From positions 1 through 64,000 of the forward strand of contig CANQHX010000003.1 in NCBI GenBank assembly GCA_947623905.1: 64,000 nucleotides of DNA. Reading direction: 5' to 3'. The DNA comes from an uncultured Lachnospiraceae bacterium (GTDB lineage Bacteria; Bacillota; Clostridia; Lachnospirales; Lachnospiraceae). The notes under the pieces are model-generated. The model was given only the letters and a program-made list of their open reading frames with translations, ran no database searches and had not been told where the DNA came from. Position numbers and translations under genes: made by a program. Shown here piece after piece: positions 1 through 64,000 of the stretch (position 1 is its first letter; each line of letters begins with the position of its first letter).

Positions 1-2
1 TG

Positions 3-791
3 CTGGTGATGGTGGCTCCGTCGGTCCACGTGCGCGCCACAAGCCGCCTGCTGGCGGACATGGTGCCCCGGGGGCAGATCATCGTGGACGCCGCCAAAGG
101 CATCGAGGAGGACACTCTCATGACCATGACCCAGATCATGGAGGAGGAGATCCCCGGGGTCAACGCTGCGGTGCTGTCGGGACCCAGCCACGCGGAGGAA
201 GTGGGACGGAAGCTGCCCACCAGTGTGGTAGCAGGCGCGAGAGATAAGGAGACGGCCCAATATATACAGGACGTGTTCATGAATCCCGTGTTCCGCGTGT
301 ATACCAGCCCCGACATGCTGGGCATCGAGCTGGGCGGCGCCATTAAAAATGTATTCGCCCTGGCCGCCGGCATCGCGGACGGCATGGGCTGCGGCGACAA
401 TACGAAAGCCGCGCTGATCACAAGAGGCATATACGAGCTGACCCGTCTGGGCGTAGCGGCAGGAGGCAAAAAAGAGACGTTCCAGGGACTGTCCGGCGTG
501 GGCGACCTGATCGTCACCTGCAGCAGCATGCACAGCCGCAACCGCAGGGCCGGCATTCTCATCGGACAGGGCATGTCCATGGAGGACGCCATGGAAGAAG
601 TCAAAATGGTGGTAGAAGGGGTGTACAGTGCCCGGGCCGCCAAAGGACTGGCAGAGCGGTACGGCGTCCAGGTGCCCATCATCGACGAGGTGTGCAGCGT
701 GCTGTTTGAACACAAGTCCGCCCGGGACGCGCTCCGGGATCTTATGGAGCGGGAGCGCCGGGATGAGGAGCGCAGCAACGTGTGGCATTGA
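3..791 (+). CDS. gpsA: NAD(P)-dependent glycerol-3-phosphate dehydrogenase, 5'-truncated by window edge
   Basis: GpsA reduces dihydroxyacetone phosphate to sn-glycerol-3-phosphate, the backbone for phospholipids, in the cytoplasm. The N-terminal Rossmann dinucleotide-binding part lies outside the window; about 262 residues remain of the usual 330 or so. Visible family motifs are SGPSHAEEV, the ELGGAIKNV segment with the catalytic lysine, the DNTKAALITRG segment and the GVGDLIVTC stretch. The frame is open to the window start, so no start codon is assigned. The gene is GC-rich, like the far end of the window, and marks the housekeeping border of the polysaccharide locus. Identification is secure. 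Confidence 0.96.
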   Translation: MVMVAPSVHVRATSRLLADMVPRGQIIVDAAKGIEEDTLMTMTQIMEEEIPGVNAAVLSGPSHAEEVGRKLPTSVVAGARDKETAQYIQDVFMNPVFRVYTSPDMLGIELGGAIKNVFALAAGIADGMGCGDNTKAALITRGIYELTRLGVAAGGKKETFQGLSGVGDLIVTCSSMHSRNRRAGILIGQGMSMEDAMEEVKMVVEGVYSARAAKGLAERYGVQVPIIDEVCSVLFEHKSARDALRDLMERERRDEERSNVWH

Positions 792-830
792 TTTTCCTAA
801 GGAATCCAGAGGAAAAGACATATATTGGGC

Positions 831-859
831 TTGCATTCGGGAATAAAAGAAAGTATACT
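831..859 (+). promoter_or_regulatory. Candidate sigma-A promoter after gpsA
   Basis: TTGCAT at 831-836 and TATACT at 854-859 are separated by exactly 17 bases, a near-consensus vegetative promoter. It would start transcription near 866, just before the structured leader of the small protein at 947, and may drive the first polysaccharide genes. Confidence 0.6.
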
Positions 860-893
860 AGATGTAGTGTTCTGCGTCGGAGAGAGACACAAT

Positions 894-939
894 TCCGTTT
901 AACCGTATTCCATTTGTGGAATACTATAAAAAACGGAGG
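894..939 (+). promoter_or_regulatory. Leader RNA hairpin overlapping a ribosome binding site
   Basis: An inner perfect 8-bp stem (905-912 with 917-924, TTTG loop) is enclosed by a perfect 7-bp outer stem (894-900 with 931-937). The outer right arm includes the first bases of the GGAGG ribosome binding site at 935-939, which serves the ATG at 947. The RNA could therefore limit ribosome access. The pairing is visible; the regulatory role is inference. Confidence 0.5.
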
Positions 940-946
940 TGGAAAT

Positions 947-1051
947 ATGATCACATGTCTGCTCATCGGCGCCGGTTATCTTGCAGGGGTATGTACAGGG
1001 GTAGCGCTCATGTGCATCCTGCAGGTACACAGAATGAGAGAGGAAGATTGA
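947..1051 (+). CDS. Small single-pass membrane protein (34 aa), DUF3789-like
   Basis: A 34-residue protein begins at an ATG preceded by CGGAGG with suitable spacing. It is one hydrophobic helix (about residues 3-26, rich in Gly, Ala, Val and Leu) followed by a short charged tail ending MREED. Its layout matches the very short Firmicutes proteins grouped as DUF3789, from memory. A similar protein lies at 3536-3646, so the two flank the first two polysaccharide genes. Function is unknown; a role in stabilising a membrane partner is possible but not shown. The strong ribosome binding site and the second copy argue for a real gene. Confidence 0.6.
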   Translation: MITCLLIGAGYLAGVCTGVALMCILQVHRMREED

Positions 1052-1126
1052 TCCCTTTGCCCGGCATGGCCGAAAGTATGCCGGCAAAGATACGATAGAT
1101 CTGTAATACGCGGGAGTTTGATATAG

Positions 1127-2548
1127 ATGTACAAGAAGACGGCCAAAGGATGGTTAAAGCATCTGGATTTTATGCTGGTGGATATCTTGTGTCTGCAGAT
1201 CGCGCTGATCATCGCATATATGATCCGCCACGGGAATATTTCGTCTGTAAATCCTTCCTGGAGCACCACGGCGGTGATCATGCTTCTGGTGAGTTTTGTA
1301 GTGGTATTTTTCGAGGATACCTACAAGGGGATCCTGAAGCGCGGACCTTACAAGGAACTGGTATCTGTAATTAAGTTTATCGTAACTGTCGTGCTCGGCA
1401 CTGTTTTTCTGTTTTATATGCTTCATCAGGGCAGTGTCCAGTCCAGGATGGTCACGATCATCACAGGAGTCGTATTCTGTCCTTTGAGTTTTTGCGCGCG
1501 CCTGCTGTGGAAGCAGATCCTGAAGCGGATGAACGTGGGCGTGCGGTCCATACTGGTGGTGACCACAAGCGACATGGCGCAGGACGTGCTGAGCACGCTG
1601 AAGGTGAACAACTATGAGCGGTTCCGCATAGCGGGTATCGTGCTGGCCGACTGGAACAGCATGGTGACGGACCGGGTGGACCGGATCCCCGTGGTGGCCG
1701 ACCGGGACAGCGTGCTGGAATATCTGTGCCGCAACTATATTGACGAAGTATTTCTGGACCTTCCCAAGGACGGTGTCTACGGAGAGACCTACCAGACGAT
1801 CATGACGACCTGTATGGATATGGGTCTGACGGTTCATGAGAAGATCGACAAGACAGCCAATATGTACAGCCAGCAGCAGGTGGTGGAGCGGATCGCCGGA
1901 TATACGGTACTCACGTCCAGCATCAATATCGTAAACACCCGTCAGCTGTTCGCGAAAAGAGCCCTCGACATCCTGGGCGGCCTGGTGGGCTGTTTTGTGA
2001 CGCTCCTTCTGATCCTGTTTATCGGTCCGGCCATATACATCAAGTCGCCGGGGCCTATCTTTTTCTCCCAGATACGGGTAGGCAGAAACGGCAAGCGGTT
2101 TAAGCTGTACAAGTTCCGCAGCATGTATCTGGACGCCGAGGAGCGGAAAAAAGAGCTGATGGAACAAAATGACGTAAAAGACGGCATGATGTTCAAGATG
2201 AAGGATGACCCCCGCATCATCAAGGGCGTGGGGCATTTTATCCGGAAGACGTCGCTGGACGAGTTTCCCCAGTTTTTCAATGTGCTGAAGGGCGATATGA
2301 GCCTGGTAGGCACCCGTCCGCCTACTGTGGACGAGTGGGAGAAATACGAGGCCCATCACCGCAAGCGCCTGGCGTTCAAGCCGGGCATTACCGGCCTGTG
2401 GCAGGTGAGCGGCAGGAGCAACATCACCGATTTCGAGGATGTGGTGGCGCTGGACACCCAGTACATAGCGGAATGGAGCTTCTCCATGGATATCAAGATC
2501 CTGCTGAAGACCGTAAAAGTAGTGCTGACAAACGAAGGGGCGTCGTGA
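1127..2548 (+). CDS. Polyprenyl glycosylphosphotransferase (WbaP/CpsE-type initiating transferase)
   Basis: This 473-aa enzyme should transfer a sugar-1-phosphate from a UDP-sugar to undecaprenyl phosphate at the inner membrane, starting repeat-unit assembly. The N-terminal half has several membrane helices (about residues 14-130), then a nucleotide-binding-like linker domain. From about residue 275 comes the bacterial sugar-transferase domain: a re-entrant helix, YKFRSM, the catalytic Asp-Glu pair D378-E379 in KTSLDEF, LVGTRPP and KPGITGLWQVSGR. Length and order match the WbaP/CpsE group. A GGGAG motif precedes the ATG. It is followed 4 bases later by an IMPase-family gene. A second, smaller initiating transferase occurs at 7170. 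Confidence 0.93.
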   Translation: MYKKTAKGWLKHLDFMLVDILCLQIALIIAYMIRHGNISSVNPSWSTTAVIMLLVSFVVVFFEDTYKGILKRGPYKELVSVIKFIVTVVLGTVFLFYMLHQGSVQSRMVTIITGVVFCPLSFCARLLWKQILKRMNVGVRSILVVTTSDMAQDVLSTLKVNNYERFRIAGIVLADWNSMVTDRVDRIPVVADRDSVLEYLCRNYIDEVFLDLPKDGVYGETYQTIMTTCMDMGLTVHEKIDKTANMYSQQQVVERIAGYTVLTSSINIVNTRQLFAKRALDILGGLVGCFVTLLLILFIGPAIYIKSPGPIFFSQIRVGRNGKRFKLYKFRSMYLDAEERKKELMEQNDVKDGMMFKMKDDPRIIKGVGHFIRKTSLDEFPQFFNVLKGDMSLVGTRPPTVDEWEKYEAHHRKRLAFKPGITGLWQVSGRSNITDFEDVVALDTQYIAEWSFSMDIKILLKTVKVVLTNEGAS

Positions 2549-2552
2549 CAGG

Positions 2553-3341
2553 ATGACAGAGACATTATACAAGCGCCTGGAGGACGCTGTGCGCAGGGCA
2601 GGCGCCATACTAAAGGATGCCCACGCCACGGCGGATACCACATACATGAAAGAAGGTCCGGCCAATTTTGTGACGGACTATGACCGGCAGATCCAGGAGC
2701 AGCTCATACGGGAGCTGAGAGAGATCCTGCCCGACAGCCATTTCCTGGCGGAGGAGGACCACATGCAGGATCCCCTTGGCGACGGATACTGCTTTATCAT
2801 CGATCCCCTGGACGGCACCACAAATTTTGTCCATGATTACCGGTACAGCTGCGTGTGCGTAGGCCTGGCCCGCCACGGCAGGATGCACTGGGGCGCCGTA
2901 TACAATCCTTATCTGGAGGAAATGTACACGGCCCGGGCAGGAGAAGGCGCGTATTTAAATTCCCAAAAATTATATTTGACAGAAGCGCATTTAGAAGATA
3001 CAATAGTAGCGTTTGGATGCGCAAGGTACAACAGTGACGATACGGACCGGCTCTTTGCCTATGTGAAGGAGCTGTACCTCCACAGCCAGGCCATCCGGGA
3101 CGGCGGCTCCGCCGGACTGGACATGTGCGGCACGGCTGCCGGAAGAAGCGGCATCTACATAGAACTCCGGCTGCAGCCATGGGATTTTGCCGCCGCCAGC
3201 CTGATCCTTCAGGAAGCGGGAGGGATAGTGACCCAGATAAACGGCGATCCGGTGACGCTGGACAAGCCCTGTTCCGTGCTGACGGGCAACCCCGCGGCGT
3301 GGAGGGAGAGCAGGGAACTCCTGGAGCGGATGGATATCTGA
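2553..3341 (+). CDS. Inositol monophosphatase family phosphatase
   Basis: A 262-aa member of the Mg-dependent, Li-sensitive phosphatase family, which hydrolyses inositol phosphate, 3'-phosphoadenosine phosphate or related sugar phosphates. Metal-site motifs are visible: E67-E68 in AEEDH, DPLDGTTNF with D84 and D87, and the C-terminal PWDFAAAS aspartate followed by EAGG. Length is typical. It lies 4 bases after the initiating transferase, so the two are probably co-transcribed; a job in sugar-phosphate or polyol-phosphate metabolism for the polysaccharide is an inference from position. The precise substrate cannot be read from the sequence. Confidence 0.92.
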   Translation: MTETLYKRLEDAVRRAGAILKDAHATADTTYMKEGPANFVTDYDRQIQEQLIRELREILPDSHFLAEEDHMQDPLGDGYCFIIDPLDGTTNFVHDYRYSCVCVGLARHGRMHWGAVYNPYLEEMYTARAGEGAYLNSQKLYLTEAHLEDTIVAFGCARYNSDDTDRLFAYVKELYLHSQAIRDGGSAGLDMCGTAAGRSGIYIELRLQPWDFAAASLILQEAGGIVTQINGDPVTLDKPCSVLTGNPAAWRESRELLERMDI

Positions 3342-3426
3342 ACGCTCTGCGGCAGTTCAAGTAAAAGAAATCCGGAAAGCAGATCATTCTGCTGTTTCGT
3401 ACATAAATAAGTGAATTGCATGAATA

Positions 3427-3468
3427 TCTTTTTTATTACCTGGCCTTCGTGTCAGGTAATAAAAAAGA
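3427..3468. repeat. Perfect 16-bp inverted repeat
   Basis: TCTTTTTTATTACCTG (3427-3442) and its exact reverse complement (3453-3468) flank a 10-base loop. The outer ends are T6 on the left and A6 on the right, the opposite order to a classical terminator, so termination is not an obvious reading. It lies between the phosphatase gene and the next small gene. Confidence 0.75.
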
Positions 3469-3535
3469 ATATTTAGATAAGTTATAAATATAAATAAAAA
3501 TTCGGACACAACACAAAGGTACAGAGGTGAAGACA

Positions 3536-3646
3536 GTGTTTGTTTTGGGATTAGTTCTCGGTCTTCTGATAGGGATCATTCTGGGGGTCATGGTCATGGC
3601 ACTGGCGCAGATCAGCAAACGATCAGACCGCAATGAGGAGCCCTGA
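3536..3646 (+). CDS. Small single-pass membrane protein (36 aa), DUF3789-like
   Basis: A GTG at 3536 with AGAGGTG six bases upstream gives a 36-residue protein. It has one Gly/Leu/Ile/Val-rich helix (about residues 1-24) and a polar tail ending RNEEP. An in-frame GTG at 3527 is a weaker alternative. The design (helix, then a short tail containing AQISKR) parallels the protein at 947-1051, where the corresponding segment is LQVHRM. Neither protein has enzymatic motifs. It sits 41 bases upstream of the dehydratase gene at 3688. Function unknown. Confidence 0.55.
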   Translation: MFVLGLVLGLLIGIILGVMVMALAQISKRSDRNEEP

Positions 3647-3687
3647 TCTTTTGAATATCGAATGATAGAAGAACGAGGGATACATTT

Positions 3688-5808
3688 ATGTCAGAGAAAA
3701 AGAAGGAAATACATAAAAAAAAGCTGGAACACTGGAAGGTGATCGCCCTCTACCTGGCGGTATATGACCTTATGGCAGTGAACCTCTCATACTTCCTCGC
3801 CCTGTGGATACGGTTCGACTGTAAGTATTCCCAGATATCCGCGGACTACCTGCGGTCGTTCCTGGTGTTCGCCCCCTTCTATTCCGTCTTCTGCATCTTC
3901 GTGTTCTGGCGGCTGCGGCTGTACAACAGCATCTGGCGGTTCGCCAGCTATTCGGAGCTGGTGCGGGTGACCCTGGCAAACATCATCACGGGCCTGGTCC
4001 ATACCGTGGGGATCACGGCATTTGTCATACGGATGCCCATCTCCTACTACATGATGGGGATCGGCCTGCAGTTCTTCTTTACGCTGCTGATCCGTTTCTC
4101 CTACCGGTTCGTGCTGATGGAGAAGGGCCGGAGGGCGAAGAACGGGGAGGACGGATACACGGGCAACGTGATGGTCATAGGGGCCGGGGCGGCCGGGCAG
4201 GCCATCTTAAAGGAACTGAACAGCGCCAAGGAGACCCACTTAAGGCCCTGCTGCATCATAGACGATAACTCCAACAAGCACGGGAGGTACATGGAAGGGG
4301 TGCCCATCGTGGGAGGGCGTGACGACATCCTGGTGAGCGCGGAGAAGTACCACATCGACGAGATCTTCCTGGCCATGCCCACGGCCGGCGCGGAGAGCAA
4401 GCGTGACATCCTGAACATCTGCAAGGAGACGGGGTGCAAGCTGAAGATGCTGCCGGGGATCTACCAGCTGGTGAACGGGGAGGCGTCCTTAAGCAGCATG
4501 AAGGATGTGGCGGTGGAGGACCTTCTCGGGCGGGACCCCATAAAGGTGGACCTGAAGGAGATCTTTGACTACCTGAAAGGGAAGACGATCCTGGTGACAG
4601 GAGGGGGCGGCTCCATCGGGAGCGAGCTGTGCAGGCAGATAGCGGCCCACGAGCCTGGACACCTGGTGATATTTGATGTATATGAGAACAACGCCTATGA
4701 GATCGAGCAGGAGCTGAAGGCGTCGTACCCGCGGCTGTGCATGACGGTGCTGATCGGGTCGGTGCGGGACAGCCGGAGGATCGAGCAGGTGTTCGATACG
4801 TACCGGCCGGATGTGGTGTACCACGCGGCGGCGCACAAGCATGTGCCGCTGATGGAGGCGAGTCCGTGCGAGGCGATCAAGAACAATGTGATCGGGACGT
4901 ATAAGACGGCGTGCGCGGCATTGAAGTACGGGTGCGGGCGTTTTGTGCTGATCAGCACGGACAAGGCGGTGAACCCGACCAACGTGATGGGAGCGAGCAA
5001 GCGGCTGTGCGAGATGGTGATTCAGACACTGGACATGGTGAGCAGGGAGGGGAAGGACAGCCTTCTTCCCGTCCTCAACGGTCACAACGTGGACAATATA
5101 GACAATCCGCATCCTGCATTGCGGTCAGGAGAAACAGCTGTGTCCGCAGGTCTCCCTGTGGGGGATGCGGCCAAGGATATAAAGGAAACCGAAAACATGC
5201 AGACGACCAGCAGGCGGACAGAGTTCGTGGCGGTGCGGTTCGGGAACGTGCTGGGATCCAACGGATCGGTGATCCCGCTGTTCAAGAAGCAGATACAGGA
5301 GCGGAGGGCCGTTACGGTGACCCACCCGGACATCATCCGGTACTTCATGACCATACCGGAGGCGGTAGGGCTTGTGCTGCAGGCAGGGGTGTACGCCAGA
5401 GGCGGGGAGATCTTTGTGCTGGACATGGGAGAGCCGGTGAAGATCGACACGCTGGCGCGGAACCTGATCAAGCTGTCGGGGTACAAGCCGGACGTGGACA
5501 TCCCGGTGGTGTATACAGGGCTCCGTCCCGGGGAGAAGCTGTATGAGGAGAAGCTGATGGCGGAGGAAGGGATGAAGACGACGCCCAACAGGCTGATCTA
5601 CATCGGGAAGCCCATCGCGTTTGACATGGAGAAGTTCCTGGGGCGTCTGGAGGAGCTGGCGGAGGCCAGCTACAACAACGACGCGGACATCCGGGAGCTG
5701 ATCTTTGAACTGGTGCCCACGTATCATCCGCCGGTGGAGGAAAAGGAACAGCAGGAAGCGGTATACCGGGAGCTGTTAAATGAGGCGGCAGCGACGAGCG
5801 TGGGATGA
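3688..5808 (+). CDS. Membrane-anchored UDP-sugar 4,6-dehydratase (PglF/CapD type) with an internal insertion
   Basis: A 706-aa enzyme of the PglF/CapD/FlaA1 group. It is expected to convert UDP-GlcNAc into UDP-2-acetamido-2,6-dideoxy-4-keto-hexose, the first step to a 4-amino sugar. Four membrane helices occupy about residues 15-140. A first Rossmann-like domain starts at VMVIGAGAAG (161-170), and the catalytic extended SDR domain at ILVTGGGGSIG (301-311). The STDKAVNP and MGASK segments match the family, which uses Met in place of the usual catalytic Tyr. About residues 452-510 form an insertion absent from the proteins I recall, where the strand before AVRFGNVLGSNG normally follows directly. 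The aminotransferase gene follows, supporting amino-sugar synthesis. Confidence 0.9.
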   Translation: MSEKKKEIHKKKLEHWKVIALYLAVYDLMAVNLSYFLALWIRFDCKYSQISADYLRSFLVFAPFYSVFCIFVFWRLRLYNSIWRFASYSELVRVTLANIITGLVHTVGITAFVIRMPISYYMMGIGLQFFFTLLIRFSYRFVLMEKGRRAKNGEDGYTGNVMVIGAGAAGQAILKELNSAKETHLRPCCIIDDNSNKHGRYMEGVPIVGGRDDILVSAEKYHIDEIFLAMPTAGAESKRDILNICKETGCKLKMLPGIYQLVNGEASLSSMKDVAVEDLLGRDPIKVDLKEIFDYLKGKTILVTGGGGSIGSELCRQIAAHEPGHLVIFDVYENNAYEIEQELKASYPRLCMTVLIGSVRDSRRIEQVFDTYRPDVVYHAAAHKHVPLMEASPCEAIKNNVIGTYKTACAALKYGCGRFVLISTDKAVNPTNVMGASKRLCEMVIQTLDMVSREGKDSLLPVLNGHNVDNIDNPHPALRSGETAVSAGLPVGDAAKDIKETENMQTTSRRTEFVAVRFGNVLGSNGSVIPLFKKQIQERRAVTVTHPDIIRYFMTIPEAVGLVLQAGVYARGGEIFVLDMGEPVKIDTLARNLIKLSGYKPDVDIPVVYTGLRPGEKLYEEKLMAEEGMKTTPNRLIYIGKPIAFDMEKFLGRLEELAEASYNNDADIRELIFELVPTYHPPVEEKEQQEAVYRELLNEAAATSVG

Positions 5809-5839
5809 GACATTTGAATGTGTAGTGAGGCATGAAAAC

Positions 5840-7168
5840 ATGGAAAAGAGGAATATACCGTTTAGTCCCCCGGATATCAGTGAATTAGAAATAGAAGAAG
5901 TAGTGAAGGCGCTGCGTTCTGGCTGGATCACCACCGGGCCCCGAACGAAACTGTTGGAGAGAAGGCTGGCGGCTTACATTGGTACAGGACGGACGGATAT
6001 CGACTGCAATACGGCAGAAAATATTGAAAGATACAGCAACAGGGTCGTATGTCTGAATTCTGCCACGGCAGCGGAAGAACTTAATTTACGGATTCTCGGC
6101 ATAGGGCCGGGAGACGAGGTCATCGTTCCTGCCTATACATACACTGCAACGGCGGCAGCAGCACTCCATTGTGGTGCAAGAGTTGTGTTTGTGGATATCC
6201 AGAAAGACGGCGATCCCGCCACCTACATACCGGAGATGGATTATGATGCAGTGGAGGCAGCAATCACTGAAAAGACAAAAGCCATTGTTCCAGTTGATCT
6301 TGGAGGGATTGTTTGTGATTATGACAGGATTTTTGAAATTATAGACAGAAAGAAACAGCTATTTACACCGGTGAATGATCATAAAACTCCGTTGGCGGAT
6401 CTGTCGTCCCGAATCCAGAAGTCGCTCGGAAGGGTTGCGGTAGTAGCTGATTGCGCCCATAGCCTTGGAGCAAGTCGGATCATAAATGGAGAATGGAAAT
6501 ACTGCGGAGCTATAGCGGATTTTTCAAGTTTTAGTTTCCATGCCGTAAAGAATTTCACGACGGCAGAAGGCGGGGCGGCCACTTGGCTGCCCATAGACGG
6601 GATAAATGATGCGGAGATTTATCATATGTATCAACTGTTAAGTCTCCATGGACAAAGTAAAGACGCGCTTGCGAAGACAAAGATCGGGGCATGGGAATAT
6701 GATATCGTCGGGCCGTGGTACAAATGCAATATGACCGATATCATGGCGGCTATAGGTTTACGACAGTTGGACAGGTACAAAGGACTTCTTGATAGGCGTA
6801 GTGAGATCATAAAACGATATGACGCAGTGTGTGATGAAAATGGAATCAGCCATCTGGCACACCATACAGATAATATGTACAGCTCGAGGCATCTATATCT
6901 GGTACGGATCCCAGGAATCTGTGAAAGACAGAGAGATGAGATCATAAAAAATCTGGCAGAACAAGGAGTTGCAACCAACGTTCACTATAAGCCGTTGCCG
7001 ATGATGACGTCATATAAGATATTGGGCTGGGATATTAAGGCCTTTTCTAATTCATACGATTATTTTAAAAATCTGGTTACTTTGCCGTTGCATACGCTTT
7101 TATCCGATGAAGACGTGGACTACGTGTGCGAGACTTTGAGAGCGGTAATTAAGGAGAGGAAAGTGTAG
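5840..7168 (+). CDS. DegT/DnrJ/EryC1/StrS-family PLP sugar aminotransferase
   Basis: This enzyme should aminate the 4-keto sugar made by the preceding dehydratase, using glutamate as amino donor (PglE-like). I use the ATG at 5840 (442 aa), which has AGTGAGG nine bases upstream; a longer in-frame extension to 5780 overlaps the previous gene and lacks family similarity. Motifs: GWITTGPRTK near residue 28, the SATAAEE loop, D204 in VVADCAHS, and PLP lysine K237 in HAVKNFTTAEGG. The protein is longer than the usual 370-400 aa, with extra residues around 52-68 and 165-200. The region becomes distinctly more AT-rich from here. Confidence 0.92.
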   Translation: MEKRNIPFSPPDISELEIEEVVKALRSGWITTGPRTKLLERRLAAYIGTGRTDIDCNTAENIERYSNRVVCLNSATAAEELNLRILGIGPGDEVIVPAYTYTATAAAALHCGARVVFVDIQKDGDPATYIPEMDYDAVEAAITEKTKAIVPVDLGGIVCDYDRIFEIIDRKKQLFTPVNDHKTPLADLSSRIQKSLGRVAVVADCAHSLGASRIINGEWKYCGAIADFSSFSFHAVKNFTTAEGGAATWLPIDGINDAEIYHMYQLLSLHGQSKDALAKTKIGAWEYDIVGPWYKCNMTDIMAAIGLRQLDRYKGLLDRRSEIIKRYDAVCDENGISHLAHHTDNMYSSRHLYLVRIPGICERQRDEIIKNLAEQGVATNVHYKPLPMMTSYKILGWDIKAFSNSYDYFKNLVTLPLHTLLSDEDVDYVCETLRAVIKERKV

Positions 7169-7169
7169 G

Positions 7170-7766
7170 GTGTACAGAAAGTATATAAAACGGATTCTTG
7201 GAGTACTTTTCGCATTGTTGGGGCTTCCGGTTTTCGCGGTTATTTTTATCGTAGTTGCTCCGATCATAATAATCGAAGATAAAGGGCCGGTGTTTTACAA
7301 TGCTCCGCGCATGGGCCAGAATGGAAAAATCTACAAGATGTTCAAATTTCGATCTATGAAGGTAAATTCGCCAGACATAAGGAATGCAGACGGAACTACA
7401 TTTAATTCGGAAGATGATCCAAGAGTGACAAAGGTTGGAAAGATATTACGTAAGACAAGCCTTGACGAAACACCGCAGCTTTTAAATATAATCAAAGGGG
7501 ATATGGCCTTCATTGGGCCGAGACCAGACCTGACTGACGGTGAAATGACCAGTGCAAGAAAAAAGAAGTTGACAGTTAGACCTGGTATTACAGGATACAG
7601 CCAGGCGTATTTCAGGAATTCTGACAGTGTGGAGCAGCGAATAAAAAATGATATCTACTATGTAGATAACATAAGTTTTGGGCTAGATGTTCGGATTTTT
7701 TTTAAAACGATACAGACGGTCTTATTTCATCAAAATGTATACCGCAATAGAGGTGATTATAAATGA
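7170..7766 (+). CDS. Small monotopic phosphoglycosyl transferase (PglC-like)
   Basis: A 198-aa enzyme reduced to the minimal catalytic unit: one N-terminal re-entrant hydrophobic helix (about 8-34), YKMFKFRSM (56-63), the catalytic D99-E100 in KTSLDETPQ, FIGPRPDL and RPGITGYSQ. PglC-type enzymes attach the phospho-sugar of UDP-diNAc-bacillosamine to undecaprenyl phosphate at the cytoplasmic face. The gene starts with GTG at 7170 after AAGGAGAGG, one base past the aminotransferase stop, and overlaps the next gene by 4 bases. Context with dehydratase, aminotransferase and acetyltransferase fits a bacillosamine-like first sugar; the exact sugar is inferred. Confidence 0.92.
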   Translation: MYRKYIKRILGVLFALLGLPVFAVIFIVVAPIIIIEDKGPVFYNAPRMGQNGKIYKMFKFRSMKVNSPDIRNADGTTFNSEDDPRVTKVGKILRKTSLDETPQLLNIIKGDMAFIGPRPDLTDGEMTSARKKKLTVRPGITGYSQAYFRNSDSVEQRIKNDIYYVDNISFGLDVRIFFKTIQTVLFHQNVYRNRGDYK

Positions 7767-8491
7767 GAACAGTGGAAGCCACCTGGGAAAAGCGAAATGT
7801 AGGCGTTGAATGCTTCGAGATTGAAATAGGTAAAAATGACTCCGTAGAAGCGGTACTTGACACGATACACGCTCGAAATGAAAAGTATTTTGTTGCTAAA
7901 GTATTAGCAGGGAGGGCTGATGTGCTCCTTGCTTTACAGAAAGAAGGTTTTCAATTCATAGAGATGAACTTTCAGACAGAGATTGAATTGTCTGAAAAAC
8001 CGAATCCTCCGGCTATTTGTGCAAATTTGATAGAAAGAACGGGCTATCATATTGGAGATGAAAAGGAAGCAGAACGGGTCATTGATGAAATACGGGCAGG
8101 AAACATCTTTTCAACGGATAAAGTTGCGTTAGATCCATTTTTTTCACAAAAAATAGCAGGACAAAGGTATGCATTTTGGACGCAGGATGTTCTTGCCTCT
8201 GATAAAGCAAAACTGATTATTACAGAATACAGCGGGGAAGATGTTGGTTTTAATATTGTTATAGATAAGGGAAGATATTACGACGGTTTTCTGGGCGGAC
8301 TTTTTACTGATTATTTGAATAGCGGATTAGGTTTTGCCAATGTTTATGCCTCATTAAATGCGGTGTTTAATCTGGGCGGAAGAAAAATATTCTCCGGTGT
8401 ATCTTCAAATAATTTTCAGATGCTAAAGCTGCATATGATGTTTGGAATGAAAATAAAAAGACTGACTTATAATTTGATTAAACATGTCTGA
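7763..8491 (+). CDS. WecD-like GNAT N-acetyltransferase for an amino sugar
   Basis: A 242-aa protein resembling WecD, the dTDP-fucosamine N-acetyltransferase. The features are the IFSTDKVALDPFFSQ stretch followed by AGQRYAFWT, typical of WecD-type enzymes, and a C-terminal SSNNFQMLKLHMMFG segment usual in GNAT folds. It overlaps the phosphoglycosyl transferase by 4 bases (ATGA), so the two are translationally coupled. The simplest role is acyl-CoA-dependent N-acylation of the 4-amino group made by the aminotransferase. Three other acyltransferase-like proteins lie downstream, so which one uses acetyl-CoA and which uses the dedicated acyl group is open. Confidence 0.75.
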   Translation: MRTVEATWEKRNVGVECFEIEIGKNDSVEAVLDTIHARNEKYFVAKVLAGRADVLLALQKEGFQFIEMNFQTEIELSEKPNPPAICANLIERTGYHIGDEKEAERVIDEIRAGNIFSTDKVALDPFFSQKIAGQRYAFWTQDVLASDKAKLIITEYSGEDVGFNIVIDKGRYYDGFLGGLFTDYLNSGLGFANVYASLNAVFNLGGRKIFSGVSSNNFQMLKLHMMFGMKIKRLTYNLIKHV

Positions 8492-8502
8492 GGAAATTTT
8501 GG

Positions 8503-10143
8503 ATGTATGAGAATGCTATATACTGCAAAAGATGCGGAAAAGAATTTGACCATGCTTCTTTGAAAAAGAAAAAATACATATGCGATTCCTGTGGTTTTCA
8601 TTTCAGGATTCCCGCAATGGATAGAATTGCCATGACAGTAGACAGGGGATCTTTTGAAGAATGGGAACCTGATTTGGAAACAGAAAATTATCTGAATGAT
8701 GTTGCATATGTGGAAACCCTGCAGAACGCAAAGAAAAAAACTGGACTGAAAGAGGCAATTATAATAGGAAAAGCTAGAGTCCTGGGTTTAGAGACAGCAA
8801 TCGGCGTATGTGACAGTAATTTCATAATGGCAAGTATGGGGCATGTTGTCGGCGAGAAAGTAACGGTTCTTTTTGAAAGGGCTGAGAAGGAAAAGCTTCC
8901 TGTGTTTATTTTCTGTTGTTCTGGAGGAGCAAGGATGCAGGAAGGCATGATTTCCCTTATGCAGATGGAAAAAACGTCAGCGGCAATAAAAAAACATTCC
9001 GATGCAGGATTGTTTTATTGTTCTATAATGACGGATCCCACTACCGGTGGGGTAACAGCAAGCTTTGCGTCTCTGGGCGACGTAATAATGGCAGAACCAA
9101 GTGCTACGGTAGGATTTGCTGGAAAGAGAGTTATAAAACAGACAATTCAGGAAGAATTGCCGAAGGGATTTCAGACGTCGGAATTTCTCCAGGAACATGG
9201 AATGATAGATGGCATTGTTCAAAGAAAACGAATACGTCAGATGATACAGTTTCTTGTCGTTACAAACAAAAACAGAACTGAAAATATAAATTTTACAACA
9301 GAGAAAAAAATAAGATTTCTTCCTTTTGCAGCAGAATATATACAGAGTTCTATCACTTCCTCAAAATCGGTGTGGGAGAAAGTGAAAGAAAATCGGGGAC
9401 CAAACCGACCGGCGTCTGTTGAATATATAAAAAATATTTTTGATGTGTTTGTAGAATTGAAGGGCGACAGGCTATATGGAGAAGATGGGGCGATCATAGG
9501 CGGTATTGCGATGTTAAATGGACAGCCAATTACAGTAGTTGCCGACTATAGGGGAAAAAATATTCAGGAAAACCTTGCGAGAAATTTCGGCATGCCCATG
9601 CCGGAAGGATATCGTAAAGCTCTTCGGCTGATGAAACAGGCGGAAAAGTTCAACCGGCCCATTGTATCGTTTGTAAATACACAGGGAGCCTATCCCGGCG
9701 TAGGCGCGGAGGAACGTGGTCAGGGCTGGGCTATTTCGCAAAACCTGTATGAGTTGTCTTCATTAAAAGTTCCGATTCTTGTCATCATAATCGGAGAAGG
9801 AGGAAGTGGCGGCGCGCTAGCGACGGCTGTAGGAGATGAAGTATGGATGCTTGAAAATGCCACATATTCTATTCTATCTCCCGAGGGGTATGCCTCTATT
9901 CTCTGGAAAGATTCAAGCCGAGCGTCTGAGGCGGCAGAAAAAATGAAGATGACATCAAAAGAACTCCGTGATCTTGGAATCATCGATAAGATAATTCCGG
10001 AGTTTGGAGGGGCAAGCAAAGAAAATATCAGTGAGATTTCCAAATATATGAAACAAGAAATTATTAAATTTCTTATAAAAATGAACAAACAAAGCAAAGA
10101 CATAATGCTGGAAAACAGATATAGAAGATTCAGAAAATTTTAA
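8503..10143 (+). CDS. Single-chain acetyl-CoA carboxylase carboxyltransferase (AccD-AccA fusion)
   Basis: A 546-aa fusion of the beta and alpha carboxyltransferase subunits, which make malonyl-CoA from carboxybiotin and acetyl-CoA. The N-terminal zinc ribbon uses C8, C11, C27 and C30. The AccD crotonase-fold core includes CCSGGARMQEG and PTTGGVTASFA, and ends near residue 265. The AccA half starts about residue 300, with GDRLYGEDGAIIGG, TQGAYPGVGAEERGQ and GEGGSGGALA. No biotin carrier or biotin carboxylase gene lies in the window, so it must borrow those subunits. A carboxyltransferase inside a glycan locus points to a dedicated malonyl supply for the carrier proteins and malonyl transacylase downstream. 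Confidence 0.93.
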   Translation: MYENAIYCKRCGKEFDHASLKKKKYICDSCGFHFRIPAMDRIAMTVDRGSFEEWEPDLETENYLNDVAYVETLQNAKKKTGLKEAIIIGKARVLGLETAIGVCDSNFIMASMGHVVGEKVTVLFERAEKEKLPVFIFCCSGGARMQEGMISLMQMEKTSAAIKKHSDAGLFYCSIMTDPTTGGVTASFASLGDVIMAEPSATVGFAGKRVIKQTIQEELPKGFQTSEFLQEHGMIDGIVQRKRIRQMIQFLVVTNKNRTENINFTTEKKIRFLPFAAEYIQSSITSSKSVWEKVKENRGPNRPASVEYIKNIFDVFVELKGDRLYGEDGAIIGGIAMLNGQPITVVADYRGKNIQENLARNFGMPMPEGYRKALRLMKQAEKFNRPIVSFVNTQGAYPGVGAEERGQGWAISQNLYELSSLKVPILVIIIGEGGSGGALATAVGDEVWMLENATYSILSPEGYASILWKDSSRASEAAEKMKMTSKELRDLGIIDKIIPEFGGASKENISEISKYMKQEIIKFLIKMNKQSKDIMLENRYRRFRKF

Positions 10144-10163
10144 TGAGAGGGGGAGATAGATGG

Positions 10164-10382
10164 ATGGATGTTGGTGAGATTATTTCACTTATTGAAAATT
10201 GTATGGATGTGGAAGAGGGTACTTTGGGACTTGAAGATAGTCTGTCGGACTATGAAGAATGGGATTCCCTTACAGCCCTTTCGGTCATTGCGGCTGTTGA
10301 TGAACAGTTTCATAAGTCATTGACTGGAAAAGACTTAAAGGGTGCGAAAACCATTTCAGACGTTGTCAGACTTATCAGATAA
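10164..10382 (+). CDS. Acyl carrier protein 1
   Basis: A 72-residue carrier protein with the phosphopantetheine site S35 in the EEWDSLTAL helix II motif. I start at the ATG at 10164, ten bases after GAGAGGGGGA; the in-frame ATG at 10143 overlaps the previous stop and lacks a site. It is a close paralogue of the next gene: both share the CMD.EEGTL opening and DYEEWDS, so a tandem duplication is likely. It probably carries the growing acyl chain as a thioester for the neighbouring condensing enzyme and reductase. Confidence 0.88.
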   Translation: MDVGEIISLIENCMDVEEGTLGLEDSLSDYEEWDSLTALSVIAAVDEQFHKSLTGKDLKGAKTISDVVRLIR

Positions 10383-10428
10383 GTTACATATAATGTTGCA
10401 ATATCACAATGAAAAAGGAGGTATTAGC

Positions 10429-10647
10429 ATGAGCACAAAGGAAAAACTTATTTTAATCGAAGAATGCATGGATCTTGAGGAAGGTACATTGAAACCTGAG
10501 GACAATCTCGCGGATTATGAAGAATGGGATTCTGTCACGGCTTTGTCCATCATTGCCATGATGGACGAACAGTTTCATAAAGTTGTATCAGGCGGTAATT
10601 TAAAAGAAGCAAAAACTGTAGCTGATATACTTGAAATGATGGAGTAG
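10429..10647 (+). CDS. Acyl carrier protein 2 (tandem paralogue)
   Basis: A 72-residue carrier protein with S35 in EEWDSVTAL as the phosphopantetheine attachment site. The ATG at 10429 follows a strong AAGGAGG at 10415-10421. Sequence and length nearly repeat the upstream carrier. Two near-identical carriers in a row may raise carrier dose or hold different intermediates (for example malonyl and acyl). The helix II site is intact in both, so neither looks decayed. Confidence 0.88.
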   Translation: MSTKEKLILIEECMDLEEGTLKPEDNLADYEEWDSVTALSIIAMMDEQFHKVVSGGNLKEAKTVADILEMME

Positions 10648-10688
10648 AACAAAAGTATATCGAGAAAAAAGAAAAACAGAAATAAAAC

Positions 10689-11462
10689 ATGACAGGATAT
10701 AGAAAAATGTGGAACCCATATGATTTCAGTGGAAAAAGATTTGTAGTCACAGGCGCGGGCTCAGGCATAGGCAAAGCAACCGCCGTAAGGCTTTCTGAAC
10801 AGGGCGCTGAAGTATGTCTTCTTGTATTGAATAACGAACAGGCTGACGAAGTAATGCCATGCCTGTCTGGAAACGGTCACAGATTTTATGTTAAGGATCT
10901 GAGTGAATCTGGTGGATATAAGGAGATTTTTGATGACATCATCAGTGACGGTCATAAAATTGATGGATTGGTTCATTGCGCCGGAATTACTAGAATTCTG
11001 CCGGTAGCATTGCTCAATAAGGCAAATATGGATGGAAGCATGACGATTAATCTGTACTCCTTTTTGGAGATGGTTAGTTTATTGTCAAAAAAGAAATATC
11101 ATGATAAAGCAAGCGTTGTTGGTATTTCATCAATATCTGTCCGATATCCTCAAAAGTGTCAGGGGATATATGTGGCAACTAAGGCGGCAATGAATGCGAT
11201 GGCAACTTCTATGGCGCTGGAGCTTGCCGAAAAGAATATACGCATCAATACCATAATGCCCGGGAACGTAAACACTCAAATGGCAAGGATGGCATTGGAA
11301 AATAAGACTGAAAATGAAATCAACACGATATTGAAAAGGGCAGTGCTTGGCATGGAAGAACCAGAGGATATAGCAGATATTATCTTGTTTTTGCTTTCTG
11401 ACGCTTCAAGGATGATTACCGGGAGAGAAATCTATGCGGATGGCGGTTATGTGAATTTTTGA
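10689..11462 (+). CDS. Short-chain dehydrogenase/reductase, FabG-like
   Basis: A 257-aa classical SDR. The cofactor loop is TGAGSGIGKA (21-30) and the catalytic residues are S148, Y161 and K165 (YVATK). NTIMPGNVNT and a C-terminal GREIYADGGYVNF also match FabG-like 3-oxoacyl-ACP reductases. It probably reduces a beta-keto group produced by the KAS III-like enzyme at 12390, giving a beta-hydroxyacyl carrier species. The ATG at 10689 has a weak ribosome site; the ATG at 10707, preceded by AGGATA, is an alternative that removes six residues. Acting on a sugar instead is possible but less likely, given the carriers on either side. Confidence 0.85.
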   Translation: MTGYRKMWNPYDFSGKRFVVTGAGSGIGKATAVRLSEQGAEVCLLVLNNEQADEVMPCLSGNGHRFYVKDLSESGGYKEIFDDIISDGHKIDGLVHCAGITRILPVALLNKANMDGSMTINLYSFLEMVSLLSKKKYHDKASVVGISSISVRYPQKCQGIYVATKAAMNAMATSMALELAEKNIRINTIMPGNVNTQMARMALENKTENEINTILKRAVLGMEEPEDIADIILFLLSDASRMITGREIYADGGYVNF

Positions 11463-11508
11463 GAAAAATTTTAATAAGTGATTTTTACGGTAGACAGGGA
11501 GAAATGAT

Positions 11509-12363
11509 GTGAATACTTTGTTTATTGACGATGATGGCAGATCATATAATGCTGATGATGTGTTAAATGCACTTATATCGATAGGAGCAGATGATTGTGA
11601 AACATTGTTTATTCATTCGGATGTTGTTTTTGGCAGAGTTCCGAAAGGCTTTAACAGAAAAGAATATATGGAAACGCTGTATGCTGTGTTAATGGAACTT
11701 GGCGTCCAAATTATCGTTCCGACGTTTACATACAGTTTCTGCAATCATGAAACATATGATGTCAGAAAAAGCAAGACCAGCATGGGAGCTCTTTCTGAAT
11801 ATATTCGGAAGCAAGACGGAAGATATCGGACATTGGATCCTTTGCTTTCCTTTTCTGTTCCGGAAGCATTAAAGGATAAATTCAGCAATATTTCCAATCA
11901 TTCTTTAGGAAAAGGAAGTGGTCTTGATATCCTTCACAGTATGGACGGAGTAAAGTTTTTATTTCTGGGAGCAAGACAAGGGGAATGTTTTACTTATGTT
12001 CATTATGTTGAAAAGATGTTGGATGTTCCGTATCGATATGATCAGAAATTTACCGGCACAGTTATAGATTATGAGGGCAATTCAGAAGAACGGACCCAGT
12101 ACATTCATACGCATTGTTATGGTGTAAAGATTCCGGAAAATTATGATTTTTTTGAAGAAGAATTGATCCGGATGGGAAAAGTAAAAAAACAGAAGCTGGG
12201 TAATAGTTATGTATCCTGTCTGTCGGAAAAAGATGCTTATGAACAGATTTCTTCCAGAATTATGCAAGATCCATATTACTTTGTTGATGGAGAATATACA
12301 GAATCTGATCTAATACATAAATATGGTTTTGGCAAAAACGGGGAACGGGTAACGCACTGCTGA
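11509..12363 (+). CDS. AAC(3)-family N-acyltransferase
   Basis: A 284-aa member of the aminoglycoside 3-N-acetyltransferase fold, which moves an acyl group from CoA (or possibly a carrier protein) to an amine. Family traits are FIHSDVVFGRVPKG near the start, IIVPTFTYSFCN, MGALSEYIRKQ, DPLLSFSV and FLGARQGECFTYVHYVE. It starts with GTG at 11509 after CAGGGAGA. Members of this family occur in glycan loci with amino sugars, where antibiotic resistance is not their role. Here it is a prime candidate for transferring the acyl product of this cluster to the 4-amino sugar; that assignment is inference. Confidence 0.8.
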   Translation: MNTLFIDDDGRSYNADDVLNALISIGADDCETLFIHSDVVFGRVPKGFNRKEYMETLYAVLMELGVQIIVPTFTYSFCNHETYDVRKSKTSMGALSEYIRKQDGRYRTLDPLLSFSVPEALKDKFSNISNHSLGKGSGLDILHSMDGVKFLFLGARQGECFTYVHYVEKMLDVPYRYDQKFTGTVIDYEGNSEERTQYIHTHCYGVKIPENYDFFEEELIRMGKVKKQKLGNSYVSCLSEKDAYEQISSRIMQDPYYFVDGEYTESDLIHKYGFGKNGERVTHC

Positions 12364-12389
12364 ACGAAGCATGTAAGGAAACTGAAAAG

Positions 12390-13460
12390 ATGGACATTGT
12401 ATTTAAAGGAAAAAAAATAAGCGGAATACTGGCTGTGCTGCCGGAAACGGAGTGTTATTTTGATGACGAAGTCGGAAATTACAACTTTCCGGAGAAGCAA
12501 ACCATGCGCTTGAAAAAAGTGATGGGCTACAACAAACACAGGCTGTCTAAAGACACATCAACGGTCTCTGATTTTGCCGCATATGGTATGGAATATATTC
12601 TTGAAAAAGGATGGATCCGTAAGGAAGAAATTGGAGCAGTGCTTGTGGTTACACTCTGTCCGGATTACTATGTGCCGCACATCAGCACAATTATTCAGGG
12701 CAAATTTGAACTGGCAGATGATGTACTGTGCCTTGATATTGCACAGGGATGCTGTGGTTTCCTGATCGGCCTTATGGAGTCTTTTTTGTTGCTGGAGCAT
12801 ATGAAAGATAAAAAAATTGTGCTGATCAACGGAGATGTGTTAAGCCATAAGGTTTCCAGGCGGGACAGAAATGATTTCCCTTTAGCTGGCGATGCCACAA
12901 CCATCACAATCATTGAAAATGACAGTCAAGCAGGCGATATCTATTATGAAATGCACATGGACGGGAGCCGTGGGGAGTCGTTAATAATACCTGCCGGTGG
13001 GTTCCGTATGCCAAGCACCCCTGAGACGGCAAGAATGACGGATCAGGGCGATGGAAATCTCAGGGCGTTGGATCACATGCACATGGATGGGGCCGGCGTA
13101 TTCAATTTCGTACAATGGGAAGTGCCGCCGTTGATAGATCGTCTGCTTGCTGTGGCAGGAGAGACAATAGATACGGTTGATTATTTTTTATTTCATCAGC
13201 CGAATAAATTTATGTTAAAAAAGCTGGCGGAAAAAGCCGGGATTCCACTGGATAAGATTCCCATGGATTTAGTTGAGAACTATGGCAATCCCAGCGGCGC
13301 ATCCATCCCTATGGTGGCCGTTACGGATCTGAAAAAAGAACTTACATCCAGTAAGTACAAATGCTGCCTGGCAGCGTTTGGTTCAGGATTGGCATGGGGA
13401 GGAATGGTGCTGGAATTTGGGGGTTTTGAAAATTGCGAAATGATAGTAAGCAATCTGTAA
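12390..13460 (+). CDS. KAS III-like 3-oxoacyl-ACP synthase
   Basis: A 356-aa thiolase-fold condensing enzyme with the full FabH-type Cys-His-Asn triad: C121 in AQGCCGF, H269 in LFHQPNKFM and N300 in NYGNPSGAS. KAS III enzymes condense a CoA- or carrier-bound starter with malonyl-ACP. A dedicated carboxyltransferase, malonyl transacylase and ketoreductase in the same operon supply and process such a reaction. There is no KAS I/II, dehydratase or enoyl reductase in the window, so a single extension round giving a beta-keto or beta-hydroxy acyl group is most likely. The starter unit is unknown. Confidence 0.9.
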   Translation: MDIVFKGKKISGILAVLPETECYFDDEVGNYNFPEKQTMRLKKVMGYNKHRLSKDTSTVSDFAAYGMEYILEKGWIRKEEIGAVLVVTLCPDYYVPHISTIIQGKFELADDVLCLDIAQGCCGFLIGLMESFLLLEHMKDKKIVLINGDVLSHKVSRRDRNDFPLAGDATTITIIENDSQAGDIYYEMHMDGSRGESLIIPAGGFRMPSTPETARMTDQGDGNLRALDHMHMDGAGVFNFVQWEVPPLIDRLLAVAGETIDTVDYFLFHQPNKFMLKKLAEKAGIPLDKIPMDLVENYGNPSGASIPMVAVTDLKKELTSSKYKCCLAAFGSGLAWGGMVLEFGGFENCEMIVSNL

Positions 13461-13489
13461 GGAAAGGCAATCCAATGGAGGTATAAGGA

Positions 13490-14305
13490 ATGTTTTCGGT
13501 AAATGAACTAATGGGACAGATTGACCGCTTGAAAAACAACAGGGAAATGCTGTCTAACAATTTTTTATCGTTGGCGGACCTGGAAAAGTTTTCGCTGGAG
13601 CCGGACTCAAAGCTTGTCTATAACGAGAAGGCAATTGCTTTACTTTGCCGTGATAATGGAATCAATCGGATACATTTTCATCTCGCCTCAAACAGAGATG
13701 GGGCGTCATTAAGGGAATTGCTTCCTCAGCACCCCGAAGATCCCATAGTGGCGGATTGTATCGGAAAGCAATCGCACTTGGACCAGCTGGAGCAAGCTCT
13801 TTGTGATATTGGTTTTGAGACATACGTCCATATGAGCCGCTGGCGGACGAGTCATATAAATTTTCTGCCGGAAACCAAACTGCAGTTTATGCGTGAGTCT
13901 GACAATTTCCGGAAGGCCGGTTTGGAAGATGCAGAAGAGATTTATAAAATTTTGTATGACACATTTGATCCTTATTATTCGCAGCTTCCCACCAAGGATT
14001 TTTTGCGGGAACTGATCAGGGAAGGTTTGGTTTTCTGTGCTCTGATAAAAGGGCATGTTGCTGCGGTTGAATGTATGCAGAAGGTTGGCCGCAACGGGAT
14101 ATACTGCTATGAACTTGCCGTGATTCCCAAGCACAGAAACAGCGGGATCGGTTATTATATCTGGCAGTATGCGCTGAGTCACTTTCCGGATTGCCGCAAC
14201 TATACGTCCTGGACGGACAACAGGAATACAGCCAGCAACCATTTACACGAGATGCTGGGTTTTGCTTACGATGGGTTGATTGATTATGTTCTGATATATC
14301 GATAG
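13490..14305 (+). CDS. GNAT-family N-acyltransferase
   Basis: A 271-aa protein whose C-terminal part (about 130-271) is a GNAT fold. It has the CoA-binding motif A in AVIPKHRNSGIGYYIWQY, then a SWTDNRNTASNHLHEMLGF segment, the usual 'N..a..lYe.lGF' end of the fold. The N-terminal 130 residues look like a degenerate or divergent second GNAT-like half and contain no motif I recognise. The ATG at 13490 follows GGAGG. It may N-acylate a sugar or a carrier-bound amino acid made by the adenylation enzyme downstream; the substrate cannot be assigned. Confidence 0.75.
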   Translation: MFSVNELMGQIDRLKNNREMLSNNFLSLADLEKFSLEPDSKLVYNEKAIALLCRDNGINRIHFHLASNRDGASLRELLPQHPEDPIVADCIGKQSHLDQLEQALCDIGFETYVHMSRWRTSHINFLPETKLQFMRESDNFRKAGLEDAEEIYKILYDTFDPYYSQLPTKDFLRELIREGLVFCALIKGHVAAVECMQKVGRNGIYCYELAVIPKHRNSGIGYYIWQYALSHFPDCRNYTSWTDNRNTASNHLHEMLGFAYDGLIDYVLIYR

Positions 14306-14346
14306 GGCATTTTTGTATCATATGAAGCATTGATGCATAAAGACAC

Positions 14347-14366
14347 GCTGCCTGTTATATGGCAGC
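14347..14366. repeat. Small inverted repeat before carrier protein 3
   Basis: GCTGCC at 14347-14352 pairs with GGCAGC at 14361-14366 around an 8-base loop, in the gap between the GNAT gene and the next carrier gene. No T tract follows, so it is not a standard terminator; an mRNA processing or stability hairpin is possible. Confidence 0.35.
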
Positions 14367-14394
14367 TAAATAAATCAAAAATGGAGGAAAAAAT

Positions 14395-14631
14395 ATGAGT
14401 ATCAAAGAGAAGATCAGAAAGATTATAGCGGAAATCCTTAATGTAGATGAAAAGGAGATAGACGACGATACAGCTATCGGGGATATTCAGGGATGGGATT
14501 CCTTAAATCAGCTGAAAATCCTTTCGGCAGTAGAGACAGAGTTTAACATTCAGTTTACGCCGGACGTGCTGATGGAACTGGAAGATTTTTCGGATATTGT
14601 CCAGGCAGCCGAGGAAAGAGCCGGGAAATAA
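14395..14631 (+). CDS. Acyl carrier protein 3
   Basis: A 78-residue carrier protein with S36 in the IQGWDSLNQLKIL phosphopantetheine motif. It starts at an ATG after ATGGAGGAAAAA. It is distinct from the tandem pair at 10164-10647 and closer to stand-alone carriers found next to AMP ligases. The next gene is an AMP-dependent ligase only 70 bases downstream, so this is its likely acyl acceptor. Confidence 0.9.
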   Translation: MSIKEKIRKIIAEILNVDEKEIDDDTAIGDIQGWDSLNQLKILSAVETEFNIQFTPDVLMELEDFSDIVQAAEERAGK

Positions 14632-14701
14632 TTTCCATTATTCAGAATGCAATGTTTGAAAAAACAGGATTTTCAATGAAAGAGAACTTGTGAGGAAACA
14701 G

Positions 14702-16192
14702 ATGGCTTCAAATATCTGTGATACAAAAAAAACAGTGGTCCAAAGAATACTGGAACATGCGCTGGCAGCACCAGACGATGTTGCCATTATTGCGAAAGAT
14801 AAACAAACATCTTATTGTGCGCTAAAAGATATGATCCTTTCCATTCACAAATGGCTGCTTGCTCAGGGAATCCGACAAGGAGACTGTGTCGCCGTCCAGG
14901 CGCTCCATGAGGATATATGCATAGCCTGTTTCTATGCGGTGCATCTGACCGGCGCGATACTTGTCCCATTGGAAAGAAGCGCTCCGTTTGAGAAGATACA
15001 GTCTATAGCAGTCGAGATAGGGGCTGTTTTGATAATAAGTCTGCAAAAGGAGAGCGCCTCCGCAATCCAGTGGGTTGATTATGAAACCATACGGCTGGCT
15101 GTCAGTGAGACTGCTGCTCCTGTAGCGGATCCTATTGTGTATCCGGATATTGACATGCCATGTGAGATGATCTTTACTACAGGAACCACCGGAAAATCAA
15201 AAGGCGTTCTGATGACCCACCGGAGCATCTCCTGGTATGCCTACAGTATTTGTAAATGTGTCGAGATGAAGCCAGGGAACCGTTTTTTCATTACGACACC
15301 GCTAAACCATGCCGGAGGTCTGAGGAGGACCCATTTGTCATTGGCAAATGGCTGTTGCGTTGTATATATGGATGGAATGGGGAATCTGGCCAGGTATTTC
15401 CGGTATATCCGGGAATATGCTGTCACGTCCTTGTATCTGCCGCCAGTGGCCCTTCGTATTCTTTTGCTCAGAACCGGTGACAAATTATCGGAATTCCGGG
15501 ATCAGATAGATTTTGTGTATTCAAGTTCGTCGGCGCTTCCTGCCGGGGATTGTGAAAAATTGGCGCAGCTTCTGCCAAAGACACGATTATATAATGCCTA
15601 TGAGGCATCAGAGACCCCAGGAGTCAGCGCATATGATTACAATACAGACGGCATTCGAAAGGACTGCGTGGGGAAAGCTAATGTCGGCGTTGAATTGGCG
15701 ATTATGGACGATGAGGGAAGAATCATACTTAATGGGGAAAATGAAGGGAAGATCTGCGTCAGAAGCAGAATGAATATGAAAGAGTATTATCAGGAACCGG
15801 AGCTAACTTCTTCTGTGTGGAAAAATGAATGGTTCGTATCCAATGATCTTGGATATATGGATGAACAGGGGAGAGTTTATTACAGGGGACGCCTGGGAGA
15901 TGTCATCAATATCGGCGGATATAAGATCGCACCTACAGATGTGGAAGAAACAGCGCTTTTAAGCGGTTTGGTAGATGAGTGCATTTGTGTGGAGTGCCGT
16001 GATGGCAGTGAGATCCCTTTTCTTAAATTGATCGTAGTTGTGGGAAAAGAAAAAACATTCGACCCTGAAATATTGAGAACATTTCTTGCAGATAGACTGG
16101 AGGGATATAAGATCCCCCAGGAAATCGTAGCAGCAGATAAGATATCAAAGACATTTAACGGAAAGCTTGACAGGAAAGCATACAGGGTATAG
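14702..16192 (+). CDS. AMP-dependent acyl/aryl-CoA or acyl-carrier ligase
   Basis: A 496-aa ANL-superfamily adenylating enzyme that activates a carboxylic acid with ATP and passes it to CoA or a carrier thiol. Motifs: the P-loop TTGTTGKSKG, YNAYEASETPG in place of the usual YG.TE, the SNDLGYMDEQG aspartate, YRGRLGDVINIGG, and the C-terminal lysine in NGKLDRKAY. I start at the ATG at 14702, preceded by GAGG; a GTG 12 bases upstream is the alternative. It follows carrier protein 3 and precedes an alcohol dehydrogenase. Its acid substrate is unknown. It differs clearly from the amino-acid adenylating type at 20170. Confidence 0.88.
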   Translation: MASNICDTKKTVVQRILEHALAAPDDVAIIAKDKQTSYCALKDMILSIHKWLLAQGIRQGDCVAVQALHEDICIACFYAVHLTGAILVPLERSAPFEKIQSIAVEIGAVLIISLQKESASAIQWVDYETIRLAVSETAAPVADPIVYPDIDMPCEMIFTTGTTGKSKGVLMTHRSISWYAYSICKCVEMKPGNRFFITTPLNHAGGLRRTHLSLANGCCVVYMDGMGNLARYFRYIREYAVTSLYLPPVALRILLLRTGDKLSEFRDQIDFVYSSSSALPAGDCEKLAQLLPKTRLYNAYEASETPGVSAYDYNTDGIRKDCVGKANVGVELAIMDDEGRIILNGENEGKICVRSRMNMKEYYQEPELTSSVWKNEWFVSNDLGYMDEQGRVYYRGRLGDVINIGGYKIAPTDVEETALLSGLVDECICVECRDGSEIPFLKLIVVVGKEKTFDPEILRTFLADRLEGYKIPQEIVAADKISKTFNGKLDRKAYRV

Positions 16193-16237
16193 CTGTGTGG
16201 AAGCGTGTACAATTTATGGAAGTGAGAGGAACCGGGT

Positions 16238-17365
16238 ATGTGGAAACCACAAAGTATTTATTCAGATTATGTACTTCAGCAGCCTGTCGTTTTATTCGGC
16301 CGAAATGCAGTCAGTGGGCTTGCGGTATATCCGTGTGCCAGAGTGGCGGTTTTGTGCGGCAGCTCTCTGCATGAGGAAGATAAGAATTTTTTGCGTAAGG
16401 TATTTAAAAAGAAGGCATTGCATTTTATTGTCAGAAGCTGGAGTGGGGAGCCGGATCTGGAAAGCCTGAAGGGAAGTATTTCTGAACTGGAAAAAATCAA
16501 GCCGGACATGATCATAGCAGTAGGAGGCGGTTCTGTCATAGACGGGGCAAAACTTTGCAGACTGTATTATGAGTTTCCTTACTTTCACGTGAATGAAACC
16601 AAACTTTCGCAGCTTACATTTAAAACCGTATTTATAGCAGTTCCAACAACAGTGGGAAGTGGAACGGAGGTCTCCTCAGCGGCAGTCTTTATAAACAGGG
16701 AATATGAAAGAAAAGAAATGGTCGTATCCCATGATCTGCAGCCTTCTGTAGTAGTGCTGGATCCGGGATATGTGAAAAATGCTCCGGAATCTGTCGTAGT
16801 ATCTTCTATGTTGGATGCGGTGGCGCATATAGTGGAAGGTTTTGTGTCTGTCATGAAAAACGGCCTTATGGATATTTATGCGGAAATGGGGCTGCAGATT
16901 TTATTTCAGGAATTTTCAAAAAAGAATTCGGAAGAAAGAGATTTTCAAAGAATTCAGTTTGCAGGATATCTGGGCGGTTTGGTACAGAACCACTGCATTG
17001 TAGGAGCAGCCCATGCTATTGCACATCAGCTTACATCATATGGATTTTCTCATGGAGAAGCAGTGGCGTTGCTTTTACCTGGGGTGATACGCTTAAACTG
17101 CAGTTTTGAGGGGATTAAAGAGAAATATGAAAACATGTGTCAGGCATCGAATATAGAAGGCGTATCAGGGCTGGCTGAATTCATTGAATATCAGTCCCAA
17201 AAAGCCGGGATCGCAGATCGAAAAGACGAATTGAAGACAGTGCTGAACGGGCTTAAGTCTGAAGATAGATTTATCGAAAACGTAGTGAATGACAGAGGCG
17301 GGAAAGGAAACCCGGTGCCGATTACTGAGGAATATCTGGTTAAATTAGTGGAGGCATATCTATGA
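16238..17365 (+). CDS. Iron-containing (group III) alcohol dehydrogenase
   Basis: A 375-aa member of the iron-dependent alcohol dehydrogenase family, which interconverts aldehydes and alcohols with NAD(P)H. Visible motifs are GGGSVIDGAKL for the cofactor pyrophosphate, TTVGSGTEVSS, and metal-site histidines in HIVEG, AHAIAHQL and FSHGEAVALLLP. The stop overlaps the start of the LuxE-LuxC fusion by 4 bases (ATGA), so the two are coupled. The pair suggests acid to aldehyde to alcohol reduction, with this enzyme doing the second step. Glycerol-phosphate or butanol-type substrates of the same family remain alternatives. Confidence 0.88.
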   Translation: MWKPQSIYSDYVLQQPVVLFGRNAVSGLAVYPCARVAVLCGSSLHEEDKNFLRKVFKKKALHFIVRSWSGEPDLESLKGSISELEKIKPDMIIAVGGGSVIDGAKLCRLYYEFPYFHVNETKLSQLTFKTVFIAVPTTVGSGTEVSSAAVFINREYERKEMVVSHDLQPSVVVLDPGYVKNAPESVVVSSMLDAVAHIVEGFVSVMKNGLMDIYAEMGLQILFQEFSKKNSEERDFQRIQFAGYLGGLVQNHCIVGAAHAIAHQLTSYGFSHGEAVALLLPGVIRLNCSFEGIKEKYENMCQASNIEGVSGLAEFIEYQSQKAGIADRKDELKTVLNGLKSEDRFIENVVNDRGGKGNPVPITEEYLVKLVEAYL

Positions 17366-19863
17366 ATGGTTTGAAATCAGAGGAGTTATTAAAAAAAGCC
17401 CCATATGATTTTGGGAAGAAGGACAAGGCTCCCGGAAGTTTGTTTTATGAAGCATTGAAAGAGGAACTTTGCTACCACTATGAGAATAATACTATGTATC
17501 GCAAGTTCTGTGAACGGAAAGGGTTTGATCCACAAAGCTTTGACGGGGATTTATCAAAGATTCCGCCTGTGCAGGTAAGTGTGTTTAAAGAATTGGGGAT
17601 GGGATTGAATTCAGTTCCAAACGAGAACATTCGACTGACTCTGCAGTCCTCAGCTACATCCGGCATACCAAGCAGCATACCGGTGGATAAGATAACGTCT
17701 AGAAGACAGGCCAGATCCATGGTTCATATTATCGGTAATTTTATAGGGAATGAGAGAAAACCTTTCCTGATCATGGATGTGGATCCGGCAAGCGGTTTTA
17801 GAAACTTGTTAGGGGCAAGGTATGCTGCGGTCAGCGGATATTTGAATTTTGCTTCGAAAGCGGAATATTATCTCAAAGTAGACAGAAACGGATTGTACTA
17901 TTTTGACGTGGAAGCAATTACAGAGTATGTGTCCAACCTGAAGAACAGTGAACCGGTCATTGTATTTGGATATACTTATCTGCTCTATTCTGAAGTGGTC
18001 AGGCCCATGACGGAAAGGGGGCTTCAGTTTCCTCTCCCGAAAGGGTCCAAAGTCATCCATATCGGAGGATGGAAAAAGCTGGAGAGTGAGAAAATCAGCA
18101 GGGAGGAATTTGATAAGAAGACAGCTCAGATTTTTGGCATCAAGCCGGAAAATGTTATTGATATTTATGGGTTTACAGAGCAGATGGGTTTGAATTACCC
18201 TACCTGTCCATGTGGCTGTAAACATGCTCCGCTGTATTCAGAAGTCATAGTCCGTGACCCGGTGACGAAGGAGGTTTTGCCGGAGGGGCACCAAGGGGTT
18301 TTGGAATTTGTTTCCCCAGTGCCGCATTCTTATCCTGGTAATGCTGTCCTGACAGATGATATTGGGGTGATTGACGGCGGAGAATGTCGGTATGGCCGTG
18401 GAGGAACACGCTTCAGGATCATTGGAAGACTAAAGAAGGCTGAGATAAGAGGATGCGGGGATATTCTGTCGCAAAAGTTAAAGTTTGAAAGCGGGAATAG
18501 CCCGTTGCAGGAGGAAGCTGCCGGGACTCAGCCCTCAAGATATCGAGTGGAGTTTTTCACTGGTGAAGGCCTGCCGGCAGGTTTGAACCCTATGGAATCC
18601 TTAAATCGGATCATGGATGCGCTGGAGAGCAATCACGATTGGATCAGGAAACAACCGGTAGACGCATTGATAGGACTGATATCCCAGACTGCGAAAAAAT
18701 GGACGACAGATGAAACTCAGGCAGGGCGAAGATTGAAGATGAATGGGCTTGGTTTTCTCTCGTCCTGGTGCAGCGCGGAACATCTGACATCTATCATGAC
18801 GGAAGGCTTGAACGGAAACAGAATGTATATGGATTCGTTTCTTCCCGTATCGGAAGGAAGTGTTCAGTATAGACGTGCCATACCGCGTGGACTGGTCTGC
18901 CATTGGCTTGCAGGCAATGTGCAGGTTCTGGGGATGTTTGCGTTGGTCGAGAGCATTTTAACTAAAAATGTAAACCTTTTGAAACTTTCCTCTAGAGATG
19001 GAGGCGTATTTAAATATTTACTGAGAGCCTTTGAAGGGGAGGTATACACAACCCCGGGCGGCTGGACGATCTCAGGAGACGAACTTCTGAAAACAATCGC
19101 AGTTGTCTATTATGGACATGCAGAGAAAGAACTTGGTATCCAGATGTCAAAAAGGGCGGCTGTTCGGATTGCTTGGGGTGGTGCGGAATCGGTGACGGCA
19201 GTTGCGAATTATCCAGCTGAATATGACTGTGAAGATATCATTCTGGGACCTAAACTCAGCTTTAGTGTAGTGGCAAAGGAAGCCTTAGAGGATGAGCATA
19301 AGGCACGGAAACTTGGAAGAAGGATCGGGGTCGATGCCAGCGTGTTTGATCAGGAGGGATGTTCGTCCACCCACAATGTATTTGTGGAAGAAGGAGGAGC
19401 AGTATCGCCGGAAATGTTTGCGGCTTACCTGGCAGACGGCATGAAAAAAGCGGCAGTCCAGATACCCAAAATGCCAGCTTCCGTCGAACAGATTTCTGCG
19501 GTGCATTCTGCGCGGGGCGTATACGATTTCAAGGGGATCGTATATGGAGATCCGGAAACGGTCTGGACGGTTATATATGATCCGGAAGAAGAACTGTGCG
19601 GGCCAGTCTATTCGAGAGTCGTGTTTGTCCATCCTGTCAGAGATATTATGGATGCGGCAGAGTACGTCAGCGAGGATATACAGACAATAGGACTGGCTGC
19701 GGAGGGAGAAAAAGCTCTGCAGTTCGCGGATGCAGCATCGATGAAAGGGGCTGTAAGGTTCCCTGCCTGTGGCAAAATGCTTAATTTTGATTCCCCGTGG
19801 GACGGAATGTACCTGACGGACAGAATGGTCAGGTGGATTACTATGGGCGGACCGCTGGTCTGA
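17362..19863 (+). CDS. Fused LuxE-like acyl-protein synthetase and LuxC-like acyl reductase
   Basis: An 833-aa two-enzyme protein. Residues 1 to about 370 are LuxE-like: an ATP-dependent acyl activating domain with SSATSG at 96-101, DIYGFTEQMG at 267-276, a Cys-rich patch (C282, C284, C286) and GRLKKAEIRG. Residues about 400-833 are LuxC-like, an NADPH-dependent acyl reductase. The RAIPRGLVCHWLAGNV segment matches the family, and the presumed acyl-accepting cysteine C667 is in QEGCSSTHN. In bioluminescent bacteria these are separate subunits that turn a fatty acid into its aldehyde. No luxAB-like genes occur here, so the role is biosynthetic. The fusion itself suggests direct hand-over of the acyl-enzyme intermediate. 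Confidence 0.87.
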   Translation: MNGLKSEELLKKAPYDFGKKDKAPGSLFYEALKEELCYHYENNTMYRKFCERKGFDPQSFDGDLSKIPPVQVSVFKELGMGLNSVPNENIRLTLQSSATSGIPSSIPVDKITSRRQARSMVHIIGNFIGNERKPFLIMDVDPASGFRNLLGARYAAVSGYLNFASKAEYYLKVDRNGLYYFDVEAITEYVSNLKNSEPVIVFGYTYLLYSEVVRPMTERGLQFPLPKGSKVIHIGGWKKLESEKISREEFDKKTAQIFGIKPENVIDIYGFTEQMGLNYPTCPCGCKHAPLYSEVIVRDPVTKEVLPEGHQGVLEFVSPVPHSYPGNAVLTDDIGVIDGGECRYGRGGTRFRIIGRLKKAEIRGCGDILSQKLKFESGNSPLQEEAAGTQPSRYRVEFFTGEGLPAGLNPMESLNRIMDALESNHDWIRKQPVDALIGLISQTAKKWTTDETQAGRRLKMNGLGFLSSWCSAEHLTSIMTEGLNGNRMYMDSFLPVSEGSVQYRRAIPRGLVCHWLAGNVQVLGMFALVESILTKNVNLLKLSSRDGGVFKYLLRAFEGEVYTTPGGWTISGDELLKTIAVVYYGHAEKELGIQMSKRAAVRIAWGGAESVTAVANYPAEYDCEDIILGPKLSFSVVAKEALEDEHKARKLGRRIGVDASVFDQEGCSSTHNVFVEEGGAVSPEMFAAYLADGMKKAAVQIPKMPASVEQISAVHSARGVYDFKGIVYGDPETVWTVIYDPEEELCGPVYSRVVFVHPVRDIMDAAEYVSEDIQTIGLAAEGEKALQFADAASMKGAVRFPACGKMLNFDSPWDGMYLTDRMVRWITMGGPLV

Positions 19864-19920
19864 CAAACACATGCTGCCCGGCGTTTGCCTTATGATAATG
19901 AAAAATAAAAAAGGAGTTTA

Positions 19921-20157
19921 ATGAAAATGGAAGAGATTTATAAGATTTTAAAAGAATTGAGACCGGAGTTTGATTTTACGGAGAGCGAGGATTTTGTGGA
20001 AGACGGATTTCTGGATTCCTTCGATATCATATCACTGGTGTCCGCGATCGAGGAAAAATACAATGTGAAAATAGACGGGTTGGATGTTGTGCCGGAAAAT
20101 TTTTGCTCTGCGGATGCGATCGTCGCATTGATCAGAAAAAGCGGTGGAGCGATTTAA
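19921..20157 (+). CDS. Acyl/peptidyl carrier protein 4 (DltC-like)
   Basis: A 78-residue carrier protein with S33 in the DGFLDSFDIISLV motif, which resembles the DltC/peptidyl carrier pattern more than a fatty-acid carrier. AAGGAG precedes the ATG at 19921; the in-frame ATG at 19927 is also possible. It sits 12 bases upstream of an adenylation enzyme of the DltA/NRPS type, its probable loading partner, as in a stand-alone amino-acid activation pair. Confidence 0.88.
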   Translation: MKMEEIYKILKELRPEFDFTESEDFVEDGFLDSFDIISLVSAIEEKYNVKIDGLDVVPENFCSADAIVALIRKSGGAI

Positions 20158-20169
20158 GGGAGAAGGACC

Positions 20170-21696
20170 ATGAGAACAACAGTATTATCTTATCTGGAAG
20201 AAAGTGCAAGAAAATATCCTGGAAAAACAGCCTTTTTTGATGAGAAAAATGAGATCACATTTTCCGAACTGAAAGAGCAGGCTGTAGATCTGGCATGGCA
20301 TATCAAGGGACAGATCAGCAGGAGGAGAAACCCTGTTCTTGTATATTTGCCGAAGGATATCAGTTCCATAGTGGCTTTTATGGGGATCCTTTACAGCGGG
20401 AATTTCTACACGCCAACAGATATCCGCTTTCCTGCGGAAAAGGTGATAAGTGTTATGGATGCGCTAAATCCTGCGGCAGTATTGGTGAATGACCAGACGA
20501 AGGAGAAATTCCTTAAGTTTGCAGCGGACCGGAATGTGATATTAATAAACATTGATGATGTAGAAAAAGGCGAACATCATGATTCTGAGGAGCTGGTCAA
20601 TGCGATCCTTGATGTGGATCCAGTTTATGTGTTTTTTACATCAGGCTCAACAGGCGTCCCCAAGGGTGTGATCATCAATAATCACAATGTCATTGATTAC
20701 ATAGACTGGGCCGTCAGCGCATTGCCGATATCTGACAAAACGATTATGGGAAGCCAGTCCCCGTTTTATTTTGACATTTCGACGCAGGATATCTATGCAA
20801 CTTTGAAAACAGGGGCAACATTGGGGATCATTCCGCCAAAGTATTTTGCCTTCCCGGCCAGAGCCATGCAGTTCATTAAGGAGCGCCACATCAACTTCCT
20901 TTACTGGGTTCCTTCTGCGTTTGTCAATGTAGCGAATTTTGACATTTTAAGCTCTGTTGAACTGGGTGAAGTGGAACTGATCATGTTTGGCGGTGAAGTG
21001 ATGCCGGTAAAACAGCTGAATTACTGGAAACGACATCTGCCCAATCTGAAGACGATTGCAAATGTCTATGGCCCGACGGAGGCAACGGTAAACTGCACAT
21101 ATTACATAGTTGACCGGGAATTTGAGGACAATGAGACGCTGCCGCTGGGCAAAGCCTGTGAGAATACAGGTCTGCTTGTCCTTGATGAGGATGGGAATAA
21201 CATAGAAAAAACGCAGGTTGGCGTACAGGGCGAGCTTTGTGTTTATGGAAGTTCCCTGTCGGCAGGTTACTGGGATGATGCAGAAAAGACGGATGAAAAG
21301 TATATAATCAATCCGCTTTGCAAGCATTACCAGGAAAAAATGTATCTCACAGGAGATCTTGTTTATTACAACGACCGGGGAGAACTGGTGTTTGCAGGCA
21401 GAAAAGATTTTCAGATCAAACATTCCGGATATCGTATTGAGCTGGGTGAGATCGAAGCGGCAGCCATGGGGAATAAAGCGGTAACGAATGTGTGTGCATC
21501 ATATGATTCTGTGAAGAAACAGATTGTTCTGTTTTATCAGGGCGATGCAGGCGAAGAGGAAGTAAGGGATTACCTGTTGGATGTGATCCCAAAATACATG
21601 GTTCCTACCGTGTATCATCAGCTGCAGAGATTTCCTTATAACGATAATGGAAAGATCGACAGGAAAAAATTAAATGAGGAATACATTCTGAATTGA
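20170..21696 (+). CDS. Stand-alone amino-acid adenylation enzyme (DltA/NRPS A-domain-like)
   Basis: A 508-aa adenylation domain that should activate an amino acid as its AMP ester and load it on the adjacent carrier. Core motifs are FFTSGSTGVPKG (A3), FYFDISTQDI (A4, with the Asp that usually holds an alpha-amino group), MFGGEVMP, NVYGPTEATVN (A5), GELCVYG, YLTGDLVYYNDRGEL (A7), GRKDFQIKHSGYRIELGEIE (A8) and NGKIDRKKL with the A10 lysine. The overall look is close to D-alanine:carrier ligases, but dltB and dltD are absent, so teichoic-acid alanylation is unlikely to be its role. The amino acid cannot be named confidently. Confidence 0.9.
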   Translation: MRTTVLSYLEESARKYPGKTAFFDEKNEITFSELKEQAVDLAWHIKGQISRRRNPVLVYLPKDISSIVAFMGILYSGNFYTPTDIRFPAEKVISVMDALNPAAVLVNDQTKEKFLKFAADRNVILINIDDVEKGEHHDSEELVNAILDVDPVYVFFTSGSTGVPKGVIINNHNVIDYIDWAVSALPISDKTIMGSQSPFYFDISTQDIYATLKTGATLGIIPPKYFAFPARAMQFIKERHINFLYWVPSAFVNVANFDILSSVELGEVELIMFGGEVMPVKQLNYWKRHLPNLKTIANVYGPTEATVNCTYYIVDREFEDNETLPLGKACENTGLLVLDEDGNNIEKTQVGVQGELCVYGSSLSAGYWDDAEKTDEKYIINPLCKHYQEKMYLTGDLVYYNDRGELVFAGRKDFQIKHSGYRIELGEIEAAAMGNKAVTNVCASYDSVKKQIVLFYQGDAGEEEVRDYLLDVIPKYMVPTVYHQLQRFPYNDNGKIDRKKLNEEYILN

Positions 21697-21709
21697 CAGA
21701 AGGCATGTT

Positions 21710-22393
21710 ATGAGTACAGAAAAAACCGTATTTCTCCTGCCGTTTGCCGGGGGAAGTTCACTGATCTACAATCAATGGCAGCTGGATCATTTCCGGTTTC
21801 ATGGGATTGATTACAGCGGTCACGGGTTTCGCTATCAGGAACCTGCGGCGCAGGACATGGAAGAGCTTGTCAATGATGTTATTCAACAGATAGAAAGTGT
21901 TCACCCGGCATGTTTTTCTCTTTTTGGACACAGTATGGGCGGACTGCTGGCATGGCTTGTGGCGCAAAAGCTTAAGAAAAAGCCGGACGTCCTGTTTGTC
22001 TCCGCCTGTGAACCACCGGAATGTCTGGATGTCAAGAGGTATGGAAAATATCTGAACGATGATGTGCTGATGCAGTATATGACAGATTATAAGCGCATGA
22101 CGGAAAGACAGCGAAGTTCAAAAGTATTTAAAACAATTTTATTTCCTGTTATTCGCAATGACTTCAGAATATTATCCGAGTATAAGTACAAGCCTGCGGA
22201 CATGCTGGATGTGCCCATGGTGATCCTGTATAGCAGAGAAGATACGATGATGAGATATGAGATGATGGGGCAATGGAAAGATTATAGTAAAAGTGTAATA
22301 TTTAAGCAGATCAGAGGAGATCATTTTTATCTGGAAGAAGAACAGAACCGGGAACTGATCCTTCAGATCATCGATAGGGTAATATCAGAATGA
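21710..22393 (+). CDS. Type II thioesterase
   Basis: A 227-aa alpha/beta hydrolase of the stand-alone thioesterase II family. Such enzymes clear misloaded acyl groups from carrier proteins or release products. It shows LLPFAGGSS at the start, the nucleophile S75 in GHSMGG, an acidic SREDTMM loop and a histidine in GDHFYLEEE. These are the usual catalytic Ser-Asp-His positions. It overlaps the transacylase gene by 4 bases. Its presence is a strong sign that the module works by carrier-bound thioesters, as in NRPS and PKS clusters. Confidence 0.92.
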   Translation: MSTEKTVFLLPFAGGSSLIYNQWQLDHFRFHGIDYSGHGFRYQEPAAQDMEELVNDVIQQIESVHPACFSLFGHSMGGLLAWLVAQKLKKKPDVLFVSACEPPECLDVKRYGKYLNDDVLMQYMTDYKRMTERQRSSKVFKTILFPVIRNDFRILSEYKYKPADMLDVPMVILYSREDTMMRYEMMGQWKDYSKSVIFKQIRGDHFYLEEEQNRELILQIIDRVISE

Positions 22394-23337
22394 GTAAAAT
22401 AGCTTTTTTATATGCAGGGCAGGGAAGTCAGCATACTGGAATGGGTAAAGATCTTTATAAAATTTATCCGGAATTTAAATCGGTATTTGACAGATGCAGG
22501 TTGGATTTTGATTTAAAAAAGGTGTGTTTTGATAATCCAGAGAACGTGCTTTTTAAAACAGAATATACGCAGCCGTGCATGGTTGCATTTGCCTGTGGAG
22601 TCACAGAAATATTAAAAAGCAAAAAAATATATCCAGACTATGTATGCGGACTTTCATTAGGTGAATACAGCGCGTTGTATGCCGCAAATGTATGGGATTT
22701 TTCTGATACGATGAAAGTTATTTCGTACAGGGGCAGGGTGATGGCAGAAGCCTCTGCCGGAATAGAAGCCGGCATGACTGCAATTACAGGAACAACACCG
22801 TCGGTTGTTGAGGAAGCCTGCAAAAAAGCAATACACCAGGGAATTGTGTCAGTGTGTAATCTTAATTGCCCGGGACAGATCGTAATAGGCGGTGAAAAAA
22901 AAGCTGTAGACGTGGCGGTACAATACGCGAAGCGGAACGGAGCAAGAAGATGTGTTCCGCTTGCCGTATCCGGTCCTTTTCATACTGCGTTTATGAAGCT
23001 AGCTGGAGATAAATTGCGATTGAAATTAAAAGAAGTAAACTTCAACGAGCCAAGCTGCGAAGTACTGTTTAATTATTCGGGAGGGCCAAAAGGATCGGAA
23101 ACAATACCTGATCTGCTGGTGCGGCAGATCCAGTCTACGGTCAGAATGCAGGATTGTATTGAGCTTTTAATCAATGAACAGGTAAAAACATTCATTGAGA
23201 TAGGGCCGGGGAAAGTGTTGAGCGGTTTTGTAAAAAAGTGCCTCAGAAATATGGGTCTGGAAGAAAAAAACTATAATATTTTTACCGTTGAGAATACAGA
23301 AGATTTGGCTGGATTTAATGCAGACAGGTGGAAATAG
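22390..23337 (+). CDS. fabD: Malonyl-CoA:ACP transacylase
   Basis: A 315-aa FabD-family enzyme that transfers malonyl from CoA to the phosphopantetheine arm of a carrier. QGSQHTGMG opens the protein, the active serine is S89 in GLSLGEYSA and the paired histidine is H198 in VSGPFHTAFM; EIGPGKVLSGF lies near the C-terminus. It begins inside the stop of the thioesterase gene (ATGA) and closes the acyl module. Together with the fused carboxyltransferase at 8503 it provides malonyl-ACP locally. It may be cluster-specific and not the housekeeping copy, because no other fab operon gene lies beside it. Confidence 0.93.
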   Translation: MSKIAFLYAGQGSQHTGMGKDLYKIYPEFKSVFDRCRLDFDLKKVCFDNPENVLFKTEYTQPCMVAFACGVTEILKSKKIYPDYVCGLSLGEYSALYAANVWDFSDTMKVISYRGRVMAEASAGIEAGMTAITGTTPSVVEEACKKAIHQGIVSVCNLNCPGQIVIGGEKKAVDVAVQYAKRNGARRCVPLAVSGPFHTAFMKLAGDKLRLKLKEVNFNEPSCEVLFNYSGGPKGSETIPDLLVRQIQSTVRMQDCIELLINEQVKTFIEIGPGKVLSGFVKKCLRNMGLEEKNYNIFTVENTEDLAGFNADRWK

Positions 23338-23630
23338 ATGAAAAAACTGCTCTTTATTGGGAATGTTAGATATAGATTTAATTCATTTGCACTGTCGAGT
23401 TCTGTTGCTGCTCATAAGTTAGAAATTGAATTTCATATTGCCGGTAATAGGAAAATTGAAGGTGTTTCGGCTGATGCTGAAATAGTCTGTGTATGTAATT
23501 GACCGGATTGTGAAGGTTGGATAGACGATAGAGTTGAATTATAAGACGGATATGACTTGCTGGAAAGGCTGACGAGAAGGATTATGAATTATTGAGACAA
23601 TATACACAAATATATAAAACTATATCACAG
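23338..23630 (+). pseudogene. Internally deleted remnant of a GT4 glycosyltransferase
   Basis: An ATG directly after the fabD stop opens 54 codons: MKKLLFIGNVRYRFNSFAL is the typical start of a GT4 glycosyltransferase, up to an early TGA at 23500-23502. After a short gap, about 23555-23630 encodes what looks like the C-terminus of the same kind of protein (YDLLERLT, then after a one-base loss EKDYELLRQY). More than 300 residues between these ends are missing. I read this as a gene lost by internal deletion plus a frameshift. An intact glycosyltransferase follows 13 bases after the upstream stretch ends. Confidence 0.65.
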
Positions 23631-23652
23631 TTAGGCTGTACTAGGAGGTTGT

Positions 23653-24861
23653 ATGAAAACAATACTATTTATTAATGACTCCATCTATATTCCTGGAGAA
23701 AAAGCGATCAAAAGAACATTTTTCCTTTTCGAAATGATGCGGCAAAGAGGATATAATGTTAAGTTTCTTACTTCAGATTTTAATCATTATAATAAAGAAA
23801 CAAGAGATATAGACAAGTTTTTCAGAGAATATCCTGAATATAAGGATTACATGTATTTTGTTCATAAGAAATCTTATAAAAAAAATATTTCGGTTAAGAG
23901 GTTTTTAAGTGCGGTAAGAAGCGAAAAAGAAGAATTGAAATGGTTTGCTAAGAATGGGAAAGAGTTTGATATCGTTTATATTTCATGGCCGACATTTTAT
24001 TTGGTAAAACACATTAGAAGGTATTGTGATGATTATGGAATAAAGCTTGTTATTGATATAAATGATCTATGGCCTGATTCGTTGAAAATGCTTATAAAGA
24101 ATGATTTCATTTATAATTTTTTAACAAGAAAGCTCCAAAAAGACACCAGACAATCTTATTTAAATGCGGATGCTATTGTAGCAGTTTCAGAAGAATATCT
24201 TCAACATGCGTGCAGTGTTAATAATCGTGTAACGGATAAACTGGTGGTGTATATTGGTTCAATGTTAGATAAATTTGATTCAGGTGTTGAAAAATATGCA
24301 GACACGATTCATAAAAAGGCAGATGAGATTTGGATTACATATATAGGTACATTGGGACGTAGCTATGATTTTGATACGGTTTTCAGAGCTATCCAGAAAC
24401 TTAATGACAAAAATATCATATTTAAAATCCTTGGACAAGGCCCCGAAGAATCACGTCTCAGAGGCTTGGCACAATCCTTAAATGTACGTGTCGATTTTCT
24501 TGGATTTGTCGAATATGAACGAATGGCAGCTTACTTATCGAAGACGGATATATGTGTTAACTGCATTAAAAGACGAGCATCACAAAGCATTATAAATAAA
24601 ATCGCAGATTATTTTGCTTCAGGGAAACCTGTTATTAACTGTGGCCCTTGTAAGGAAATGGCTGATCTTGTGAAAATATATGGCTGTGGAATAAACTATA
24701 ATGCAGAAGATGTTGACAGTTGTGCAGCAGCCATAGCATCGATATTATCTGATAAGGAAAAAGCATTGATTTATGGAAAGAACGCAAGGAAACTGGCAGA
24801 ATTAAAATTTGACAGGCAACGGAGTCATCAGGAAATCATAAGTATGCTTGACAGGCTTTAA
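23653..24861 (+). CDS. GT4-family glycosyltransferase
   Basis: A 402-aa retaining glycosyltransferase with the two-Rossmann GT-B fold. The N-terminal acceptor half includes DINDLWPDSLKM, a WbuB/WcaI-like signature. The C-terminal donor half has YIGTLGRSYDFDT, ILGQGPEE and the CIKRRASQSIINKIADYFASGKP donor-site segment (quoted in part: RASQSIINKIADY). It has no membrane spans and is expected at the cytoplasmic face, adding a sugar to the lipid-linked repeat unit. AGGAGG precedes the ATG. Resemblance to WbuB, an L-FucNAc transferase, fits the UDP-L-FucNAc genes downstream, but this is only suggestive. Confidence 0.88.
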   Translation: MKTILFINDSIYIPGEKAIKRTFFLFEMMRQRGYNVKFLTSDFNHYNKETRDIDKFFREYPEYKDYMYFVHKKSYKKNISVKRFLSAVRSEKEELKWFAKNGKEFDIVYISWPTFYLVKHIRRYCDDYGIKLVIDINDLWPDSLKMLIKNDFIYNFLTRKLQKDTRQSYLNADAIVAVSEEYLQHACSVNNRVTDKLVVYIGSMLDKFDSGVEKYADTIHKKADEIWITYIGTLGRSYDFDTVFRAIQKLNDKNIIFKILGQGPEESRLRGLAQSLNVRVDFLGFVEYERMAAYLSKTDICVNCIKRRASQSIINKIADYFASGKPVINCGPCKEMADLVKIYGCGINYNAEDVDSCAAAIASILSDKEKALIYGKNARKLAELKFDRQRSHQEIISMLDRL

Positions 24862-24977
24862 GGAGAACTCAACTATACAATAAGATGTGACTGAAATCAG
24901 ATATTAACATGACTTTACAACAGAAATAATTAGTCGAAAAAAACCATCGAAAAGACCGTTTTTATAGAGGAGGAAAT

Positions 24978-26189
24978 ATGGTCAAGGAAGAAAAGATAAT
25001 ATTTTTATGCGGATACTTTGAAAAGAAATGCGAAGATATAATTCGTTCATATCAGAGTGTACCATTTAATTATTCGGCGAACAACGTTCAAGAGCGTTTA
25101 ATTCATGGCCTTAAAAATAATGCTTCGATGATTGTGTTATCGGCTCCGTTTGTAGGGAGCTTTCCAAAAGAGAGTAAAACTATTTTCTTCCGTGAACTTG
25201 ATTCAAGCTCATCTGTTCAATATGTTTCATTTAATAATATTTGGGGAATACGAAATTATTCTCGCGCAGAATCATTGAAGAAAAAAATAGGAAAAATAAT
25301 AGAAAATAATAATCAAATAGAACACATTATTGTGTATTCAACTCATACCCCTTTGTTGGAGGCAGCAGTGTATGCAAAGCATAAGAACAGAAAAGTTAAA
25401 ATATGTCTGATAGTGCCCGATTTACCTCAATATAATAACCTACATAAAAATATTTCCTTGCCGTATAGGATAGGGAAAAAAATCGATTCATCTCGTTTTT
25501 ATAAATTATGTAAACATGTGGATTCGTATCTGTTTTTTGCATCGGAAATGGAAAAAATGTTCAATACATCAGGGAAAAGGGTTATGGTGACAGAAGGATT
25601 TCTCGATGACGATATTTTTGAATTAAATGAAGAAAAAAGGCTTGCCGTTCACGATGAAAGCGAAATTAAATATATTGTTTATACGGGAACGACGAATGAA
25701 AAATTTGGAGTAAAGGATTTGGTAGATGCCTTTAGAAAAATTGACGGAAATAATTATCGTCTTGTGATATGCGGGAGCGGAGATGCAGATGAATATATAA
25801 ATAAATGTGCGAATTCCGATTGTAGGATAATGGCCATGGGCCAGATTTCACCAAGTGAAAGCCATTTATGGCAGTTAAAAGCAGATATTCTTGTAAATCC
25901 TCGACCCAATGATGAGGATTTTACAAAGTATTCGTTTCCATCAAAAAATCTGGAATATCTTGCATCCGGCGCCCCGGTAGTTGCATATCTGCTCGACGGG
26001 ATGCCACAAGAATATAGAAACTATATGTTTTGCATAGAGGAGAATGGGGATCATGTGGAAAATCTCCGAAAGGAGATTATGAAGGTCATGGAAAATCCGG
26101 ACAATGATTGTAAATATCAGAAATTCAAGACTTATGCGAAAAATCATTTATTGGTAAACAGTGTTGCTCAACAACTTATTGAAGGATGA
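24978..26189 (+). CDS. GT4-like glycosyltransferase
   Basis: A 403-aa GT-B-type protein. The middle shows VPDLPQYN followed by a region ending in a 'TEGFLDDD' turn, then the donor domain with YTGTTNEKFGVKDLV, LVICGSGDADEYI, ADILVNPRPNDEDFTKYSFPSK (key part NPRPNDEDFTKYSFP) and LASGAPVVAYLLDGMPQEY. That last region is typical of glycosyltransferases found beside EpsG-like polymerases. A GAGGAGG site precedes the ATG. The 116-base gap upstream holds nothing I recognise. Sugar donor and linkage are unknown. The gene is strongly AT-rich compared with the locus ends. Confidence 0.85.
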   Translation: MVKEEKIIFLCGYFEKKCEDIIRSYQSVPFNYSANNVQERLIHGLKNNASMIVLSAPFVGSFPKESKTIFFRELDSSSSVQYVSFNNIWGIRNYSRAESLKKKIGKIIENNNQIEHIIVYSTHTPLLEAAVYAKHKNRKVKICLIVPDLPQYNNLHKNISLPYRIGKKIDSSRFYKLCKHVDSYLFFASEMEKMFNTSGKRVMVTEGFLDDDIFELNEEKRLAVHDESEIKYIVYTGTTNEKFGVKDLVDAFRKIDGNNYRLVICGSGDADEYINKCANSDCRIMAMGQISPSESHLWQLKADILVNPRPNDEDFTKYSFPSKNLEYLASGAPVVAYLLDGMPQEYRNYMFCIEENGDHVENLRKEIMKVMENPDNDCKYQKFKTYAKNHLLVNSVAQQLIEG

Positions 26190-26195
26190 AAAGGT

Positions 26196-27248
26196 ATGGT
26201 TCATGTCACATTATTGCTGTCAACTGTGATAGCGTCGATAAAAAAGAACAGACGATTTTGGCTTGTTATTTCATTTGGTATTTTAATTGTTTTTGCGATA
26301 TTAAGGTACGATTTTGGCAATGATTATATGAATTATTACAAATTCTTTAAAGAGATAAAGGCTGGCAGTTCCGCATTTGCCAATGAACCAATGTTCCCAT
26401 TACTTGTTAAACTTTGCCCGAATTATTATATTTTTATCGCTGTTACCTCCATATTCACAATTATACCGATTTATTATCTGATAAAGAACTATGTTGTGGA
26501 TAATTACAAAGGACTTGCTGTTTTAATATATTGCATCAACCCGTATCTGTTTTTGCTATCTTTGTCCTCGATACGTCAGATGCTTGCACTTTCATTTTTT
26601 ATTATAGCGATTCATTACTCCAAAAAACACAAAATTATACCGTATCTGATTTTTATTTTCTTGGCATCTATGTGTCATATGTCGGCAATTATCTTGTTTC
26701 CATTATATTTGATTGCCAACGACAATAAGGTAAATAGAATTCAAGTAATAGCGGTGGTCATGCTTTTGCTTATTTTGCTATTTGGAAATGATGCTTTTGA
26801 AAGATTGCTACAGTATGGGTTGAATTTTTTCGATAATATAAACTACAACGTCTATTCTACACGAGGCGGTAACACTTTACGTGCGACGTTATTGTCGGCA
26901 ATCTGGTTTATTTATATAGCAATAAATATAAATAAATTAAGTGGAAACACTTTAATGTTTGCCAAGCTGAGTTTAGTTTGTTCTATATTTGGTATGCTTG
27001 CATATAAAATCAGTATGTTCGGACGTATTGGAATGTATTTTGAAATTTTTTTTATTATATCTATACCCATGATAATGTATCAAAACAATATAGCATTGAG
27101 AAAAGATGGCAAATTATTTTATCTTGCTAATAAATACATCCTTCCAATGCTGATGTTTACTGTTTATATTTTGCGATATTATAGTTTCTTTACGAATCCA
27201 ATGTGGGAATCGTTTCGCGAATACCACACTATATTGACGGTGATGTAA
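26196..27248 (+). CDS. EpsG-family (Wzy-like) polysaccharide polymerase
   Basis: A 350-aa membrane protein with about nine to eleven hydrophobic helices and little else. The early ILRYDFGNDYMNYY motif is the hallmark of EpsG-type polymerases, and SSIRQMLALSFF in the middle agrees with the family. Such proteins join lipid-linked repeat units outside the membrane. It lies between glycosyltransferase genes, starting 7 bases after one and ending 2 bases before the next. This is the only polymerase candidate in the locus and pairs with the flippase at 32943 as a Wzx/Wzy system. Confidence 0.85.
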   Translation: MVHVTLLLSTVIASIKKNRRFWLVISFGILIVFAILRYDFGNDYMNYYKFFKEIKAGSSAFANEPMFPLLVKLCPNYYIFIAVTSIFTIIPIYYLIKNYVVDNYKGLAVLIYCINPYLFLLSLSSIRQMLALSFFIIAIHYSKKHKIIPYLIFIFLASMCHMSAIILFPLYLIANDNKVNRIQVIAVVMLLLILLFGNDAFERLLQYGLNFFDNINYNVYSTRGGNTLRATLLSAIWFIYIAININKLSGNTLMFAKLSLVCSIFGMLAYKISMFGRIGMYFEIFFIISIPMIMYQNNIALRKDGKLFYLANKYILPMLMFTVYILRYYSFFTNPMWESFREYHTILTVM

Positions 27249-27249
27249 T

Positions 27250-28458
27250 ATGATTATATCTATTAATGCTGTTCCATACGGAAGTACTGCAAAAATAATG
27301 ACTGGTATTGCCAATTTATGTGCATCAAAAGGAATCAAAAATATAACTTCAACCGGTTATTCAAATCATCCAATCAAGGAATTGCCGCAAAAAAACATTG
27401 GAATTGGAAACATCTGTGACAAATTCGTTCACATGAAGTTTGGAAGATTCACGGGATGTCATGGCTGTTATTCTCATGCCACGACAAAAAAATTCCTTAG
27501 AAAAATAGAGATACTTCATCCTGATACCATTCATCTTCACAATATTCATGGAGATTTTTTGAATCTTCCAATGCTCTTTGATTACATTAAGCGACACCAC
27601 GTCCACGTTATTTGGACTCTTCACGATTGCTGGCCTTTTACCGGTAGATGTCCATATTTTGATATAGCCAAATGTGACAAGTGGAAGAAAGGCTGCGGAA
27701 ATTGTCCATATCCGAAAGATAGTTACCCACCGTCACTTGTAGATAAAACCGCAAAGATGTGGAAGCTCAAAAAGAAATGGTTTACAGAAGTTAAGAATAT
27801 GACGATCATCACACCATCTCAGTGGCTGGCAGATAATGTAAAAGAATCATTCCTTAAGGACTATCCTGTTAAAGTCATCAATAACGGCATTAACATATCT
27901 GTATTCAAGCCCACTGAGAGCGGCTTCAAGCAAGAGTACGGCATAGGAAATAAATATATGCTCCTCGGAGTTGCCGACAGCTGGGGAGTGCGAAAGGGTC
28001 TTGATGTGTTTGTGGAGTTGTCAAAACGGCTTGACTCCACAAAATATCAGATTGTGTTGGTGGGAACAAACGACAGTGTGGACAAGCAACTGCCAGACAA
28101 TATCATTTCCGTCCATCGCACACAAAATCAAAAGGAACTTGCCGAGATTTATACATCCGCTGATTTGTTCGTGAATCCGACGCGCGAAGAAAACTATCCG
28201 ACCGTCAATATGGAATCCATCGCCTGTGGAACTCCAGTACTGACATTCCGAACTGGAGGTAGTTCAGAGATCATGGACGAAACCTGCGGTGCAGTTGTGG
28301 ATTGCAACGATATAGATGCGCTGGAATCGGAGATTATTCGGATAGCTGAAGAAAAGCCGTTTACGTTGGAAAAATGTTTGCGCAGAGCCAAGCAATTTGA
28401 TCAAAACGAACGATTTATGGAATATATAGATTTATATCAAAATGAAGGTGAATGTTGA
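27250..28458 (+). CDS. GT4-family glycosyltransferase (WcaC-like)
   Basis: A 402-aa glycosyltransferase. It starts MIISINAVPYGSTAKI, with the glycine-rich donor loop of this subgroup, then HLHNIHGDFLNLP. The TLHDCWPFTGRCPYFD stretch is followed by paired cysteines in KKGCGNCP, typical of WcaC-like proteins. The donor domain has LLGVADSWGVRKGLD, NPTREENYPTVNMESIACG with the conserved Glu pair, and GTPVLTFRTGGSSEI. The second half becomes less AT-rich towards the fnlA gene, which starts 2 bases after its stop. Substrate unknown. Confidence 0.9.
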   Translation: MIISINAVPYGSTAKIMTGIANLCASKGIKNITSTGYSNHPIKELPQKNIGIGNICDKFVHMKFGRFTGCHGCYSHATTKKFLRKIEILHPDTIHLHNIHGDFLNLPMLFDYIKRHHVHVIWTLHDCWPFTGRCPYFDIAKCDKWKKGCGNCPYPKDSYPPSLVDKTAKMWKLKKKWFTEVKNMTIITPSQWLADNVKESFLKDYPVKVINNGINISVFKPTESGFKQEYGIGNKYMLLGVADSWGVRKGLDVFVELSKRLDSTKYQIVLVGTNDSVDKQLPDNIISVHRTQNQKELAEIYTSADLFVNPTREENYPTVNMESIACGTPVLTFRTGGSSEIMDETCGAVVDCNDIDALESEIIRIAEEKPFTLEKCLRRAKQFDQNERFMEYIDLYQNEGEC

Positions 28459-28459
28459 T

Positions 28460-29503
28460 ATGTCCGAATTCAAAAACGCAACCCTCATGATCACCGGTGG
28501 CACCGGCAGCTTTGGCTCCACCGTTTTAAAGCATTTTCTATCTACCGATATAGCTCAAATCCGTATCTTCTCTCGGGACGAGAAAAAGCAGGATGATATG
28601 CGCCACGAACTTCAGGCGAAATACCCGGAGTATGCGAGCAAAGTCAAATTCTACATTGGCGATGTGCGCAACATCGAGTCGGTGCGGGATGCCATGCCGG
28701 GGGTCGATTACATATTCCACGCCGCAGCGCTGAAGCAGGTGCCGTCCTGCGAGTTCTTCCCGATGGAAGCCGTGCGCACCAACGTGATGGGAACCGACAA
28801 TGTTCTTCACGCCGCCATTGAAGCGGATGTCAAACGTGTGGTCTGTCTGTCCACCGATAAGGCAGCGTACCCGATCAACGCAATGGGAATATCCAAAGCT
28901 ATGATGGAGCACGTTATTTTCGCAAACGCACGTGTCGCGGCAGAACGAGGCCGTACGGTCATATGCTGTACCCGATACGGAAACGTCATGTGCAGCCGCG
29001 GCAGCGTGATTCCGCTGTTTGTCGACCAGATTAAATCGGGACAGCCGATCACGATTACCAATCCAGACATGACGCGGTTCCTGATGAATCTCGACGAGGC
29101 GGTGGAGTTGGTTCGCTTTGCTTTCAATCATGCCAATCCCGGCGACCTGTTCATCCAGAAAGCCGATGCATCCACCATCGGAGACCTCGCGAAGGCGGTG
29201 CAAAAGCTGTTTGGCGATACCGGGACGAACATCATCGGCACTCGGCACGGCGAGAAGCTGTACGAGACCCTCATGACCCGCGAGGAGCGGCTTCGTTCCG
29301 AGGACATGGGCGATTACTTCCGTGTTGCTGCTGATAACCGTGACCTTAACTACGACAAGTATTTTGTCCAGGGGCAGGTTATGACTGAGGCGGAAGAAAG
29401 CTACACGAGCCACAACACGACGCTACTTGATGTGGACGGTGTGGTAAAGAAGATACTCACCACCGACTATGTCAAAGAAGAACTCGCCAAAACCGGTAGG
29501 TAA
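28460..29503 (+). CDS. fnlA: UDP-GlcNAc 4,6-dehydratase/5-epimerase (FnlA/CapE)
   Basis: A soluble 347-aa extended SDR that starts the UDP-L-FucNAc pathway from UDP-GlcNAc. It shows ITGGTGSFGSTVLKHFL, FSRDEKKQDDMRHELQ, HAAALKQVPSCEFFP, STDKAAYPINAMGISK and TRYGNVMCSRGSVIPLF, all nearly identical to FnlA/CapE/WbjB proteins I recall. The ATG at 28460 with AAGGTG upstream is preferred to 28442. Its GC content is visibly higher than that of the genes before it. The 2-epimerase and the bifunctional reductase of the pathway are the next sugar-nucleotide genes, so the pathway is complete. The related protein at 3688 is the membrane type and should act on the other branch. Confidence 0.95.
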   Translation: MSEFKNATLMITGGTGSFGSTVLKHFLSTDIAQIRIFSRDEKKQDDMRHELQAKYPEYASKVKFYIGDVRNIESVRDAMPGVDYIFHAAALKQVPSCEFFPMEAVRTNVMGTDNVLHAAIEADVKRVVCLSTDKAAYPINAMGISKAMMEHVIFANARVAAERGRTVICCTRYGNVMCSRGSVIPLFVDQIKSGQPITITNPDMTRFLMNLDEAVELVRFAFNHANPGDLFIQKADASTIGDLAKAVQKLFGDTGTNIIGTRHGEKLYETLMTREERLRSEDMGDYFRVAADNRDLNYDKYFVQGQVMTEAEESYTSHNTTLLDVDGVVKKILTTDYVKEELAKTGR

Positions 29504-29514
29504 GGGGGCGTATC

Positions 29515-30687
29515 ATGACTTACCCTACATGGAAAAAAAACGGAAAAATTAAGCTAATGATCATTGTCGGCACGCGGCCAGAGATCATTCGCCTTGCCGC
29601 GGTTATCAAGAAGTGTCGCAAATATTTTGATACGATTCTTGTACATACAGGGCAGAACTACGACTACAACCTAAATGGTGTTTTCTTTAGGGACTTGGGA
29701 CTGGACGATCCGGAGTTGTATCTTGACGCTGTCGGTTCCGATCTCGGCGAGACCATGGGTAACATCATCTCGGCAAGTTACAAAGCGATGGTCGAACTAA
29801 AGCCCGAGGCGGTACTTGTCCTCGGCGATACCAACTCCTGCTTGTCCGTGATAGGCGCGAAACGTTTGCATATTCCGATTTTCCACATGGAGGCGGGGAA
29901 CCGCTGCAAGGACGAGTGCCTGCCGGAGGAGACCAATCGAAGGATTGTGGATATTATCTCGGACGTCAATCTCGCCTATTCCGAGCATGCCCGACGCTAT
30001 CTTGCCGACTGCGGTCTGCCGAGGGAGCGCACATACGTGACCGGTTCCCCGATGGCAGAGGTGCTGACTGCCAATCTCGATGCAATCAGAAACAGCGATA
30101 TTCTTGACCGCCTTGGACTGGAAAAAAGCAAGTACATTTTGCTTTCGGCGCATCGAGAGGAAAATATCGACACAGAAAAGAATTTTACAAGCCTGTTCAC
30201 GGCGATCAATCAAATGGCACAGAAGTATGACTTGCCGATCCTGTACTCCTGTCATCCACGTTCGAAAAAGCGCCTTAAGGCAAGCGGATTTCAGTTGGAT
30301 GAGCGCGTTGTGCAGCATGAGCCGCTGGGATTTCACGACTATAACTGTCTGCAGATGAACGCATTCTGTGTCGTTTCAGACAGCGGAACCTTGCCTGAGG
30401 AAAGTAGCTTTTTTACATCCATCGGGCATCCGATCCCGGCGGTGTGCATCCGTACTTCGACGGAACGCCCGGAGGCACTGGATAAGGGATGTTTTATTCT
30501 GTCGGGGATTGACACAAAAGGACTCCTTCAGGCTGTAGATACAGCGGTGGAGATGGTGGAGAATGAGCCCTGTAGCGCAATCCCTGTGCCCGATTATACC
30601 GACGTAAACGTCAGCGACAAGGTGGTCAAGATCATCCAGTCTTACGTTGGTGTGGTCAATAAGATGGTGTGGAGGAAAGAGATATGA
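29515..30687 (+). CDS. fnlC: UDP-N-acetyl-L-talosamine 2-epimerase (FnlC/CapG, WecB fold)
   Basis: A 390-aa member of the UDP-GlcNAc 2-epimerase family, which carries out the last step to UDP-L-FucNAc. Motifs: IVGTRPEIIRLA, LVHTGQNYDYNLNG, VLGDTNSCLS, HMEAGNRC.DECLPEE with conserved acidic residues, LSAHREENID and VVSDSGTLPEESSFF. It lies 11 bases after fnlA and overlaps the next gene by 4 bases. Among WecB-fold enzymes the FnlC/CapG branch is preferred because fnlA and fnlB accompany it. It shares the higher GC of fnlA, so the two probably moved together. Confidence 0.92.
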   Translation: MTYPTWKKNGKIKLMIIVGTRPEIIRLAAVIKKCRKYFDTILVHTGQNYDYNLNGVFFRDLGLDDPELYLDAVGSDLGETMGNIISASYKAMVELKPEAVLVLGDTNSCLSVIGAKRLHIPIFHMEAGNRCKDECLPEETNRRIVDIISDVNLAYSEHARRYLADCGLPRERTYVTGSPMAEVLTANLDAIRNSDILDRLGLEKSKYILLSAHREENIDTEKNFTSLFTAINQMAQKYDLPILYSCHPRSKKRLKASGFQLDERVVQHEPLGFHDYNCLQMNAFCVVSDSGTLPEESSFFTSIGHPIPAVCIRTSTERPEALDKGCFILSGIDTKGLLQAVDTAVEMVENEPCSAIPVPDYTDVNVSDKVVKIIQSYVGVVNKMVWRKEI

Positions 30688-31331
30688 GGCAGGCCATAAA
30701 AAAACTTGCTTTCAAGCTGTATAAACTCATCAACAACATTCCGCTTAACAATAAGCGAAAAGGAAAAATACAAATTGAAAATGACGGAGCAATACTTTGG
30801 CACTGTAAAATGACAAGCTCCGGAGTAGGGAACCGCCTGATTTTACGGGGGGGGGTATACTTTAACTGCGAATTTGTTTTCTATGGCAGCAATAACACTA
30901 TCGAACTCGGCAAGGGCTGCGTTGCCAAAAATGCTTCGTTTTATACGGAGGACGATAATAACGCAATTATAATTGCCGATAATACTCACTTTGCGGGAAA
31001 GATTCATATTGCCGTTACCGAATCCACAAAGTGTACTGTCGGAAATGACTGCCTGTTTTCCTCAGAGATTGTGATCAGAACAGGAGATTCCCATTCTATT
31101 CTGAATGAAGCGGGAGAAAGAATAAATCAGGCAAAGGACGTTGTTATTGGAAATCACGTATGGGTTGGGTATCAGGTTTTGATAACAAAAGGATCAAGGA
31201 TTCCCGAAAACTGTGTGGTAGGGACCGGCGCGGTAGTAACGAAATCAATAGATAAAAGCGGAGCAGTGATTGCAGGTGTTCCGGCAAAGATCATTAAGGA
31301 AAGTATTAATTGGTGCGGTAAAAGACTATAA
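30684..31331 (+). CDS. Left-handed beta-helix (hexapeptide) acyltransferase, possibly phase-variable
   Basis: A 215-aa protein whose central part shows hexapeptide turns, ending in VVIGNHVWVGYQVLITKGS, VVGTGAVVTKS and IAGVPAKIIKE, typical of O-acetyltransferases of surface sugars. Start ATG at 30684 follows GGAGGAAA and overlaps the fnlC stop. Codons 55-57 contain an uninterrupted run of nine G (30847-30855). Gain or loss of one G would truncate the protein, so expression could switch on and off. In the window the run is in the coding frame (ON). The acetylated sugar is unknown. Confidence 0.85.
   Translation: MRQAIKKLAFKLYKLINNIPLNNKRKGKIQIENDGAILWHCKMTSSGVGNRLILRGGVYFNCEFVFYGSNNTIELGKGCVAKNASFYTEDDNNAIIIADNTHFAGKIHIAVTESTKCTVGNDCLFSSEIVIRTGDSHSILNEAGERINQAKDVVIGNHVWVGYQVLITKGSRIPENCVVGTGAVVTKSIDKSGAVIAGVPAKIIKESINWCGKRL
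30847..30855 (+). repeat. G9 homopolymer tract inside the acyltransferase gene
   Basis: Nine consecutive G bases occur in an otherwise moderate-GC coding region, encoding Arg-Gly-Gly-Val. Such tracts mutate by slipped-strand mispairing and are classic phase-variation elements in surface-glycan genes. A sequencing-length error at the run is a caution, but the frame is open as read. Confidence 0.8.
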
Positions 31332-31353
31332 GTAATTGGAGTGAATCAGCAAA

Positions 31354-32589
31354 ATGAATATTCTTGTGACAGGTGCAAAAGGTTTTGTTGGCAGAAATCT
31401 TGTTGAAAACTTGAAAAATATTCGTGATGGTAAGAACCGGACAAGATCGAATTTGGTCATTGACGAAATCTATGAGTACGATTTGGGGAATACACTGGAA
31501 CAGCTGGATGGATATTGCGCAAAAACTGATTTTGTTTTTAATCTTGCCGGAGTGAATCGACCAAAGGATCCGGCAGAGTTTCGGACCGGAAATTTCGGTT
31601 TTGCCAACCTGCTTTTAGATACGTTAAAAAGACATCAGAACCGATGCCCGGTCATGCTGTCTTCCTCTGTGCAGGCGACTCTTGCCGGGCGCTTCGGCAC
31701 ATCCGATTATGGAATCAGCAAGCGTGATGGAGAGGAACTGTTTTTCCGTTATGCGGAAGCAATCGGCACAAAAGTATATGTTTATCGTTTCCCGAATCTG
31801 GTGGGGAAGTGGGTTCGACCTAATTATAATTCTGCGGTTGGAACCTTCTGCTACAATATCGCAAATGACCTGCCCATTACAGTGAACGATCCAACGGTGG
31901 AACTGGAACTACTTTTCATCGACGATCTGCTGGAGGAGTTGTATGACGCGATGGAAGGACATCCCCACAGGGCAGAGTACCCAAAAACCGGAGAACAGAT
32001 AGATGGTGTCACATATGACGGACTTTCCCCCAGAGCATGCGAAAGCGGACAGTACTGTTATGCGCCAGTTACGCATAAAGCAACGCTTGGCTACATTGTG
32101 GAGTGCTTGCATACCTTCCATGCTCAGCCCAAAACCCTGATGATGCCTCAAATTGCTTCTGGATCATTTGAAAAGAAACTGTATTCTATGTACCTGTCCT
32201 ATTTACCGGAAGAGAAGATTGCATTTGATTTGGACATGAAATGCGATGAACGGGGCAGTTTTACAGAGTTGCTCAAAACCGCCGATCATGGACAGGTTTC
32301 TGTGAATATTTCCAAACCGGGAATCACGAAAGGGCAGCATTGGCACAATTCTAAGTGGGAATTCTTTATTGTTGTATTCGGCCATGGTCTGATACAGGAA
32401 CGGAAAGTCGGTACGGACGAGATTCTGGAATTTGAGGTAAGCGGAGAGAAGATCCAGGCTGTTCATATGCTTCCGGGATATACCCATAACATTATAAATC
32501 TTTCGGAGACAGAAAATCTTGTCACGGTAATGTGGGCGAATGAGGCCTTTGATCCGGAAAGACCAGACACGTTTGGAGAGAAAGTATAG
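31354..32589 (+). CDS. fnlB: Bifunctional UDP-sugar reductase/epimerase (FnlB/CapF)
   Basis: A 411-aa two-domain enzyme of the UDP-L-FucNAc pathway. Residues 1 to about 285 are an SDR reductase (ILVTGAKGFVGRNL, DFVFNLAGVNRP, SSSVQATLAG, SDYGISKRDGE). Residues about 290-411 are a cupin epimerase with CDERGSFTELLKT, the metal-binding GQHWHNSKWE and PGYTHNIINLSE. CapF epimerises C3 and reduces the 4-keto group between FnlA and FnlC. Gene order fnlA-fnlC-acyltransferase-fnlB is unusual; the three are normally adjacent. GC falls again relative to fnlA/fnlC. Confidence 0.95.
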   Translation: MNILVTGAKGFVGRNLVENLKNIRDGKNRTRSNLVIDEIYEYDLGNTLEQLDGYCAKTDFVFNLAGVNRPKDPAEFRTGNFGFANLLLDTLKRHQNRCPVMLSSSVQATLAGRFGTSDYGISKRDGEELFFRYAEAIGTKVYVYRFPNLVGKWVRPNYNSAVGTFCYNIANDLPITVNDPTVELELLFIDDLLEELYDAMEGHPHRAEYPKTGEQIDGVTYDGLSPRACESGQYCYAPVTHKATLGYIVECLHTFHAQPKTLMMPQIASGSFEKKLYSMYLSYLPEEKIAFDLDMKCDERGSFTELLKTADHGQVSVNISKPGITKGQHWHNSKWEFFIVVFGHGLIQERKVGTDEILEFEVSGEKIQAVHMLPGYTHNIINLSETENLVTVMWANEAFDPERPDTFGEKV

Positions 32590-32942
32590 TATGCGAACCT
32601 TGGAGAGGGTATAAAAACACTGCTATTTTTTGTTCGAGAAGCTATGGTGTTTGGCTACTATAAACACTATACAAGGGAAATGACGAAAGTACAGGTAAAA
32701 GAACTTGGCATTTTAAAAGATATTATAAGATCTTTAGGCAAGAACAGAGTGATTGTATGAAGAACGGAATGCTGGCATGCAAGGATTCTATGTTGAGGGC
32801 ATCAATATCAGGATATTAAGCTTTAATTCTGTTAGTTATTCCTTATTTATTTAATATGAGTAGTGAAGGAGAGCGCCCTGACATATATCTATTTGGGCGA
32901 TTACAGGATATCTACCTAAAACAACGATTTGGAGAGCCAAAA
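32590..32942 (+). other. 353-bp gap with a possible gene fragment
   Basis: Between fnlB and the flippase there is no complete gene I can support. About 32650-32760 reads openly as a short segment ending KELGILKDIIRSLGKNRVIV before a TGA, which may be a decayed gene, but I do not recognise it. A further open stretch from 32856 merges into the flippase frame and is treated as untranslated upstream sequence. Confidence 0.4.
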
Positions 32943-34190
32943 ATGAAAATTAAAGAACTAAAGGAATCAAACCTAATAAAAAATGCATTTTCATTATATG
33001 TATTGAGTTTTGCAAAACTCATACTTCCTCTGCTGACATTTCCTTATCTTACCCGAGTTTTAACAAAGGATTGCTACGGCATGATATCATATGTAAAAGC
33101 CGTTATGTCATATATGCAATTGATTGTGGATTTTGGATTCCTTTTATCAGGTGTACGCGACATTGTAAATGTCAGAAACGACAAAAAACATTTAAACGAA
33201 GAAACATGGAATATATTAACCGCAAAAATAATCTTAGCGACTGTTGCTGGAATTGTGCTGCTGTTTTTATCACAGTTTATTGAAATCCTAAAGAATAATC
33301 TTGCTTTTGTATCGCTTTCTTTCGGTACGGTGTTTCTTTCATGTTTTCTTTTTGACTTTCTGTTTCGCGGAATTGAGCAGATGCATGTCATTACAATCCG
33401 CTTTATAATTATGAAGTCCATTTCAACTGCGTTGACATTTGTGCTTGTCAAAAGCGATGCGGACATCATGTGGATACCTATTCTTGACATCTTGGGCTCG
33501 GGTGCAGCGATCCTACTTGTTTTTGGGGAGCTGAAAAAACTAGACATTTCCTATTGTAAACCCAAGTTGAAAACAGCATTTAAGAAAATAGCGGCATCTT
33601 TTATATATTTCCTTTCCGATTTTTCGACCACGGCATTTACCGCTCTGAATACACTGATTATTGGAATCTATTTAAACGAAGCTGAAGTGGCGGACTGGAG
33701 TTTTTGCCTAAGTATCGTTGGTGCCATTCAAATGATGTATAATCCTATTTTCAATGGAATATATCCTGAAATGGTAAGAAGTAAGCGAATCAATTTAATT
33801 AAAAGAATTATAAAGATATTTTTACCGTTGATTATAGGCGGTTGTATTTTTACATATTTTATTGCAGATTATGCTGTTGTCATTGTAGGAGGCAGCAAAT
33901 ATGTAAACACCGCATCGCTCTTGCGATCCTTTATACCATTATTGTTCGTGAGTTTTTTTTCCATGCTTTATGGCTGGCCGGTGCTTGGTGCCATCGATAG
34001 AGCGAAAGAGGCCACGATTTCGACAGTGTCAGCAGCTGTTTTTCAAATCATCGGGTTGGGATTATTGGTGGCACTAAAAAAATTCACCCTCGTCAATCTG
34101 GTTGTATTGCGCTGCGGCACCGAGTTTTTACTGTTTGTGCTGCGTTACTCTTTTTACTATAAAAACAGGACGGAGTTTTCCAAAGAATAA
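32943..34190 (+). CDS. Wzx-type polysaccharide flippase
   Basis: A 415-aa membrane protein of the oligosaccharide flippase (RfbX/Wzx, MOP superfamily) type. It has about twelve hydrophobic helices, beginning NAFSLYVLSFAKLILPLLTFPYLTRVL (typical part LPLLTFPYLTRVL), then SFIYFLSDFSTTAF and a YGWPVLGAIDRAKEATIST loop near the end. It should flip the undecaprenyl-linked repeat unit outward for polymerisation by the EpsG-like protein. ATG 32943 has GGAGAG eight bases upstream and starts where family similarity begins, so the longer frame to 32856 is rejected. Confidence 0.9.
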   Translation: MKIKELKESNLIKNAFSLYVLSFAKLILPLLTFPYLTRVLTKDCYGMISYVKAVMSYMQLIVDFGFLLSGVRDIVNVRNDKKHLNEETWNILTAKIILATVAGIVLLFLSQFIEILKNNLAFVSLSFGTVFLSCFLFDFLFRGIEQMHVITIRFIIMKSISTALTFVLVKSDADIMWIPILDILGSGAAILLVFGELKKLDISYCKPKLKTAFKKIAASFIYFLSDFSTTAFTALNTLIIGIYLNEAEVADWSFCLSIVGAIQMMYNPIFNGIYPEMVRSKRINLIKRIIKIFLPLIIGGCIFTYFIADYAVVIVGGSKYVNTASLLRSFIPLLFVSFFSMLYGWPVLGAIDRAKEATISTVSAAVFQIIGLGLLVALKKFTLVNLVVLRCGTEFLLFVLRYSFYYKNRTEFSKE

Positions 34191-34264
34191 TAATATAAAT
34201 TGGATCTTTGTTTGGCTGTTTCAAAGCGAAACAAAACAAAATAATATGTGAAGGATGAAGAAAA

Positions 34265-35089
34265 ATGGATAATGCTACTTTAAGAAAAGCGCAGCTGGCG
34301 CAATTGGAGATGGCAAAAAGAGTTAAAGAGATTTGCGACGCAAATGGCATACAGTATTTCCTGGATGGTGGTACATTGTTAGGTGCGGTTCGACACCAGG
34401 GATTTATTCCATGGGACGACGATCTGGATATAGGGATGTTGCGAGAAGACTATGATAAATTTATTAGTATTGCACAGTCTGCCCTCGGAGATCAGTATTT
34501 TTTGCAGACATGGGACACGGATGATCATTATTGGAACCCTTATGCGAAAATTCGGAAAATTGGGACCATTTATCGAGAGGAAGGAACAAAAGGAGTATTG
34601 ACCCATAATGAATTGTTCATTGATATTTTTCCTTTTGATTTTTTTCCTCAGAATCGGATGAAGCTAAAAATAATGCGCACAAAGATTAAGGTCTACTGGA
34701 AGGCAATAACGATAAAAGCAGGACTCTATCCATGGTTATCCAGCACTGGTTTTGTCAAAAAATGTTTGTCAATGGTAAAGAATATCCCGGCCATCCTTTT
34801 ATGCTTTTTAACCCGGGAAAAAATCAAGGATAAGTATTTTGAAACCATGACTGCTTATAATCGGCAAGACACAATATATGTTGATGAAGAAGCTGGATCT
34901 TTGGCAGGGAAACATCAACTGCCTATCGGCTGTTTTGATAAGACCGTGGAATTACTTTTTGAAAACGAATATTTTAAATGTCCTCAAGGCTATGATGAAA
35001 TTCTTAGGTTGTATTATGGTGATTATATGACGCCACCGCCAGAAGATAAGAGGGTAAATATACATGGCGTGGTAGAAGTTAAATTATAA
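34265..35089 (+). CDS. licD: LicD-family phosphotransferase (phosphocholine-type decoration)
   Basis: A 274-aa LicD-family protein. The family motif is present: FLDGGTLLGAVRHQGFIPWD followed by D52, D53 and D55, and IDIFPFDFFPQN. LicD enzymes move a phosphodiester group, usually phosphocholine from CDP-choline, onto a sugar of a surface glycan at the cytoplasmic face. The next gene encodes a choline-phosphate cytidylyltransferase/choline-kinase-like protein, which makes CDP-choline the most likely donor. Other CDP-alcohols, such as CDP-ethanolamine or CDP-ribitol, cannot be excluded. Confidence 0.9.
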   Translation: MDNATLRKAQLAQLEMAKRVKEICDANGIQYFLDGGTLLGAVRHQGFIPWDDDLDIGMLREDYDKFISIAQSALGDQYFLQTWDTDDHYWNPYAKIRKIGTIYREEGTKGVLTHNELFIDIFPFDFFPQNRMKLKIMRTKIKVYWKAITIKAGLYPWLSSTGFVKKCLSMVKNIPAILLCFLTREKIKDKYFETMTAYNRQDTIYVDEEAGSLAGKHQLPIGCFDKTVELLFENEYFKCPQGYDEILRLYYGDYMTPPPEDKRVNIHGVVEVKL

Positions 35090-35162
35090 AAACGCTGACT
35101 GTAATTAATAATTGATTTCGGATTTAAAATAGCTCGTTAACTTTAGTAGACTGGAGACGTGT

Positions 35163-36938
35163 ATGTTAATGAATAAGAAAGAGTTTGTAATTCTCCGATA
35201 TATTTGTGAGAATCCTGGCGTGATAACGCAACGTATCATTACTGAAAATACAGGAATATCTCTCGGTATCGTTAATAAAATTGTCAAAAATTTGATCCAA
35301 AAAGGTTTGATAGATGATGAATATCAATTAACCATCGGCGGAAAAGAAGCGTTGGAGCCATACCGCGTGAAATCGGCAATTATTCTTGCCGCCGGTATGA
35401 GTACACGCTTTATTCCTGTTTCCTATGAACTTCCCAAGGGCCTCATATCCGTCAAGGGCGAAGTAATGATTGAGCGTGAAATCCGGCAGCTTCAGGAAGC
35501 GGGAATTCAAAAGATTGTTGTTGTGGTCGGTTATATGATGGAAAAATTTTTTTACCTGCGGGACAAGTATCATGTTTTGCTGGTTGTCAATAATGAATTT
35601 TCTACTAAAAATACACATAGCAGCGTTTATGCGGCAAGAGATCATCTGAGCAATACCTATATCCTTTGCTCAGACAACTACTATCCTAAGAACATGTTTC
35701 ATCAATATGAATACCGTGCCTTTTACTGCTCGGTTTTTTTGCCCGGTACCAGTTATGTAGAGCGTGCTTTTACGTTTAACCGGGATGGCTTGGTGACGGA
35801 TACTAACAAGCCCTCTCATGATCAATGGATTATGTACGGACATGCATATTTTGATCAGGCGTTTACGGATAAATTCCGTCCTGTTTTGGAAAGTTACTAT
35901 GGCAGACCTGGCGTGGAAGGGATGTATTGGGAAAACGTCTGGGCGGAGAATGTTGCCGATATACCATTATGGATTCAGAAATGTAAATCGTCAGATATCT
36001 TTGAATTTGATAGCATGGATGATTTGAAGGCATTTGATCCTGATTACATATTTAATAATAGAATTAAACTTTTTGAGAATATCTGTAATGTACTCAGCTG
36101 CAAAATTAACAGTCTTTCTGAAATGGTACCTATAAAGAAGGGCCTGAATAATCAATCGTTTAAGTTTTGCTGCGATGGAAAATATTACATTTACCGTCAT
36201 CCGGGAGTAAATGCTTCTGGCGTTATAGATCGTAATAAGGAAGCACTTGCCTTACAAGCTGCCAAAGACTTGGGAGTCGATGAGACATTTTTGTATATTG
36301 ATACAAATGAAGGTTGGAAACTTTCAAATTATTTTGATATAACGGACACATTTGATTTTGGCAATAAAAAGCATAGTCAGATGCTTGCAAAAAAATTAAA
36401 AATACTTCATGGCGCAAATATCTCAGTCGGATTTGGATTCGATTATCAAAAAGAAGGGAAACGAATTATTGGCATATTAAGGCATATGGATCCTTTGGCG
36501 TATCGACAGGCTTTGGCGGAGGATCAGGCAATGCAGCCTGTTTTTGAATTCCTTTCTAAAGATCAGTGGCAGGTATCTCTTTGTCATAATGACCTTTATG
36601 AGCCTAATCTGCTGATTTCAGGAGATTCGCTGCAGGTTATTGATTGGGAATTTGCAGGCGATGCTGATATCGGTTTTGATGTTTGTAAACTGTTTGCGGT
36701 TACTAACCCGCCGTTTACTGAGATTGATGATTGGCTTGAACCTTACTTTGGCCGAAAAACAACCTATGAAGAAAAACGCCATCTTATCGCCTGCGCCGCG
36801 GTTATTTACTACTATTGGTATATTTGGGGAATATATGCAGGGAAAAACAGTCAAGATGTATCAAGTTATATGATGCCTTGGTTTGACAAAATGAACAGCT
36901 TTAGGGCTCGGGCCTTGGAGATGATCAATAAAGCATAA
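35163..36938 (+). CDS. Three-domain protein: winged helix, LicC-like cytidylyltransferase, LicA-like choline kinase
   Basis: A 591-aa fusion. Residues 1 to about 66 look like a MarR-type winged helix, with a 'GVITQRIITENTGISLGIVN' recognition region. Residues about 69-295 are a nucleotidyltransferase: IILAAGMSTRF at 73-83 and metal-binding D171 in LCSDNYYP, like LicC (CTP:phosphocholine cytidylyltransferase). Residues about 315-591 are a choline-kinase fold: HNDLYEPN (H475, D477, N482) and DWE at 494-496. One polypeptide could thus phosphorylate choline and form CDP-choline for the LicD upstream. The N-terminal domain may regulate the enzyme or the genes. Separate licA and licC are the familiar arrangement. 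Confidence 0.87.
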   Translation: MLMNKKEFVILRYICENPGVITQRIITENTGISLGIVNKIVKNLIQKGLIDDEYQLTIGGKEALEPYRVKSAIILAAGMSTRFIPVSYELPKGLISVKGEVMIEREIRQLQEAGIQKIVVVVGYMMEKFFYLRDKYHVLLVVNNEFSTKNTHSSVYAARDHLSNTYILCSDNYYPKNMFHQYEYRAFYCSVFLPGTSYVERAFTFNRDGLVTDTNKPSHDQWIMYGHAYFDQAFTDKFRPVLESYYGRPGVEGMYWENVWAENVADIPLWIQKCKSSDIFEFDSMDDLKAFDPDYIFNNRIKLFENICNVLSCKINSLSEMVPIKKGLNNQSFKFCCDGKYYIYRHPGVNASGVIDRNKEALALQAAKDLGVDETFLYIDTNEGWKLSNYFDITDTFDFGNKKHSQMLAKKLKILHGANISVGFGFDYQKEGKRIIGILRHMDPLAYRQALAEDQAMQPVFEFLSKDQWQVSLCHNDLYEPNLLISGDSLQVIDWEFAGDADIGFDVCKLFAVTNPPFTEIDDWLEPYFGRKTTYEEKRHLIACAAVIYYYWYIWGIYAGKNSQDVSSYMMPWFDKMNSFRARALEMINKA

Positions 36939-36951
36939 GCAATCCTTTAAA

Positions 36952-36995
36952 TGCAAAGTAATGGGATAAATTTTTATATTATCCCATACTTTGCA
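36952..36995. repeat. Long hairpin after the LicC/LicA-like gene
   Basis: TGCAAAGTAATGGGATAA (36952-36969) pairs with 36979-36995 as a 17-bp stem with a single bulged A and a 9-base AT loop. No T tract follows. It begins 13 bases after the stop and ends 46 bases before the small protein gene, so it may punctuate or stabilise the mRNA between choline enzymes and transporter. Confidence 0.65.
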
Positions 36996-37041
36996 GATAT
37001 TCGATTGCCTTGCCAAAATTTGATGAAAGGAGGAAAAATAA

Positions 37042-37134
37042 ATGGAACTTGGTATTGCTATAGGGCTTGGAGTTTGGTTTGTTACAATTAGCGTAGCAGC
37101 TACTATTCGAGTCTTCAAAGATTTTACTAAATAG
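37042..37134 (+). CDS. 30-residue membrane protein next to a symporter
   Basis: A 30-codon gene with a strong AAAGGAGG site at 37026-37033 and ATG at 37042. The product MELGIAIGLGVWFVTISVA continues with a second short segment ending RVFKDFTK: one membrane helix with a positively charged end. It lies 88 bases upstream of a sodium:solute symporter. Tiny proteins of this type beside SSS symporters have been catalogued as symporter small accessory proteins (from memory), so it is probably a subunit or stabiliser of the transporter. It is below most gene-finder limits. Confidence 0.65.
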   Translation: MELGIAIGLGVWFVTISVAATIRVFKDFTK

Positions 37135-37222
37135 AGGGCATAGTATAAGCACTAGTGGATTTGAAACTTTAAGGTAAAATTTTTTTGTGACTATGTTCAT
37201 AAAATAAAGGAGGATAAAAAAA

Positions 37223-38815
37223 ATGAACATCTATCTACTCGGCATGTGTATTACAATGGTTCTTTACATTGTTATTGGAGCGCTAATTAGCCGCACAGTA
37301 AAGAACGCAAACGACTTTTATGTTGCTGGTCGTAACGCACCGGCATATTTGATTACAGGATCCCTGGTTGCATCCTTTATCGGGGTTGGCCTTTTCATGG
37401 GTGACGTCGGTGAAGCATACAGCGGTTTCTTTGGGCCATTGATGATTGCGGTTGGCGTATTGTCTGTTGGATATATTTTTGGGTCTGTATTCTTTGGCAG
37501 ATATCTCAGAAGAAGCCAGGCTTTGACTATACCGCAATTTTTCGGCAAACGGTTTAACTCCAATGCTATGAAAATGCTGGCAACCATTACAGGTTCGTTC
37601 ATTATGTTGGTATATAGCCTGTCCTGCGTTCAAGGGATCGCTACACTGATGTCCGCTGTAACAGGATTAACCTATAATTCCTGCATTGTGATTGCGGTCA
37701 TCGCTTTCACGCTTATTACCATGCTTTCAGGCGCGAAAGGAGTTCTCATTACTGACACTTTGATGTTTGCGGTCTTTTCAATTGCAACCATTGTTGGCGC
37801 TGCATTGATTGCAACGAAAGCAGGTGGTTGGATGAATACAGTATCTGAAATGGCTACTTACGAGGCCATACCTGGGATTCTATCGGGCGGTGGAAATCCA
37901 TCCTATTTTTATCCTACCGCTAGGGAAAACATCATTTGGGCCAGTGGATATGGTATTGCCTGGATGGCAGTTCTTGCAATAGCTCCGTGGCAGTCGAGCC
38001 GGTATCTTATGGCAAAAAACGAGCACGCCGTTATTCGCTCGAGCATTCTGGCTTCTGTGGCGGTGTTTGTCATTGAGTTCCTGATGTGTATGGCTGGGGT
38101 CTTTACGCAGAAACTGAATCCGGGGATGGAAGAACCCTCGCAGGCTCTTATTTGGGCTTCCATGAATGTTATGCCGACCATTCTTGGAATTGTAGTTCTT
38201 TCTGGCGTTCTTGCCTCCGGAATCTCGTCGGCAACAACTTTCCTGTCGCTGATCAGTTCAAATATCATGAATGATATTCTGAATGTCAAAAACGAAAAGC
38301 GTAAGGTTTTATATGGACGCATAACGGTTTTAATCGTTGGTGTTGTTATATGCCTGCTGTGCATTTATCAGCCCCCGCAGGTTTTCTGGATTACGTATTT
38401 GGGCGCTACAATTGTGGCGTGCTCATGGCTTCCGGTAGCTTTGGCAAGCGTATGGAGTAAACGTGTAACCAAAACAGGCGCATTCTGGGGAATGCTGGTT
38501 GGGTTCGTTGTAAGTGCTGTTATGAAGATTGGCGTATCTATTGCAGGTGTTACAGTCCCCATTTATTTTGATCCGTTTTTCGTTGGTCTTGCAGCCGGTT
38601 TCATTGCCATGGTGATAGGCTCAGCTTTAACAAAAGTTACACCCGAAGAGAAGAGGGAGCGGGAAGCATTGTTTGTTATGCCGGAAAGCGAAAAGGATCC
38701 GATAGAAATAAAGAAAACGAAAAGGTTATTTGCATTCTCGATACCGATGGGTTTGATTATTACAGTGGTTTTAATCTTATTGTGGGTTATTCCCTATACA
38801 AGAGGATTGAAATGA
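37223..38815 (+). CDS. Sodium:solute symporter (SSS family), possibly for choline
   Basis: A 530-aa protein with about 13 membrane helices. NDFYVAGRNAPAYL near residue 30, ASFIGVGLFMGDVGEAY, a GAKGVLITDTLM segment and the LASGISSATTFLSLISSNI sodium-site region are family marks. Such carriers take up sugars, amino acids, vitamins or choline with Na+. Because it closes the LicD/LicC/LicA-like set, and the usual LicB permease is absent, choline uptake is the best guess; this rests on position only. It follows the 30-residue membrane protein, and AAAGGAGG precedes its ATG. Confidence 0.88.
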   Translation: MNIYLLGMCITMVLYIVIGALISRTVKNANDFYVAGRNAPAYLITGSLVASFIGVGLFMGDVGEAYSGFFGPLMIAVGVLSVGYIFGSVFFGRYLRRSQALTIPQFFGKRFNSNAMKMLATITGSFIMLVYSLSCVQGIATLMSAVTGLTYNSCIVIAVIAFTLITMLSGAKGVLITDTLMFAVFSIATIVGAALIATKAGGWMNTVSEMATYEAIPGILSGGGNPSYFYPTARENIIWASGYGIAWMAVLAIAPWQSSRYLMAKNEHAVIRSSILASVAVFVIEFLMCMAGVFTQKLNPGMEEPSQALIWASMNVMPTILGIVVLSGVLASGISSATTFLSLISSNIMNDILNVKNEKRKVLYGRITVLIVGVVICLLCIYQPPQVFWITYLGATIVACSWLPVALASVWSKRVTKTGAFWGMLVGFVVSAVMKIGVSIAGVTVPIYFDPFFVGLAAGFIAMVIGSALTKVTPEEKREREALFVMPESEKDPIEIKKTKRLFAFSIPMGLIITVVLILLWVIPYTRGLK

Positions 38816-39203
38816 TGCTAAGATCCCTCTATAAGGAATGAATGCAATGCCACGCCCGAATGAATCAGCGGATCAACGCAATCATTTCTGCAGACCACTG
38901 AATCCCTCCTTGAACGGATGTTCCGAGGAGGGATTCCCTGAGGGAGGAAGAAGCGGAAGAATATATGAGAAGTATGGAACTGTCAGGTACATCTTTGTAG
39001 AGATTTTGCAGCACAGCATCATTGCTATATATCTTCCGAGCAGACATACAAAAGAGCGGGCTGTTGCACTGAGATTATTTAATGGCATCACAAATAAACC
39101 GGGACGGCAAATTGTCCCGGGCGCAGCTTGCTCCCCTTTGCCCGCGTGATAGGTACGTTTGATCCTATACGACTGATGTTAGAAGCGGGCATCCGGCCGG
39201 GCG
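38816..39203. other. Gene-poor region at the end of the polysaccharide locus
   Basis: No gene can be supported here. A 103-codon open frame on the + strand (38838-39149) lacks a ribosome site and recognisable sequence. An adjacent frame gives a plausible peptide interrupted by several stops, so the stretch may be a decayed gene. An inverted repeat CCGGGAC/GTCCCGG lies at 39099-39120 without a T tract. I see no clear terminator for the symporter gene. Confidence 0.4.
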
Positions 39204-39437
39204 TTATTTCAGAAGCTCGTCATAAGTAGTGTGTAGACAGTTTCTGATGCCACGGAGCTGGGAGGCGGTGATATGCTGTATGCCGCGCTCGATCTTTACC
39301 AGAGATTCCCTTGTCATGGAAACTCCGTCAAGTTGCAGCATGCGAACCAGCTCTGTCTGCCGGATGCCTGCAGCCAGACGGATGCGCCGGATGTTTCCGC
39401 CGATGTTGATACCTGTTTGTTTTATCTTTTGTTCCAT
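39204..39437 (-). CDS. Small XRE-family helix-turn-helix regulator
   Basis: A 77-aa DNA-binding protein made of one XRE/Cro-type helix-turn-helix domain: IGGNIRRIRLAAGIRQTEL, then MTRESLVKIERGIQHI and a short C-terminal helix. I start at 39437, where TGAGGTGG lies just upstream; a frame extension to 39470 has no ribosome site. It stands alone between the polysaccharide locus and the thiamine transporter on the opposite strand to the locus. It may control itself through the repeat at 39507-39522. A prophage or plasmid origin is possible, but no other such genes are near. Confidence 0.75.
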   Translation of the reverse strand: MEQKIKQTGINIGGNIRRIRLAAGIRQTELVRMLQLDGVSMTRESLVKIERGIQHITASQLRGIRNCLHTTYDELLK

Positions 39438-39882
39438 AAGCCACCTCAATATGAACCCAAAACGGTCCATTTTTACTTTATTTTGTTCTGAAAATATGAA
39501 ATAATGGGACTAAAATCAGTCCATTTTCGGGAATATTTTTGTGTGCTGCGATGACAGTATCCTGACTTGCGTTATTTACAGTCTATAAACCTGCCGGGCG
39601 TCACAACATGGCATACTTTAGCTTTACTGATAAGCTAAGGGTTGGTCAGATGTTTCAGACCTTCCACGTCCCTATAGGATGGTTTCGGTGCTTTTGCCCG
39701 ATGGTATAAAGAATTTTATATGAACTAAGATGTTATGAGATGAGCAAATGGAACAAAGTGATGGCGAGTACCGGCTATGTGGATATGATCAACCGTGAGA
39801 TTTCTCTTGTGTGAGATGCGGATATCGAACGGTTTCTGGTTGAAAGAAGCTGGATCTGGACAGTTACAAAAGACCGGCCTGT
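39438..39882. other. Intergenic region without supported genes
   Basis: Several short inverted repeats occur, including TTAGCTT at 39618-39624 with AAGCTAA at 39632-39638. A short open segment starting at about 39739 (MSKWNKVMASTGYVDMINRE) stops after 24 codons and resembles nothing I know. It separates convergent-facing gene groups and may contain the debris of an earlier insertion. Confidence 0.4.
39507..39522. promoter_or_regulatory. Candidate operator upstream of the XRE gene
   Basis: GGACT-N6-AGTCC forms a short dyad about 70 bases upstream of the XRE start, and a GGTCC-containing half-site lies at 39464-39468. Autoregulation is common in this family. The site is inferred from symmetry only. 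Confidence 0.3.
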
Positions 39883-40620
39883 TCAGCCCAGCTTCTCCAG
39901 TATCCTGCGTTTGTATTCCAGGAACCGGGGCTGGAGGCTGAAATCGGCGCTCCTGGGACGGGACTCCTCTATGGTGATCTCCTCCGTGATGGAACCGGGA
40001 CGGCCGGTGAGAAGGCAGATCCGGTCCGAGAGCAGGATCGCCTCGTCGATGTCATGTGTGATAAACACGGTGGACAGATGGATCTGCTCCATAATGTCCA
40101 GGTACCATGTGTGCATGGCGCTTTTCGTGATGGTATCCAGGGCGCTGAAGGGTTCGTCCAGCAGCGCTATTTCGCTGGAAAACAGATAGGTGCGCAGGAG
40201 CGCGGCCCGCTGACGCATACCCCCGGACAATTGTCCGGGGTATTGTTTTTCCGTCCCTTCCAGTCCAAAGGTGGAAAAGTGGGGCAGGGCCGTCTCGCGC
40301 GCCTGTTTTTTCGACATGCCTTTGATGGTCAGAGGAAGGATCACATTGTCCAGAATGGTATAGTAGGGCAGCAGGAGATCCTTCTGGAGCATGTAGCTCA
40401 CGTGGCCGGAGGTGCCGGTGATATCCCGGCCGTCCAGCAGCACCGTTCCGTGATCCGGCCGGTACAGACCGGCAATGACGTTGAACAGGGTCGTTTTGCC
40501 CCCGCCGCTGACGCCCAGAAGGCTTACCAGCTCCTTGTCCCCTACATGGAGATTTACATGTTCCAATATGGTCTTTTCGCCGAAAGACATTTTCACATCC
40601 TGTACATCTAACTGTGCCAT
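39883..40620 (-). CDS. thiZ: ABC transporter ATPase for a thiamine precursor (ThiZ-like)
   Basis: A 245-aa ABC ATPase of the nitrate/sulfonate/taurine-type group. Walker A is LLGVSGGGKTTLF, the signature is LSGGMRQRAALLRTYL, Walker B is IALLDEPFSALD and the switch His is in FITHDIDEAI. The ATG at 40620 with GAGGA just upstream is preferred to the ATG at 40632. It is last in a four-gene - strand operon with a binding protein and permease under a TPP riboswitch. It should power uptake of a thiamine pyrimidine precursor (formylaminopyrimidine or HMP). Confidence 0.88.
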   Translation of the reverse strand: MAQLDVQDVKMSFGEKTILEHVNLHVGDKELVSLLGVSGGGKTTLFNVIAGLYRPDHGTVLLDGRDITGTSGHVSYMLQKDLLLPYYTILDNVILPLTIKGMSKKQARETALPHFSTFGLEGTEKQYPGQLSGGMRQRAALLRTYLFSSEIALLDEPFSALDTITKSAMHTWYLDIMEQIHLSTVFITHDIDEAILLSDRICLLTGRPGSITEEITIEESRPRSADFSLQPRFLEYKRRILEKLG

Positions 40621-40671
40621 ATAAATCCTCATTCCTGCGCGTTTACGATCTTCCGTAAACGCTGTCGCTGT

Positions 40672-41730
40672 TTATTCCGGCAGATAATCGTCTGTAAATC
40701 CTGCGTCTTCTCCGATCTCCGCCTTTGCCAGGCTGTTTTCATTGAGCCAGCTGTAGAATGCGTTCCATCTTTCCGGATCGATGTAGCCCCACCGGTCCAC
40801 CTCTGCCTTGTACTGTCCGGCCATGTAGTTCTGGCTTTCCAGGACAAGGCTGCTGTCCAGCTCGGGAGCGGCCTTGCAGAGGATATCGGCGGCCTCTTCC
40901 GGGTGGTCGATGGCGTATTCATAGCCCTTTTTGCAGGCGGCGAGGAATGCTTTTGCCGCGTCGGGCTGTTCGGCCAGGAACGTGTCGTTGGAGATGATCA
41001 CGGGGGTGTAATAGTCAAACACCGGGTTGATATCCTTTAACAGGAAAGAATCATAGGCAAAATTCGCCACCTTCGCGGCCTGGATGGCCCAGCCTTCAAA
41101 TACCCAGATGCAGTCTGTCTGCTTGCTTTCCAGAGCGGATACCTCATCGGTAACGGTGCTGGGGATCAGAGTCACGTTGTCAAAATTGCCGCCGTCGGAT
41201 TCTACCACATTTTTCAGGATGGCCTTTTCGATGTCCAGATCCCATGTGGAGTATTTTTTTCCTTCCATGCCGGCCGGCCGGTCAATGCCGTCGCCCTGGC
41301 GGGACATGATGGCGGAAGTGTTGTGCTGCAGTACGGCGGCTACGGCTTTGATGGGCATGGGATTGTCGCCTACGATGGCGTCTACCATAGTGTCCTGGAA
41401 GGAAATGCCGAACTGGGCCTGGTTGGACGCCACCATGGCCTCCGCGCCGTCATCGGGGGGCTGCACGATGGTCACGTTCAGTCCTTCATCGGCAAAATAT
41501 CCCAGCTCCTGTGCCACGTAGATGCCGGTGTGGTTCGTGTTGGGCGTCCAGTCCAGCACGAAGGTCACGTCTGTCGTGTCCGTATCTGCCTGATCGGGGG
41601 CGGCTGTTTCTGTGCTGCCGGCGTCATTGCCGCCGTTCTGGCCGGCGGTACCGCTGTTGTCCGCGCATCCTGCCGCGCAGAGGAGCATCATGGCCGCCAT
41701 GGCGGCAGCCAGCAATTTTTTCTTTTTCAT
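40672..41730 (-). CDS. thiY: Thiamine-precursor-binding lipoprotein (ThiY/THI5-NMT1 family)
   Basis: A 352-aa solute-binding protein. The signal peptide ends in a lipobox LLCAAGCADN, so it is anchored by lipid to the outer face of the membrane. A Gly/Thr/Ala/Asp-rich linker follows, then the NMT1/THI5-like domain beginning VTFVLDWTPNTNHTGIYVA and GYFADEGLNV. ThiY proteins bind the pyrimidine half of thiamine. It starts 4 bases after the permease stop. The riboswitch upstream supports thiamine-related cargo rather than sulfonates. Confidence 0.9.
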   Translation of the reverse strand: MKKKKLLAAAMAAMMLLCAAGCADNSGTAGQNGGNDAGSTETAAPDQADTDTTDVTFVLDWTPNTNHTGIYVAQELGYFADEGLNVTIVQPPDDGAEAMVASNQAQFGISFQDTMVDAIVGDNPMPIKAVAAVLQHNTSAIMSRQGDGIDRPAGMEGKKYSTWDLDIEKAILKNVVESDGGNFDNVTLIPSTVTDEVSALESKQTDCIWVFEGWAIQAAKVANFAYDSFLLKDINPVFDYYTPVIISNDTFLAEQPDAAKAFLAACKKGYEYAIDHPEEAADILCKAAPELDSSLVLESQNYMAGQYKAEVDRWGYIDPERWNAFYSWLNENSLAKAEIGEDAGFTDDYLPE

Positions 41731-41734
41731 TTTG

Positions 41735-42547
41735 TTACCTGCCTTTCTTTGTATGTTGTACAGATTGTTTTTTGCCTGCTCTTTCCCAGGGCATGGACCA
41801 TTTCTGCGCCAGGTCCACCAGAGCCATAAGGGCCAGGCTGATAGCGGAGATGAGAAAGATCACCGCGAACATCTTGTCAAAGGAAAAGGATTTTTTTACC
41901 CGGGTCATGTACACGCCAAGGCCGTTAAATCCGCCCAGCCATTCGGAGATCACCGCGCCTACTACGGAGTAAGCCGCGGAGATGCGCAGGCTGCTGAAAA
42001 AATTGGTCATGGCGCCGGGCAGCTTGATGTGGCGGAATATGGCCAGACGGCCCGCACCCATGGAGCGGAGCAGATGAATGGCGTCCGGGTCCGCGGACTG
42101 AAAGCCGTCGTACATGCCCACGGCCACCGGGAAAAAGGTGGCGATGACGATGAGAATGATCTTTGGCGTCATCTCATAGCCGAACCACAGCACCAGCAGA
42201 GGGGCAATGGCCACCGTGGGAATGGTCTGGGTCAGGATGATCAGGGGATACACGGATTTTTTTACCAGCGGAAAATGATCCATGATCACCGCGGTGACAA
42301 AGCCCGTGACGACCCCAAGGAACAGACCGATGAACGCCTCGGTGAGAGTGACCCTGGCGTGTCCCATGAGGTTGGAAAAATCATTGACAAATGCTCTGCA
42401 GATGTCCACAGGGGAGGGCAGCATGTAGCCGGGGATCCATCCGGTCATGGAGACGCCCTGCCAGACGGCCAGCAAAAGCGCCACCGCTCCTGCAGGGTAC
42501 AAGAACCCTGTAAATTTACTGGTGGTGCTTTGTGACTTTCTTTTCAA
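41735..42547 (-). CDS. thiX: ABC transporter permease (ThiX-like)
   Basis: A 270-aa integral membrane protein with about six helices. The cytoplasmic coupling loop SMGAGRLAIFRHIKLPGA is characteristic of the binding-protein-dependent permeases of the SsuC/TauC/ThiX group. Start is a TTG at 42547 with AAGGAGA eleven bases upstream, giving a 32-base overlap with the preceding gene; no ATG gives a better full-length protein. It pairs with the binding protein and ATPase downstream. Confidence 0.87.
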   Translation of the reverse strand: MKRKSQSTTSKFTGFLYPAGAVALLLAVWQGVSMTGWIPGYMLPSPVDICRAFVNDFSNLMGHARVTLTEAFIGLFLGVVTGFVTAVIMDHFPLVKKSVYPLIILTQTIPTVAIAPLLVLWFGYEMTPKIILIVIATFFPVAVGMYDGFQSADPDAIHLLRSMGAGRLAIFRHIKLPGAMTNFFSSLRISAAYSVVGAVISEWLGGFNGLGVYMTRVKKSFSFDKMFAVIFLISAISLALMALVDLAQKWSMPWERAGKKQSVQHTKKGR

Positions 42548-42812
42548 TGGTGAGTATGTCTCCTTCCGGCTTGTAGGATACTTTGATATAGGCCGCTACA
42601 GAAGGGGCGCCCGCGCGGATGGCGATGTGCTGGCATTCCTTCACGATATCCATAAGAGCGTCATAATCGCCCTCGATGGTAGTCTCGAAAGGTCCTACAT
42701 AGTAATTGTACCCGGTGCTCTTGATGTAGTCGATGACTTCGTCCACGATGCGCACCAGCTCATCGTCGTTGGGCGCCGCGGGCAGGGATTGGATAGCTAC
42801 GCTTGCGTTCAT
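42516..42812 (-). CDS. MTH1187/YkoF-type thiamine-binding protein
   Basis: A 98-aa cytoplasmic protein of the MTH1187 (DUF77) family: ASVAIQSLPAAPNDDELVRIVDEVI, quoted here only by its AIQSLP and DDEL marks, then YYVGPFETTIEGDYDALM and AAYIKVSYKPEGDILTIE-like strands. Such proteins form small oligomers that bind thiamine or hydroxymethylpyrimidine. CGGAGG precedes the ATG. It is the first gene after the TPP riboswitch and terminator, which agrees with a thiamine role. Confidence 0.85.
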   Translation of the reverse strand: MNASVAIQSLPAAPNDDELVRIVDEVIDYIKSTGYNYYVGPFETTIEGDYDALMDIVKECQHIAIRAGAPSVAAYIKVSYKPEGDILTIEKKVTKHHQ

Positions 42813-42899
42813 GTTCGATTCCTCCGTTTCTTTTCATTGGGTTGACTGGTATCTTTGCGGCATACAAACGTATGACATGCGGCGCCGGGGCGGAAGGCG

Positions 42900-42937
42900 A
42901 AAAAAAAGTCTCCTTTTACCTGACAGAAAAAGGAGAC
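42900..42937 (-). terminator. Riboswitch expression-platform terminator
   Basis: On the - strand a perfect 10-bp stem (42928-42937 with 42908-42917) is followed at once by eight T (42907-42900). It lies 26 bases after the TPP aptamer and 88 bases before the first gene. It is the expected off-switch when TPP is bound. Confidence 0.92.
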
Positions 42938-42963
42938 GGCCGCCCGGATGGGTGACATATGGC

Positions 42964-43044
42964 CGCTTCCTTACGCCGGTATTGTCCGGATCAAGTGATA
43001 AGGGTCCGGCATGATGCCGTCTCAGCCAAATGGCTCCCCCAGCG
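42964..43044 (-). promoter_or_regulatory. TPP riboswitch (THI element)
   Basis: Read on the - strand, the conserved THI pieces appear in order: GGGGGAGCC, GGCTGAGA, ACCCTT, then TTGATCCGG, CAATACCGGCGTA and GGAAGCG. A short P1 helix closes CGCT with AGCG at the two ends. TPP binding should favour the terminator at 42900-42937 and stop transcription of the thiamine transport operon. A few core positions differ from the consensus I recall (CAAT for TAAT, GTAAGG for GTAGGG). Confidence 0.95.
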
Positions 43045-43056
43045 ATGTTTTATAAG

Positions 43057-43130
43057 CGTTCCCGAGGTGATTCGAACACCCGACCTACCGCTTAGGAGGC
43101 GGTCGCTCTATCCTGCTGAGCTACGGAAAC
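43057..43130 (-). tRNA. tRNA-Arg (anticodon CCU)
   Basis: A 74-base cloverleaf on the - strand. The acceptor GTTTCCG pairs with CGGGAAC (one G-U), followed by discriminator G. The D-arm is AGCTCAGCAGGATAGAGC, the anticodon stem is ACCGC/GCGGT with loop CTCCTAA (anticodon at 43094-43096), and the T-arm has TTCGAAT. CCA is not encoded. It decodes AGG. Only 12 bases separate it from the riboswitch on the same strand. Confidence 0.97.
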
Positions 43131-43159
43131 ATGTTGTGGCACTTTACAGCGCAGGTAAC

Positions 43160-43188
43160 ATTATAGCAGATTGGAAAAGGATTGACAA
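43160..43188 (-). promoter_or_regulatory. Sigma-A promoter for tRNA-Arg (and perhaps the thi operon)
   Basis: On the - strand TTGTCA (43188-43183) and TATAAT (43165-43160) are spaced by 17 bases. Transcription would start about 23 bases before the tRNA. Because little room exists between tRNA and riboswitch, this promoter may also feed the thiamine operon. Confidence 0.8.
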
Positions 43189-43316
43189 CTATTATTTTCA
43201 AGGATTTTGCCGGGGATTTTTGTCGGACGGCTGCTGCGGCTGCCGGAAGAGGACAATGCCCGCCCGTCTCCATTGCGCGGAGCGTGTCCGCCCGGCCACA
43301 TGTTGGCGGCGTGGAG

Positions 43317-43345
43317 TTGATTTTATCAGATGCTTGTGATAGACT
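43317..43345 (+). promoter_or_regulatory. Candidate promoter for the MoxR operon
   Basis: TTGATT (43317-43322), a 17-base spacer and TAGACT (43340-43345) preceded by TGA give an extended -10 promoter of moderate quality, 60 bases before the MoxR start codon. An AT-rich leader with repeated AATAAAG-like units follows. Confidence 0.45.
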
Positions 43346-43405
43346 AAAAATATACATGTAATAAGTACGTAATAAAGAATAATAAAGGATAATAAAGGAG
43401 ATTCA

Positions 43406-44362
43406 ATGGACAATAGGATGACAAGCCCTGCCCGGGAAGCGGTGTCCCAGGTGGGCAGGGTGATCTTGGGCAAGGAGGAGCAGATCAGGGAAGTGATGCT
43501 GGCCTTCCTGGCAAACGGCCATATTCTGCTGGAGGATATTCCCGGCGTGGGAAAGACGACGCTGGCGCTGGCGTTTTCCAGAGCCATGAAGCTGGATTAC
43601 AGGCGGGTGCAGTTTACCCCTGACGTGATGCCCTCGGATCTTACTGGATTTTCCATATACAGGCGGGAGGAGGAACGGTTCGTGTACCAGCCGGGCTGTA
43701 TATTCTGCAACCTGCTGCTGGCGGATGAGATCAACCGGACGTCTCCCAAGACCCAGTCGGCGCTCCTGGAAGTGATGGAGGAGCGGAAGGTGACGGTGGA
43801 AGGGGTGACGCGGCCGGTGCCCGACCCGTTTCTTGTGATCGCCACCCAGAATCCTTTCGGAAGCGCCGGCACCCAGTATCTGCCGGAAGCGCAGGTGGAC
43901 CGGTTTATCGTGACCATGACCATGGGATATCCGGACAGTGACAGCGAGCTTTCCATAGCGAAGGCCATTGACGGGACGGACCGGCTGGCCCAGGTGGAGC
44001 CTGTTATGGACAGGGAGATGCTGCTGGAACTTCAGCGGGCTATCCACAGCGTCTATATCAGCGATTCCGTTTACCGGTATATGATCCGGCTTGTGAGCGC
44101 CACGAGAGAGCATCCGTACATTCAGCGGGGCGCCAGTCCCAGAGCTACCATCGCCCTTGTGAAGATGGCACGCGCTGCCGCGTGGTACGACGGGCGGACG
44201 TTTGTCACTCCCGCGGATGTGCAGGAGCAGTTCCCCTATGTAGCGTCCCACCGGATCCTCCTGAACGTGTCGGCCAGGATGGACGGCGCGGACAGGAAAG
44301 ACATCATCAGGGAGATACTGGACAGCGTGGCAAAGCCTCCTATGGGAGACTGGAGCCGATGA
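43406..44362 (+). CDS. MoxR-family AAA+ ATPase
   Basis: A 318-aa AAA+ protein of the MoxR group, thought to act as a chaperone or assembly factor for partner proteins. Walker A is DIPGVGKTTLALAFS, Walker B LLADEINRTSPKTQ, with ATQNPFGSAGTQYLPEAQ as sensor I region and GASPRATIALVKMARAAA as the C-terminal marker. AAAGGAG precedes the ATG. It overlaps the DUF58 gene by 4 bases; MoxR, DUF58 and a transglutaminase protein form a common three-gene set whose target is not known. Confidence 0.95.
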   Translation: MDNRMTSPAREAVSQVGRVILGKEEQIREVMLAFLANGHILLEDIPGVGKTTLALAFSRAMKLDYRRVQFTPDVMPSDLTGFSIYRREEERFVYQPGCIFCNLLLADEINRTSPKTQSALLEVMEERKVTVEGVTRPVPDPFLVIATQNPFGSAGTQYLPEAQVDRFIVTMTMGYPDSDSELSIAKAIDGTDRLAQVEPVMDREMLLELQRAIHSVYISDSVYRYMIRLVSATREHPYIQRGASPRATIALVKMARAAAWYDGRTFVTPADVQEQFPYVASHRILLNVSARMDGADRKDIIREILDSVAKPPMGDWSR

Positions 44363-45447
44363 GAAATGTCCTGTTTATTTTGGTGATCGTACTGACCGGG
44401 TATATAGGAGGCATGTACCAGCAGCCCCCGCTTATGATGCTGTTTGTAGCGGAGATCCTGTTTTATATCATAATGTTTCTGCTCTGCCTTCTTTTCCGGC
44501 ACTGCATACAGGCGGAACCTGCGCTGCGCCATGGGGCGGCAGAAAAGGGCAGCCTGCTCTGGTGGGATGTAAAGGTGCGCAACAAAGGCATTCTCCCCGT
44601 GAGCAGGTTCTGCCTTCATGTGGACTGCGGATACCGGCAGGAGAAGGATGTGCGCCGGAAATTCCTGTACGGCAGCGCTCCGGTGGGGGAAAGCCGCCAG
44701 CGGTTCGGGCTGCGGGGCGACCACTGCGGGCTTATCGATCTGCGTGCCGGATGGGTCAGGGTGTATGATTATATGTCTCTCTTTGCCATGAAGAAAAAGC
44801 TGTCCTGCGCCGGGACCGTGGCGGTGCTGCCGAGAGATATCGCTCTCCATGTGGAGCTGCCGTCTGCCGGATGGAGCCAGATGGACAGGCGGCTGGAGCA
44901 GGCGGTGGATCTTCCGGGAGAGACCCACAATGAACTGCGCCAGATAAGGGAGTACAAGACGGGCGACTCCTTCCGGCATATCCACTGGAACCAGACTGCC
45001 AGGACGGACAGGCTGTTTGTGAAAGAATTTGAAAAGGACATGGAGCCTTTTATCGAGCTGTATCTGGATACTGCCGGGTACGCGCGGCTGACCATGGAAC
45101 AGGCCGACGCCTTTTACCAGCTGGTGTGGTCCATGGTGAAGGGGTTTCTGCGCCACGAGACAACAGTGCGTGTGTGCTGGTATGATTACGGCGCCGGCAG
45201 CCTTATGCACGCGGATGTGATGGATGAAGCCGGATGCGGGGATATGATGGTGGAATTGTATGCCGCCGTGCTCGTGCCCCGGGACGGCAGGTCTGACAGG
45301 CCATCTATGGAGGCGGCTCTTTCCGCGAGACGGAGCGCTTACATCCTTGGGCTGGATCTGGGCTGGTACAGGGACGGGCAGCTGCTTCACCGTTTTTCGG
45401 CGGAAGGATTGGAGCATGAGATAGAGACAGATGTGTTTGCGGTGTGA
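44359..45447 (+). CDS. DUF58 domain protein
   Basis: A 362-aa protein with two membrane helices at the start (about residues 3-45), then a beta-rich segment and the DUF58 domain. GETHNELRQIREYKTGDSFR followed by IHWNQTAR is the family signature, with KEFEKDMEP next. The ATG at 44359 lies inside the MoxR stop (ATGA) and begins the hydrophobic segment, so longer upstream frames are rejected. Members often carry a von Willebrand-like fold. Function is unresolved; partnership with MoxR is predicted from the coupling. Confidence 0.92.
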   Translation: MRNVLFILVIVLTGYIGGMYQQPPLMMLFVAEILFYIIMFLLCLLFRHCIQAEPALRHGAAEKGSLLWWDVKVRNKGILPVSRFCLHVDCGYRQEKDVRRKFLYGSAPVGESRQRFGLRGDHCGLIDLRAGWVRVYDYMSLFAMKKKLSCAGTVAVLPRDIALHVELPSAGWSQMDRRLEQAVDLPGETHNELRQIREYKTGDSFRHIHWNQTARTDRLFVKEFEKDMEPFIELYLDTAGYARLTMEQADAFYQLVWSMVKGFLRHETTVRVCWYDYGAGSLMHADVMDEAGCGDMMVELYAAVLVPRDGRSDRPSMEAALSARRSAYILGLDLGWYRDGQLLHRFSAEGLEHEIETDVFAV

Positions 45448-45474
45448 TACCTGTCAGAAAGGAGGAGTGGCGCG

Positions 45475-47793
45475 GTGAGCGGGATCAGGATCGTTTCCGG
45501 CAAAAAAAACCGGGGCTGGGATTCTCTCCGTTCTCCGGTCACTCTTTTGTTCCTCATCGCCGGCGTGTTCGGGCTGCTGCTGTTCTGCAGGGGCATGGAA
45601 GGGATCAGCTACGACGCGTGGAAGGTTTATTTTGCCGCCGCCGTCACCTGCACGGCGCTCTGGTATTTCTTCTTTTACCACAGAAAGCAGTTTGTGTGTT
45701 TTTTTCTGGCGTCTCTGTGCGTGCTGGGCGTCGTCATATATATCTGGCGGGAGGAACTCTGGGAGCAGGCGTCGTATATTTTCCGCTTTATAAGGGAGCA
45801 GTCGCTGTCTGAGTCGGTTACTGTCACGGGGCTTATGATCCTGGCGGCGATGCTCCTTTCGTATGTTGTGTTTTTGATCGAATTTATCATCGGCAATCAT
45901 GTGGTGCTGTATGTGCTCACCACGCTTTTGCTCGTGGTCACGCCTCTGCTGGGCACCTACCCGGCCGTGGAGACCATTCTTTTTATCGTGCTGTTCCAGG
46001 CGGCGTTCTGGGTGCTCCGTTTGTCCGGCGCGGGCCGCAGCAGGCTGCGCACGGAACGGAAGGCGCGGCGGGACAGGCTGACGGGCCGCAGCGCCCTGGC
46101 GGCGGGACTGATCCTTCTGGCGGTATTCGGCGCGGCGGTTGTTCTTGTGAACGTATTTTCCGGTCAGCTGTATACGTTTATCTACCGGGCAGACAGCGCC
46201 GTGCAGCGGCAGGTGCGCCATGCCACGGGAGCGGACCGCGTAATGGTCAGCGGCGGAACTGTGAGCAGGGCCAACAATTACCAGACCGGCAGGGAACATC
46301 TGACGGTGCGGGTGTCAGAACTGCCCACAGAGACCATCTATCTGAAGGGATTTACCGGCGGCGACTACACCGGGGAGCGGTGGGAGAGCGCCGATGATAC
46401 GTCTGTGTTTATTACCTTGTATGAGCAGCAGAATACGGATGCGCTGCCGACAGGTTTCTCCAGTCTCGCCGTGATGCAGAATTTTTATGAAGAATTGTAC
46501 TATGGTCTTAACACCAGGGAAAACTTGTCGTCCATGCATGTCCGGCGGCAGATGGCCGTCTCTTATGCCGATGACAGCTACGGCCCTCTGTATACGCCAT
46601 ATTTCAGCCGGCAGTACGACGGGGCGGGATTTGTCTCCAGGAGCGAGATGAATTATGCGTTCCAGTATTATGAAGGAAAGGATATGGATATCCGGGAGTC
46701 CGATCTGCAGGATGGCCCGTACATCCAGATAATGGGCGCATATGAGGAGGCGATCCGCCAGGTCTACACCCGCGTGCCGGAGGAACTGGTGCCCCGTCTG
46801 ACGTATATGTGCCGCCATAACAGGCAGTATGAGACGCCGGAGGAGGTTACAGCGCTGATCCTGGAGCTCTTAAACGCCAGGGCGGTCTATACGCTGACGC
46901 CGGGATGGACGCCCATGAACAAAAATCCTGTGGAATATTTCCTGTTTGAGAGCGGCAGAGGCTACTGTCAGCATTTTGCTTCGGCGGCCACTCTTATGTA
47001 CAGATTGTTCGGCGTTCCGGCCCGGTATGCCACCGGATACGTGGTGCAGCCGTCGGATTTCCGGCAGCAGGAGGACGGCAGCTATCTGGCGGAGGTGACA
47101 GATCGGGACGCCCACGCGTGGCCGGAGATATTTGTGAAGGACACAGGGTGGACGCCTGTGGAGGTAACGCCGTCTCAGGCGGAAGGCTCCGGCAGCGTGA
47201 TCAACTTCCTCGCGGAAGATATCAGCATAGACCATATAAATAATGTCGGGGGAGCCGCCGGAAGCGTTCTGCCGGATATGTCGCCTGAGGAAGAAGAGGA
47301 AGAGACGGATGAATATGATGAAGAGGCGCTGACGGAGGAGGAAACGGCGCCGCCGGAGGTGGATGAGGAGATCCCGGAGGAAAGCAGTCCTCTGCTGATC
47401 CCGGCGCTGTCTTTGGCAGGTATCGTGATCCTGCTGGTGCTGCCGGCAGTATATCTAAAGCGTGTCCGGCGACGTCGCCTGGATACGATGGACTGCAGAA
47501 AAGTCTTTGCCAGATTTCTGGATATGGTCCGCTTCTGTGGCTTCCCGGCGGAATATGAAGGAGGAGAAAAGGAGTTTCCTTCGGTAGTTTCCGCCCGGCT
47601 TCCCTGGCTGACAGAGCAGGAAGCGTCAGACATGCAGCAGGCGGTGAGCCGCAGAGCTTACGGACCGGGGACGCCTGATCTTGAGGATGACGCTTTTGTG
47701 CGGGATATTTACCGCCGGTCGGCAAAAGAACTATATGCCGGGCTGAAATGGTATCAGAAGCTGGTGTTCCGTTACTGGTATGTGTTTGGATGA
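45475..47793 (+). CDS. Membrane transglutaminase-like protein (TgpA type)
   Basis: A 772-aa membrane protein. Five to seven helices fill about residues 15-235, followed by an external region containing the transglutaminase core: catalytic Cys in GRGYCQHFASAATLMYR, His in DRDAHAWPEIFV and Asp in the following DTGWTPVEVTPSQ strand. A Glu-rich acidic spacer (about 600-640) precedes one more helix (about 641-662) and a cytoplasmic tail with DUF4129-like features. It starts with GTG at 45475 after GGAGGAG. It is the third gene of the MoxR-DUF58 set; cross-linking or proteolysis of a cell-surface substrate is suggested by the intact triad but not known. Confidence 0.9.
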   Translation: MSGIRIVSGKKNRGWDSLRSPVTLLFLIAGVFGLLLFCRGMEGISYDAWKVYFAAAVTCTALWYFFFYHRKQFVCFFLASLCVLGVVIYIWREELWEQASYIFRFIREQSLSESVTVTGLMILAAMLLSYVVFLIEFIIGNHVVLYVLTTLLLVVTPLLGTYPAVETILFIVLFQAAFWVLRLSGAGRSRLRTERKARRDRLTGRSALAAGLILLAVFGAAVVLVNVFSGQLYTFIYRADSAVQRQVRHATGADRVMVSGGTVSRANNYQTGREHLTVRVSELPTETIYLKGFTGGDYTGERWESADDTSVFITLYEQQNTDALPTGFSSLAVMQNFYEELYYGLNTRENLSSMHVRRQMAVSYADDSYGPLYTPYFSRQYDGAGFVSRSEMNYAFQYYEGKDMDIRESDLQDGPYIQIMGAYEEAIRQVYTRVPEELVPRLTYMCRHNRQYETPEEVTALILELLNARAVYTLTPGWTPMNKNPVEYFLFESGRGYCQHFASAATLMYRLFGVPARYATGYVVQPSDFRQQEDGSYLAEVTDRDAHAWPEIFVKDTGWTPVEVTPSQAEGSGSVINFLAEDISIDHINNVGGAAGSVLPDMSPEEEEEETDEYDEEALTEEETAPPEVDEEIPEESSPLLIPALSLAGIVILLVLPAVYLKRVRRRRLDTMDCRKVFARFLDMVRFCGFPAEYEGGEKEFPSVVSARLPWLTEQEASDMQQAVSRRAYGPGTPDLEDDAFVRDIYRRSAKELYAGLKWYQKLVFRYWYVFG

Positions 47794-47841
47794 TCTGTTC
47801 ATCCTGCCCCGAAAAAATTTTTGCATTTTAACAAAATATGG

Positions 47842-47870
47842 TTGACAAAATAGTTAGTAAGTGCTAACAT
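47842..47870 (+). promoter_or_regulatory. feo promoter with overlapping DtxR/MntR-like operator
   Basis: TTGACA (47842-47847), 17 bases, then TAACAT (47865-47870). A dyad GTTAG-N6-CTAAC (47853-47868) covers the spacer and -10, and a second GTTAGTCTAAAC lies at 47914-47925. These resemble TTAG...CTAA sites of metal-responsive DtxR-family repressors. Iron-dependent repression of feo is therefore likely. Confidence 0.75.
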
Positions 47871-47874
47871 AGAG

Positions 47875-47904
47875 TGCGGTTAGAGAAATCTAACCGCATT
47901 TTTT
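47875..47904 (+). terminator. Perfect 10-bp hairpin with T6 between feo promoter and feoA
   Basis: TGCGGTTAGA (47875-47884), GAAA tetraloop, exact complement (47889-47898) and six T. It could end the transglutaminase operon, or, because it lies right at the predicted feo transcription start, form the 5' end of the feo mRNA and attenuate or protect it. Confidence 0.75.
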
Positions 47905-47945
47905 GGAGTGAAAGTTAGTCTAAACTATCAAAGAAGGGAGAGGTT

Positions 47946-48158
47946 ATGGTGCCGTTGATGTTTGCAAAAGCAGGGGAGGAGAATATCATAAAAAAAGTGG
48001 GAGGCAATCCCGATGTACGCGCGCATCTGGAAAATCTGGGATTTGTGCCCGGCGGCAGCGTTACCGTAGTGTCGGATATCGGCGGCAGCCTGATCGTGAA
48101 CGTGAAGGAATCACGGGTGGCCATCAGCAAAGAGATGGCCGGACGGATCATGGTCTGA
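47946..48158 (+). CDS. feoA: FeoA domain protein 1
   Basis: A 70-aa SH3-like FeoA domain protein: MPLMFA-type start (MVPLMFAKAGEE), a HLENLGFVPGG turn, VTVVSDIGGSLIVNV and SRVAISKEMAGRI strands. FeoA proteins assist the FeoB ferrous-iron transporter on the cytoplasmic side. GGGAGAGG precedes the ATG. Two consecutive feoA genes before feoB are common in Clostridia. Confidence 0.93.
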   Translation: MVPLMFAKAGEENIIKKVGGNPDVRAHLENLGFVPGGSVTVVSDIGGSLIVNVKESRVAISKEMAGRIMV

Positions 48159-48188
48159 CAGCCGGATATACAGGGAAAGGAGAGTGCT

Positions 48189-48413
48189 ATGAAAACATTG
48201 AGACAGCTTGAGGTGGGACAGAGCGCTGTGATCGTGAAGCTTCACGGAGACGGTCCCGTAAAGCGCAGGATCATGGATATGGGCCTGACGAAAGGTACCC
48301 AGGTATATGTACGCAAGGTGGCGCCCCTGGGCGATCCCATCGAACTGACCGTACGGGGCTACGAATTGTCAGTCCGCAAGGAAGACGCGGACATGGTGGA
48401 GATCAACGACTAA
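48189..48413 (+). CDS. feoA: FeoA domain protein 2
   Basis: A 74-aa FeoA domain: LRQLEVGQSAVIVKLHG, RRIMDMGLTKGTQVYV, APLGDPIELTVRGYELSVRKEDA. This is the more canonical copy, with the DMGL.KG turn and GDPIE strand. An AAAGGAGAG site precedes the ATG. It ends 22 bases before feoB and should interact with it; the division of labour between the two copies is unknown. Confidence 0.95.
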   Translation: MKTLRQLEVGQSAVIVKLHGDGPVKRRIMDMGLTKGTQVYVRKVAPLGDPIELTVRGYELSVRKEDADMVEIND

Positions 48414-48435
48414 ATCTGCAGAATGGAGAATCATT

Positions 48436-50850
48436 ATGAGTCTGAAAATTGCACTTGCCGGCAATCCAAACAGTGGTAAGACCACATTGTTCAATGCGTT
48501 GACCGGTTCGAATCAGTTTGTAGGCAACTGGCCGGGCGTGACGGTGGAAAAAAAGGAAGGAAAGCTGAAGAAACACAGCGATGTGACGATCATGGACCTT
48601 CCCGGCATCTATTCCCTGTCTCCCTACACCATGGAGGAAGTGGTGGCCAGAAATTATCTCATCGGGGAACGTCCCGACGCGATCCTCAATATCATCGACG
48701 GCACAAATCTGGAGCGGAATCTGTATCTCACCACACAGCTTACCGAACTGGGCATACCGGTGGTGGTAGCCGTGAACATGATGGACGTGGTGAAGAAGAA
48801 CGGCGATAAGATCGACACAAAACAGCTTTCCAGCGCGCTTGGCTGCAAGGTGGTGGAGATCTCCGCGCTGAAGAGCACCGGGGTTATGGATGCTGCGGAG
48901 GAGGCCGTAAAGGCAGCCCAGGGGGCAAAGACTATTCCTCAGCACAGCTTTAACGGAACGGTGGAACACGCTCTGGCCCACATAGAGGAGGCAGTGCTCC
49001 ACGACCTGCCGGAGGAGCAGCAGCGCTGGTACGCCATCAAGATATTTGAGCGGGATGAGAAGGTGCTGGAGCAGCTGCATATGGACGCCTCTGTCAGGAG
49101 CCATATTGAGGAGGATATCCGCGCCGCGGAGAAGGAACTGGACGACGATGCGGAAAGCATCATCACCAACGAACGCTACATATATATCGCCTCTGTGATC
49201 CAGACCTGCTATAAAAAGAAAAACGCGGGGCAGCTGTCTATTTCAGACAAGATCGACAAAGTGGTGACGAACCGATTTGCTGCCCTCCCTATCTTCGCGG
49301 TGGTAATGATCATTGTGTACTACGTATCCGTGACCAGCGTCGGCACCATATTTACGGACTGGGCCAACGACGGTGTGTTTGGCGACGGATGGCATCTGTT
49401 TGGCATAGGCTCCGCGGCTTACGAAGAGGCAGCGGAGGAGTATGCGCCCTACGCGGCAGAGATCGAAGCGTTTGAGAGCGCGGCCGAGGAAGCGGGTATA
49501 GACCCGGAGGAAGGGAATAATCTCACTGCTGTCGCCTATCTGTACGATGACGAGACCGGAGAAGTGGCAGAGGAACTGCCGGTGGATTTTGCGGAATATG
49601 AACATGCGGTTTCCATGGAAGAACCTGCGCCGGAGGAATACGGCGTGTGGATCCCCGGCATCCCTGTTTTCGTAGAGAGCGGACTGGACGCCATCGGCTG
49701 CGGCGGCTGGTTAAAGAGCCTGATCCTGGACGGCATCATCGGCGGCGTGGGAGCCGTGCTGGGCTTTGTGCCGCAGATGCTGGTGCTGTTCCTGTTCCTG
49801 GCTTTTCTGGAGTCCTGCGGCTACATGGCCCGTATCGCCTTTGTTATGGACCGTATCTTCCGCAAGTTCGGCCTGTCGGGTAAATCCTTTATTCCCATGC
49901 TCATCGGCAGCGGCTGCGGCGTGCCGGGCATCATGGCGTCCCGTACCATTGAAAATGAGCGTGACCGCCGCATGACCATTATGACCACTACGTTCATTCC
50001 CTGCGGCGCGAAGCTGCCTATTATCGCACTGATCGCCGGCGCGTTGTTCGGCAACGCGTGGTGGGTATCCCCCAGCGCTTACTTTATCGGCGTAGCCGCC
50101 ATTATCATCTCAGGCATCATGCTGAAAAAGACAAAACGGTTTTCCGGCGATCCGGCTCCTTTCGTAATGGAGCTGCCGGCGTATCACTGGCCTACGGTGG
50201 GCAATGTGCTCCGTTCCATGTGGGAGCGTGCCTGGTCCTTTATCAAAAAGGCCGGCACCATCATCCTGCTGTCTTCCATCGCCCTGTGGTTCCTGCAGGG
50301 CTTCGGCGTGGAGAACGGAAGCTTCGGCATGGTGGAGGATCTGAACAATTCGATCCTGGCCTCCATCGGCAACCTCATCGCCTGGATCTTTATCCCCCTC
50401 GGGTGGGGACACTGGCAGGGCGCTGTAGCCACAGTTACCGGACTGATCGCCAAGGAGAATGTAGTCGGCACCTTCGGTGTGCTGTTTGGCGGCTTTGAGG
50501 AAGTGGCGGAAAACGGATGGCAGGTATGGGCAAATATGCGCCAGGTGTTTACTCCTGTTGCGGCCTATTCCTTCCTGATCTTCAACCTGCTGTGCGCGCC
50601 GTGCTTTGCGGCCATCGGCGCGATCCGCAGAGAGATGAACAACGCCGGATGGACCTGGTTCGCCATCGGCTACCAGTGTGGATTTGCCTATGTGATCGCG
50701 CTGATCGTGTATCAGATCGGCAGCCTGTTCACGGGAAATGTAAATGTTCTGGGACTGCTCTTTGCCCTCGCGGCCCTGGCCGGGCTATGCTACATGCTGT
50801 TCCGGCCCGCGGACGGGGCGAAAAAGAAAGTGAGTCCCCAGGCGTCATAA
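48436..50850 (+). CDS. feoB: Ferrous iron transporter FeoB
   Basis: An 804-aa Fe2+ permease. The N-terminal G domain has G1 GNPNSGKTTLFN (9-20), G3 DLPGIYSLSPYT and G4 NMMD, followed by a helical spacer domain. The membrane part has the Cys-containing gates LESCGYMARIAF.MD and SGCGVPGIMASRT. Between the first two membrane segments (about residues 325-415) is a long acidic external insertion rich in Glu, Ala and Tyr, longer than in the proteins I recall. The ATG follows AATGGAG. It is the last gene of the feo operon and is followed by a strong terminator. Confidence 0.96.
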   Translation: MSLKIALAGNPNSGKTTLFNALTGSNQFVGNWPGVTVEKKEGKLKKHSDVTIMDLPGIYSLSPYTMEEVVARNYLIGERPDAILNIIDGTNLERNLYLTTQLTELGIPVVVAVNMMDVVKKNGDKIDTKQLSSALGCKVVEISALKSTGVMDAAEEAVKAAQGAKTIPQHSFNGTVEHALAHIEEAVLHDLPEEQQRWYAIKIFERDEKVLEQLHMDASVRSHIEEDIRAAEKELDDDAESIITNERYIYIASVIQTCYKKKNAGQLSISDKIDKVVTNRFAALPIFAVVMIIVYYVSVTSVGTIFTDWANDGVFGDGWHLFGIGSAAYEEAAEEYAPYAAEIEAFESAAEEAGIDPEEGNNLTAVAYLYDDETGEVAEELPVDFAEYEHAVSMEEPAPEEYGVWIPGIPVFVESGLDAIGCGGWLKSLILDGIIGGVGAVLGFVPQMLVLFLFLAFLESCGYMARIAFVMDRIFRKFGLSGKSFIPMLIGSGCGVPGIMASRTIENERDRRMTIMTTTFIPCGAKLPIIALIAGALFGNAWWVSPSAYFIGVAAIIISGIMLKKTKRFSGDPAPFVMELPAYHWPTVGNVLRSMWERAWSFIKKAGTIILLSSIALWFLQGFGVENGSFGMVEDLNNSILASIGNLIAWIFIPLGWGHWQGAVATVTGLIAKENVVGTFGVLFGGFEEVAENGWQVWANMRQVFTPVAAYSFLIFNLLCAPCFAAIGAIRREMNNAGWTWFAIGYQCGFAYVIALIVYQIGSLFTGNVNVLGLLFALAALAGLCYMLFRPADGAKKKVSPQAS

Positions 50851-50890
50851 AAAGCTTTCTCTTATTTTCATATACTTTTACTTTATACAG

Positions 50891-50925
50891 GAAAGAGCGT
50901 GCTTCGGCGCGCTCTTTCTTTTTTT
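50891..50925 (+). terminator. Rho-independent terminator of the feo operon
   Basis: A 12-bp stem (50891-50902 with 50907-50918, one T-G pair) closed by a TTCG tetraloop is followed by seven T (50919-50925). It lies 40 bases after the feoB stop. Confidence 0.95.
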
Positions 50926-50954
50926 GACCGGCCTGGGAAGAAACCGATAGGTTC

Positions 50955-50983
50955 TTGTTTCTTTCGCGAAAAGATGGTATGCT
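50955..50983 (+). promoter_or_regulatory. Candidate promoter for the lipoprotein amidase
   Basis: TTGTTT (50955-50960), 17-base spacer, TATGCT (50978-50983) preceded by TGG as an extended -10. It is placed between the feo terminator and the amidase start, as expected for a new transcription unit. Confidence 0.55.
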
Positions 50984-51041
50984 GTCTGTAATGACGGCAA
51001 AAAGAGAGAACGCCGGTACTGCAGTCGGAGGGAATGAAAGG

Positions 51042-51944
51042 ATGAATAGAAGAGTATACAGAGAAAAGAATGACGGTAAGTTGAGAAGGCACGCGCGCGG
51101 GGGGATCGTTCTGACCGCGATGGTGATCGCCCTGTGCCTGTCCGGCTGCGGACAGAAGGGGGAAGAAACACCCTCTGAAATTATGCCGGAGGAGACTTCG
51201 GCGGCGTCGTTTGTCCCGGCGGAAACCACTGGGACGCCGGAGCCTTCCGCCGCGCCGGTTGTGACCCCGGAGGCTTCCCCCACTCCAGCGCCTACGCCGG
51301 AGCCTGTGGCCAACGGTTATACAGTGGTGATCGATCCGGGACATCAGCAGCATGCCAATTCCGGCCAGGAGCCCATCGGCCCCGGAGCAGAGGAGACGAA
51401 GCCGAAGGTGGCGTCCGGTACCCAGGGTGTATCCACGGGGACGCCGGAATACCAGCTTACCCTTACGGTGTCTCTCCGGCTGGAGCAGGAGCTGAAGCAG
51501 AGGGGGTATAACGTGGTGATGGTCCGCACTGTCAACGATGTGGATATCAGCAATAAGGAGCGGGCGGATCTGGCGGCCCGGGCGGGAGGCGATGTGTTCA
51601 TCCGTGTCCACGCCAACGGCAGCGACGATCCGGGCGTGTCCGGTACGTGTACCATATGTCCCGGCGCGGAGAACCCTTATATGGAGGAAAGCCTGATCCG
51701 GCAGTGCCGGGATCTTTCCGAGCGGATCGCGGACAAGGTGAGCGCCGCGACGGGATTTCGGAATCTCGGGGCCATAGCTATGGACAATATGAGCGGCATC
51801 AACTGGTGCACCATACCGGTATCCATTGTGGAGATGGGATTTATGACCAATCCAGCGGAGGATGAGGCTATGGGAACCCCGGAATGCCAGCAGCAGATCG
51901 CGGCAGGGATCGCCGACGGGATCGACGATTATTTTGCCCGGTGA
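51042..51944 (+). CDS. N-acetylmuramoyl-L-alanine amidase lipoprotein (Amidase_3)
   Basis: A 300-aa zinc amidase that cuts the bond between muramic acid and the stem peptide. Residues about 17-37 are a lipoprotein signal with lipobox LSGC, then a Pro/Thr/Glu-rich linker to about residue 90. The catalytic domain has zinc ligands in VVIDPGHQQH, a middle Glu, VFIRVHANG and the C-terminal catalytic Glu in SIVEMGFMTNPAED. GGAGGG precedes ATG 51042; a longer frame from 50955 overlaps the promoter and is rejected. It is anchored to the outer membrane face by lipid. A CPBP protease gene follows 20 bases downstream. Confidence 0.92.
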   Translation: MNRRVYREKNDGKLRRHARGGIVLTAMVIALCLSGCGQKGEETPSEIMPEETSAASFVPAETTGTPEPSAAPVVTPEASPTPAPTPEPVANGYTVVIDPGHQQHANSGQEPIGPGAEETKPKVASGTQGVSTGTPEYQLTLTVSLRLEQELKQRGYNVVMVRTVNDVDISNKERADLAARAGGDVFIRVHANGSDDPGVSGTCTICPGAENPYMEESLIRQCRDLSERIADKVSAATGFRNLGAIAMDNMSGINWCTIPVSIVEMGFMTNPAEDEAMGTPECQQQIAAGIADGIDDYFAR

Positions 51945-51964
51945 CAAGGAGAGAAGTGCAGAAC

Positions 51965-52828
51965 ATGAAGATGAACGGAAAAAAATCCATGATCATTGCT
52001 TTTATGGTCATGTCGCTGTTATTTTACTATATATTTACCAGCATGGTGAGTACCACCATACAGATCCTGTATTCTTTGTATTCCATGTATATAGCAGGAG
52101 GAGATGGGCAACCATATGTAAATATCGTTCTGGTTACCGGTATATGCGCCGGATTGTACATTCCCATCGTGTATTCCCTGTTTTTTCAGAAAGACGGTAA
52201 ACGGAACGGTTCTGCGTTCGGCCTCGTGTGGCTTATCCCTCTGGGAGCCGCCCTGTGCCTGGTCCTGAATATCCTCATCAGCGTAAGCGGTATCTCCAGG
52301 CTGTTTGATACCTATGATCAGCTCGCCAAACAGATCTATAACGGCAATCTTATCATAGAGATCCTGTCTATAGGCGTTGTCGCCCCCATCACGGAGGAAC
52401 TGATCTTCCGGGGCGTGATGTATAAGGGCCTGCGGACCTTTTTCAGACCGCTCTGGGCGGTAGTACTTTCCGCGGTATTTTTCGGGCTGTATCACGGCAA
52501 TGTAGTGCAGTTCCTCTACGCGGGAACCCTGGGAGCTTTTATGGCCATGGTATATGAACGGTACCGTCATATCATCGCGCCCATCCTTGTCCACATGTCC
52601 GCCAATATCATGTCCATCCTGTCGACGGACGCGAAACCGGTACGGCATTTCCTGTCCATAGAAGCCGGTACGGTCTTTCTCCTGGCGCTTATCGCCCTGG
52701 GGTTGATCGCGGCGCCCATCCTCATAAGCAGGCTGGTGCCGTCCACAAAGAATGCGGCGGAAAAAAAGCCGAAGGAACCTGCGGAAAGAAAAGAAGAAGT
52801 ACAGCAGGAACCGCCGGAGAACAGATAA
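51965..52828 (+). CDS. CPBP-family intramembrane metalloprotease
   Basis: A 287-aa membrane protein with about seven to eight helices and the CPBP (Rce1-like, ABI) motifs: TEELIFRGVMYKGLR (EExxxR), FGLYHGN (FxxxH) and HMSANIMS (HxxxN). The C-terminal tail is charged and Lys/Glu-rich. AAGGAGAG precedes ATG 51965. Such proteases process membrane peptides or confer bacteriocin self-protection; no bacteriocin gene is adjacent. It appears co-transcribed with the amidase and ends at a bidirectional hairpin. Confidence 0.9.
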   Translation: MKMNGKKSMIIAFMVMSLLFYYIFTSMVSTTIQILYSLYSMYIAGGDGQPYVNIVLVTGICAGLYIPIVYSLFFQKDGKRNGSAFGLVWLIPLGAALCLVLNILISVSGISRLFDTYDQLAKQIYNGNLIIEILSIGVVAPITEELIFRGVMYKGLRTFFRPLWAVVLSAVFFGLYHGNVVQFLYAGTLGAFMAMVYERYRHIIAPILVHMSANIMSILSTDAKPVRHFLSIEAGTVFLLALIALGLIAAPILISRLVPSTKNAAEKKPKEPAERKEEVQQEPPENR

Positions 52829-52904
52829 AAAACTGCCCCGCAGCCTGTTCACGCCGGCGGGCAGAGACCCTGACAGTGCAGACAGACTGCGGAGCAGTTT
52901 TTTT
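52829..52904. terminator. Convergent terminator hairpin
   Basis: 52829-52843 pairs with 52887-52901 as a 15-bp stem with one mismatch, enclosing a 43-base loop. A7-like sequence on one side and seven T on the other let it serve the CPBP gene (+) and the ATPase gene (-), whose stops it separates. Confidence 0.75.
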
Positions 52905-52913
52905 ATGTTCTTT

Positions 52914-55379
52914 TTACAAGCTTTTAGGGTTTTTGGCGGCTCTTTTTGCCTCGTACTCCGCCTTCTTTTTCATCACCAGCCGGAAATATTTTTTCAGGTA
53001 TTCCCGGATGATATTGGCGAGACTCAGGAACGAGTAGGAGGAAAAGATAAATACGATCAGCAGCATGGAGCACTGGATGGACAGTCCGGTGATGTCGAAC
53101 AGCCTGTGGAGCACCGTGCTGCAGAACAACAGCAGCAGGATGGACAATGCAAAGATACATTTCCGGATCACATCGAACGGCTCGCAGATCTCAAACAGCA
53201 CCATAAGGCCGATACACGCCATGAGCAGTGTGGCAACGGTAGCCACCGATTTGGCGTCGATGGTGAACGTTGCGCCGAATACCACCAGAGCGCCGATCAT
53301 AAAGAAGTTCGTCAGTCCTGCGGGCATGGCCTTGGACATGACATTGGAAAGGAACCCTCCCTCGATGCGCGCCTTATTGGGCTGCAGCGCCAGCAGCGTG
53401 GCGGGAATGCCGATGGTACAGAGGCTGATGAGAGATACGTGGGTGGGCTCCAGCGGGTACTTCAGGCTGAACAGTATGGAAAAAAGCGCCATAAGGAAGG
53501 AAAAGATATTTTTCACCAGGAACAGGCTGGCGGAGCGCTGCACGTTGTTTACCACCCGGCGGCCTTCCAGTACAACGGAAGGCATGCAGGCGAAGTTATT
53601 GTCCAGCAGTACCAGCTGCGCAGCCTGAGAGGCGGCCTGGCTGCCGGACGCCATGGCGATGCTGCAGTCCGCGTCCTTTAATGCCAGTACATCGTTGACG
53701 CCGTCGCCGGTCATGGCCACGGTATTTCCCTGTTTTTTCAGTGAATGGACAAATTTCCGCTTCTGATCGGGGGTCACCCGTCCGAATACGGTATATTTGG
53801 AGATGGCCTCGTCGATGGCCTCCTCTGTCTGAAGGGTCTGGGCGTCCACATAGTTTTCCGCCCCGGCGATGCCGGCGGTCTGGGCGATCCTGGACACGGT
53901 TACCGGATTGTCGCCGGAGATCACCTTGATCTGTACATCCTGCTGGGCAAAGTACCGGAATGTCTCCGGCGCTTCCTTCCGGATGGGATTGGTGAGCAGC
54001 ACGAGACCCAGAGGGGTCACGGCTCCGGTGAGGGGTTTGCCGCTCTCCACTGTGCCGTCGTATGTACCGAACACAAGCACGCGGTATCCCTCGGCGCCTT
54101 TTTCTTCAATGGTTTCCTCATAATCTGCATACCGGTCCCGCAGGACAAATTCCGGCGCGCCCAGCACATAGGGGGTGTCGTCCAGGGTGACGCTGCTGTA
54201 TTTGGTAGCGGAAGAGAAAGGCACCACATTGGCAGCCGCCGCTCCGGATTTTTCCGTAAAGAACTGCCGCAGGGCGTTCATGGTAATGTTGTCGTTGGAC
54301 ATATTGCCCGCAAAGTCCCCCATGAGATGTTCCAGCGGGGGCATTTTTTCGTTGTCATAGGCAGGCAGGGGATCTATGGAAGCCACCTCCATGTCGTTGC
54401 CGGTGATGGTGCCCGTTTTGTCCACGCACAGCACGTTGACCCGCGCCAGCGTTTCGATACACTTCATGTCGTGGACCAGGACCTTCTGCTGGGCAAGGCG
54501 CATGACGCTCACTACAAGAGCCACGGTAGCCAGCAGGTACAGTCCTTCGGGGATCATGCCGATAATGGCGGCGATCATGCTGGTGATGCTGGTACGGATG
54601 TTTCCCGTGGCGGAAAACTGCTGGGCAAACAGCAGGATGCCGATGGGGATGATCAGGATGCCAACGGCCTTTACCAGCTTATTGAGAGAGCGGATCATCT
54701 CGGACTGCTCTCCCTGACGGGACTGCTTGGCCTCCAGCGTCAGCCTGGATACGTAGGAATCCGGGCCCACCTTTTCCAGCTGCGCCTTACAAGTTCCCGA
54801 TACGATAAAACTGCCGGACAGAAGATGGTCCCCCGGTTTTTTTGTGATCTCTTTTGATTCGCCGGTGATGAGGGACTCGTTGACCTGCACGGTACCCTCC
54901 AGCACCACAGCGTCGGCGCTGATCTGGTTGCCGCCGCCAAACTTCACCACGTCGTCCAGCACAAGGCGCTCGGAAGGAATGACGCCTTCCTTTCCGTTCC
55001 GGATCACTGTGGCCTTGGGCGCGTTGAGGACGTTTAAGTTGTCCAGTACCTTTTTGGAACGGATCTCCTGGACGATGCCCGTCACGGTATTGGCGATGAT
55101 GATAGGCAGAAACGTCAGGTCACGGAAGGACCCCACAAGGATGAGCAGCAGGGCGATGATGGCAAAGATCAGGTTAAAATAGGTAAATACGTTGCTGCGG
55201 ACGATCTCCTTTGTCGTCTTGGAGTGGGCGTCCACCGGCACATTCATATAGCCTTCGGCAATGTGCTGCCGCACCTGGGCTGTGGTCAGCCCGACGGAGG
55301 GATCCGGCGAAAAGGGCGTGGCCGGTCCCCGCTGCTCCTCAGGTTCTTCCACAGGAAGGGGCTTGAATGGATTTCTCAA
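52914..55379 (-). CDS. P-type cation-transporting ATPase
   Basis: An 821-aa P-type ATPase. In order: N-terminal cytoplasmic part, two helices (about 62-100), actuator domain with TGES (172-175), helices 3-4 with the GMIPEGL segment (274-280), phosphorylated D320 in CVDKTGTITG, a nucleotide domain, and the hinge TGDGVNDVLALKDAD, then six further helices with CTIGIPATLLAL. The PEGL motif in helix 4 and the ending resemble the Firmicutes group that includes PacL-like and uncharacterised ATPases; Ca2+ or Mn2+ are reasonable but unproven cargo. It lies 13 bases after coaX in the same direction. Confidence 0.92.
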   Translation of the reverse strand: MRNPFKPLPVEEPEEQRGPATPFSPDPSVGLTTAQVRQHIAEGYMNVPVDAHSKTTKEIVRSNVFTYFNLIFAIIALLLILVGSFRDLTFLPIIIANTVTGIVQEIRSKKVLDNLNVLNAPKATVIRNGKEGVIPSERLVLDDVVKFGGGNQISADAVVLEGTVQVNESLITGESKEITKKPGDHLLSGSFIVSGTCKAQLEKVGPDSYVSRLTLEAKQSRQGEQSEMIRSLNKLVKAVGILIIPIGILLFAQQFSATGNIRTSITSMIAAIIGMIPEGLYLLATVALVVSVMRLAQQKVLVHDMKCIETLARVNVLCVDKTGTITGNDMEVASIDPLPAYDNEKMPPLEHLMGDFAGNMSNDNITMNALRQFFTEKSGAAAANVVPFSSATKYSSVTLDDTPYVLGAPEFVLRDRYADYEETIEEKGAEGYRVLVFGTYDGTVESGKPLTGAVTPLGLVLLTNPIRKEAPETFRYFAQQDVQIKVISGDNPVTVSRIAQTAGIAGAENYVDAQTLQTEEAIDEAISKYTVFGRVTPDQKRKFVHSLKKQGNTVAMTGDGVNDVLALKDADCSIAMASGSQAASQAAQLVLLDNNFACMPSVVLEGRRVVNNVQRSASLFLVKNIFSFLMALFSILFSLKYPLEPTHVSLISLCTIGIPATLLALQPNKARIEGGFLSNVMSKAMPAGLTNFFMIGALVVFGATFTIDAKSVATVATLLMACIGLMVLFEICEPFDVIRKCIFALSILLLLFCSTVLHRLFDITGLSIQCSMLLIVFIFSSYSFLSLANIIREYLKKYFRLVMKKKAEYEAKRAAKNPKSL

Positions 55380-55392
55380 AACAGTGATCCTC

Positions 55393-56157
55393 CTATCTGT
55401 TTTTGTCGTATATGATCTTCAGTCCTTTGGACAGCAGGCTGGGATCGTGAATGACGTGCCGCCTGCAGTGTTTTACGATGGTGTGGGACATACCTCCTGT
55501 GGCGATAGCGGTCACAGGCGTGCCCAGTTCCTCCTCTATGCGGTCCAGCAGCCCGTCCACAGCTGCCGCGCTGCCCCGGATGATGCCGCTCTTCATACAG
55601 TCGGTGGTGTTGGTGCCGATGACCTTTTCCGGTACATCCATACTGATCTTGGGCAGGAGGGAGGTGCCGGTGATGAGGGCGTCCAGGGACGTCATGACGC
55701 CGGGCATGATCATGCCGCCCAGATAATTTTTGTCTTTGTCAATGACAGAAATGGTAGTGGCAGTGCCCATGTCGATGATGGCCAGGGGCACGGGATACTG
55801 GGCGATAGCCGCCACCGCGTCGGCGGCTCTGTCCGCGCCCAGCTGGGCAGGGTTGTCCAGCTTGATCTTCAGGCCGTTTTTCACGCCCGGGCCCACTGCC
55901 AGAGGCGTGGTGCCGGTGATCATCCGGATGGCGCTGGCCATAGGCTCGTTAATAGGCGGCACTACGGAGCTGTAAATGCTCCCGTGGATCTCCTTCGGGT
56001 CAATGTGATGGATCTCCAGCACATTTTTCAAGTCAATGGCGTATTCCAGACCTGTCTTTGTGCGGTTGGTGGACAGCCGTTCCTCCAGCACCAGCGCGCT
56101 GCCCCGGAAGCACGCCGCCACAATATTGGTATTTCCGATATCTACTGTTAATATCAC
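55393..56157 (-). CDS. coaX: Type III pantothenate kinase
   Basis: A 254-aa ASKHA-fold kinase that phosphorylates pantothenate, the first step of coenzyme A synthesis. Motifs: TVDIGNTNIV at the start, the GADRAADAVAA loop and DMGTATTISVIDK. A GTG at 56157 preceded by GTGAGG gives the usual length of about 255; the longer frame upstream contains no family sequence. It is divergent from coaBC, and the two share a 195-base control region. CoA is the source of the phosphopantetheine needed by the carrier proteins elsewhere in this window, though the genes are far apart. Confidence 0.95.
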   Translation of the reverse strand: MILTVDIGNTNIVAACFRGSALVLEERLSTNRTKTGLEYAIDLKNVLEIHHIDPKEIHGSIYSSVVPPINEPMASAIRMITGTTPLAVGPGVKNGLKIKLDNPAQLGADRAADAVAAIAQYPVPLAIIDMGTATTISVIDKDKNYLGGMIMPGVMTSLDALITGTSLLPKISMDVPEKVIGTNTTDCMKSGIIRGSAAAVDGLLDRIEEELGTPVTAIATGGMSHTIVKHCRRHVIHDPSLLSKGLKIIYDKNR

Positions 56158-56199
56158 AAATAAAACCTCACTTTTAAAAAGAATGTCAAACACTTCCAG

Positions 56200-56228
56200 A
56201 TTATAGCACACAAAGGGGTTTGTGTCGA
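56200..56228 (-). promoter_or_regulatory. Promoter for coaX
   Basis: On the - strand TCGACA (56228-56223), 17 bases and TATAAT (56205-56200), with TGC before the -10 as an extended element. It faces away from the coaBC promoter. Confidence 0.75.
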
Positions 56229-56295
56229 TAAAAATGTATGGAAGAAATTTTGAACAATTTTTAAGAAGACGTTGCGCCGCCCCTGCATAAAATGG

Positions 56296-56324
56296 TTGCA
56301 AAATGCACCGGATGTTTTTATAAT
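56296..56324 (+). promoter_or_regulatory. Promoter for coaBC
   Basis: TTGCAA (56296-56301), 17-base spacer and a perfect TATAAT (56319-56324). The AGGAGGGG ribosome site and start codon follow within 30 bases. Confidence 0.8.
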
Positions 56325-56352
56325 TAGGACAGAAAAAGACAGGAGGGGTCTT

Positions 56353-57561
56353 ATGCTCACAGGAAAAACGATCTTACTGGGTGTGACGGGAAGTATTTCC
56401 GCCTATAAGATGGCCAATGTGGCCAGCACGCTGGCAAAAATGCACGCCGACGTCCATGTGCTCATGACGGAACATGCCGCCCGCTTTATCAATCCCATTG
56501 TGTTTGACACGCTGACCGGAAACAAATGTCTGACAGACCTCTTTGACCGGACCAATCCGTCCGCGGTGGAGCACGTGCGTCTGGGAGAAAAGGCGGATGT
56601 GTTCATGGTGGCGCCGGCCTCTGCCGATGCGGTGGCGAAGCTGGCTTACGGCCTGGCGGACGACGCCCTCACGTCCACCTTTATCGCCTGCAGGGCGCCC
56701 AAACTCATCGCTCCGGCTATGAACGTCAATATGTACGAGAACCCGGCGGTGCAGCGCAATCTGGATATACTGCGGCAGATGGGCGCAAAGATCATAGAGC
56801 CGGCGGAGGGGATCCTTGCCTGCAAGGCGGTGGGACGCGGCAAACTCCCTGACGAGCAGCTTCTTGTGGACCATATCCTCCGTGTAGTGGCAAGGAAAAA
56901 AGATCTGGAAGGGAAGAGGGTCCTCTGCACGGCGGGCCCTACCCGGGAGGCTATCGATCCGGTGCGCTACATTTCCAACGGCTCCAGCGGCAAGATGGGC
57001 TACGCCCTTGCCCGGGAGGCCATGCTCCGGGGCGCCCGGGTGACCCTTGTGACCGGTCCGGTGTCCATTGACCCGCCCCCCTTTGTGGACGTGGTGCGCG
57101 TGACAAGCGCCCGGGAGATGTTCGAGCAGGTGACAAAGCGGAGCGCCGGGCAGGATATCATCATCAAGGCCGCCGCGGTGGCGGATTATACGCCTGCGGC
57201 AGTGAGCGCGGAAAAGATCAAGAAAACGGACGGGGACAGCGCCATCCCGCTGAAGCGCACAGACGATATTCTCCGGTACCTCGGGGAGCACAGACAGCCC
57301 GGCCAGTATCTGTGCGGTTTTTCCATGGAAACGGAGCATATGCTGGAAAATTCCAGAGCGAAGCTGGAAAAAAAGCACGCGGATATGATCGTGGCAAATA
57401 ACCTGAAGGTGGCGGGCGCCGGCTTCGCGGGGGATACCAACGTCATCACTATCCTCACAAAGGAGGATACCATTGAACTGGAGCTCATGTCCAAGGAGGA
57501 AGCCGCCGGAAAGATACTGGATGTCATCGTGGATTCGATAAACAGCCGTTTTGACCGGTAA
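56353..57561 (+). CDS. coaBC: Bifunctional phosphopantothenoylcysteine decarboxylase/synthetase
   Basis: A 402-aa two-domain enzyme for the second and third steps of CoA synthesis. The N-terminal flavoprotein CoaC has GVTGSISAYKM, VAPASADAVAKLA and PAMNVNMYENP. The C-terminal CoaB, from about residue 185, has GPTREAIDPVRYISNGSSGK and AAAVADYTP. AGGAGGGG precedes ATG 56353; upstream frame sequence is non-coding. It is divergent from coaX, a logical pairing in the same pathway. Confidence 0.96.
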   Translation: MLTGKTILLGVTGSISAYKMANVASTLAKMHADVHVLMTEHAARFINPIVFDTLTGNKCLTDLFDRTNPSAVEHVRLGEKADVFMVAPASADAVAKLAYGLADDALTSTFIACRAPKLIAPAMNVNMYENPAVQRNLDILRQMGAKIIEPAEGILACKAVGRGKLPDEQLLVDHILRVVARKKDLEGKRVLCTAGPTREAIDPVRYISNGSSGKMGYALAREAMLRGARVTLVTGPVSIDPPPFVDVVRVTSAREMFEQVTKRSAGQDIIIKAAAVADYTPAAVSAEKIKKTDGDSAIPLKRTDDILRYLGEHRQPGQYLCGFSMETEHMLENSRAKLEKKHADMIVANNLKVAGAGFAGDTNVITILTKEDTIELELMSKEEAAGKILDVIVDSINSRFDR

Positions 57562-57586
57562 GTGACACAGTTTCAACATATTTCTG

Positions 57587-57595
57587 TGCTATGAT
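57587..57595 (+). promoter_or_regulatory. Candidate extended -10 promoter for the two-component operon
   Basis: TGCTATGAT at 57587-57595 forms an extended -10 (TGnTATGAT) 41 bases before the response-regulator ATG. No convincing -35 is present at the right distance, which is tolerated for extended -10 promoters. Confidence 0.4.
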
Positions 57596-57635
57596 GACAA
57601 AAAAGTCCCAGGAGACAGAAACGGAGATGTGAAGT

Positions 57636-58313
57636 ATGGATAAAGTAAATATTCTCGTAGTGGACGATGAGTGCCGGATGCGGAAGCTGGTAAAGGATTT
57701 CCTTGTGAAAAAGAATTATCAGGTGCTGGAAGCGTTCGACGGCGAGCAGGCTCTGGACATTTTTTTTGAGCACAAGGACATTTCCCTGATCATCCTGGAC
57801 GTGATGATGCCCAAGATGGACGGGTGGGAAGTCTGCCGGGAGATCCGTTCCTACAGCCAGGTGCCCATCATCATGCTCACGGCCAAGGGCGCCGAGCGGG
57901 ACGAGCTTCAGGGCTTTGAGCTGGGAGTGGACGAGTACATATCCAAGCCCTTCAGCCCCAAGATCCTTGTGGCCAGGGTGGAGGCGCTGCTGCGCCGTTC
58001 CAAGGTCATCACCAGCGATCAGGTGATCGTGGTGGGAGATCTGGAGATCAACAAGGCGGCCCACCAGGTGCTGGTGGACGGAAAGCCGGTGGAGCTGAGC
58101 TTTAAGGAATTTGAACTGCTCACTTATTTTGTGGAAAACAAAGGCATTGCCCTGTCCAGGGAGCGCATCCTGAACAATGTGTGGAATTACGATTATTTCG
58201 GCGACGCCCGCACCATCGATACCCATGTGAAGAAGCTGCGGAGCAAGCTTGGAAAGCTTGGCAAATACATTCATACCATATGGGGTATGGGCTATAAGTT
58301 TGAAGAGGAGTAA
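57636..58313 (+). CDS. OmpR/PhoB-family response regulator
   Basis: A 225-aa regulator with an N-terminal receiver domain: acidic pocket D10-D11, phosphorylated D55 in ILDVMMPKMDG, T in MLTAKG and K in YISKPFSP. The C-terminal winged helix (about 128-225) has ELSFKEFELLTYFVENKG and DARTIDTHVKKLRSKLG. It lies 8 bases upstream of its histidine kinase. Regulated genes and stimulus are unknown; downstream coupling to hisHF is unusual. Confidence 0.95.
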   Translation: MDKVNILVVDDECRMRKLVKDFLVKKNYQVLEAFDGEQALDIFFEHKDISLIILDVMMPKMDGWEVCREIRSYSQVPIIMLTAKGAERDELQGFELGVDEYISKPFSPKILVARVEALLRRSKVITSDQVIVVGDLEINKAAHQVLVDGKPVELSFKEFELLTYFVENKGIALSRERILNNVWNYDYFGDARTIDTHVKKLRSKLGKLGKYIHTIWGMGYKFEEE

Positions 58314-58321
58314 AGCGGCAG

Positions 58322-59884
58322 ATGAATGAAACCATACATCCCGGCCATTCGCTGAAGACGAAGGTAGCCATTTCCTTTTTCGGCACGCTGTTTTTTATAC
58401 TGGTGTGCAGCTGGCTGGCTACCTCCTTTTTCCTGGAGAGGTACTATGTGCGGGACAAGGAAAAGGCTCTGGTGAACATATACGACACCATCAACAGCAT
58501 GACCACAAGCAGCCTGAGCGACAATGATTCTACTCTTGCTCTGGAGCAGGCGTGCGAGAACGGCAATATCTCCCTGCTGGTGACGGATTCTTCCCTGAAC
58601 ATCCTGTTTTCCACAAAAAATAAGGCGGATATGGAAAATTACCGGCTGTATGAGTATGTGTACGGTATTGATTATCTTGCCCAGAGGGGGGAGAATATCA
58701 GTTTCTCGGCCGACAATGTGATACAGGCCACAGATACGTACGAGCTTGTGCGGAACCGGGATCCCAGATTTGACAGCGACTATCTGGAGATGGCGGGTAT
58801 TCTGAACGATTCCCGCTATTTTGTCATGCGTACGCCGGTGGAGAGCCTGCGGGAGGCCGCGTCTCTGTCCAAGCTTATCCTGTTCTACATTGTGCTCATC
58901 GCTCTTGTGCTGGGGGGTCTGTTCATCCTCATCATCAGCAGCCGCATGACCCTGCGGCTCACCAACCTGATGAAGGTGTCGGACCGTATGGCCCATCTGG
59001 ACTTTGACGCAAAATACGAGGAAGACGACGCGGACGACGAAGTCAGCCGTCTGGGAGAGAGTATCAACTTCCTTTCCCGGAAGCTGGAAAAGACCATCTC
59101 GGAGCTGAAGACTGCCAACAACGAGCTGAAGAAGGATATCGCTCAGAAGGAGCAGATCGACGAGATGCGCAAGGAGTTCCTTTCCAATGTATCCCATGAA
59201 CTGAAGACGCCCATTGCCCTTATACAGGGATACGCGGAGGGACTGATGGACAATGTGAACGACGATCCCGAGAGCAGGAACTTTTACTGTGAGGTCATTG
59301 CCGATGAAGCGGCAAAGATGAACAATATGGTGCAGAAGCTCCTTTCCCTGAACCGCATTGAGTTCGGCAAGGACGCGGTGGTGATGGAACGGTTTGACGT
59401 GACGGAGCTGATCCGGACGACTGTGGGCAATACTTCCATCATGGCGGAGCAGAAGCAGGTGAAAGTGGTGTTTCATGATCCCGGCCCCGTGCATGTGTGG
59501 GGAGACGCTTTCGCCGTGGAGGAGGTGCTGACCAATTACATCAGCAACGCCTTCAACCACGTGGAGAATGAGAACAAGATCGAGATACGGTTAGAGCAGG
59601 AGGAATTCGTGGCGAGGATCTCCGTGTTCAACACCGGCCAGCCCATCCCGGAGGAGGAGCTGGACAAGATCTGGATCAAATTTTATAAGGTAGACAAGGC
59701 CCGCACGAGAGAATACGGCGGCAGCGGCATCGGCCTTTCCATCGTGAAGGCGCTGATGGATTCCATGCACCAGCAGTGCGGCGTGAAAAATTATGACAAT
59801 GGCGTGGAATTCTGGTTTACCCTGGATACCAGGCAGGATGAGCCTGAGATGGCGCTGCAGCAGGAAGGACAAAAAGACATATGA
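58322..59884 (+). CDS. Membrane sensor histidine kinase
   Basis: A 520-aa sensor. Helix 1 (about 15-36) and helix 2 (about 184-206) border an external domain of about 145 residues without recognisable ligand motifs. A HAMP domain follows (about 207-262), with a coiled-coil stretch. The H-box has H292 in SNVSHELKTPIALIQGYAEGL (H292 position given), the N-box NYISNAFNH, and the G-boxes IWIKFYKVDKAR and GGSGIGLSIVK. It should phosphorylate the upstream regulator. Its last codons overlap hisH by 4 bases. Confidence 0.95.
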   Translation: MNETIHPGHSLKTKVAISFFGTLFFILVCSWLATSFFLERYYVRDKEKALVNIYDTINSMTTSSLSDNDSTLALEQACENGNISLLVTDSSLNILFSTKNKADMENYRLYEYVYGIDYLAQRGENISFSADNVIQATDTYELVRNRDPRFDSDYLEMAGILNDSRYFVMRTPVESLREAASLSKLILFYIVLIALVLGGLFILIISSRMTLRLTNLMKVSDRMAHLDFDAKYEEDDADDEVSRLGESINFLSRKLEKTISELKTANNELKKDIAQKEQIDEMRKEFLSNVSHELKTPIALIQGYAEGLMDNVNDDPESRNFYCEVIADEAAKMNNMVQKLLSLNRIEFGKDAVVMERFDVTELIRTTVGNTSIMAEQKQVKVVFHDPGPVHVWGDAFAVEEVLTNYISNAFNHVENENKIEIRLEQEEFVARISVFNTGQPIPEEELDKIWIKFYKVDKARTREYGGSGIGLSIVKALMDSMHQQCGVKNYDNGVEFWFTLDTRQDEPEMALQQEGQKDI

Positions 59885-60501
59885 TAGCAATCATTGATTA
59901 TGATGCCGGCAACATGCGCAGCGTGGAAAAGGCATTGGCGCGGCTGGGACAGCAGCCGGTGATCACGAGAGATCCGGAAACTATTTTGCAGGCGGACAAG
60001 GTGGTACTGCCGGGCGTAGGCTCCTTCGGAGCGGCTATGGAAGATCTGGAGCGGTACGGCCTCGTGCCGGTCATCCGGCAGACGGTGGCTTCCGGAACTC
60101 CTTTTCTGGGCATCTGCCTGGGCTTGCAGCTGTTGTTTGAGTCCAGCGAGGAATCTCCCGGCGTAAAAGGACTGGGCATCTGCAAAGGGCATATCCTCCG
60201 TATTCCCGGCGGCCCGGGGCTGAAGATCCCCCATATCGGATGGAATTCCCTGAAACTGTCCAACAATGGCAGGCTGTTCGCGGGCATTTCCCAGGAGGAA
60301 TATGTATATTTTGTCCATTCTTACTACTTAAAGGCAGAGGATCCGTCCATCGTCACCGCCTCCGCAGAGTACGGCGTGACTATTCATGCATCCGTGGAAC
60401 AGGACAATGTGTTCGCCTGCCAGTTCCATCCGGAGAAGAGCGGCAGGGTGGGTCTGCGTATCCTGGCAAATTTTGCCGCCCTGGAAGGGAGGAAAGGCTG
60501 A
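59881..60501 (+). CDS. hisH: Imidazole glycerol phosphate synthase glutaminase subunit
   Basis: A 206-aa class I glutamine amidotransferase that supplies ammonia to HisF in histidine synthesis. The nucleophile Cys lies in [12 protein letters not shown]; the triad is completed by His and Glu in [24 protein letters not shown] and [12 protein letters not shown] are typical. It begins inside the kinase stop codon (ATGA) and overlaps hisF by one base. The rest of the his operon is not in the window. Confidence 0.96.
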
Positions 60502-61262
60502 TGTTTACAAAGCGTATCATTCCCTGTCTGGACGTAAAGGACGGCAGGGTGGTAAAAGGCGTGAATTTCCTCAACCTCCGGGACGCGGGCGACCCGGTGG
60601 AGATCGCGGCCGCCTATGACCGCCTGGGGGCCGACGAGGTAGTATTTCTGGATATCACCGCCTCCAGCGACGCCAGGAACACCGTGGTGGATATGGTGCG
60701 AAAGGTGGCGGAGCGGGTATTTATCCCCTTTACCGTCGGGGGCGGCATCCGCACCGTGGAGGATTTCAGGGTGCTCCTCCGGGAAGGGGCCGACAAGATA
60801 TCCGTCAACAGCGCCGCCATCATGCGTCCGCAGCTCATCAGCGAGGCGGCGGACAAGTTTGGCAGCCAGTGCGTGGTAGTGGCCATTGACGCCAGAAGGC
60901 GTCCCGACGGTTCCGGATGGAATATTTACAAAAACGGCGGGAGAGTGGATATGGGCATAGACGCCGTGGAGTGGGCTATGAAAGCGGAACGGCTGGGAGC
61001 GGGAGAGATCCTTCTTACCAGCATGGACTGCGACGGTACGAAGGCCGGGTACGATATGGAACTGACCCGCGCCATCGCCGGCAGCGTCTCCATCCCGGTG
61101 ATCGCCTCCGGCGGCGCGGGGACCATGGAGCATTTTTACGATGTGCTCACAGAAGGGGGCGCGGACGCCGCCCTTGCCGCTTCCCTTTTTCACTATAAGG
61201 AGCTGGAGATCGCCGGCCTGAAGCAGTATCTCCGGAGCCGGGGCGTTTCCGTGCGGATGTAG
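60501..61262 (+). CDS. hisF: Imidazole glycerol phosphate synthase cyclase subunit
   Basis: A 253-aa (beta/alpha)8 barrel that makes imidazole glycerol phosphate and AICAR with HisH-derived ammonia. [19 protein letters not shown] carries the first catalytic Asp; [21 protein letters not shown] with the second Asp, [13 protein letters not shown] and [13 protein letters not shown] are all present. ATG 60501 is preceded by GGAGGAAAGG and shares one base with the hisH stop. Length is normal. Confidence 0.97.
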
Positions 61263-61320
61263 ATCCCCGGAGCGGCTCATGATGTGACGGACCGATCAGA
61301 TGTACAGATGAGGAACGATT

Positions 61321-61989
61321 ATGGCTATGATAACAAACGACTGGCTGGGAGTCCTGAAACCGGAATTTGCCCAGCCATATTACAGGGATCTGTATTTTAA
61401 AGTGCGGGAGGAATACAGCCGCTATACGGTGTATCCTCCGGCGGACGATATTTTCAACGCCTTTCACCTGACGCCGCTGTCAAAGGTAAAGGTGGTGATA
61501 CTGGGCCAGGACCCCTATCATGAGCCGGGGCAGGCCCATGGCCTGTGCTTTTCCGTGAAAAAGGGCGTGGCCATTCCCCCGTCTCTTGTGAACATCTACA
61601 AAGAGCTGAACCGGGATCTGGGCTGTTCGATCCCTTCCCACGGCGATCTCACCAAATGGGCGGAGCAGGGGGTGCTGCTGTTGAACACCGTGCTGACGGT
61701 GCGGGCCCATCAGGCGTTTTCCCACCGCAACATCGGCTGGGAACAGTTTACCGACGGCGTGATCCGCCAGACAGACCGCATAGACCGTCCTGTGGTCTAT
61801 ATGCTGTGGGGCTCTCCGGCCCAGAAAAAGGCGGCCATGCTCCACAATCCAAACCATCTCATCTTAAAGACTTCTCATCCGAGCCCTCTGTCCGTATACA
61901 GAGGATTTGACGGCTGCGGTCACTTCAGCGCCGCCAATCGGTTCCTGCAGGAGCACGGGGAGACGCCCATCGACTGGCAGATCCGGTGA
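61321..61989 (+). CDS. ung: Uracil-DNA glycosylase
   Basis: A 222-aa family 1 enzyme that removes uracil from DNA. Catalytic Asp in VVILGQDPYHEPGQAHGL, LLNTVLTVRAHQ, YMLWGSPAQKK, and the DNA-intercalating loop HPSPLSVYRGF with its His are complete. It lies 58 bases after hisF in the same direction and may be read through from it. Confidence 0.97.
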   Translation: MAMITNDWLGVLKPEFAQPYYRDLYFKVREEYSRYTVYPPADDIFNAFHLTPLSKVKVVILGQDPYHEPGQAHGLCFSVKKGVAIPPSLVNIYKELNRDLGCSIPSHGDLTKWAEQGVLLLNTVLTVRAHQAFSHRNIGWEQFTDGVIRQTDRIDRPVVYMLWGSPAQKKAAMLHNPNHLILKTSHPSPLSVYRGFDGCGHFSAANRFLQEHGETPIDWQIR

Positions 61990-61993
61990 TGCG

Positions 61994-62034
61994 GGCGGAT
62001 CGTCCGCCGATCGTCCGGCGCGGCAGATGCCGCG
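61994..62034. repeat. Two GC-rich hairpins after ung
   Basis: GGCGGA/TCCGCC (61994-62008) and CGCGGCA/TGCCGCG (62019-62034) are perfect short stems in a row. Neither is followed at once by a T tract, although nine T occur at 62048-62056 inside the next promoter. They may slow or end ung transcription. Confidence 0.45.
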
Positions 62035-62039
62035 AATAT

Positions 62040-62068
62040 TTGACATGTTTTTTTTTCTATTATATAAT
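62040..62068 (+). promoter_or_regulatory. Consensus sigma-A promoter
   Basis: A perfect TTGACA (62040-62045), a 17-base spacer containing nine T and a perfect TATAAT (62063-62068). It is the best promoter in the window and should strongly express the wall-protein gene at 62116. Confidence 0.9.
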
Positions 62069-62115
62069 AAGCCGACAGTGACTTTTTCTGACATCACAGA
62101 GGAACGGAGAAAAAC

Positions 62116-63753
62116 ATGGCAAAGAAGAGAAAAAATGTCCTGCGCAGAAGCGATTTTCCTTCCCGGCAGGCATATGAGGAAGCCAGACGCCTGCGGATCA
62201 TCCAGCTGAAACGAAAGCGCAGACGCCAGAGACAGATCGTGAAGACCGTGATCATCTGTATGATGGCGCTGATCGTAGCGGGTGTGGGATACGGCGCGTA
62301 CAGGGGTGTTTCCGCCCTGTTCGGGCTGATAACGATAAAAAATGTGGAAAGCACGATCTTGGCAGAACGACACGAGACGGCTGCCGCGGCAGGCACCGTC
62401 GTGGTAAAGGAAACAGAAACACCGCAGCTGGACCTGCTCGTCTGCGTAGATCCCGGACATGGCGGGGAGGACGGCGGAGCCGGAGGCAGCGGTGTAGTAA
62501 AGAACCTGGAAAAGGATGATGTGCTGAAGCTGAGCCTTAAGGTGCGGGATGCCCTGAAGGACATGGGCGCCAAGGTGATCATGACCAGGGACGACGACAC
62601 GAAGATCGCCCTGGGAGAACGGGCCTATATAGCCAACGACGCGGGAGCGGACTATTTTGTGTCCATCCACCGCAATTCGGCGGGGGACGGGGACGTCTAT
62701 ACAGACGCCCAGGGCGTGGAGATCTTCTGCAAATCCTCTTCGGATGAAGCCCTGCGGCTGGGTCAGAACATTATGGACCAGCTGAAGATGGTGGGGATCA
62801 GCGAGGACCGCAAGGCGAAGCCGGGTTCCCGCACATCGGAGACGTCTGATTTTCAGGTGAACAGAGATTCAAACATGCCATCGGTGCTCATTGAGATGGG
62901 TTTTATGACCAACAAGGAGGACAATGAGCTGTTTGAGGAACATATGGATGACTACGCGAAGGCCATTGCGCAGGGCGTTGTCAATATGCTGGAGGAGGAA
63001 CCGTCCGAGACGTCCCGGCCGAAGGGTAAACAGCTGGATAACCGGGAGGTCAGCGATGTGGACCAGCTGGACGACGCGCTTACGGCGTGGGCGCCCGGTA
63101 AGAAAAGAGACGGCGCCAGTTTTATTCCCACAGGCGTGATGGAGGCGGAGGATACCCTTGGCGGATACGGCGCCATGTTCATCGGGGATACCTCCGTCCA
63201 GAACATCATTCTGACATTTGATGTGGGCAGCAACAGCGAATATGTGAGCCGCATACTGGATGCGCTGGAGGAAACAGGCGCGAAGGCTGTTTTCTTTATC
63301 AGCGCGGATTTTGCCTCCCAGCAGAAGAATGTTGTGGAGAGAATGATCGAACAGGGACATATGGTAGGATACCGGCCCAGCGATATGGAGACGGAGTTTG
63401 CCGTGATGTCCGGGGATGAACAAGCCGACCAGCTGGAGGTTTTCCGGCAGCGGATGCTGCTGGATTATAACTATAATGCGTGCCTGTTCCGGTATTTTAA
63501 CGGAAAGTATACGGTCCGCTCTCTGGCCTGTGTGAACAACTGCAATTTCAGGAGCGTGTTCTGGAGCTTTTCCTATGAGGATTATATGGACCGGCAGCCG
63601 GACAGGGAGATCGCGGTGAACGCCATGGCGGATTATCTTCATAACGGGGCCATATACGCGCTCAGTACCTCTCAGATCAACGCGGACATCCTGCCGCAGT
63701 TCCTTGAAAAGGTGGGAGAGAAGGGATATCAGGCTGTCCTTCCCACACTCTGA
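62116..63753 (+). CDS. Membrane-anchored amidase fused to a degenerate polysaccharide-deacetylase-like domain
   Basis: A 545-aa type II membrane protein. A Lys/Arg-rich cytoplasmic N-terminus (1-42) is followed by one helix (about 50-72). Next is an Amidase_3 domain (about 110-300) with zinc-binding VDPGHGGEDGG, FVSIHRNSAG and the catalytic Glu in VLIEMGFMTNKED. Residues about 345-545 follow the NodB deacetylase fold, starting LTFDVGSNSEYVSRILDALE (motif TFDVG), but the second motif Asp is Val, and the metal-binding HxxxH is replaced around MVGYRPSDME. The second domain is therefore probably a non-catalytic glycan-binding or structural module. The next gene encodes a paralogue. Confidence 0.85.
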   Translation: MAKKRKNVLRRSDFPSRQAYEEARRLRIIQLKRKRRRQRQIVKTVIICMMALIVAGVGYGAYRGVSALFGLITIKNVESTILAERHETAAAAGTVVVKETETPQLDLLVCVDPGHGGEDGGAGGSGVVKNLEKDDVLKLSLKVRDALKDMGAKVIMTRDDDTKIALGERAYIANDAGADYFVSIHRNSAGDGDVYTDAQGVEIFCKSSSDEALRLGQNIMDQLKMVGISEDRKAKPGSRTSETSDFQVNRDSNMPSVLIEMGFMTNKEDNELFEEHMDDYAKAIAQGVVNMLEEEPSETSRPKGKQLDNREVSDVDQLDDALTAWAPGKKRDGASFIPTGVMEAEDTLGGYGAMFIGDTSVQNIILTFDVGSNSEYVSRILDALEETGAKAVFFISADFASQQKNVVERMIEQGHMVGYRPSDMETEFAVMSGDEQADQLEVFRQRMLLDYNYNACLFRYFNGKYTVRSLACVNNCNFRSVFWSFSYEDYMDRQPDREIAVNAMADYLHNGAIYALSTSQINADILPQFLEKVGEKGYQAVLPTL

Positions 63754-63790
63754 GAGATCGTGGACGCCAGACAAATGATTGGAGACAACA

Positions 63791-64000
63791 ATGGCAAAAA
63801 AGAAAAAAAACATGCCCAGAAGAAGCCAGTATGCCACTCAGGCAGCCTATGAGGAGGCAAAGCTGGATTATATCATAAAGTTTCGGAAAAAACGCAGACG
63901 GGTCACCGCGGCGATCCGGGTGCTGTCCGTGGTGCTGATCCTGGCGCTGTCCGTCGGGGCAGGCTTTGCGGGCTACAGCCTTCTGCGTTTTATCACCGGC
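63791..64000 (+). CDS. N-terminal part of a second membrane-anchored wall protein, cut by window end
   Basis: Seventy codons from an ATG after TTGGAGACAAC. MAKKKKNMPRRSQYATQAAYEE, shown here by its AYEEAK mark, closely parallels the start of the preceding protein (MAKKRKN...AYEEAR). A basic segment and one membrane helix (about 46-67) follow. This is a tandem duplicate at least in its anchor region; the external domain lies beyond the window, so its enzyme type is unknown. Confidence 0.8.
   Translation, partial: MAKKKKNMPRRSQYATQAAYEEAKLDYIIKFRKKRRRVTAAIRVLSVVLILALSVGAGFAGYSLLRFITG

What the first reader, a model, noticed from the sequence alone, without database searches (positions are those of the whole stretch)
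17362..19863. LuxE and LuxC joined in a single 833-aa protein
The two fatty-acid reductase subunits of bioluminescence are fused, synthetase first and reductase second, with the acyl-accepting cysteine C667 and the SSATSG nucleotide loop both preserved. No luciferase is present. The fused enzyme and the coupled alcohol dehydrogenase predict formation of an aldehyde or alcohol, which is odd if the end product is an amide-linked acyl group. It may instead make an amino-alcohol or an aldehyde used for condensation.
Basis: partly seen in the sequence, partly recalled or inferred. Interest (0 to 1): 0.62.

Follow-up and report, generated by a model that had tools for sequence, protein, structure and literature searches.

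The report
RfbN-type fused LuxE-LuxC acid reductase
This gene encodes a real two-in-one enzyme that most likely turns a small carboxylic acid into an aldehyde, the first step in making a side group for the sugar coat of a gut bacterium; the same kind of enzyme (RfbN) is known from the cholera O1 antigen, so it has nothing to do with light.

Summary
Window 17362-19863 encodes one intact 833-aa chain: LuxE (PF04443, residues 10-373) followed by LuxC (PF05893, 430-825). The ATP loop SSATSG (96-101), the LuxE acyl cysteine C365 and the LuxC cysteine C667 are invariant in 52 aligned fused proteins. It is under strong purifying selection, and the genome has no luciferase-family gene.

The fusion is not new. 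It sits last in a cassette, ACP - AMP ligase - Fe-alcohol dehydrogenase - LuxEC, that recurs in surface-glycan loci of several phyla. It corresponds to rfbK-L-M-N of Vibrio cholerae O1, proposed in 1995 to make 3-deoxy-L-glycero-tetronate (2,4-dihydroxybutanoate), the amide-linked acyl group of the O1 antigen.

Neighbours in other genomes (FdtA, DegT aminotransferases, acyltransferases) fit N-acylation of amino sugars.

Unusual here: the window and two close relatives have replaced the RfbL-type ligase (26-30% identity, against 47-68% among other non-proteobacterial loci) and added a KASIII, a GNAT and an amino-acid A-domain. The acid, and so the final acyl group, remains unproven.

The parts
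17362..19863 (+). LuxE-LuxC fusion (RfbN-type), 833 aa
17389..18480 (+). LuxE (acyl-adenylating) domain, residues 10-373
   Evidence: PF04443 E 4.3e-109; model residues 2-374 match PaaK-type ligases, Z 22-26
17647..17664 (+). SSATSG nucleotide loop, residues 96-101
   Evidence: invariant in 52/52 fused proteins
18454..18456 (+). C365, expected acyl-carrying cysteine of the LuxE half, in a low-confidence (flexible) segment 359-391
   Evidence: aligned to LuxE of 7xc6; invariant; pLDDT < 50
18649..19836 (+). LuxC (ALDH-fold reductase) domain, residues 430-825
   Evidence: PF05893 E 1.5e-79; model residues 391-833 match 7xc6 LuxC, Z 23.9, 410 aligned
19360..19362 (+). C667, acyl-accepting cysteine of the LuxC half
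16238..17365 (+). Iron-containing alcohol dehydrogenase (RfbM position), 375 aa; overlaps the fusion by 4 bases
   Evidence: PF00465/PF25137; D193, H259, H272 conserved in 28/28 and H197 in 27/28
14690..16192 (+). AMP-dependent acyl ligase (RfbL position, but a different lineage), 500 aa
   Evidence: PF00501; 26-30% to the cassette ligases of most other loci, 72-81% to L003/L004
14395..14631 (+). Acyl carrier protein (RfbK position), 78 aa, DSL serine present
   Evidence: PF00550; sequence
12390..13460 (+). KASIII-type ketoacyl synthase, 356 aa; same subfamily (48-49%) directly follows LuxEC in Maribacter/Winogradskyella
13490..14305 (+). GNAT acyltransferase, candidate for transfer of the acyl group to an amino sugar
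   Evidence: PF00583; conserved in L003/L004
19921..20157 (+). Second ACP (DltC-like)
20170..21696 (+). Amino-acid adenylation (A-domain/DltA-like) enzyme
   Evidence: TIGR01733 over cut-off; linear gramicidin synthase LgrA match
21710..22393 (+). Type II thioesterase
   Evidence: PF00975
22390..23337 (+). FabD-type malonyl-ACP transacylase
   Evidence: TIGR00128 over cut-off
8503..10143 (+). Fused AccD-AccA carboxyltransferase (malonyl supply)
   Evidence: PF03255, PF01039
10689..11462 (+). SDR (FabG-like) reductase
   Evidence: PF13561
11509..12363 (+). AAC(3)-family (Antibiotic_NAT) acyltransferase; relatives stand next to the cassette in L006, L010, L051
   Evidence: PF02522
3688..7766 (+). 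Amino-sugar start: PglF-like dehydratase, DegT aminotransferase, PglC-like phosphoglycosyltransferase

Best explanation
P0001 is an RfbN-type, self-contained carboxylic acid reductase for a surface polysaccharide. The LuxE half activates the free carboxyl of a small acid with ATP as acyl-AMP and passes it to C365 on a flexible arm. C365 hands the acyl group to C667 of the LuxC half, which reduces it with NAD(P)H to the aldehyde. The adjacent Fe-alcohol dehydrogenase reduces the aldehyde to the alcohol. The product is a hydroxy acid whose other carboxyl is loaded by the AMP ligase on the ACP and transferred by a GNAT- or AAC(3)-type enzyme to the amino group of a capsule sugar. The likeliest substrate of the conserved cassette is a C4 diacid such as L-malate, giving 2,4-dihydroxybutanoate (3-deoxy-tetronate) as in V. 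cholerae O1. In the window the replaced ligase and the added KASIII suggest the unit may be changed or lengthened by two carbons. Shown here: domains, residues, operon, conservation, ancestry. Taken from the literature: the O1 product and the proposed pathway. Inferred: substrate, direction, product, and the receiving sugar.
For: Both domains and both cysteines are intact. The LuxC half covers nearly all of 7xc6 LuxC (Z 23.9) and the LuxE half has a PaaK-type ligase fold. C365 lies in a flexible segment between two confident domains, and the C667 loop and ATP loop are also flexible. The Fe-ADH is adjacent in 24 of 51 fused loci and an AMP ligase lies upstream in 46 of 51; the others are mostly cut by contig ends. 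V. [quoted passage not shown] VC0248-0252 are assigned to tetronate synthesis (PMC3441752), and RfbL is described as activating 2,4-dihydroxybutanoate for RfbK or CoA (PMC12208996). Neighbours elsewhere are amino-sugar acylation sets: RmlA-FdtA-[cassette]-hexapeptide acyltransferase-DegT in Marinomonas; FdtA-GNAT-[cassette]-DegT in Anaerovibrio; AAC(3)-like before the cassette in three loci. The RfbN-type fusion is one clade (98/84); its closest split relatives, L053 and L056, have the same cassette with separate luxE and luxC.
Against: No held collection gave the V. cholerae RfbN sequence, so the link to it rests on published annotation, gene order and protein sizes. The 1995 pathway paper (Morona et al.) could not be read. 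No biochemistry exists for these proteins in the papers read. The window's ligase is not of the RfbL lineage, so the loaded acid may differ. Bacteroidales relatives lack the Fe-ADH, so reduction to the alcohol is not universal. Malate is inferred from the carbon skeleton alone.
Confidence: 0.68

Rival explanations
1. The enzyme makes a long-chain fatty aldehyde or alcohol for a lipid-modified glycan, as the LuxE/LuxC genes of flagellin glycosylation islands have been read ('liposugar').
For: LuxE and LuxC of luminous bacteria act on C14 acyl chains (established knowledge); related split luxE/luxC with ACP, FabG and AMP ligase occur in Aeromonas and enterobacterial flagellin islands and were so interpreted (PMC7874193, PMC4875605). 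The window also has AccDA, FabD, KASIII, SDR and ACPs.
Against: The halves score far below the luminous LuxE/LuxC cut-offs (93 against 550 bits, 105 against 750) and are separated from luminous LuxE by a very long branch. The only cassette of this layout with a known end product, as published, serves a C4 acyl group. No full fatty-acid elongation set was identified in the cassette.
Confidence: 0.13
2. The aldehyde is the real product, condensed with another unit (by KASIII, transketolase or an aldolase) or transaminated to an amino-alcohol.
For: In Bacteroidales relatives the Fe-ADH is absent and a two-gene transketolase plus SDR stands next to the cassette in 15 of 51 loci, never together with Fe-ADH; transketolases use aldehyde acceptors (established knowledge).
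Against: In the window the Fe-ADH overlaps the fusion by 4 bases and keeps its metal ligands. KASIII enzymes use thioesters, not aldehydes. No aminotransferase lies inside the cassette; the DegT gene is a nucleotide-sugar type.
Confidence: 0.12
3. The LuxC half reduces an acyl-ACP made by the AMP ligase and the LuxE half mainly serves acyl transfer, so the order of steps is ligase, ACP, reduction.
For: ACP and ligase are co-conserved with LuxEC.
Against: The LuxE ATP loop and C365 are invariant, which argues for activation of a free acid by LuxE itself.
Confidence: 0.07

Closest known systems
RfbN (VC0251) with RfbK-L-M of the Vibrio cholerae O1 tetronate cassette (Morona et al. 1995, as cited in PMC4772473 and PMC3441752)
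   Same: LuxE and LuxC activities on one chain; same gene order ACP - AMP ligase - Fe-ADH - LuxEC; surface polysaccharide locus with 4-amino-sugar synthesis; no luciferase
   Different: Window ligase is a different lineage; extra KASIII, GNAT, A-domain, thioesterase, FabD and AccDA; capsule locus of a Lachnospiraceae-like genome; product unknown
LuxC-LuxE fatty acid reductase complex of luminous bacteria (PDB 7xc6)
   Same: Same two folds, both cysteines and the ATP-dependent acid-to-aldehyde chemistry expected
   Different: Separate subunits; long-chain acyl substrate; luciferase partner; LuxE far away in the tree (branch length about 4)
Split LuxE/LuxC of Aeromonas and enterobacterial flagellin glycosylation islands
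   Same: ACP, AMP ligase, LuxE and LuxC next to nonulosonate and glycosyltransferase genes
   Different: Unfused; 3-oxoacyl-ACP reductase (SDR) instead of Fe-ADH. By gene content they resemble the split sister clade found here in Lachnospiraceae and Vibrio; their own sequences were not placed in the tree

Membership tests
RfbN-type O-antigen reductase (tetronate cassette) | N-terminal LuxE and C-terminal LuxC on one chain | tested here: met
RfbN-type O-antigen reductase (tetronate cassette) | Gene order ACP - AMP ligase - Fe-ADH - LuxEC | tested here: met
   window 14395-19863; other loci
RfbN-type O-antigen reductase (tetronate cassette) | Member of the single fusion clade that includes the Vibrio/Marinomonas cassettes | tested here: met
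   50 fused LuxE halves form one group, 98/84
RfbN-type O-antigen reductase (tetronate cassette) | Ligase of the lineage found in the other cassettes (taken as RfbL lineage) | tested here: not met
   window ligase 26-30% to the cassette ligases of most other loci, which are 47-68% to each other outside proteobacteria
RfbN-type O-antigen reductase (tetronate cassette) | Direct sequence comparison with V. cholerae O1 RfbN | not tested
   no V. cholerae O1 copy was recognised in the genomes searched; relatives in other Vibrio are 46-48% identical
RfbN-type O-antigen reductase (tetronate cassette) | Product is 3-deoxy-tetronate linked as amide to an amino sugar | not testable with these tools
   needs enzymology and glycan NMR
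Bioluminescence fatty acid reductase (LuxCE) | Luciferase LuxAB in the genome | tested here: not met
   no PF00296 match in the own genome
Bioluminescence fatty acid reductase (LuxCE) | Over the NCBIfam LuxE and LuxC equivalog cut-offs | tested here: not met
   93 of 550 and 105 of 750 bits
Bioluminescence fatty acid reductase (LuxCE) | Conserved ATP loop, LuxE Cys and LuxC Cys | tested here: met
Carboxylic acid reductase (CAR, A-PCP-R) | SDR-type reductase domain fused to an A-domain and a carrier domain | tested here: not met
   reductase half is LuxC/ALDH fold and Pfam finds no carrier domain in the chain

The most novel reading that the evidence does not exclude
In the window's lineage the RfbM-RfbN pair has been rewired into a small assembly line: a hydroxy acid made from a diacid by LuxEC plus Fe-ADH is loaded by a new ligase, extended by a KASIII with locally supplied malonyl-ACP and joined with an amino acid from the A-domain/ACP pair, giving a hydroxylated acyl decoration not yet described on a Gram-positive capsule. 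The conserved cassette itself would be a widespread natural, single-protein route from malate to malate semialdehyde and so to 2,4-dihydroxybutyrate, a compound for which the metabolic engineering literature states that no natural pathway has been described (PMC5481828).
Probability: 0.35. Interest if true: 0.6.

Novelty: new member of a known kind. Interest (0 to 1): 0.38.

Why it matters
The fusion ties an old proposal, untested biochemically in the papers read (RfbKLMN makes the tetronate of the cholera O1 antigen), to a cassette spread over Bacillota, Bacteroidota, Spirochaetota and Pseudomonadota, including anaerobes and marine bacteria whose proteins can be studied safely. If the substrate is malate, the RfbM-RfbN pair is a natural route to 2,4-dihydroxybutyrate, whereas a 2017 pathway paper states that none has been described and engineered one (PMC5481828). 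It also warns that 'LuxE/LuxC' annotations in glycan loci need not mean fatty aldehydes or lipids.

Tried and rejected
Assembly artefact or chance ORF: rejected (independent 86% identical relative, dN/dS 0.07, 52/52 residue conservation). Bioluminescence: rejected (no luciferase-family gene, scores far below the lux cut-offs, distant branch). Succinate to 4-hydroxybutyrate was my first hypothesis; a literature search for it gave nothing, and the V. cholerae tetronate precedent fits better, though succinate or malonate are not excluded. The plasmid collection held only half matches. The V. cholerae RfbN sequence was sought among 196 Vibrio genomes; the four fused hits are in genomes of 4.9-5.8 Mb, and the neighbourhoods looked at are nonulosonate loci, not perosamine ones. 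Contexts of the window ligase's nearest relatives in the family (33-37%) were uninformative. NCBIfam profiles for the Fe-ADH point to several short-chain aldehyde reductases without a decision. Comparing the model with PDB folds gave PaaK-type ligases, including 2-hydroxyisobutyryl-CoA ligase, at tied Z values, so the match says nothing on substrate. Full-text searches on LuxE, LuxC and polysaccharide mostly returned reporter-gene papers.
Full report
1. What is there. The ORF 17362-19863 is intact and encodes 833 aa. Pfam assigns residues 10-373 to LuxE (E 4.3e-109) and 430-825 to LuxC (E 1.5e-79), both over nearly the whole profile. Against the solved P. phosphoreum LuxC-LuxE complex 7xc6, C365 aligns with the cysteine near the LuxE C-terminus and C667 with the LuxC cysteine in the DQQAC motif. 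An AlphaFold2 model from 38 fused sequences has mean pLDDT 82 and pTM 0.66. Residues 359-391 around C365, the ATP loop 98-103 and the C667 loop 664-668 are the flexible parts. The C-terminal half matches LuxC of 7xc6 with Z 23.9, rmsd 3.6 over 410 residues; the N-terminal half matches PaaK-type AMP ligases with Z 22-26 (Foldseek).

2. It is conserved, not an accident. A scan of one genome per species returned 54 loci; 51 group together as fused proteins in a clustering, 49 of them at least 780 aa long. SSATSG, C365 and C667 are invariant in 52 of 52 including the window. dN/dS against the nearest relative is about 0.07. Carriers include Lachnospiraceae, Anaerovibrio, Treponema parvum, many Bacteroidales, Flavobacteriaceae, Vibrio, Agarivorans and Marinomonas. 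Within the window's own family it is rare: among 200 sampled family genomes no other full-length match of this type appeared, although a minority carry separate luxE and luxC genes.

3. Ancestry. In a tree of 83 LuxE domains the RfbN-type fusion is one group (98/84). Its next neighbours are L053 (Neomarinimicrobiota) and L056 (Alphaproteobacteria), where luxE and luxC are separate in the same operon order, although both sit on long branches. Luminous LuxE proteins are far away (branch about 4). One other genome of the same family (L065) has a second fusion inside a clade of split genes, so joining probably happened at least twice.

4. The cassette. In the window the order is ACP (14395) - AMP ligase (14690) - Fe-ADH (16238) - LuxEC (17362), with a 4-base overlap between the last two. 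An AMP ligase lies upstream in 46 of 51 fused loci, the rest being mostly cut by contig ends. An adjacent Fe-ADH occurs in 24 and a transketolase pair in 15; no locus has both (families). The presence or absence of Fe-ADH follows the tree, so this exclusion is not many independent events.

5. Function. V. [quoted passage not shown] RfbL is described as activating 2,4-dihydroxybutanoic acid for CoA or RfbK, and deletion of wbeL (rfbL) abolishes the O1 antigen (PMC12208996, PMC3441752). A paper on Riemerella states that the LuxE domain occurs in RfbN and cites Morona et al. 1995 for the pathway (PMC4772473). WbeL is 471 aa; the cassette ligases of Vibrio and Agarivorans are 473 aa. That VC0248 is RfbK, the ACP, is my reading of the letter order. 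My inference: LuxEC reduces one carboxyl of a C4 diacid, malate being the one with the right skeleton, to the semialdehyde; the Fe-ADH gives the 4-hydroxy group; the ligase loads the remaining carboxyl on the ACP; an acyltransferase makes the amide. So a reductase in an amide-forming pathway is not odd.

6. Neighbourhood evidence. In Marinomonas (L049) the order is RmlA - FdtA - cassette - hexapeptide acyltransferase - DegT aminotransferase. In Anaerovibrio (L011) it is FdtA - GNAT - cassette - DegT. L009 has a GNAT directly after LuxEC, and L006, L010 and L051 have an AAC(3)-like acyltransferase before the cassette. In L005 (Lachnospiraceae), L018 (Carboxylicivirga) and the Vibrio/Agarivorans loci, the cassette is followed by a family of about 340 aa without a Pfam match and a polysaccharide deacetylase, with NeuB and NeuA nearby. 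All of this fits N-acylation of amino sugars and nonulosonates.

7. What is special in the window. LuxEC (60-66%) and Fe-ADH (48-52%) are normal members compared with the related Firmicutes, Treponema and L013 loci, but the ligase is only 26-30% identical to the ligases of most other cassettes, which are 47-68% to each other outside proteobacteria. L003 and L004 share the window's ligase (81%, 72%). The same three loci also have a KASIII and a GNAT before the ACP, and a DltC-like ACP and an amino-acid A-domain (after LuxEC in the window and L003, before the KASIII in L004); the window and L003 also have a thioesterase. A KASIII of the same subfamily (48-49%) directly follows LuxEC in Maribacter and Winogradskyella. 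I read this as a modified acyl group, possibly extended by malonyl-ACP made with the local AccDA and FabD; this is unproven.

8. Verdict. A real, conserved enzyme of a known kind, in a locus that is a new variant. The main value is that a 1995 proposal becomes testable in harmless organisms, and that a natural route to 2,4-dihydroxybutyrate probably exists although the engineering literature states that none has been described (PMC5481828).

Noticed in passing
window 34265-38815: LicD, a 591-aa protein with winged-helix, nucleotidyltransferase and choline-kinase matches, and an SSF symporter follow the capsule genes: probable phosphocholine decoration of the same polysaccharide.
   Followed up: partly
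L065 / L131 (genome G021, contig C60): A second LuxE-LuxC fusion (788 aa) nested in a clade of split genes, so probably an independent joining event.
   Followed up: partly
L015, L017, L019, L020, L022, L027, L028, L034, L036, L037, L040, L041, L043, L044, L045: Mostly Bacteroidales variant: transketolase N and C genes, often an SDR, then ACP, AMP ligase and LuxEC, without Fe-ADH. The aldehyde may be a transketolase acceptor there.
   Followed up: partly
L005:12474-13493, L018:12508-13563, L047:12520-13560, L048:12890-13861: A protein family of about 340 aa directly or nearly directly after LuxEC in three phyla (no Pfam match for L018, no NCBIfam match for L048), followed by a polysaccharide deacetylase and near NeuB/NeuA; candidate acyltransferase.
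   Followed up: no
L004:6634-7767: A 377-aa AspT/YidE-type antiporter-like gene (profiles are about 550 long) inserted between the ligase and the Fe-ADH, possibly a dicarboxylate link.
   Followed up: no
window 7763-8491: A 242-aa protein without Pfam match between the PglC-like transferase and AccDA; the sequence looks distantly GNAT-like to me.
   Followed up: no
window 8503-10647: Fused AccD-AccA and two small, overlapping, related ACP genes at the start of the acyl gene block; no biotin carboxylase or BCCP gene was seen beside them.
   Followed up: no
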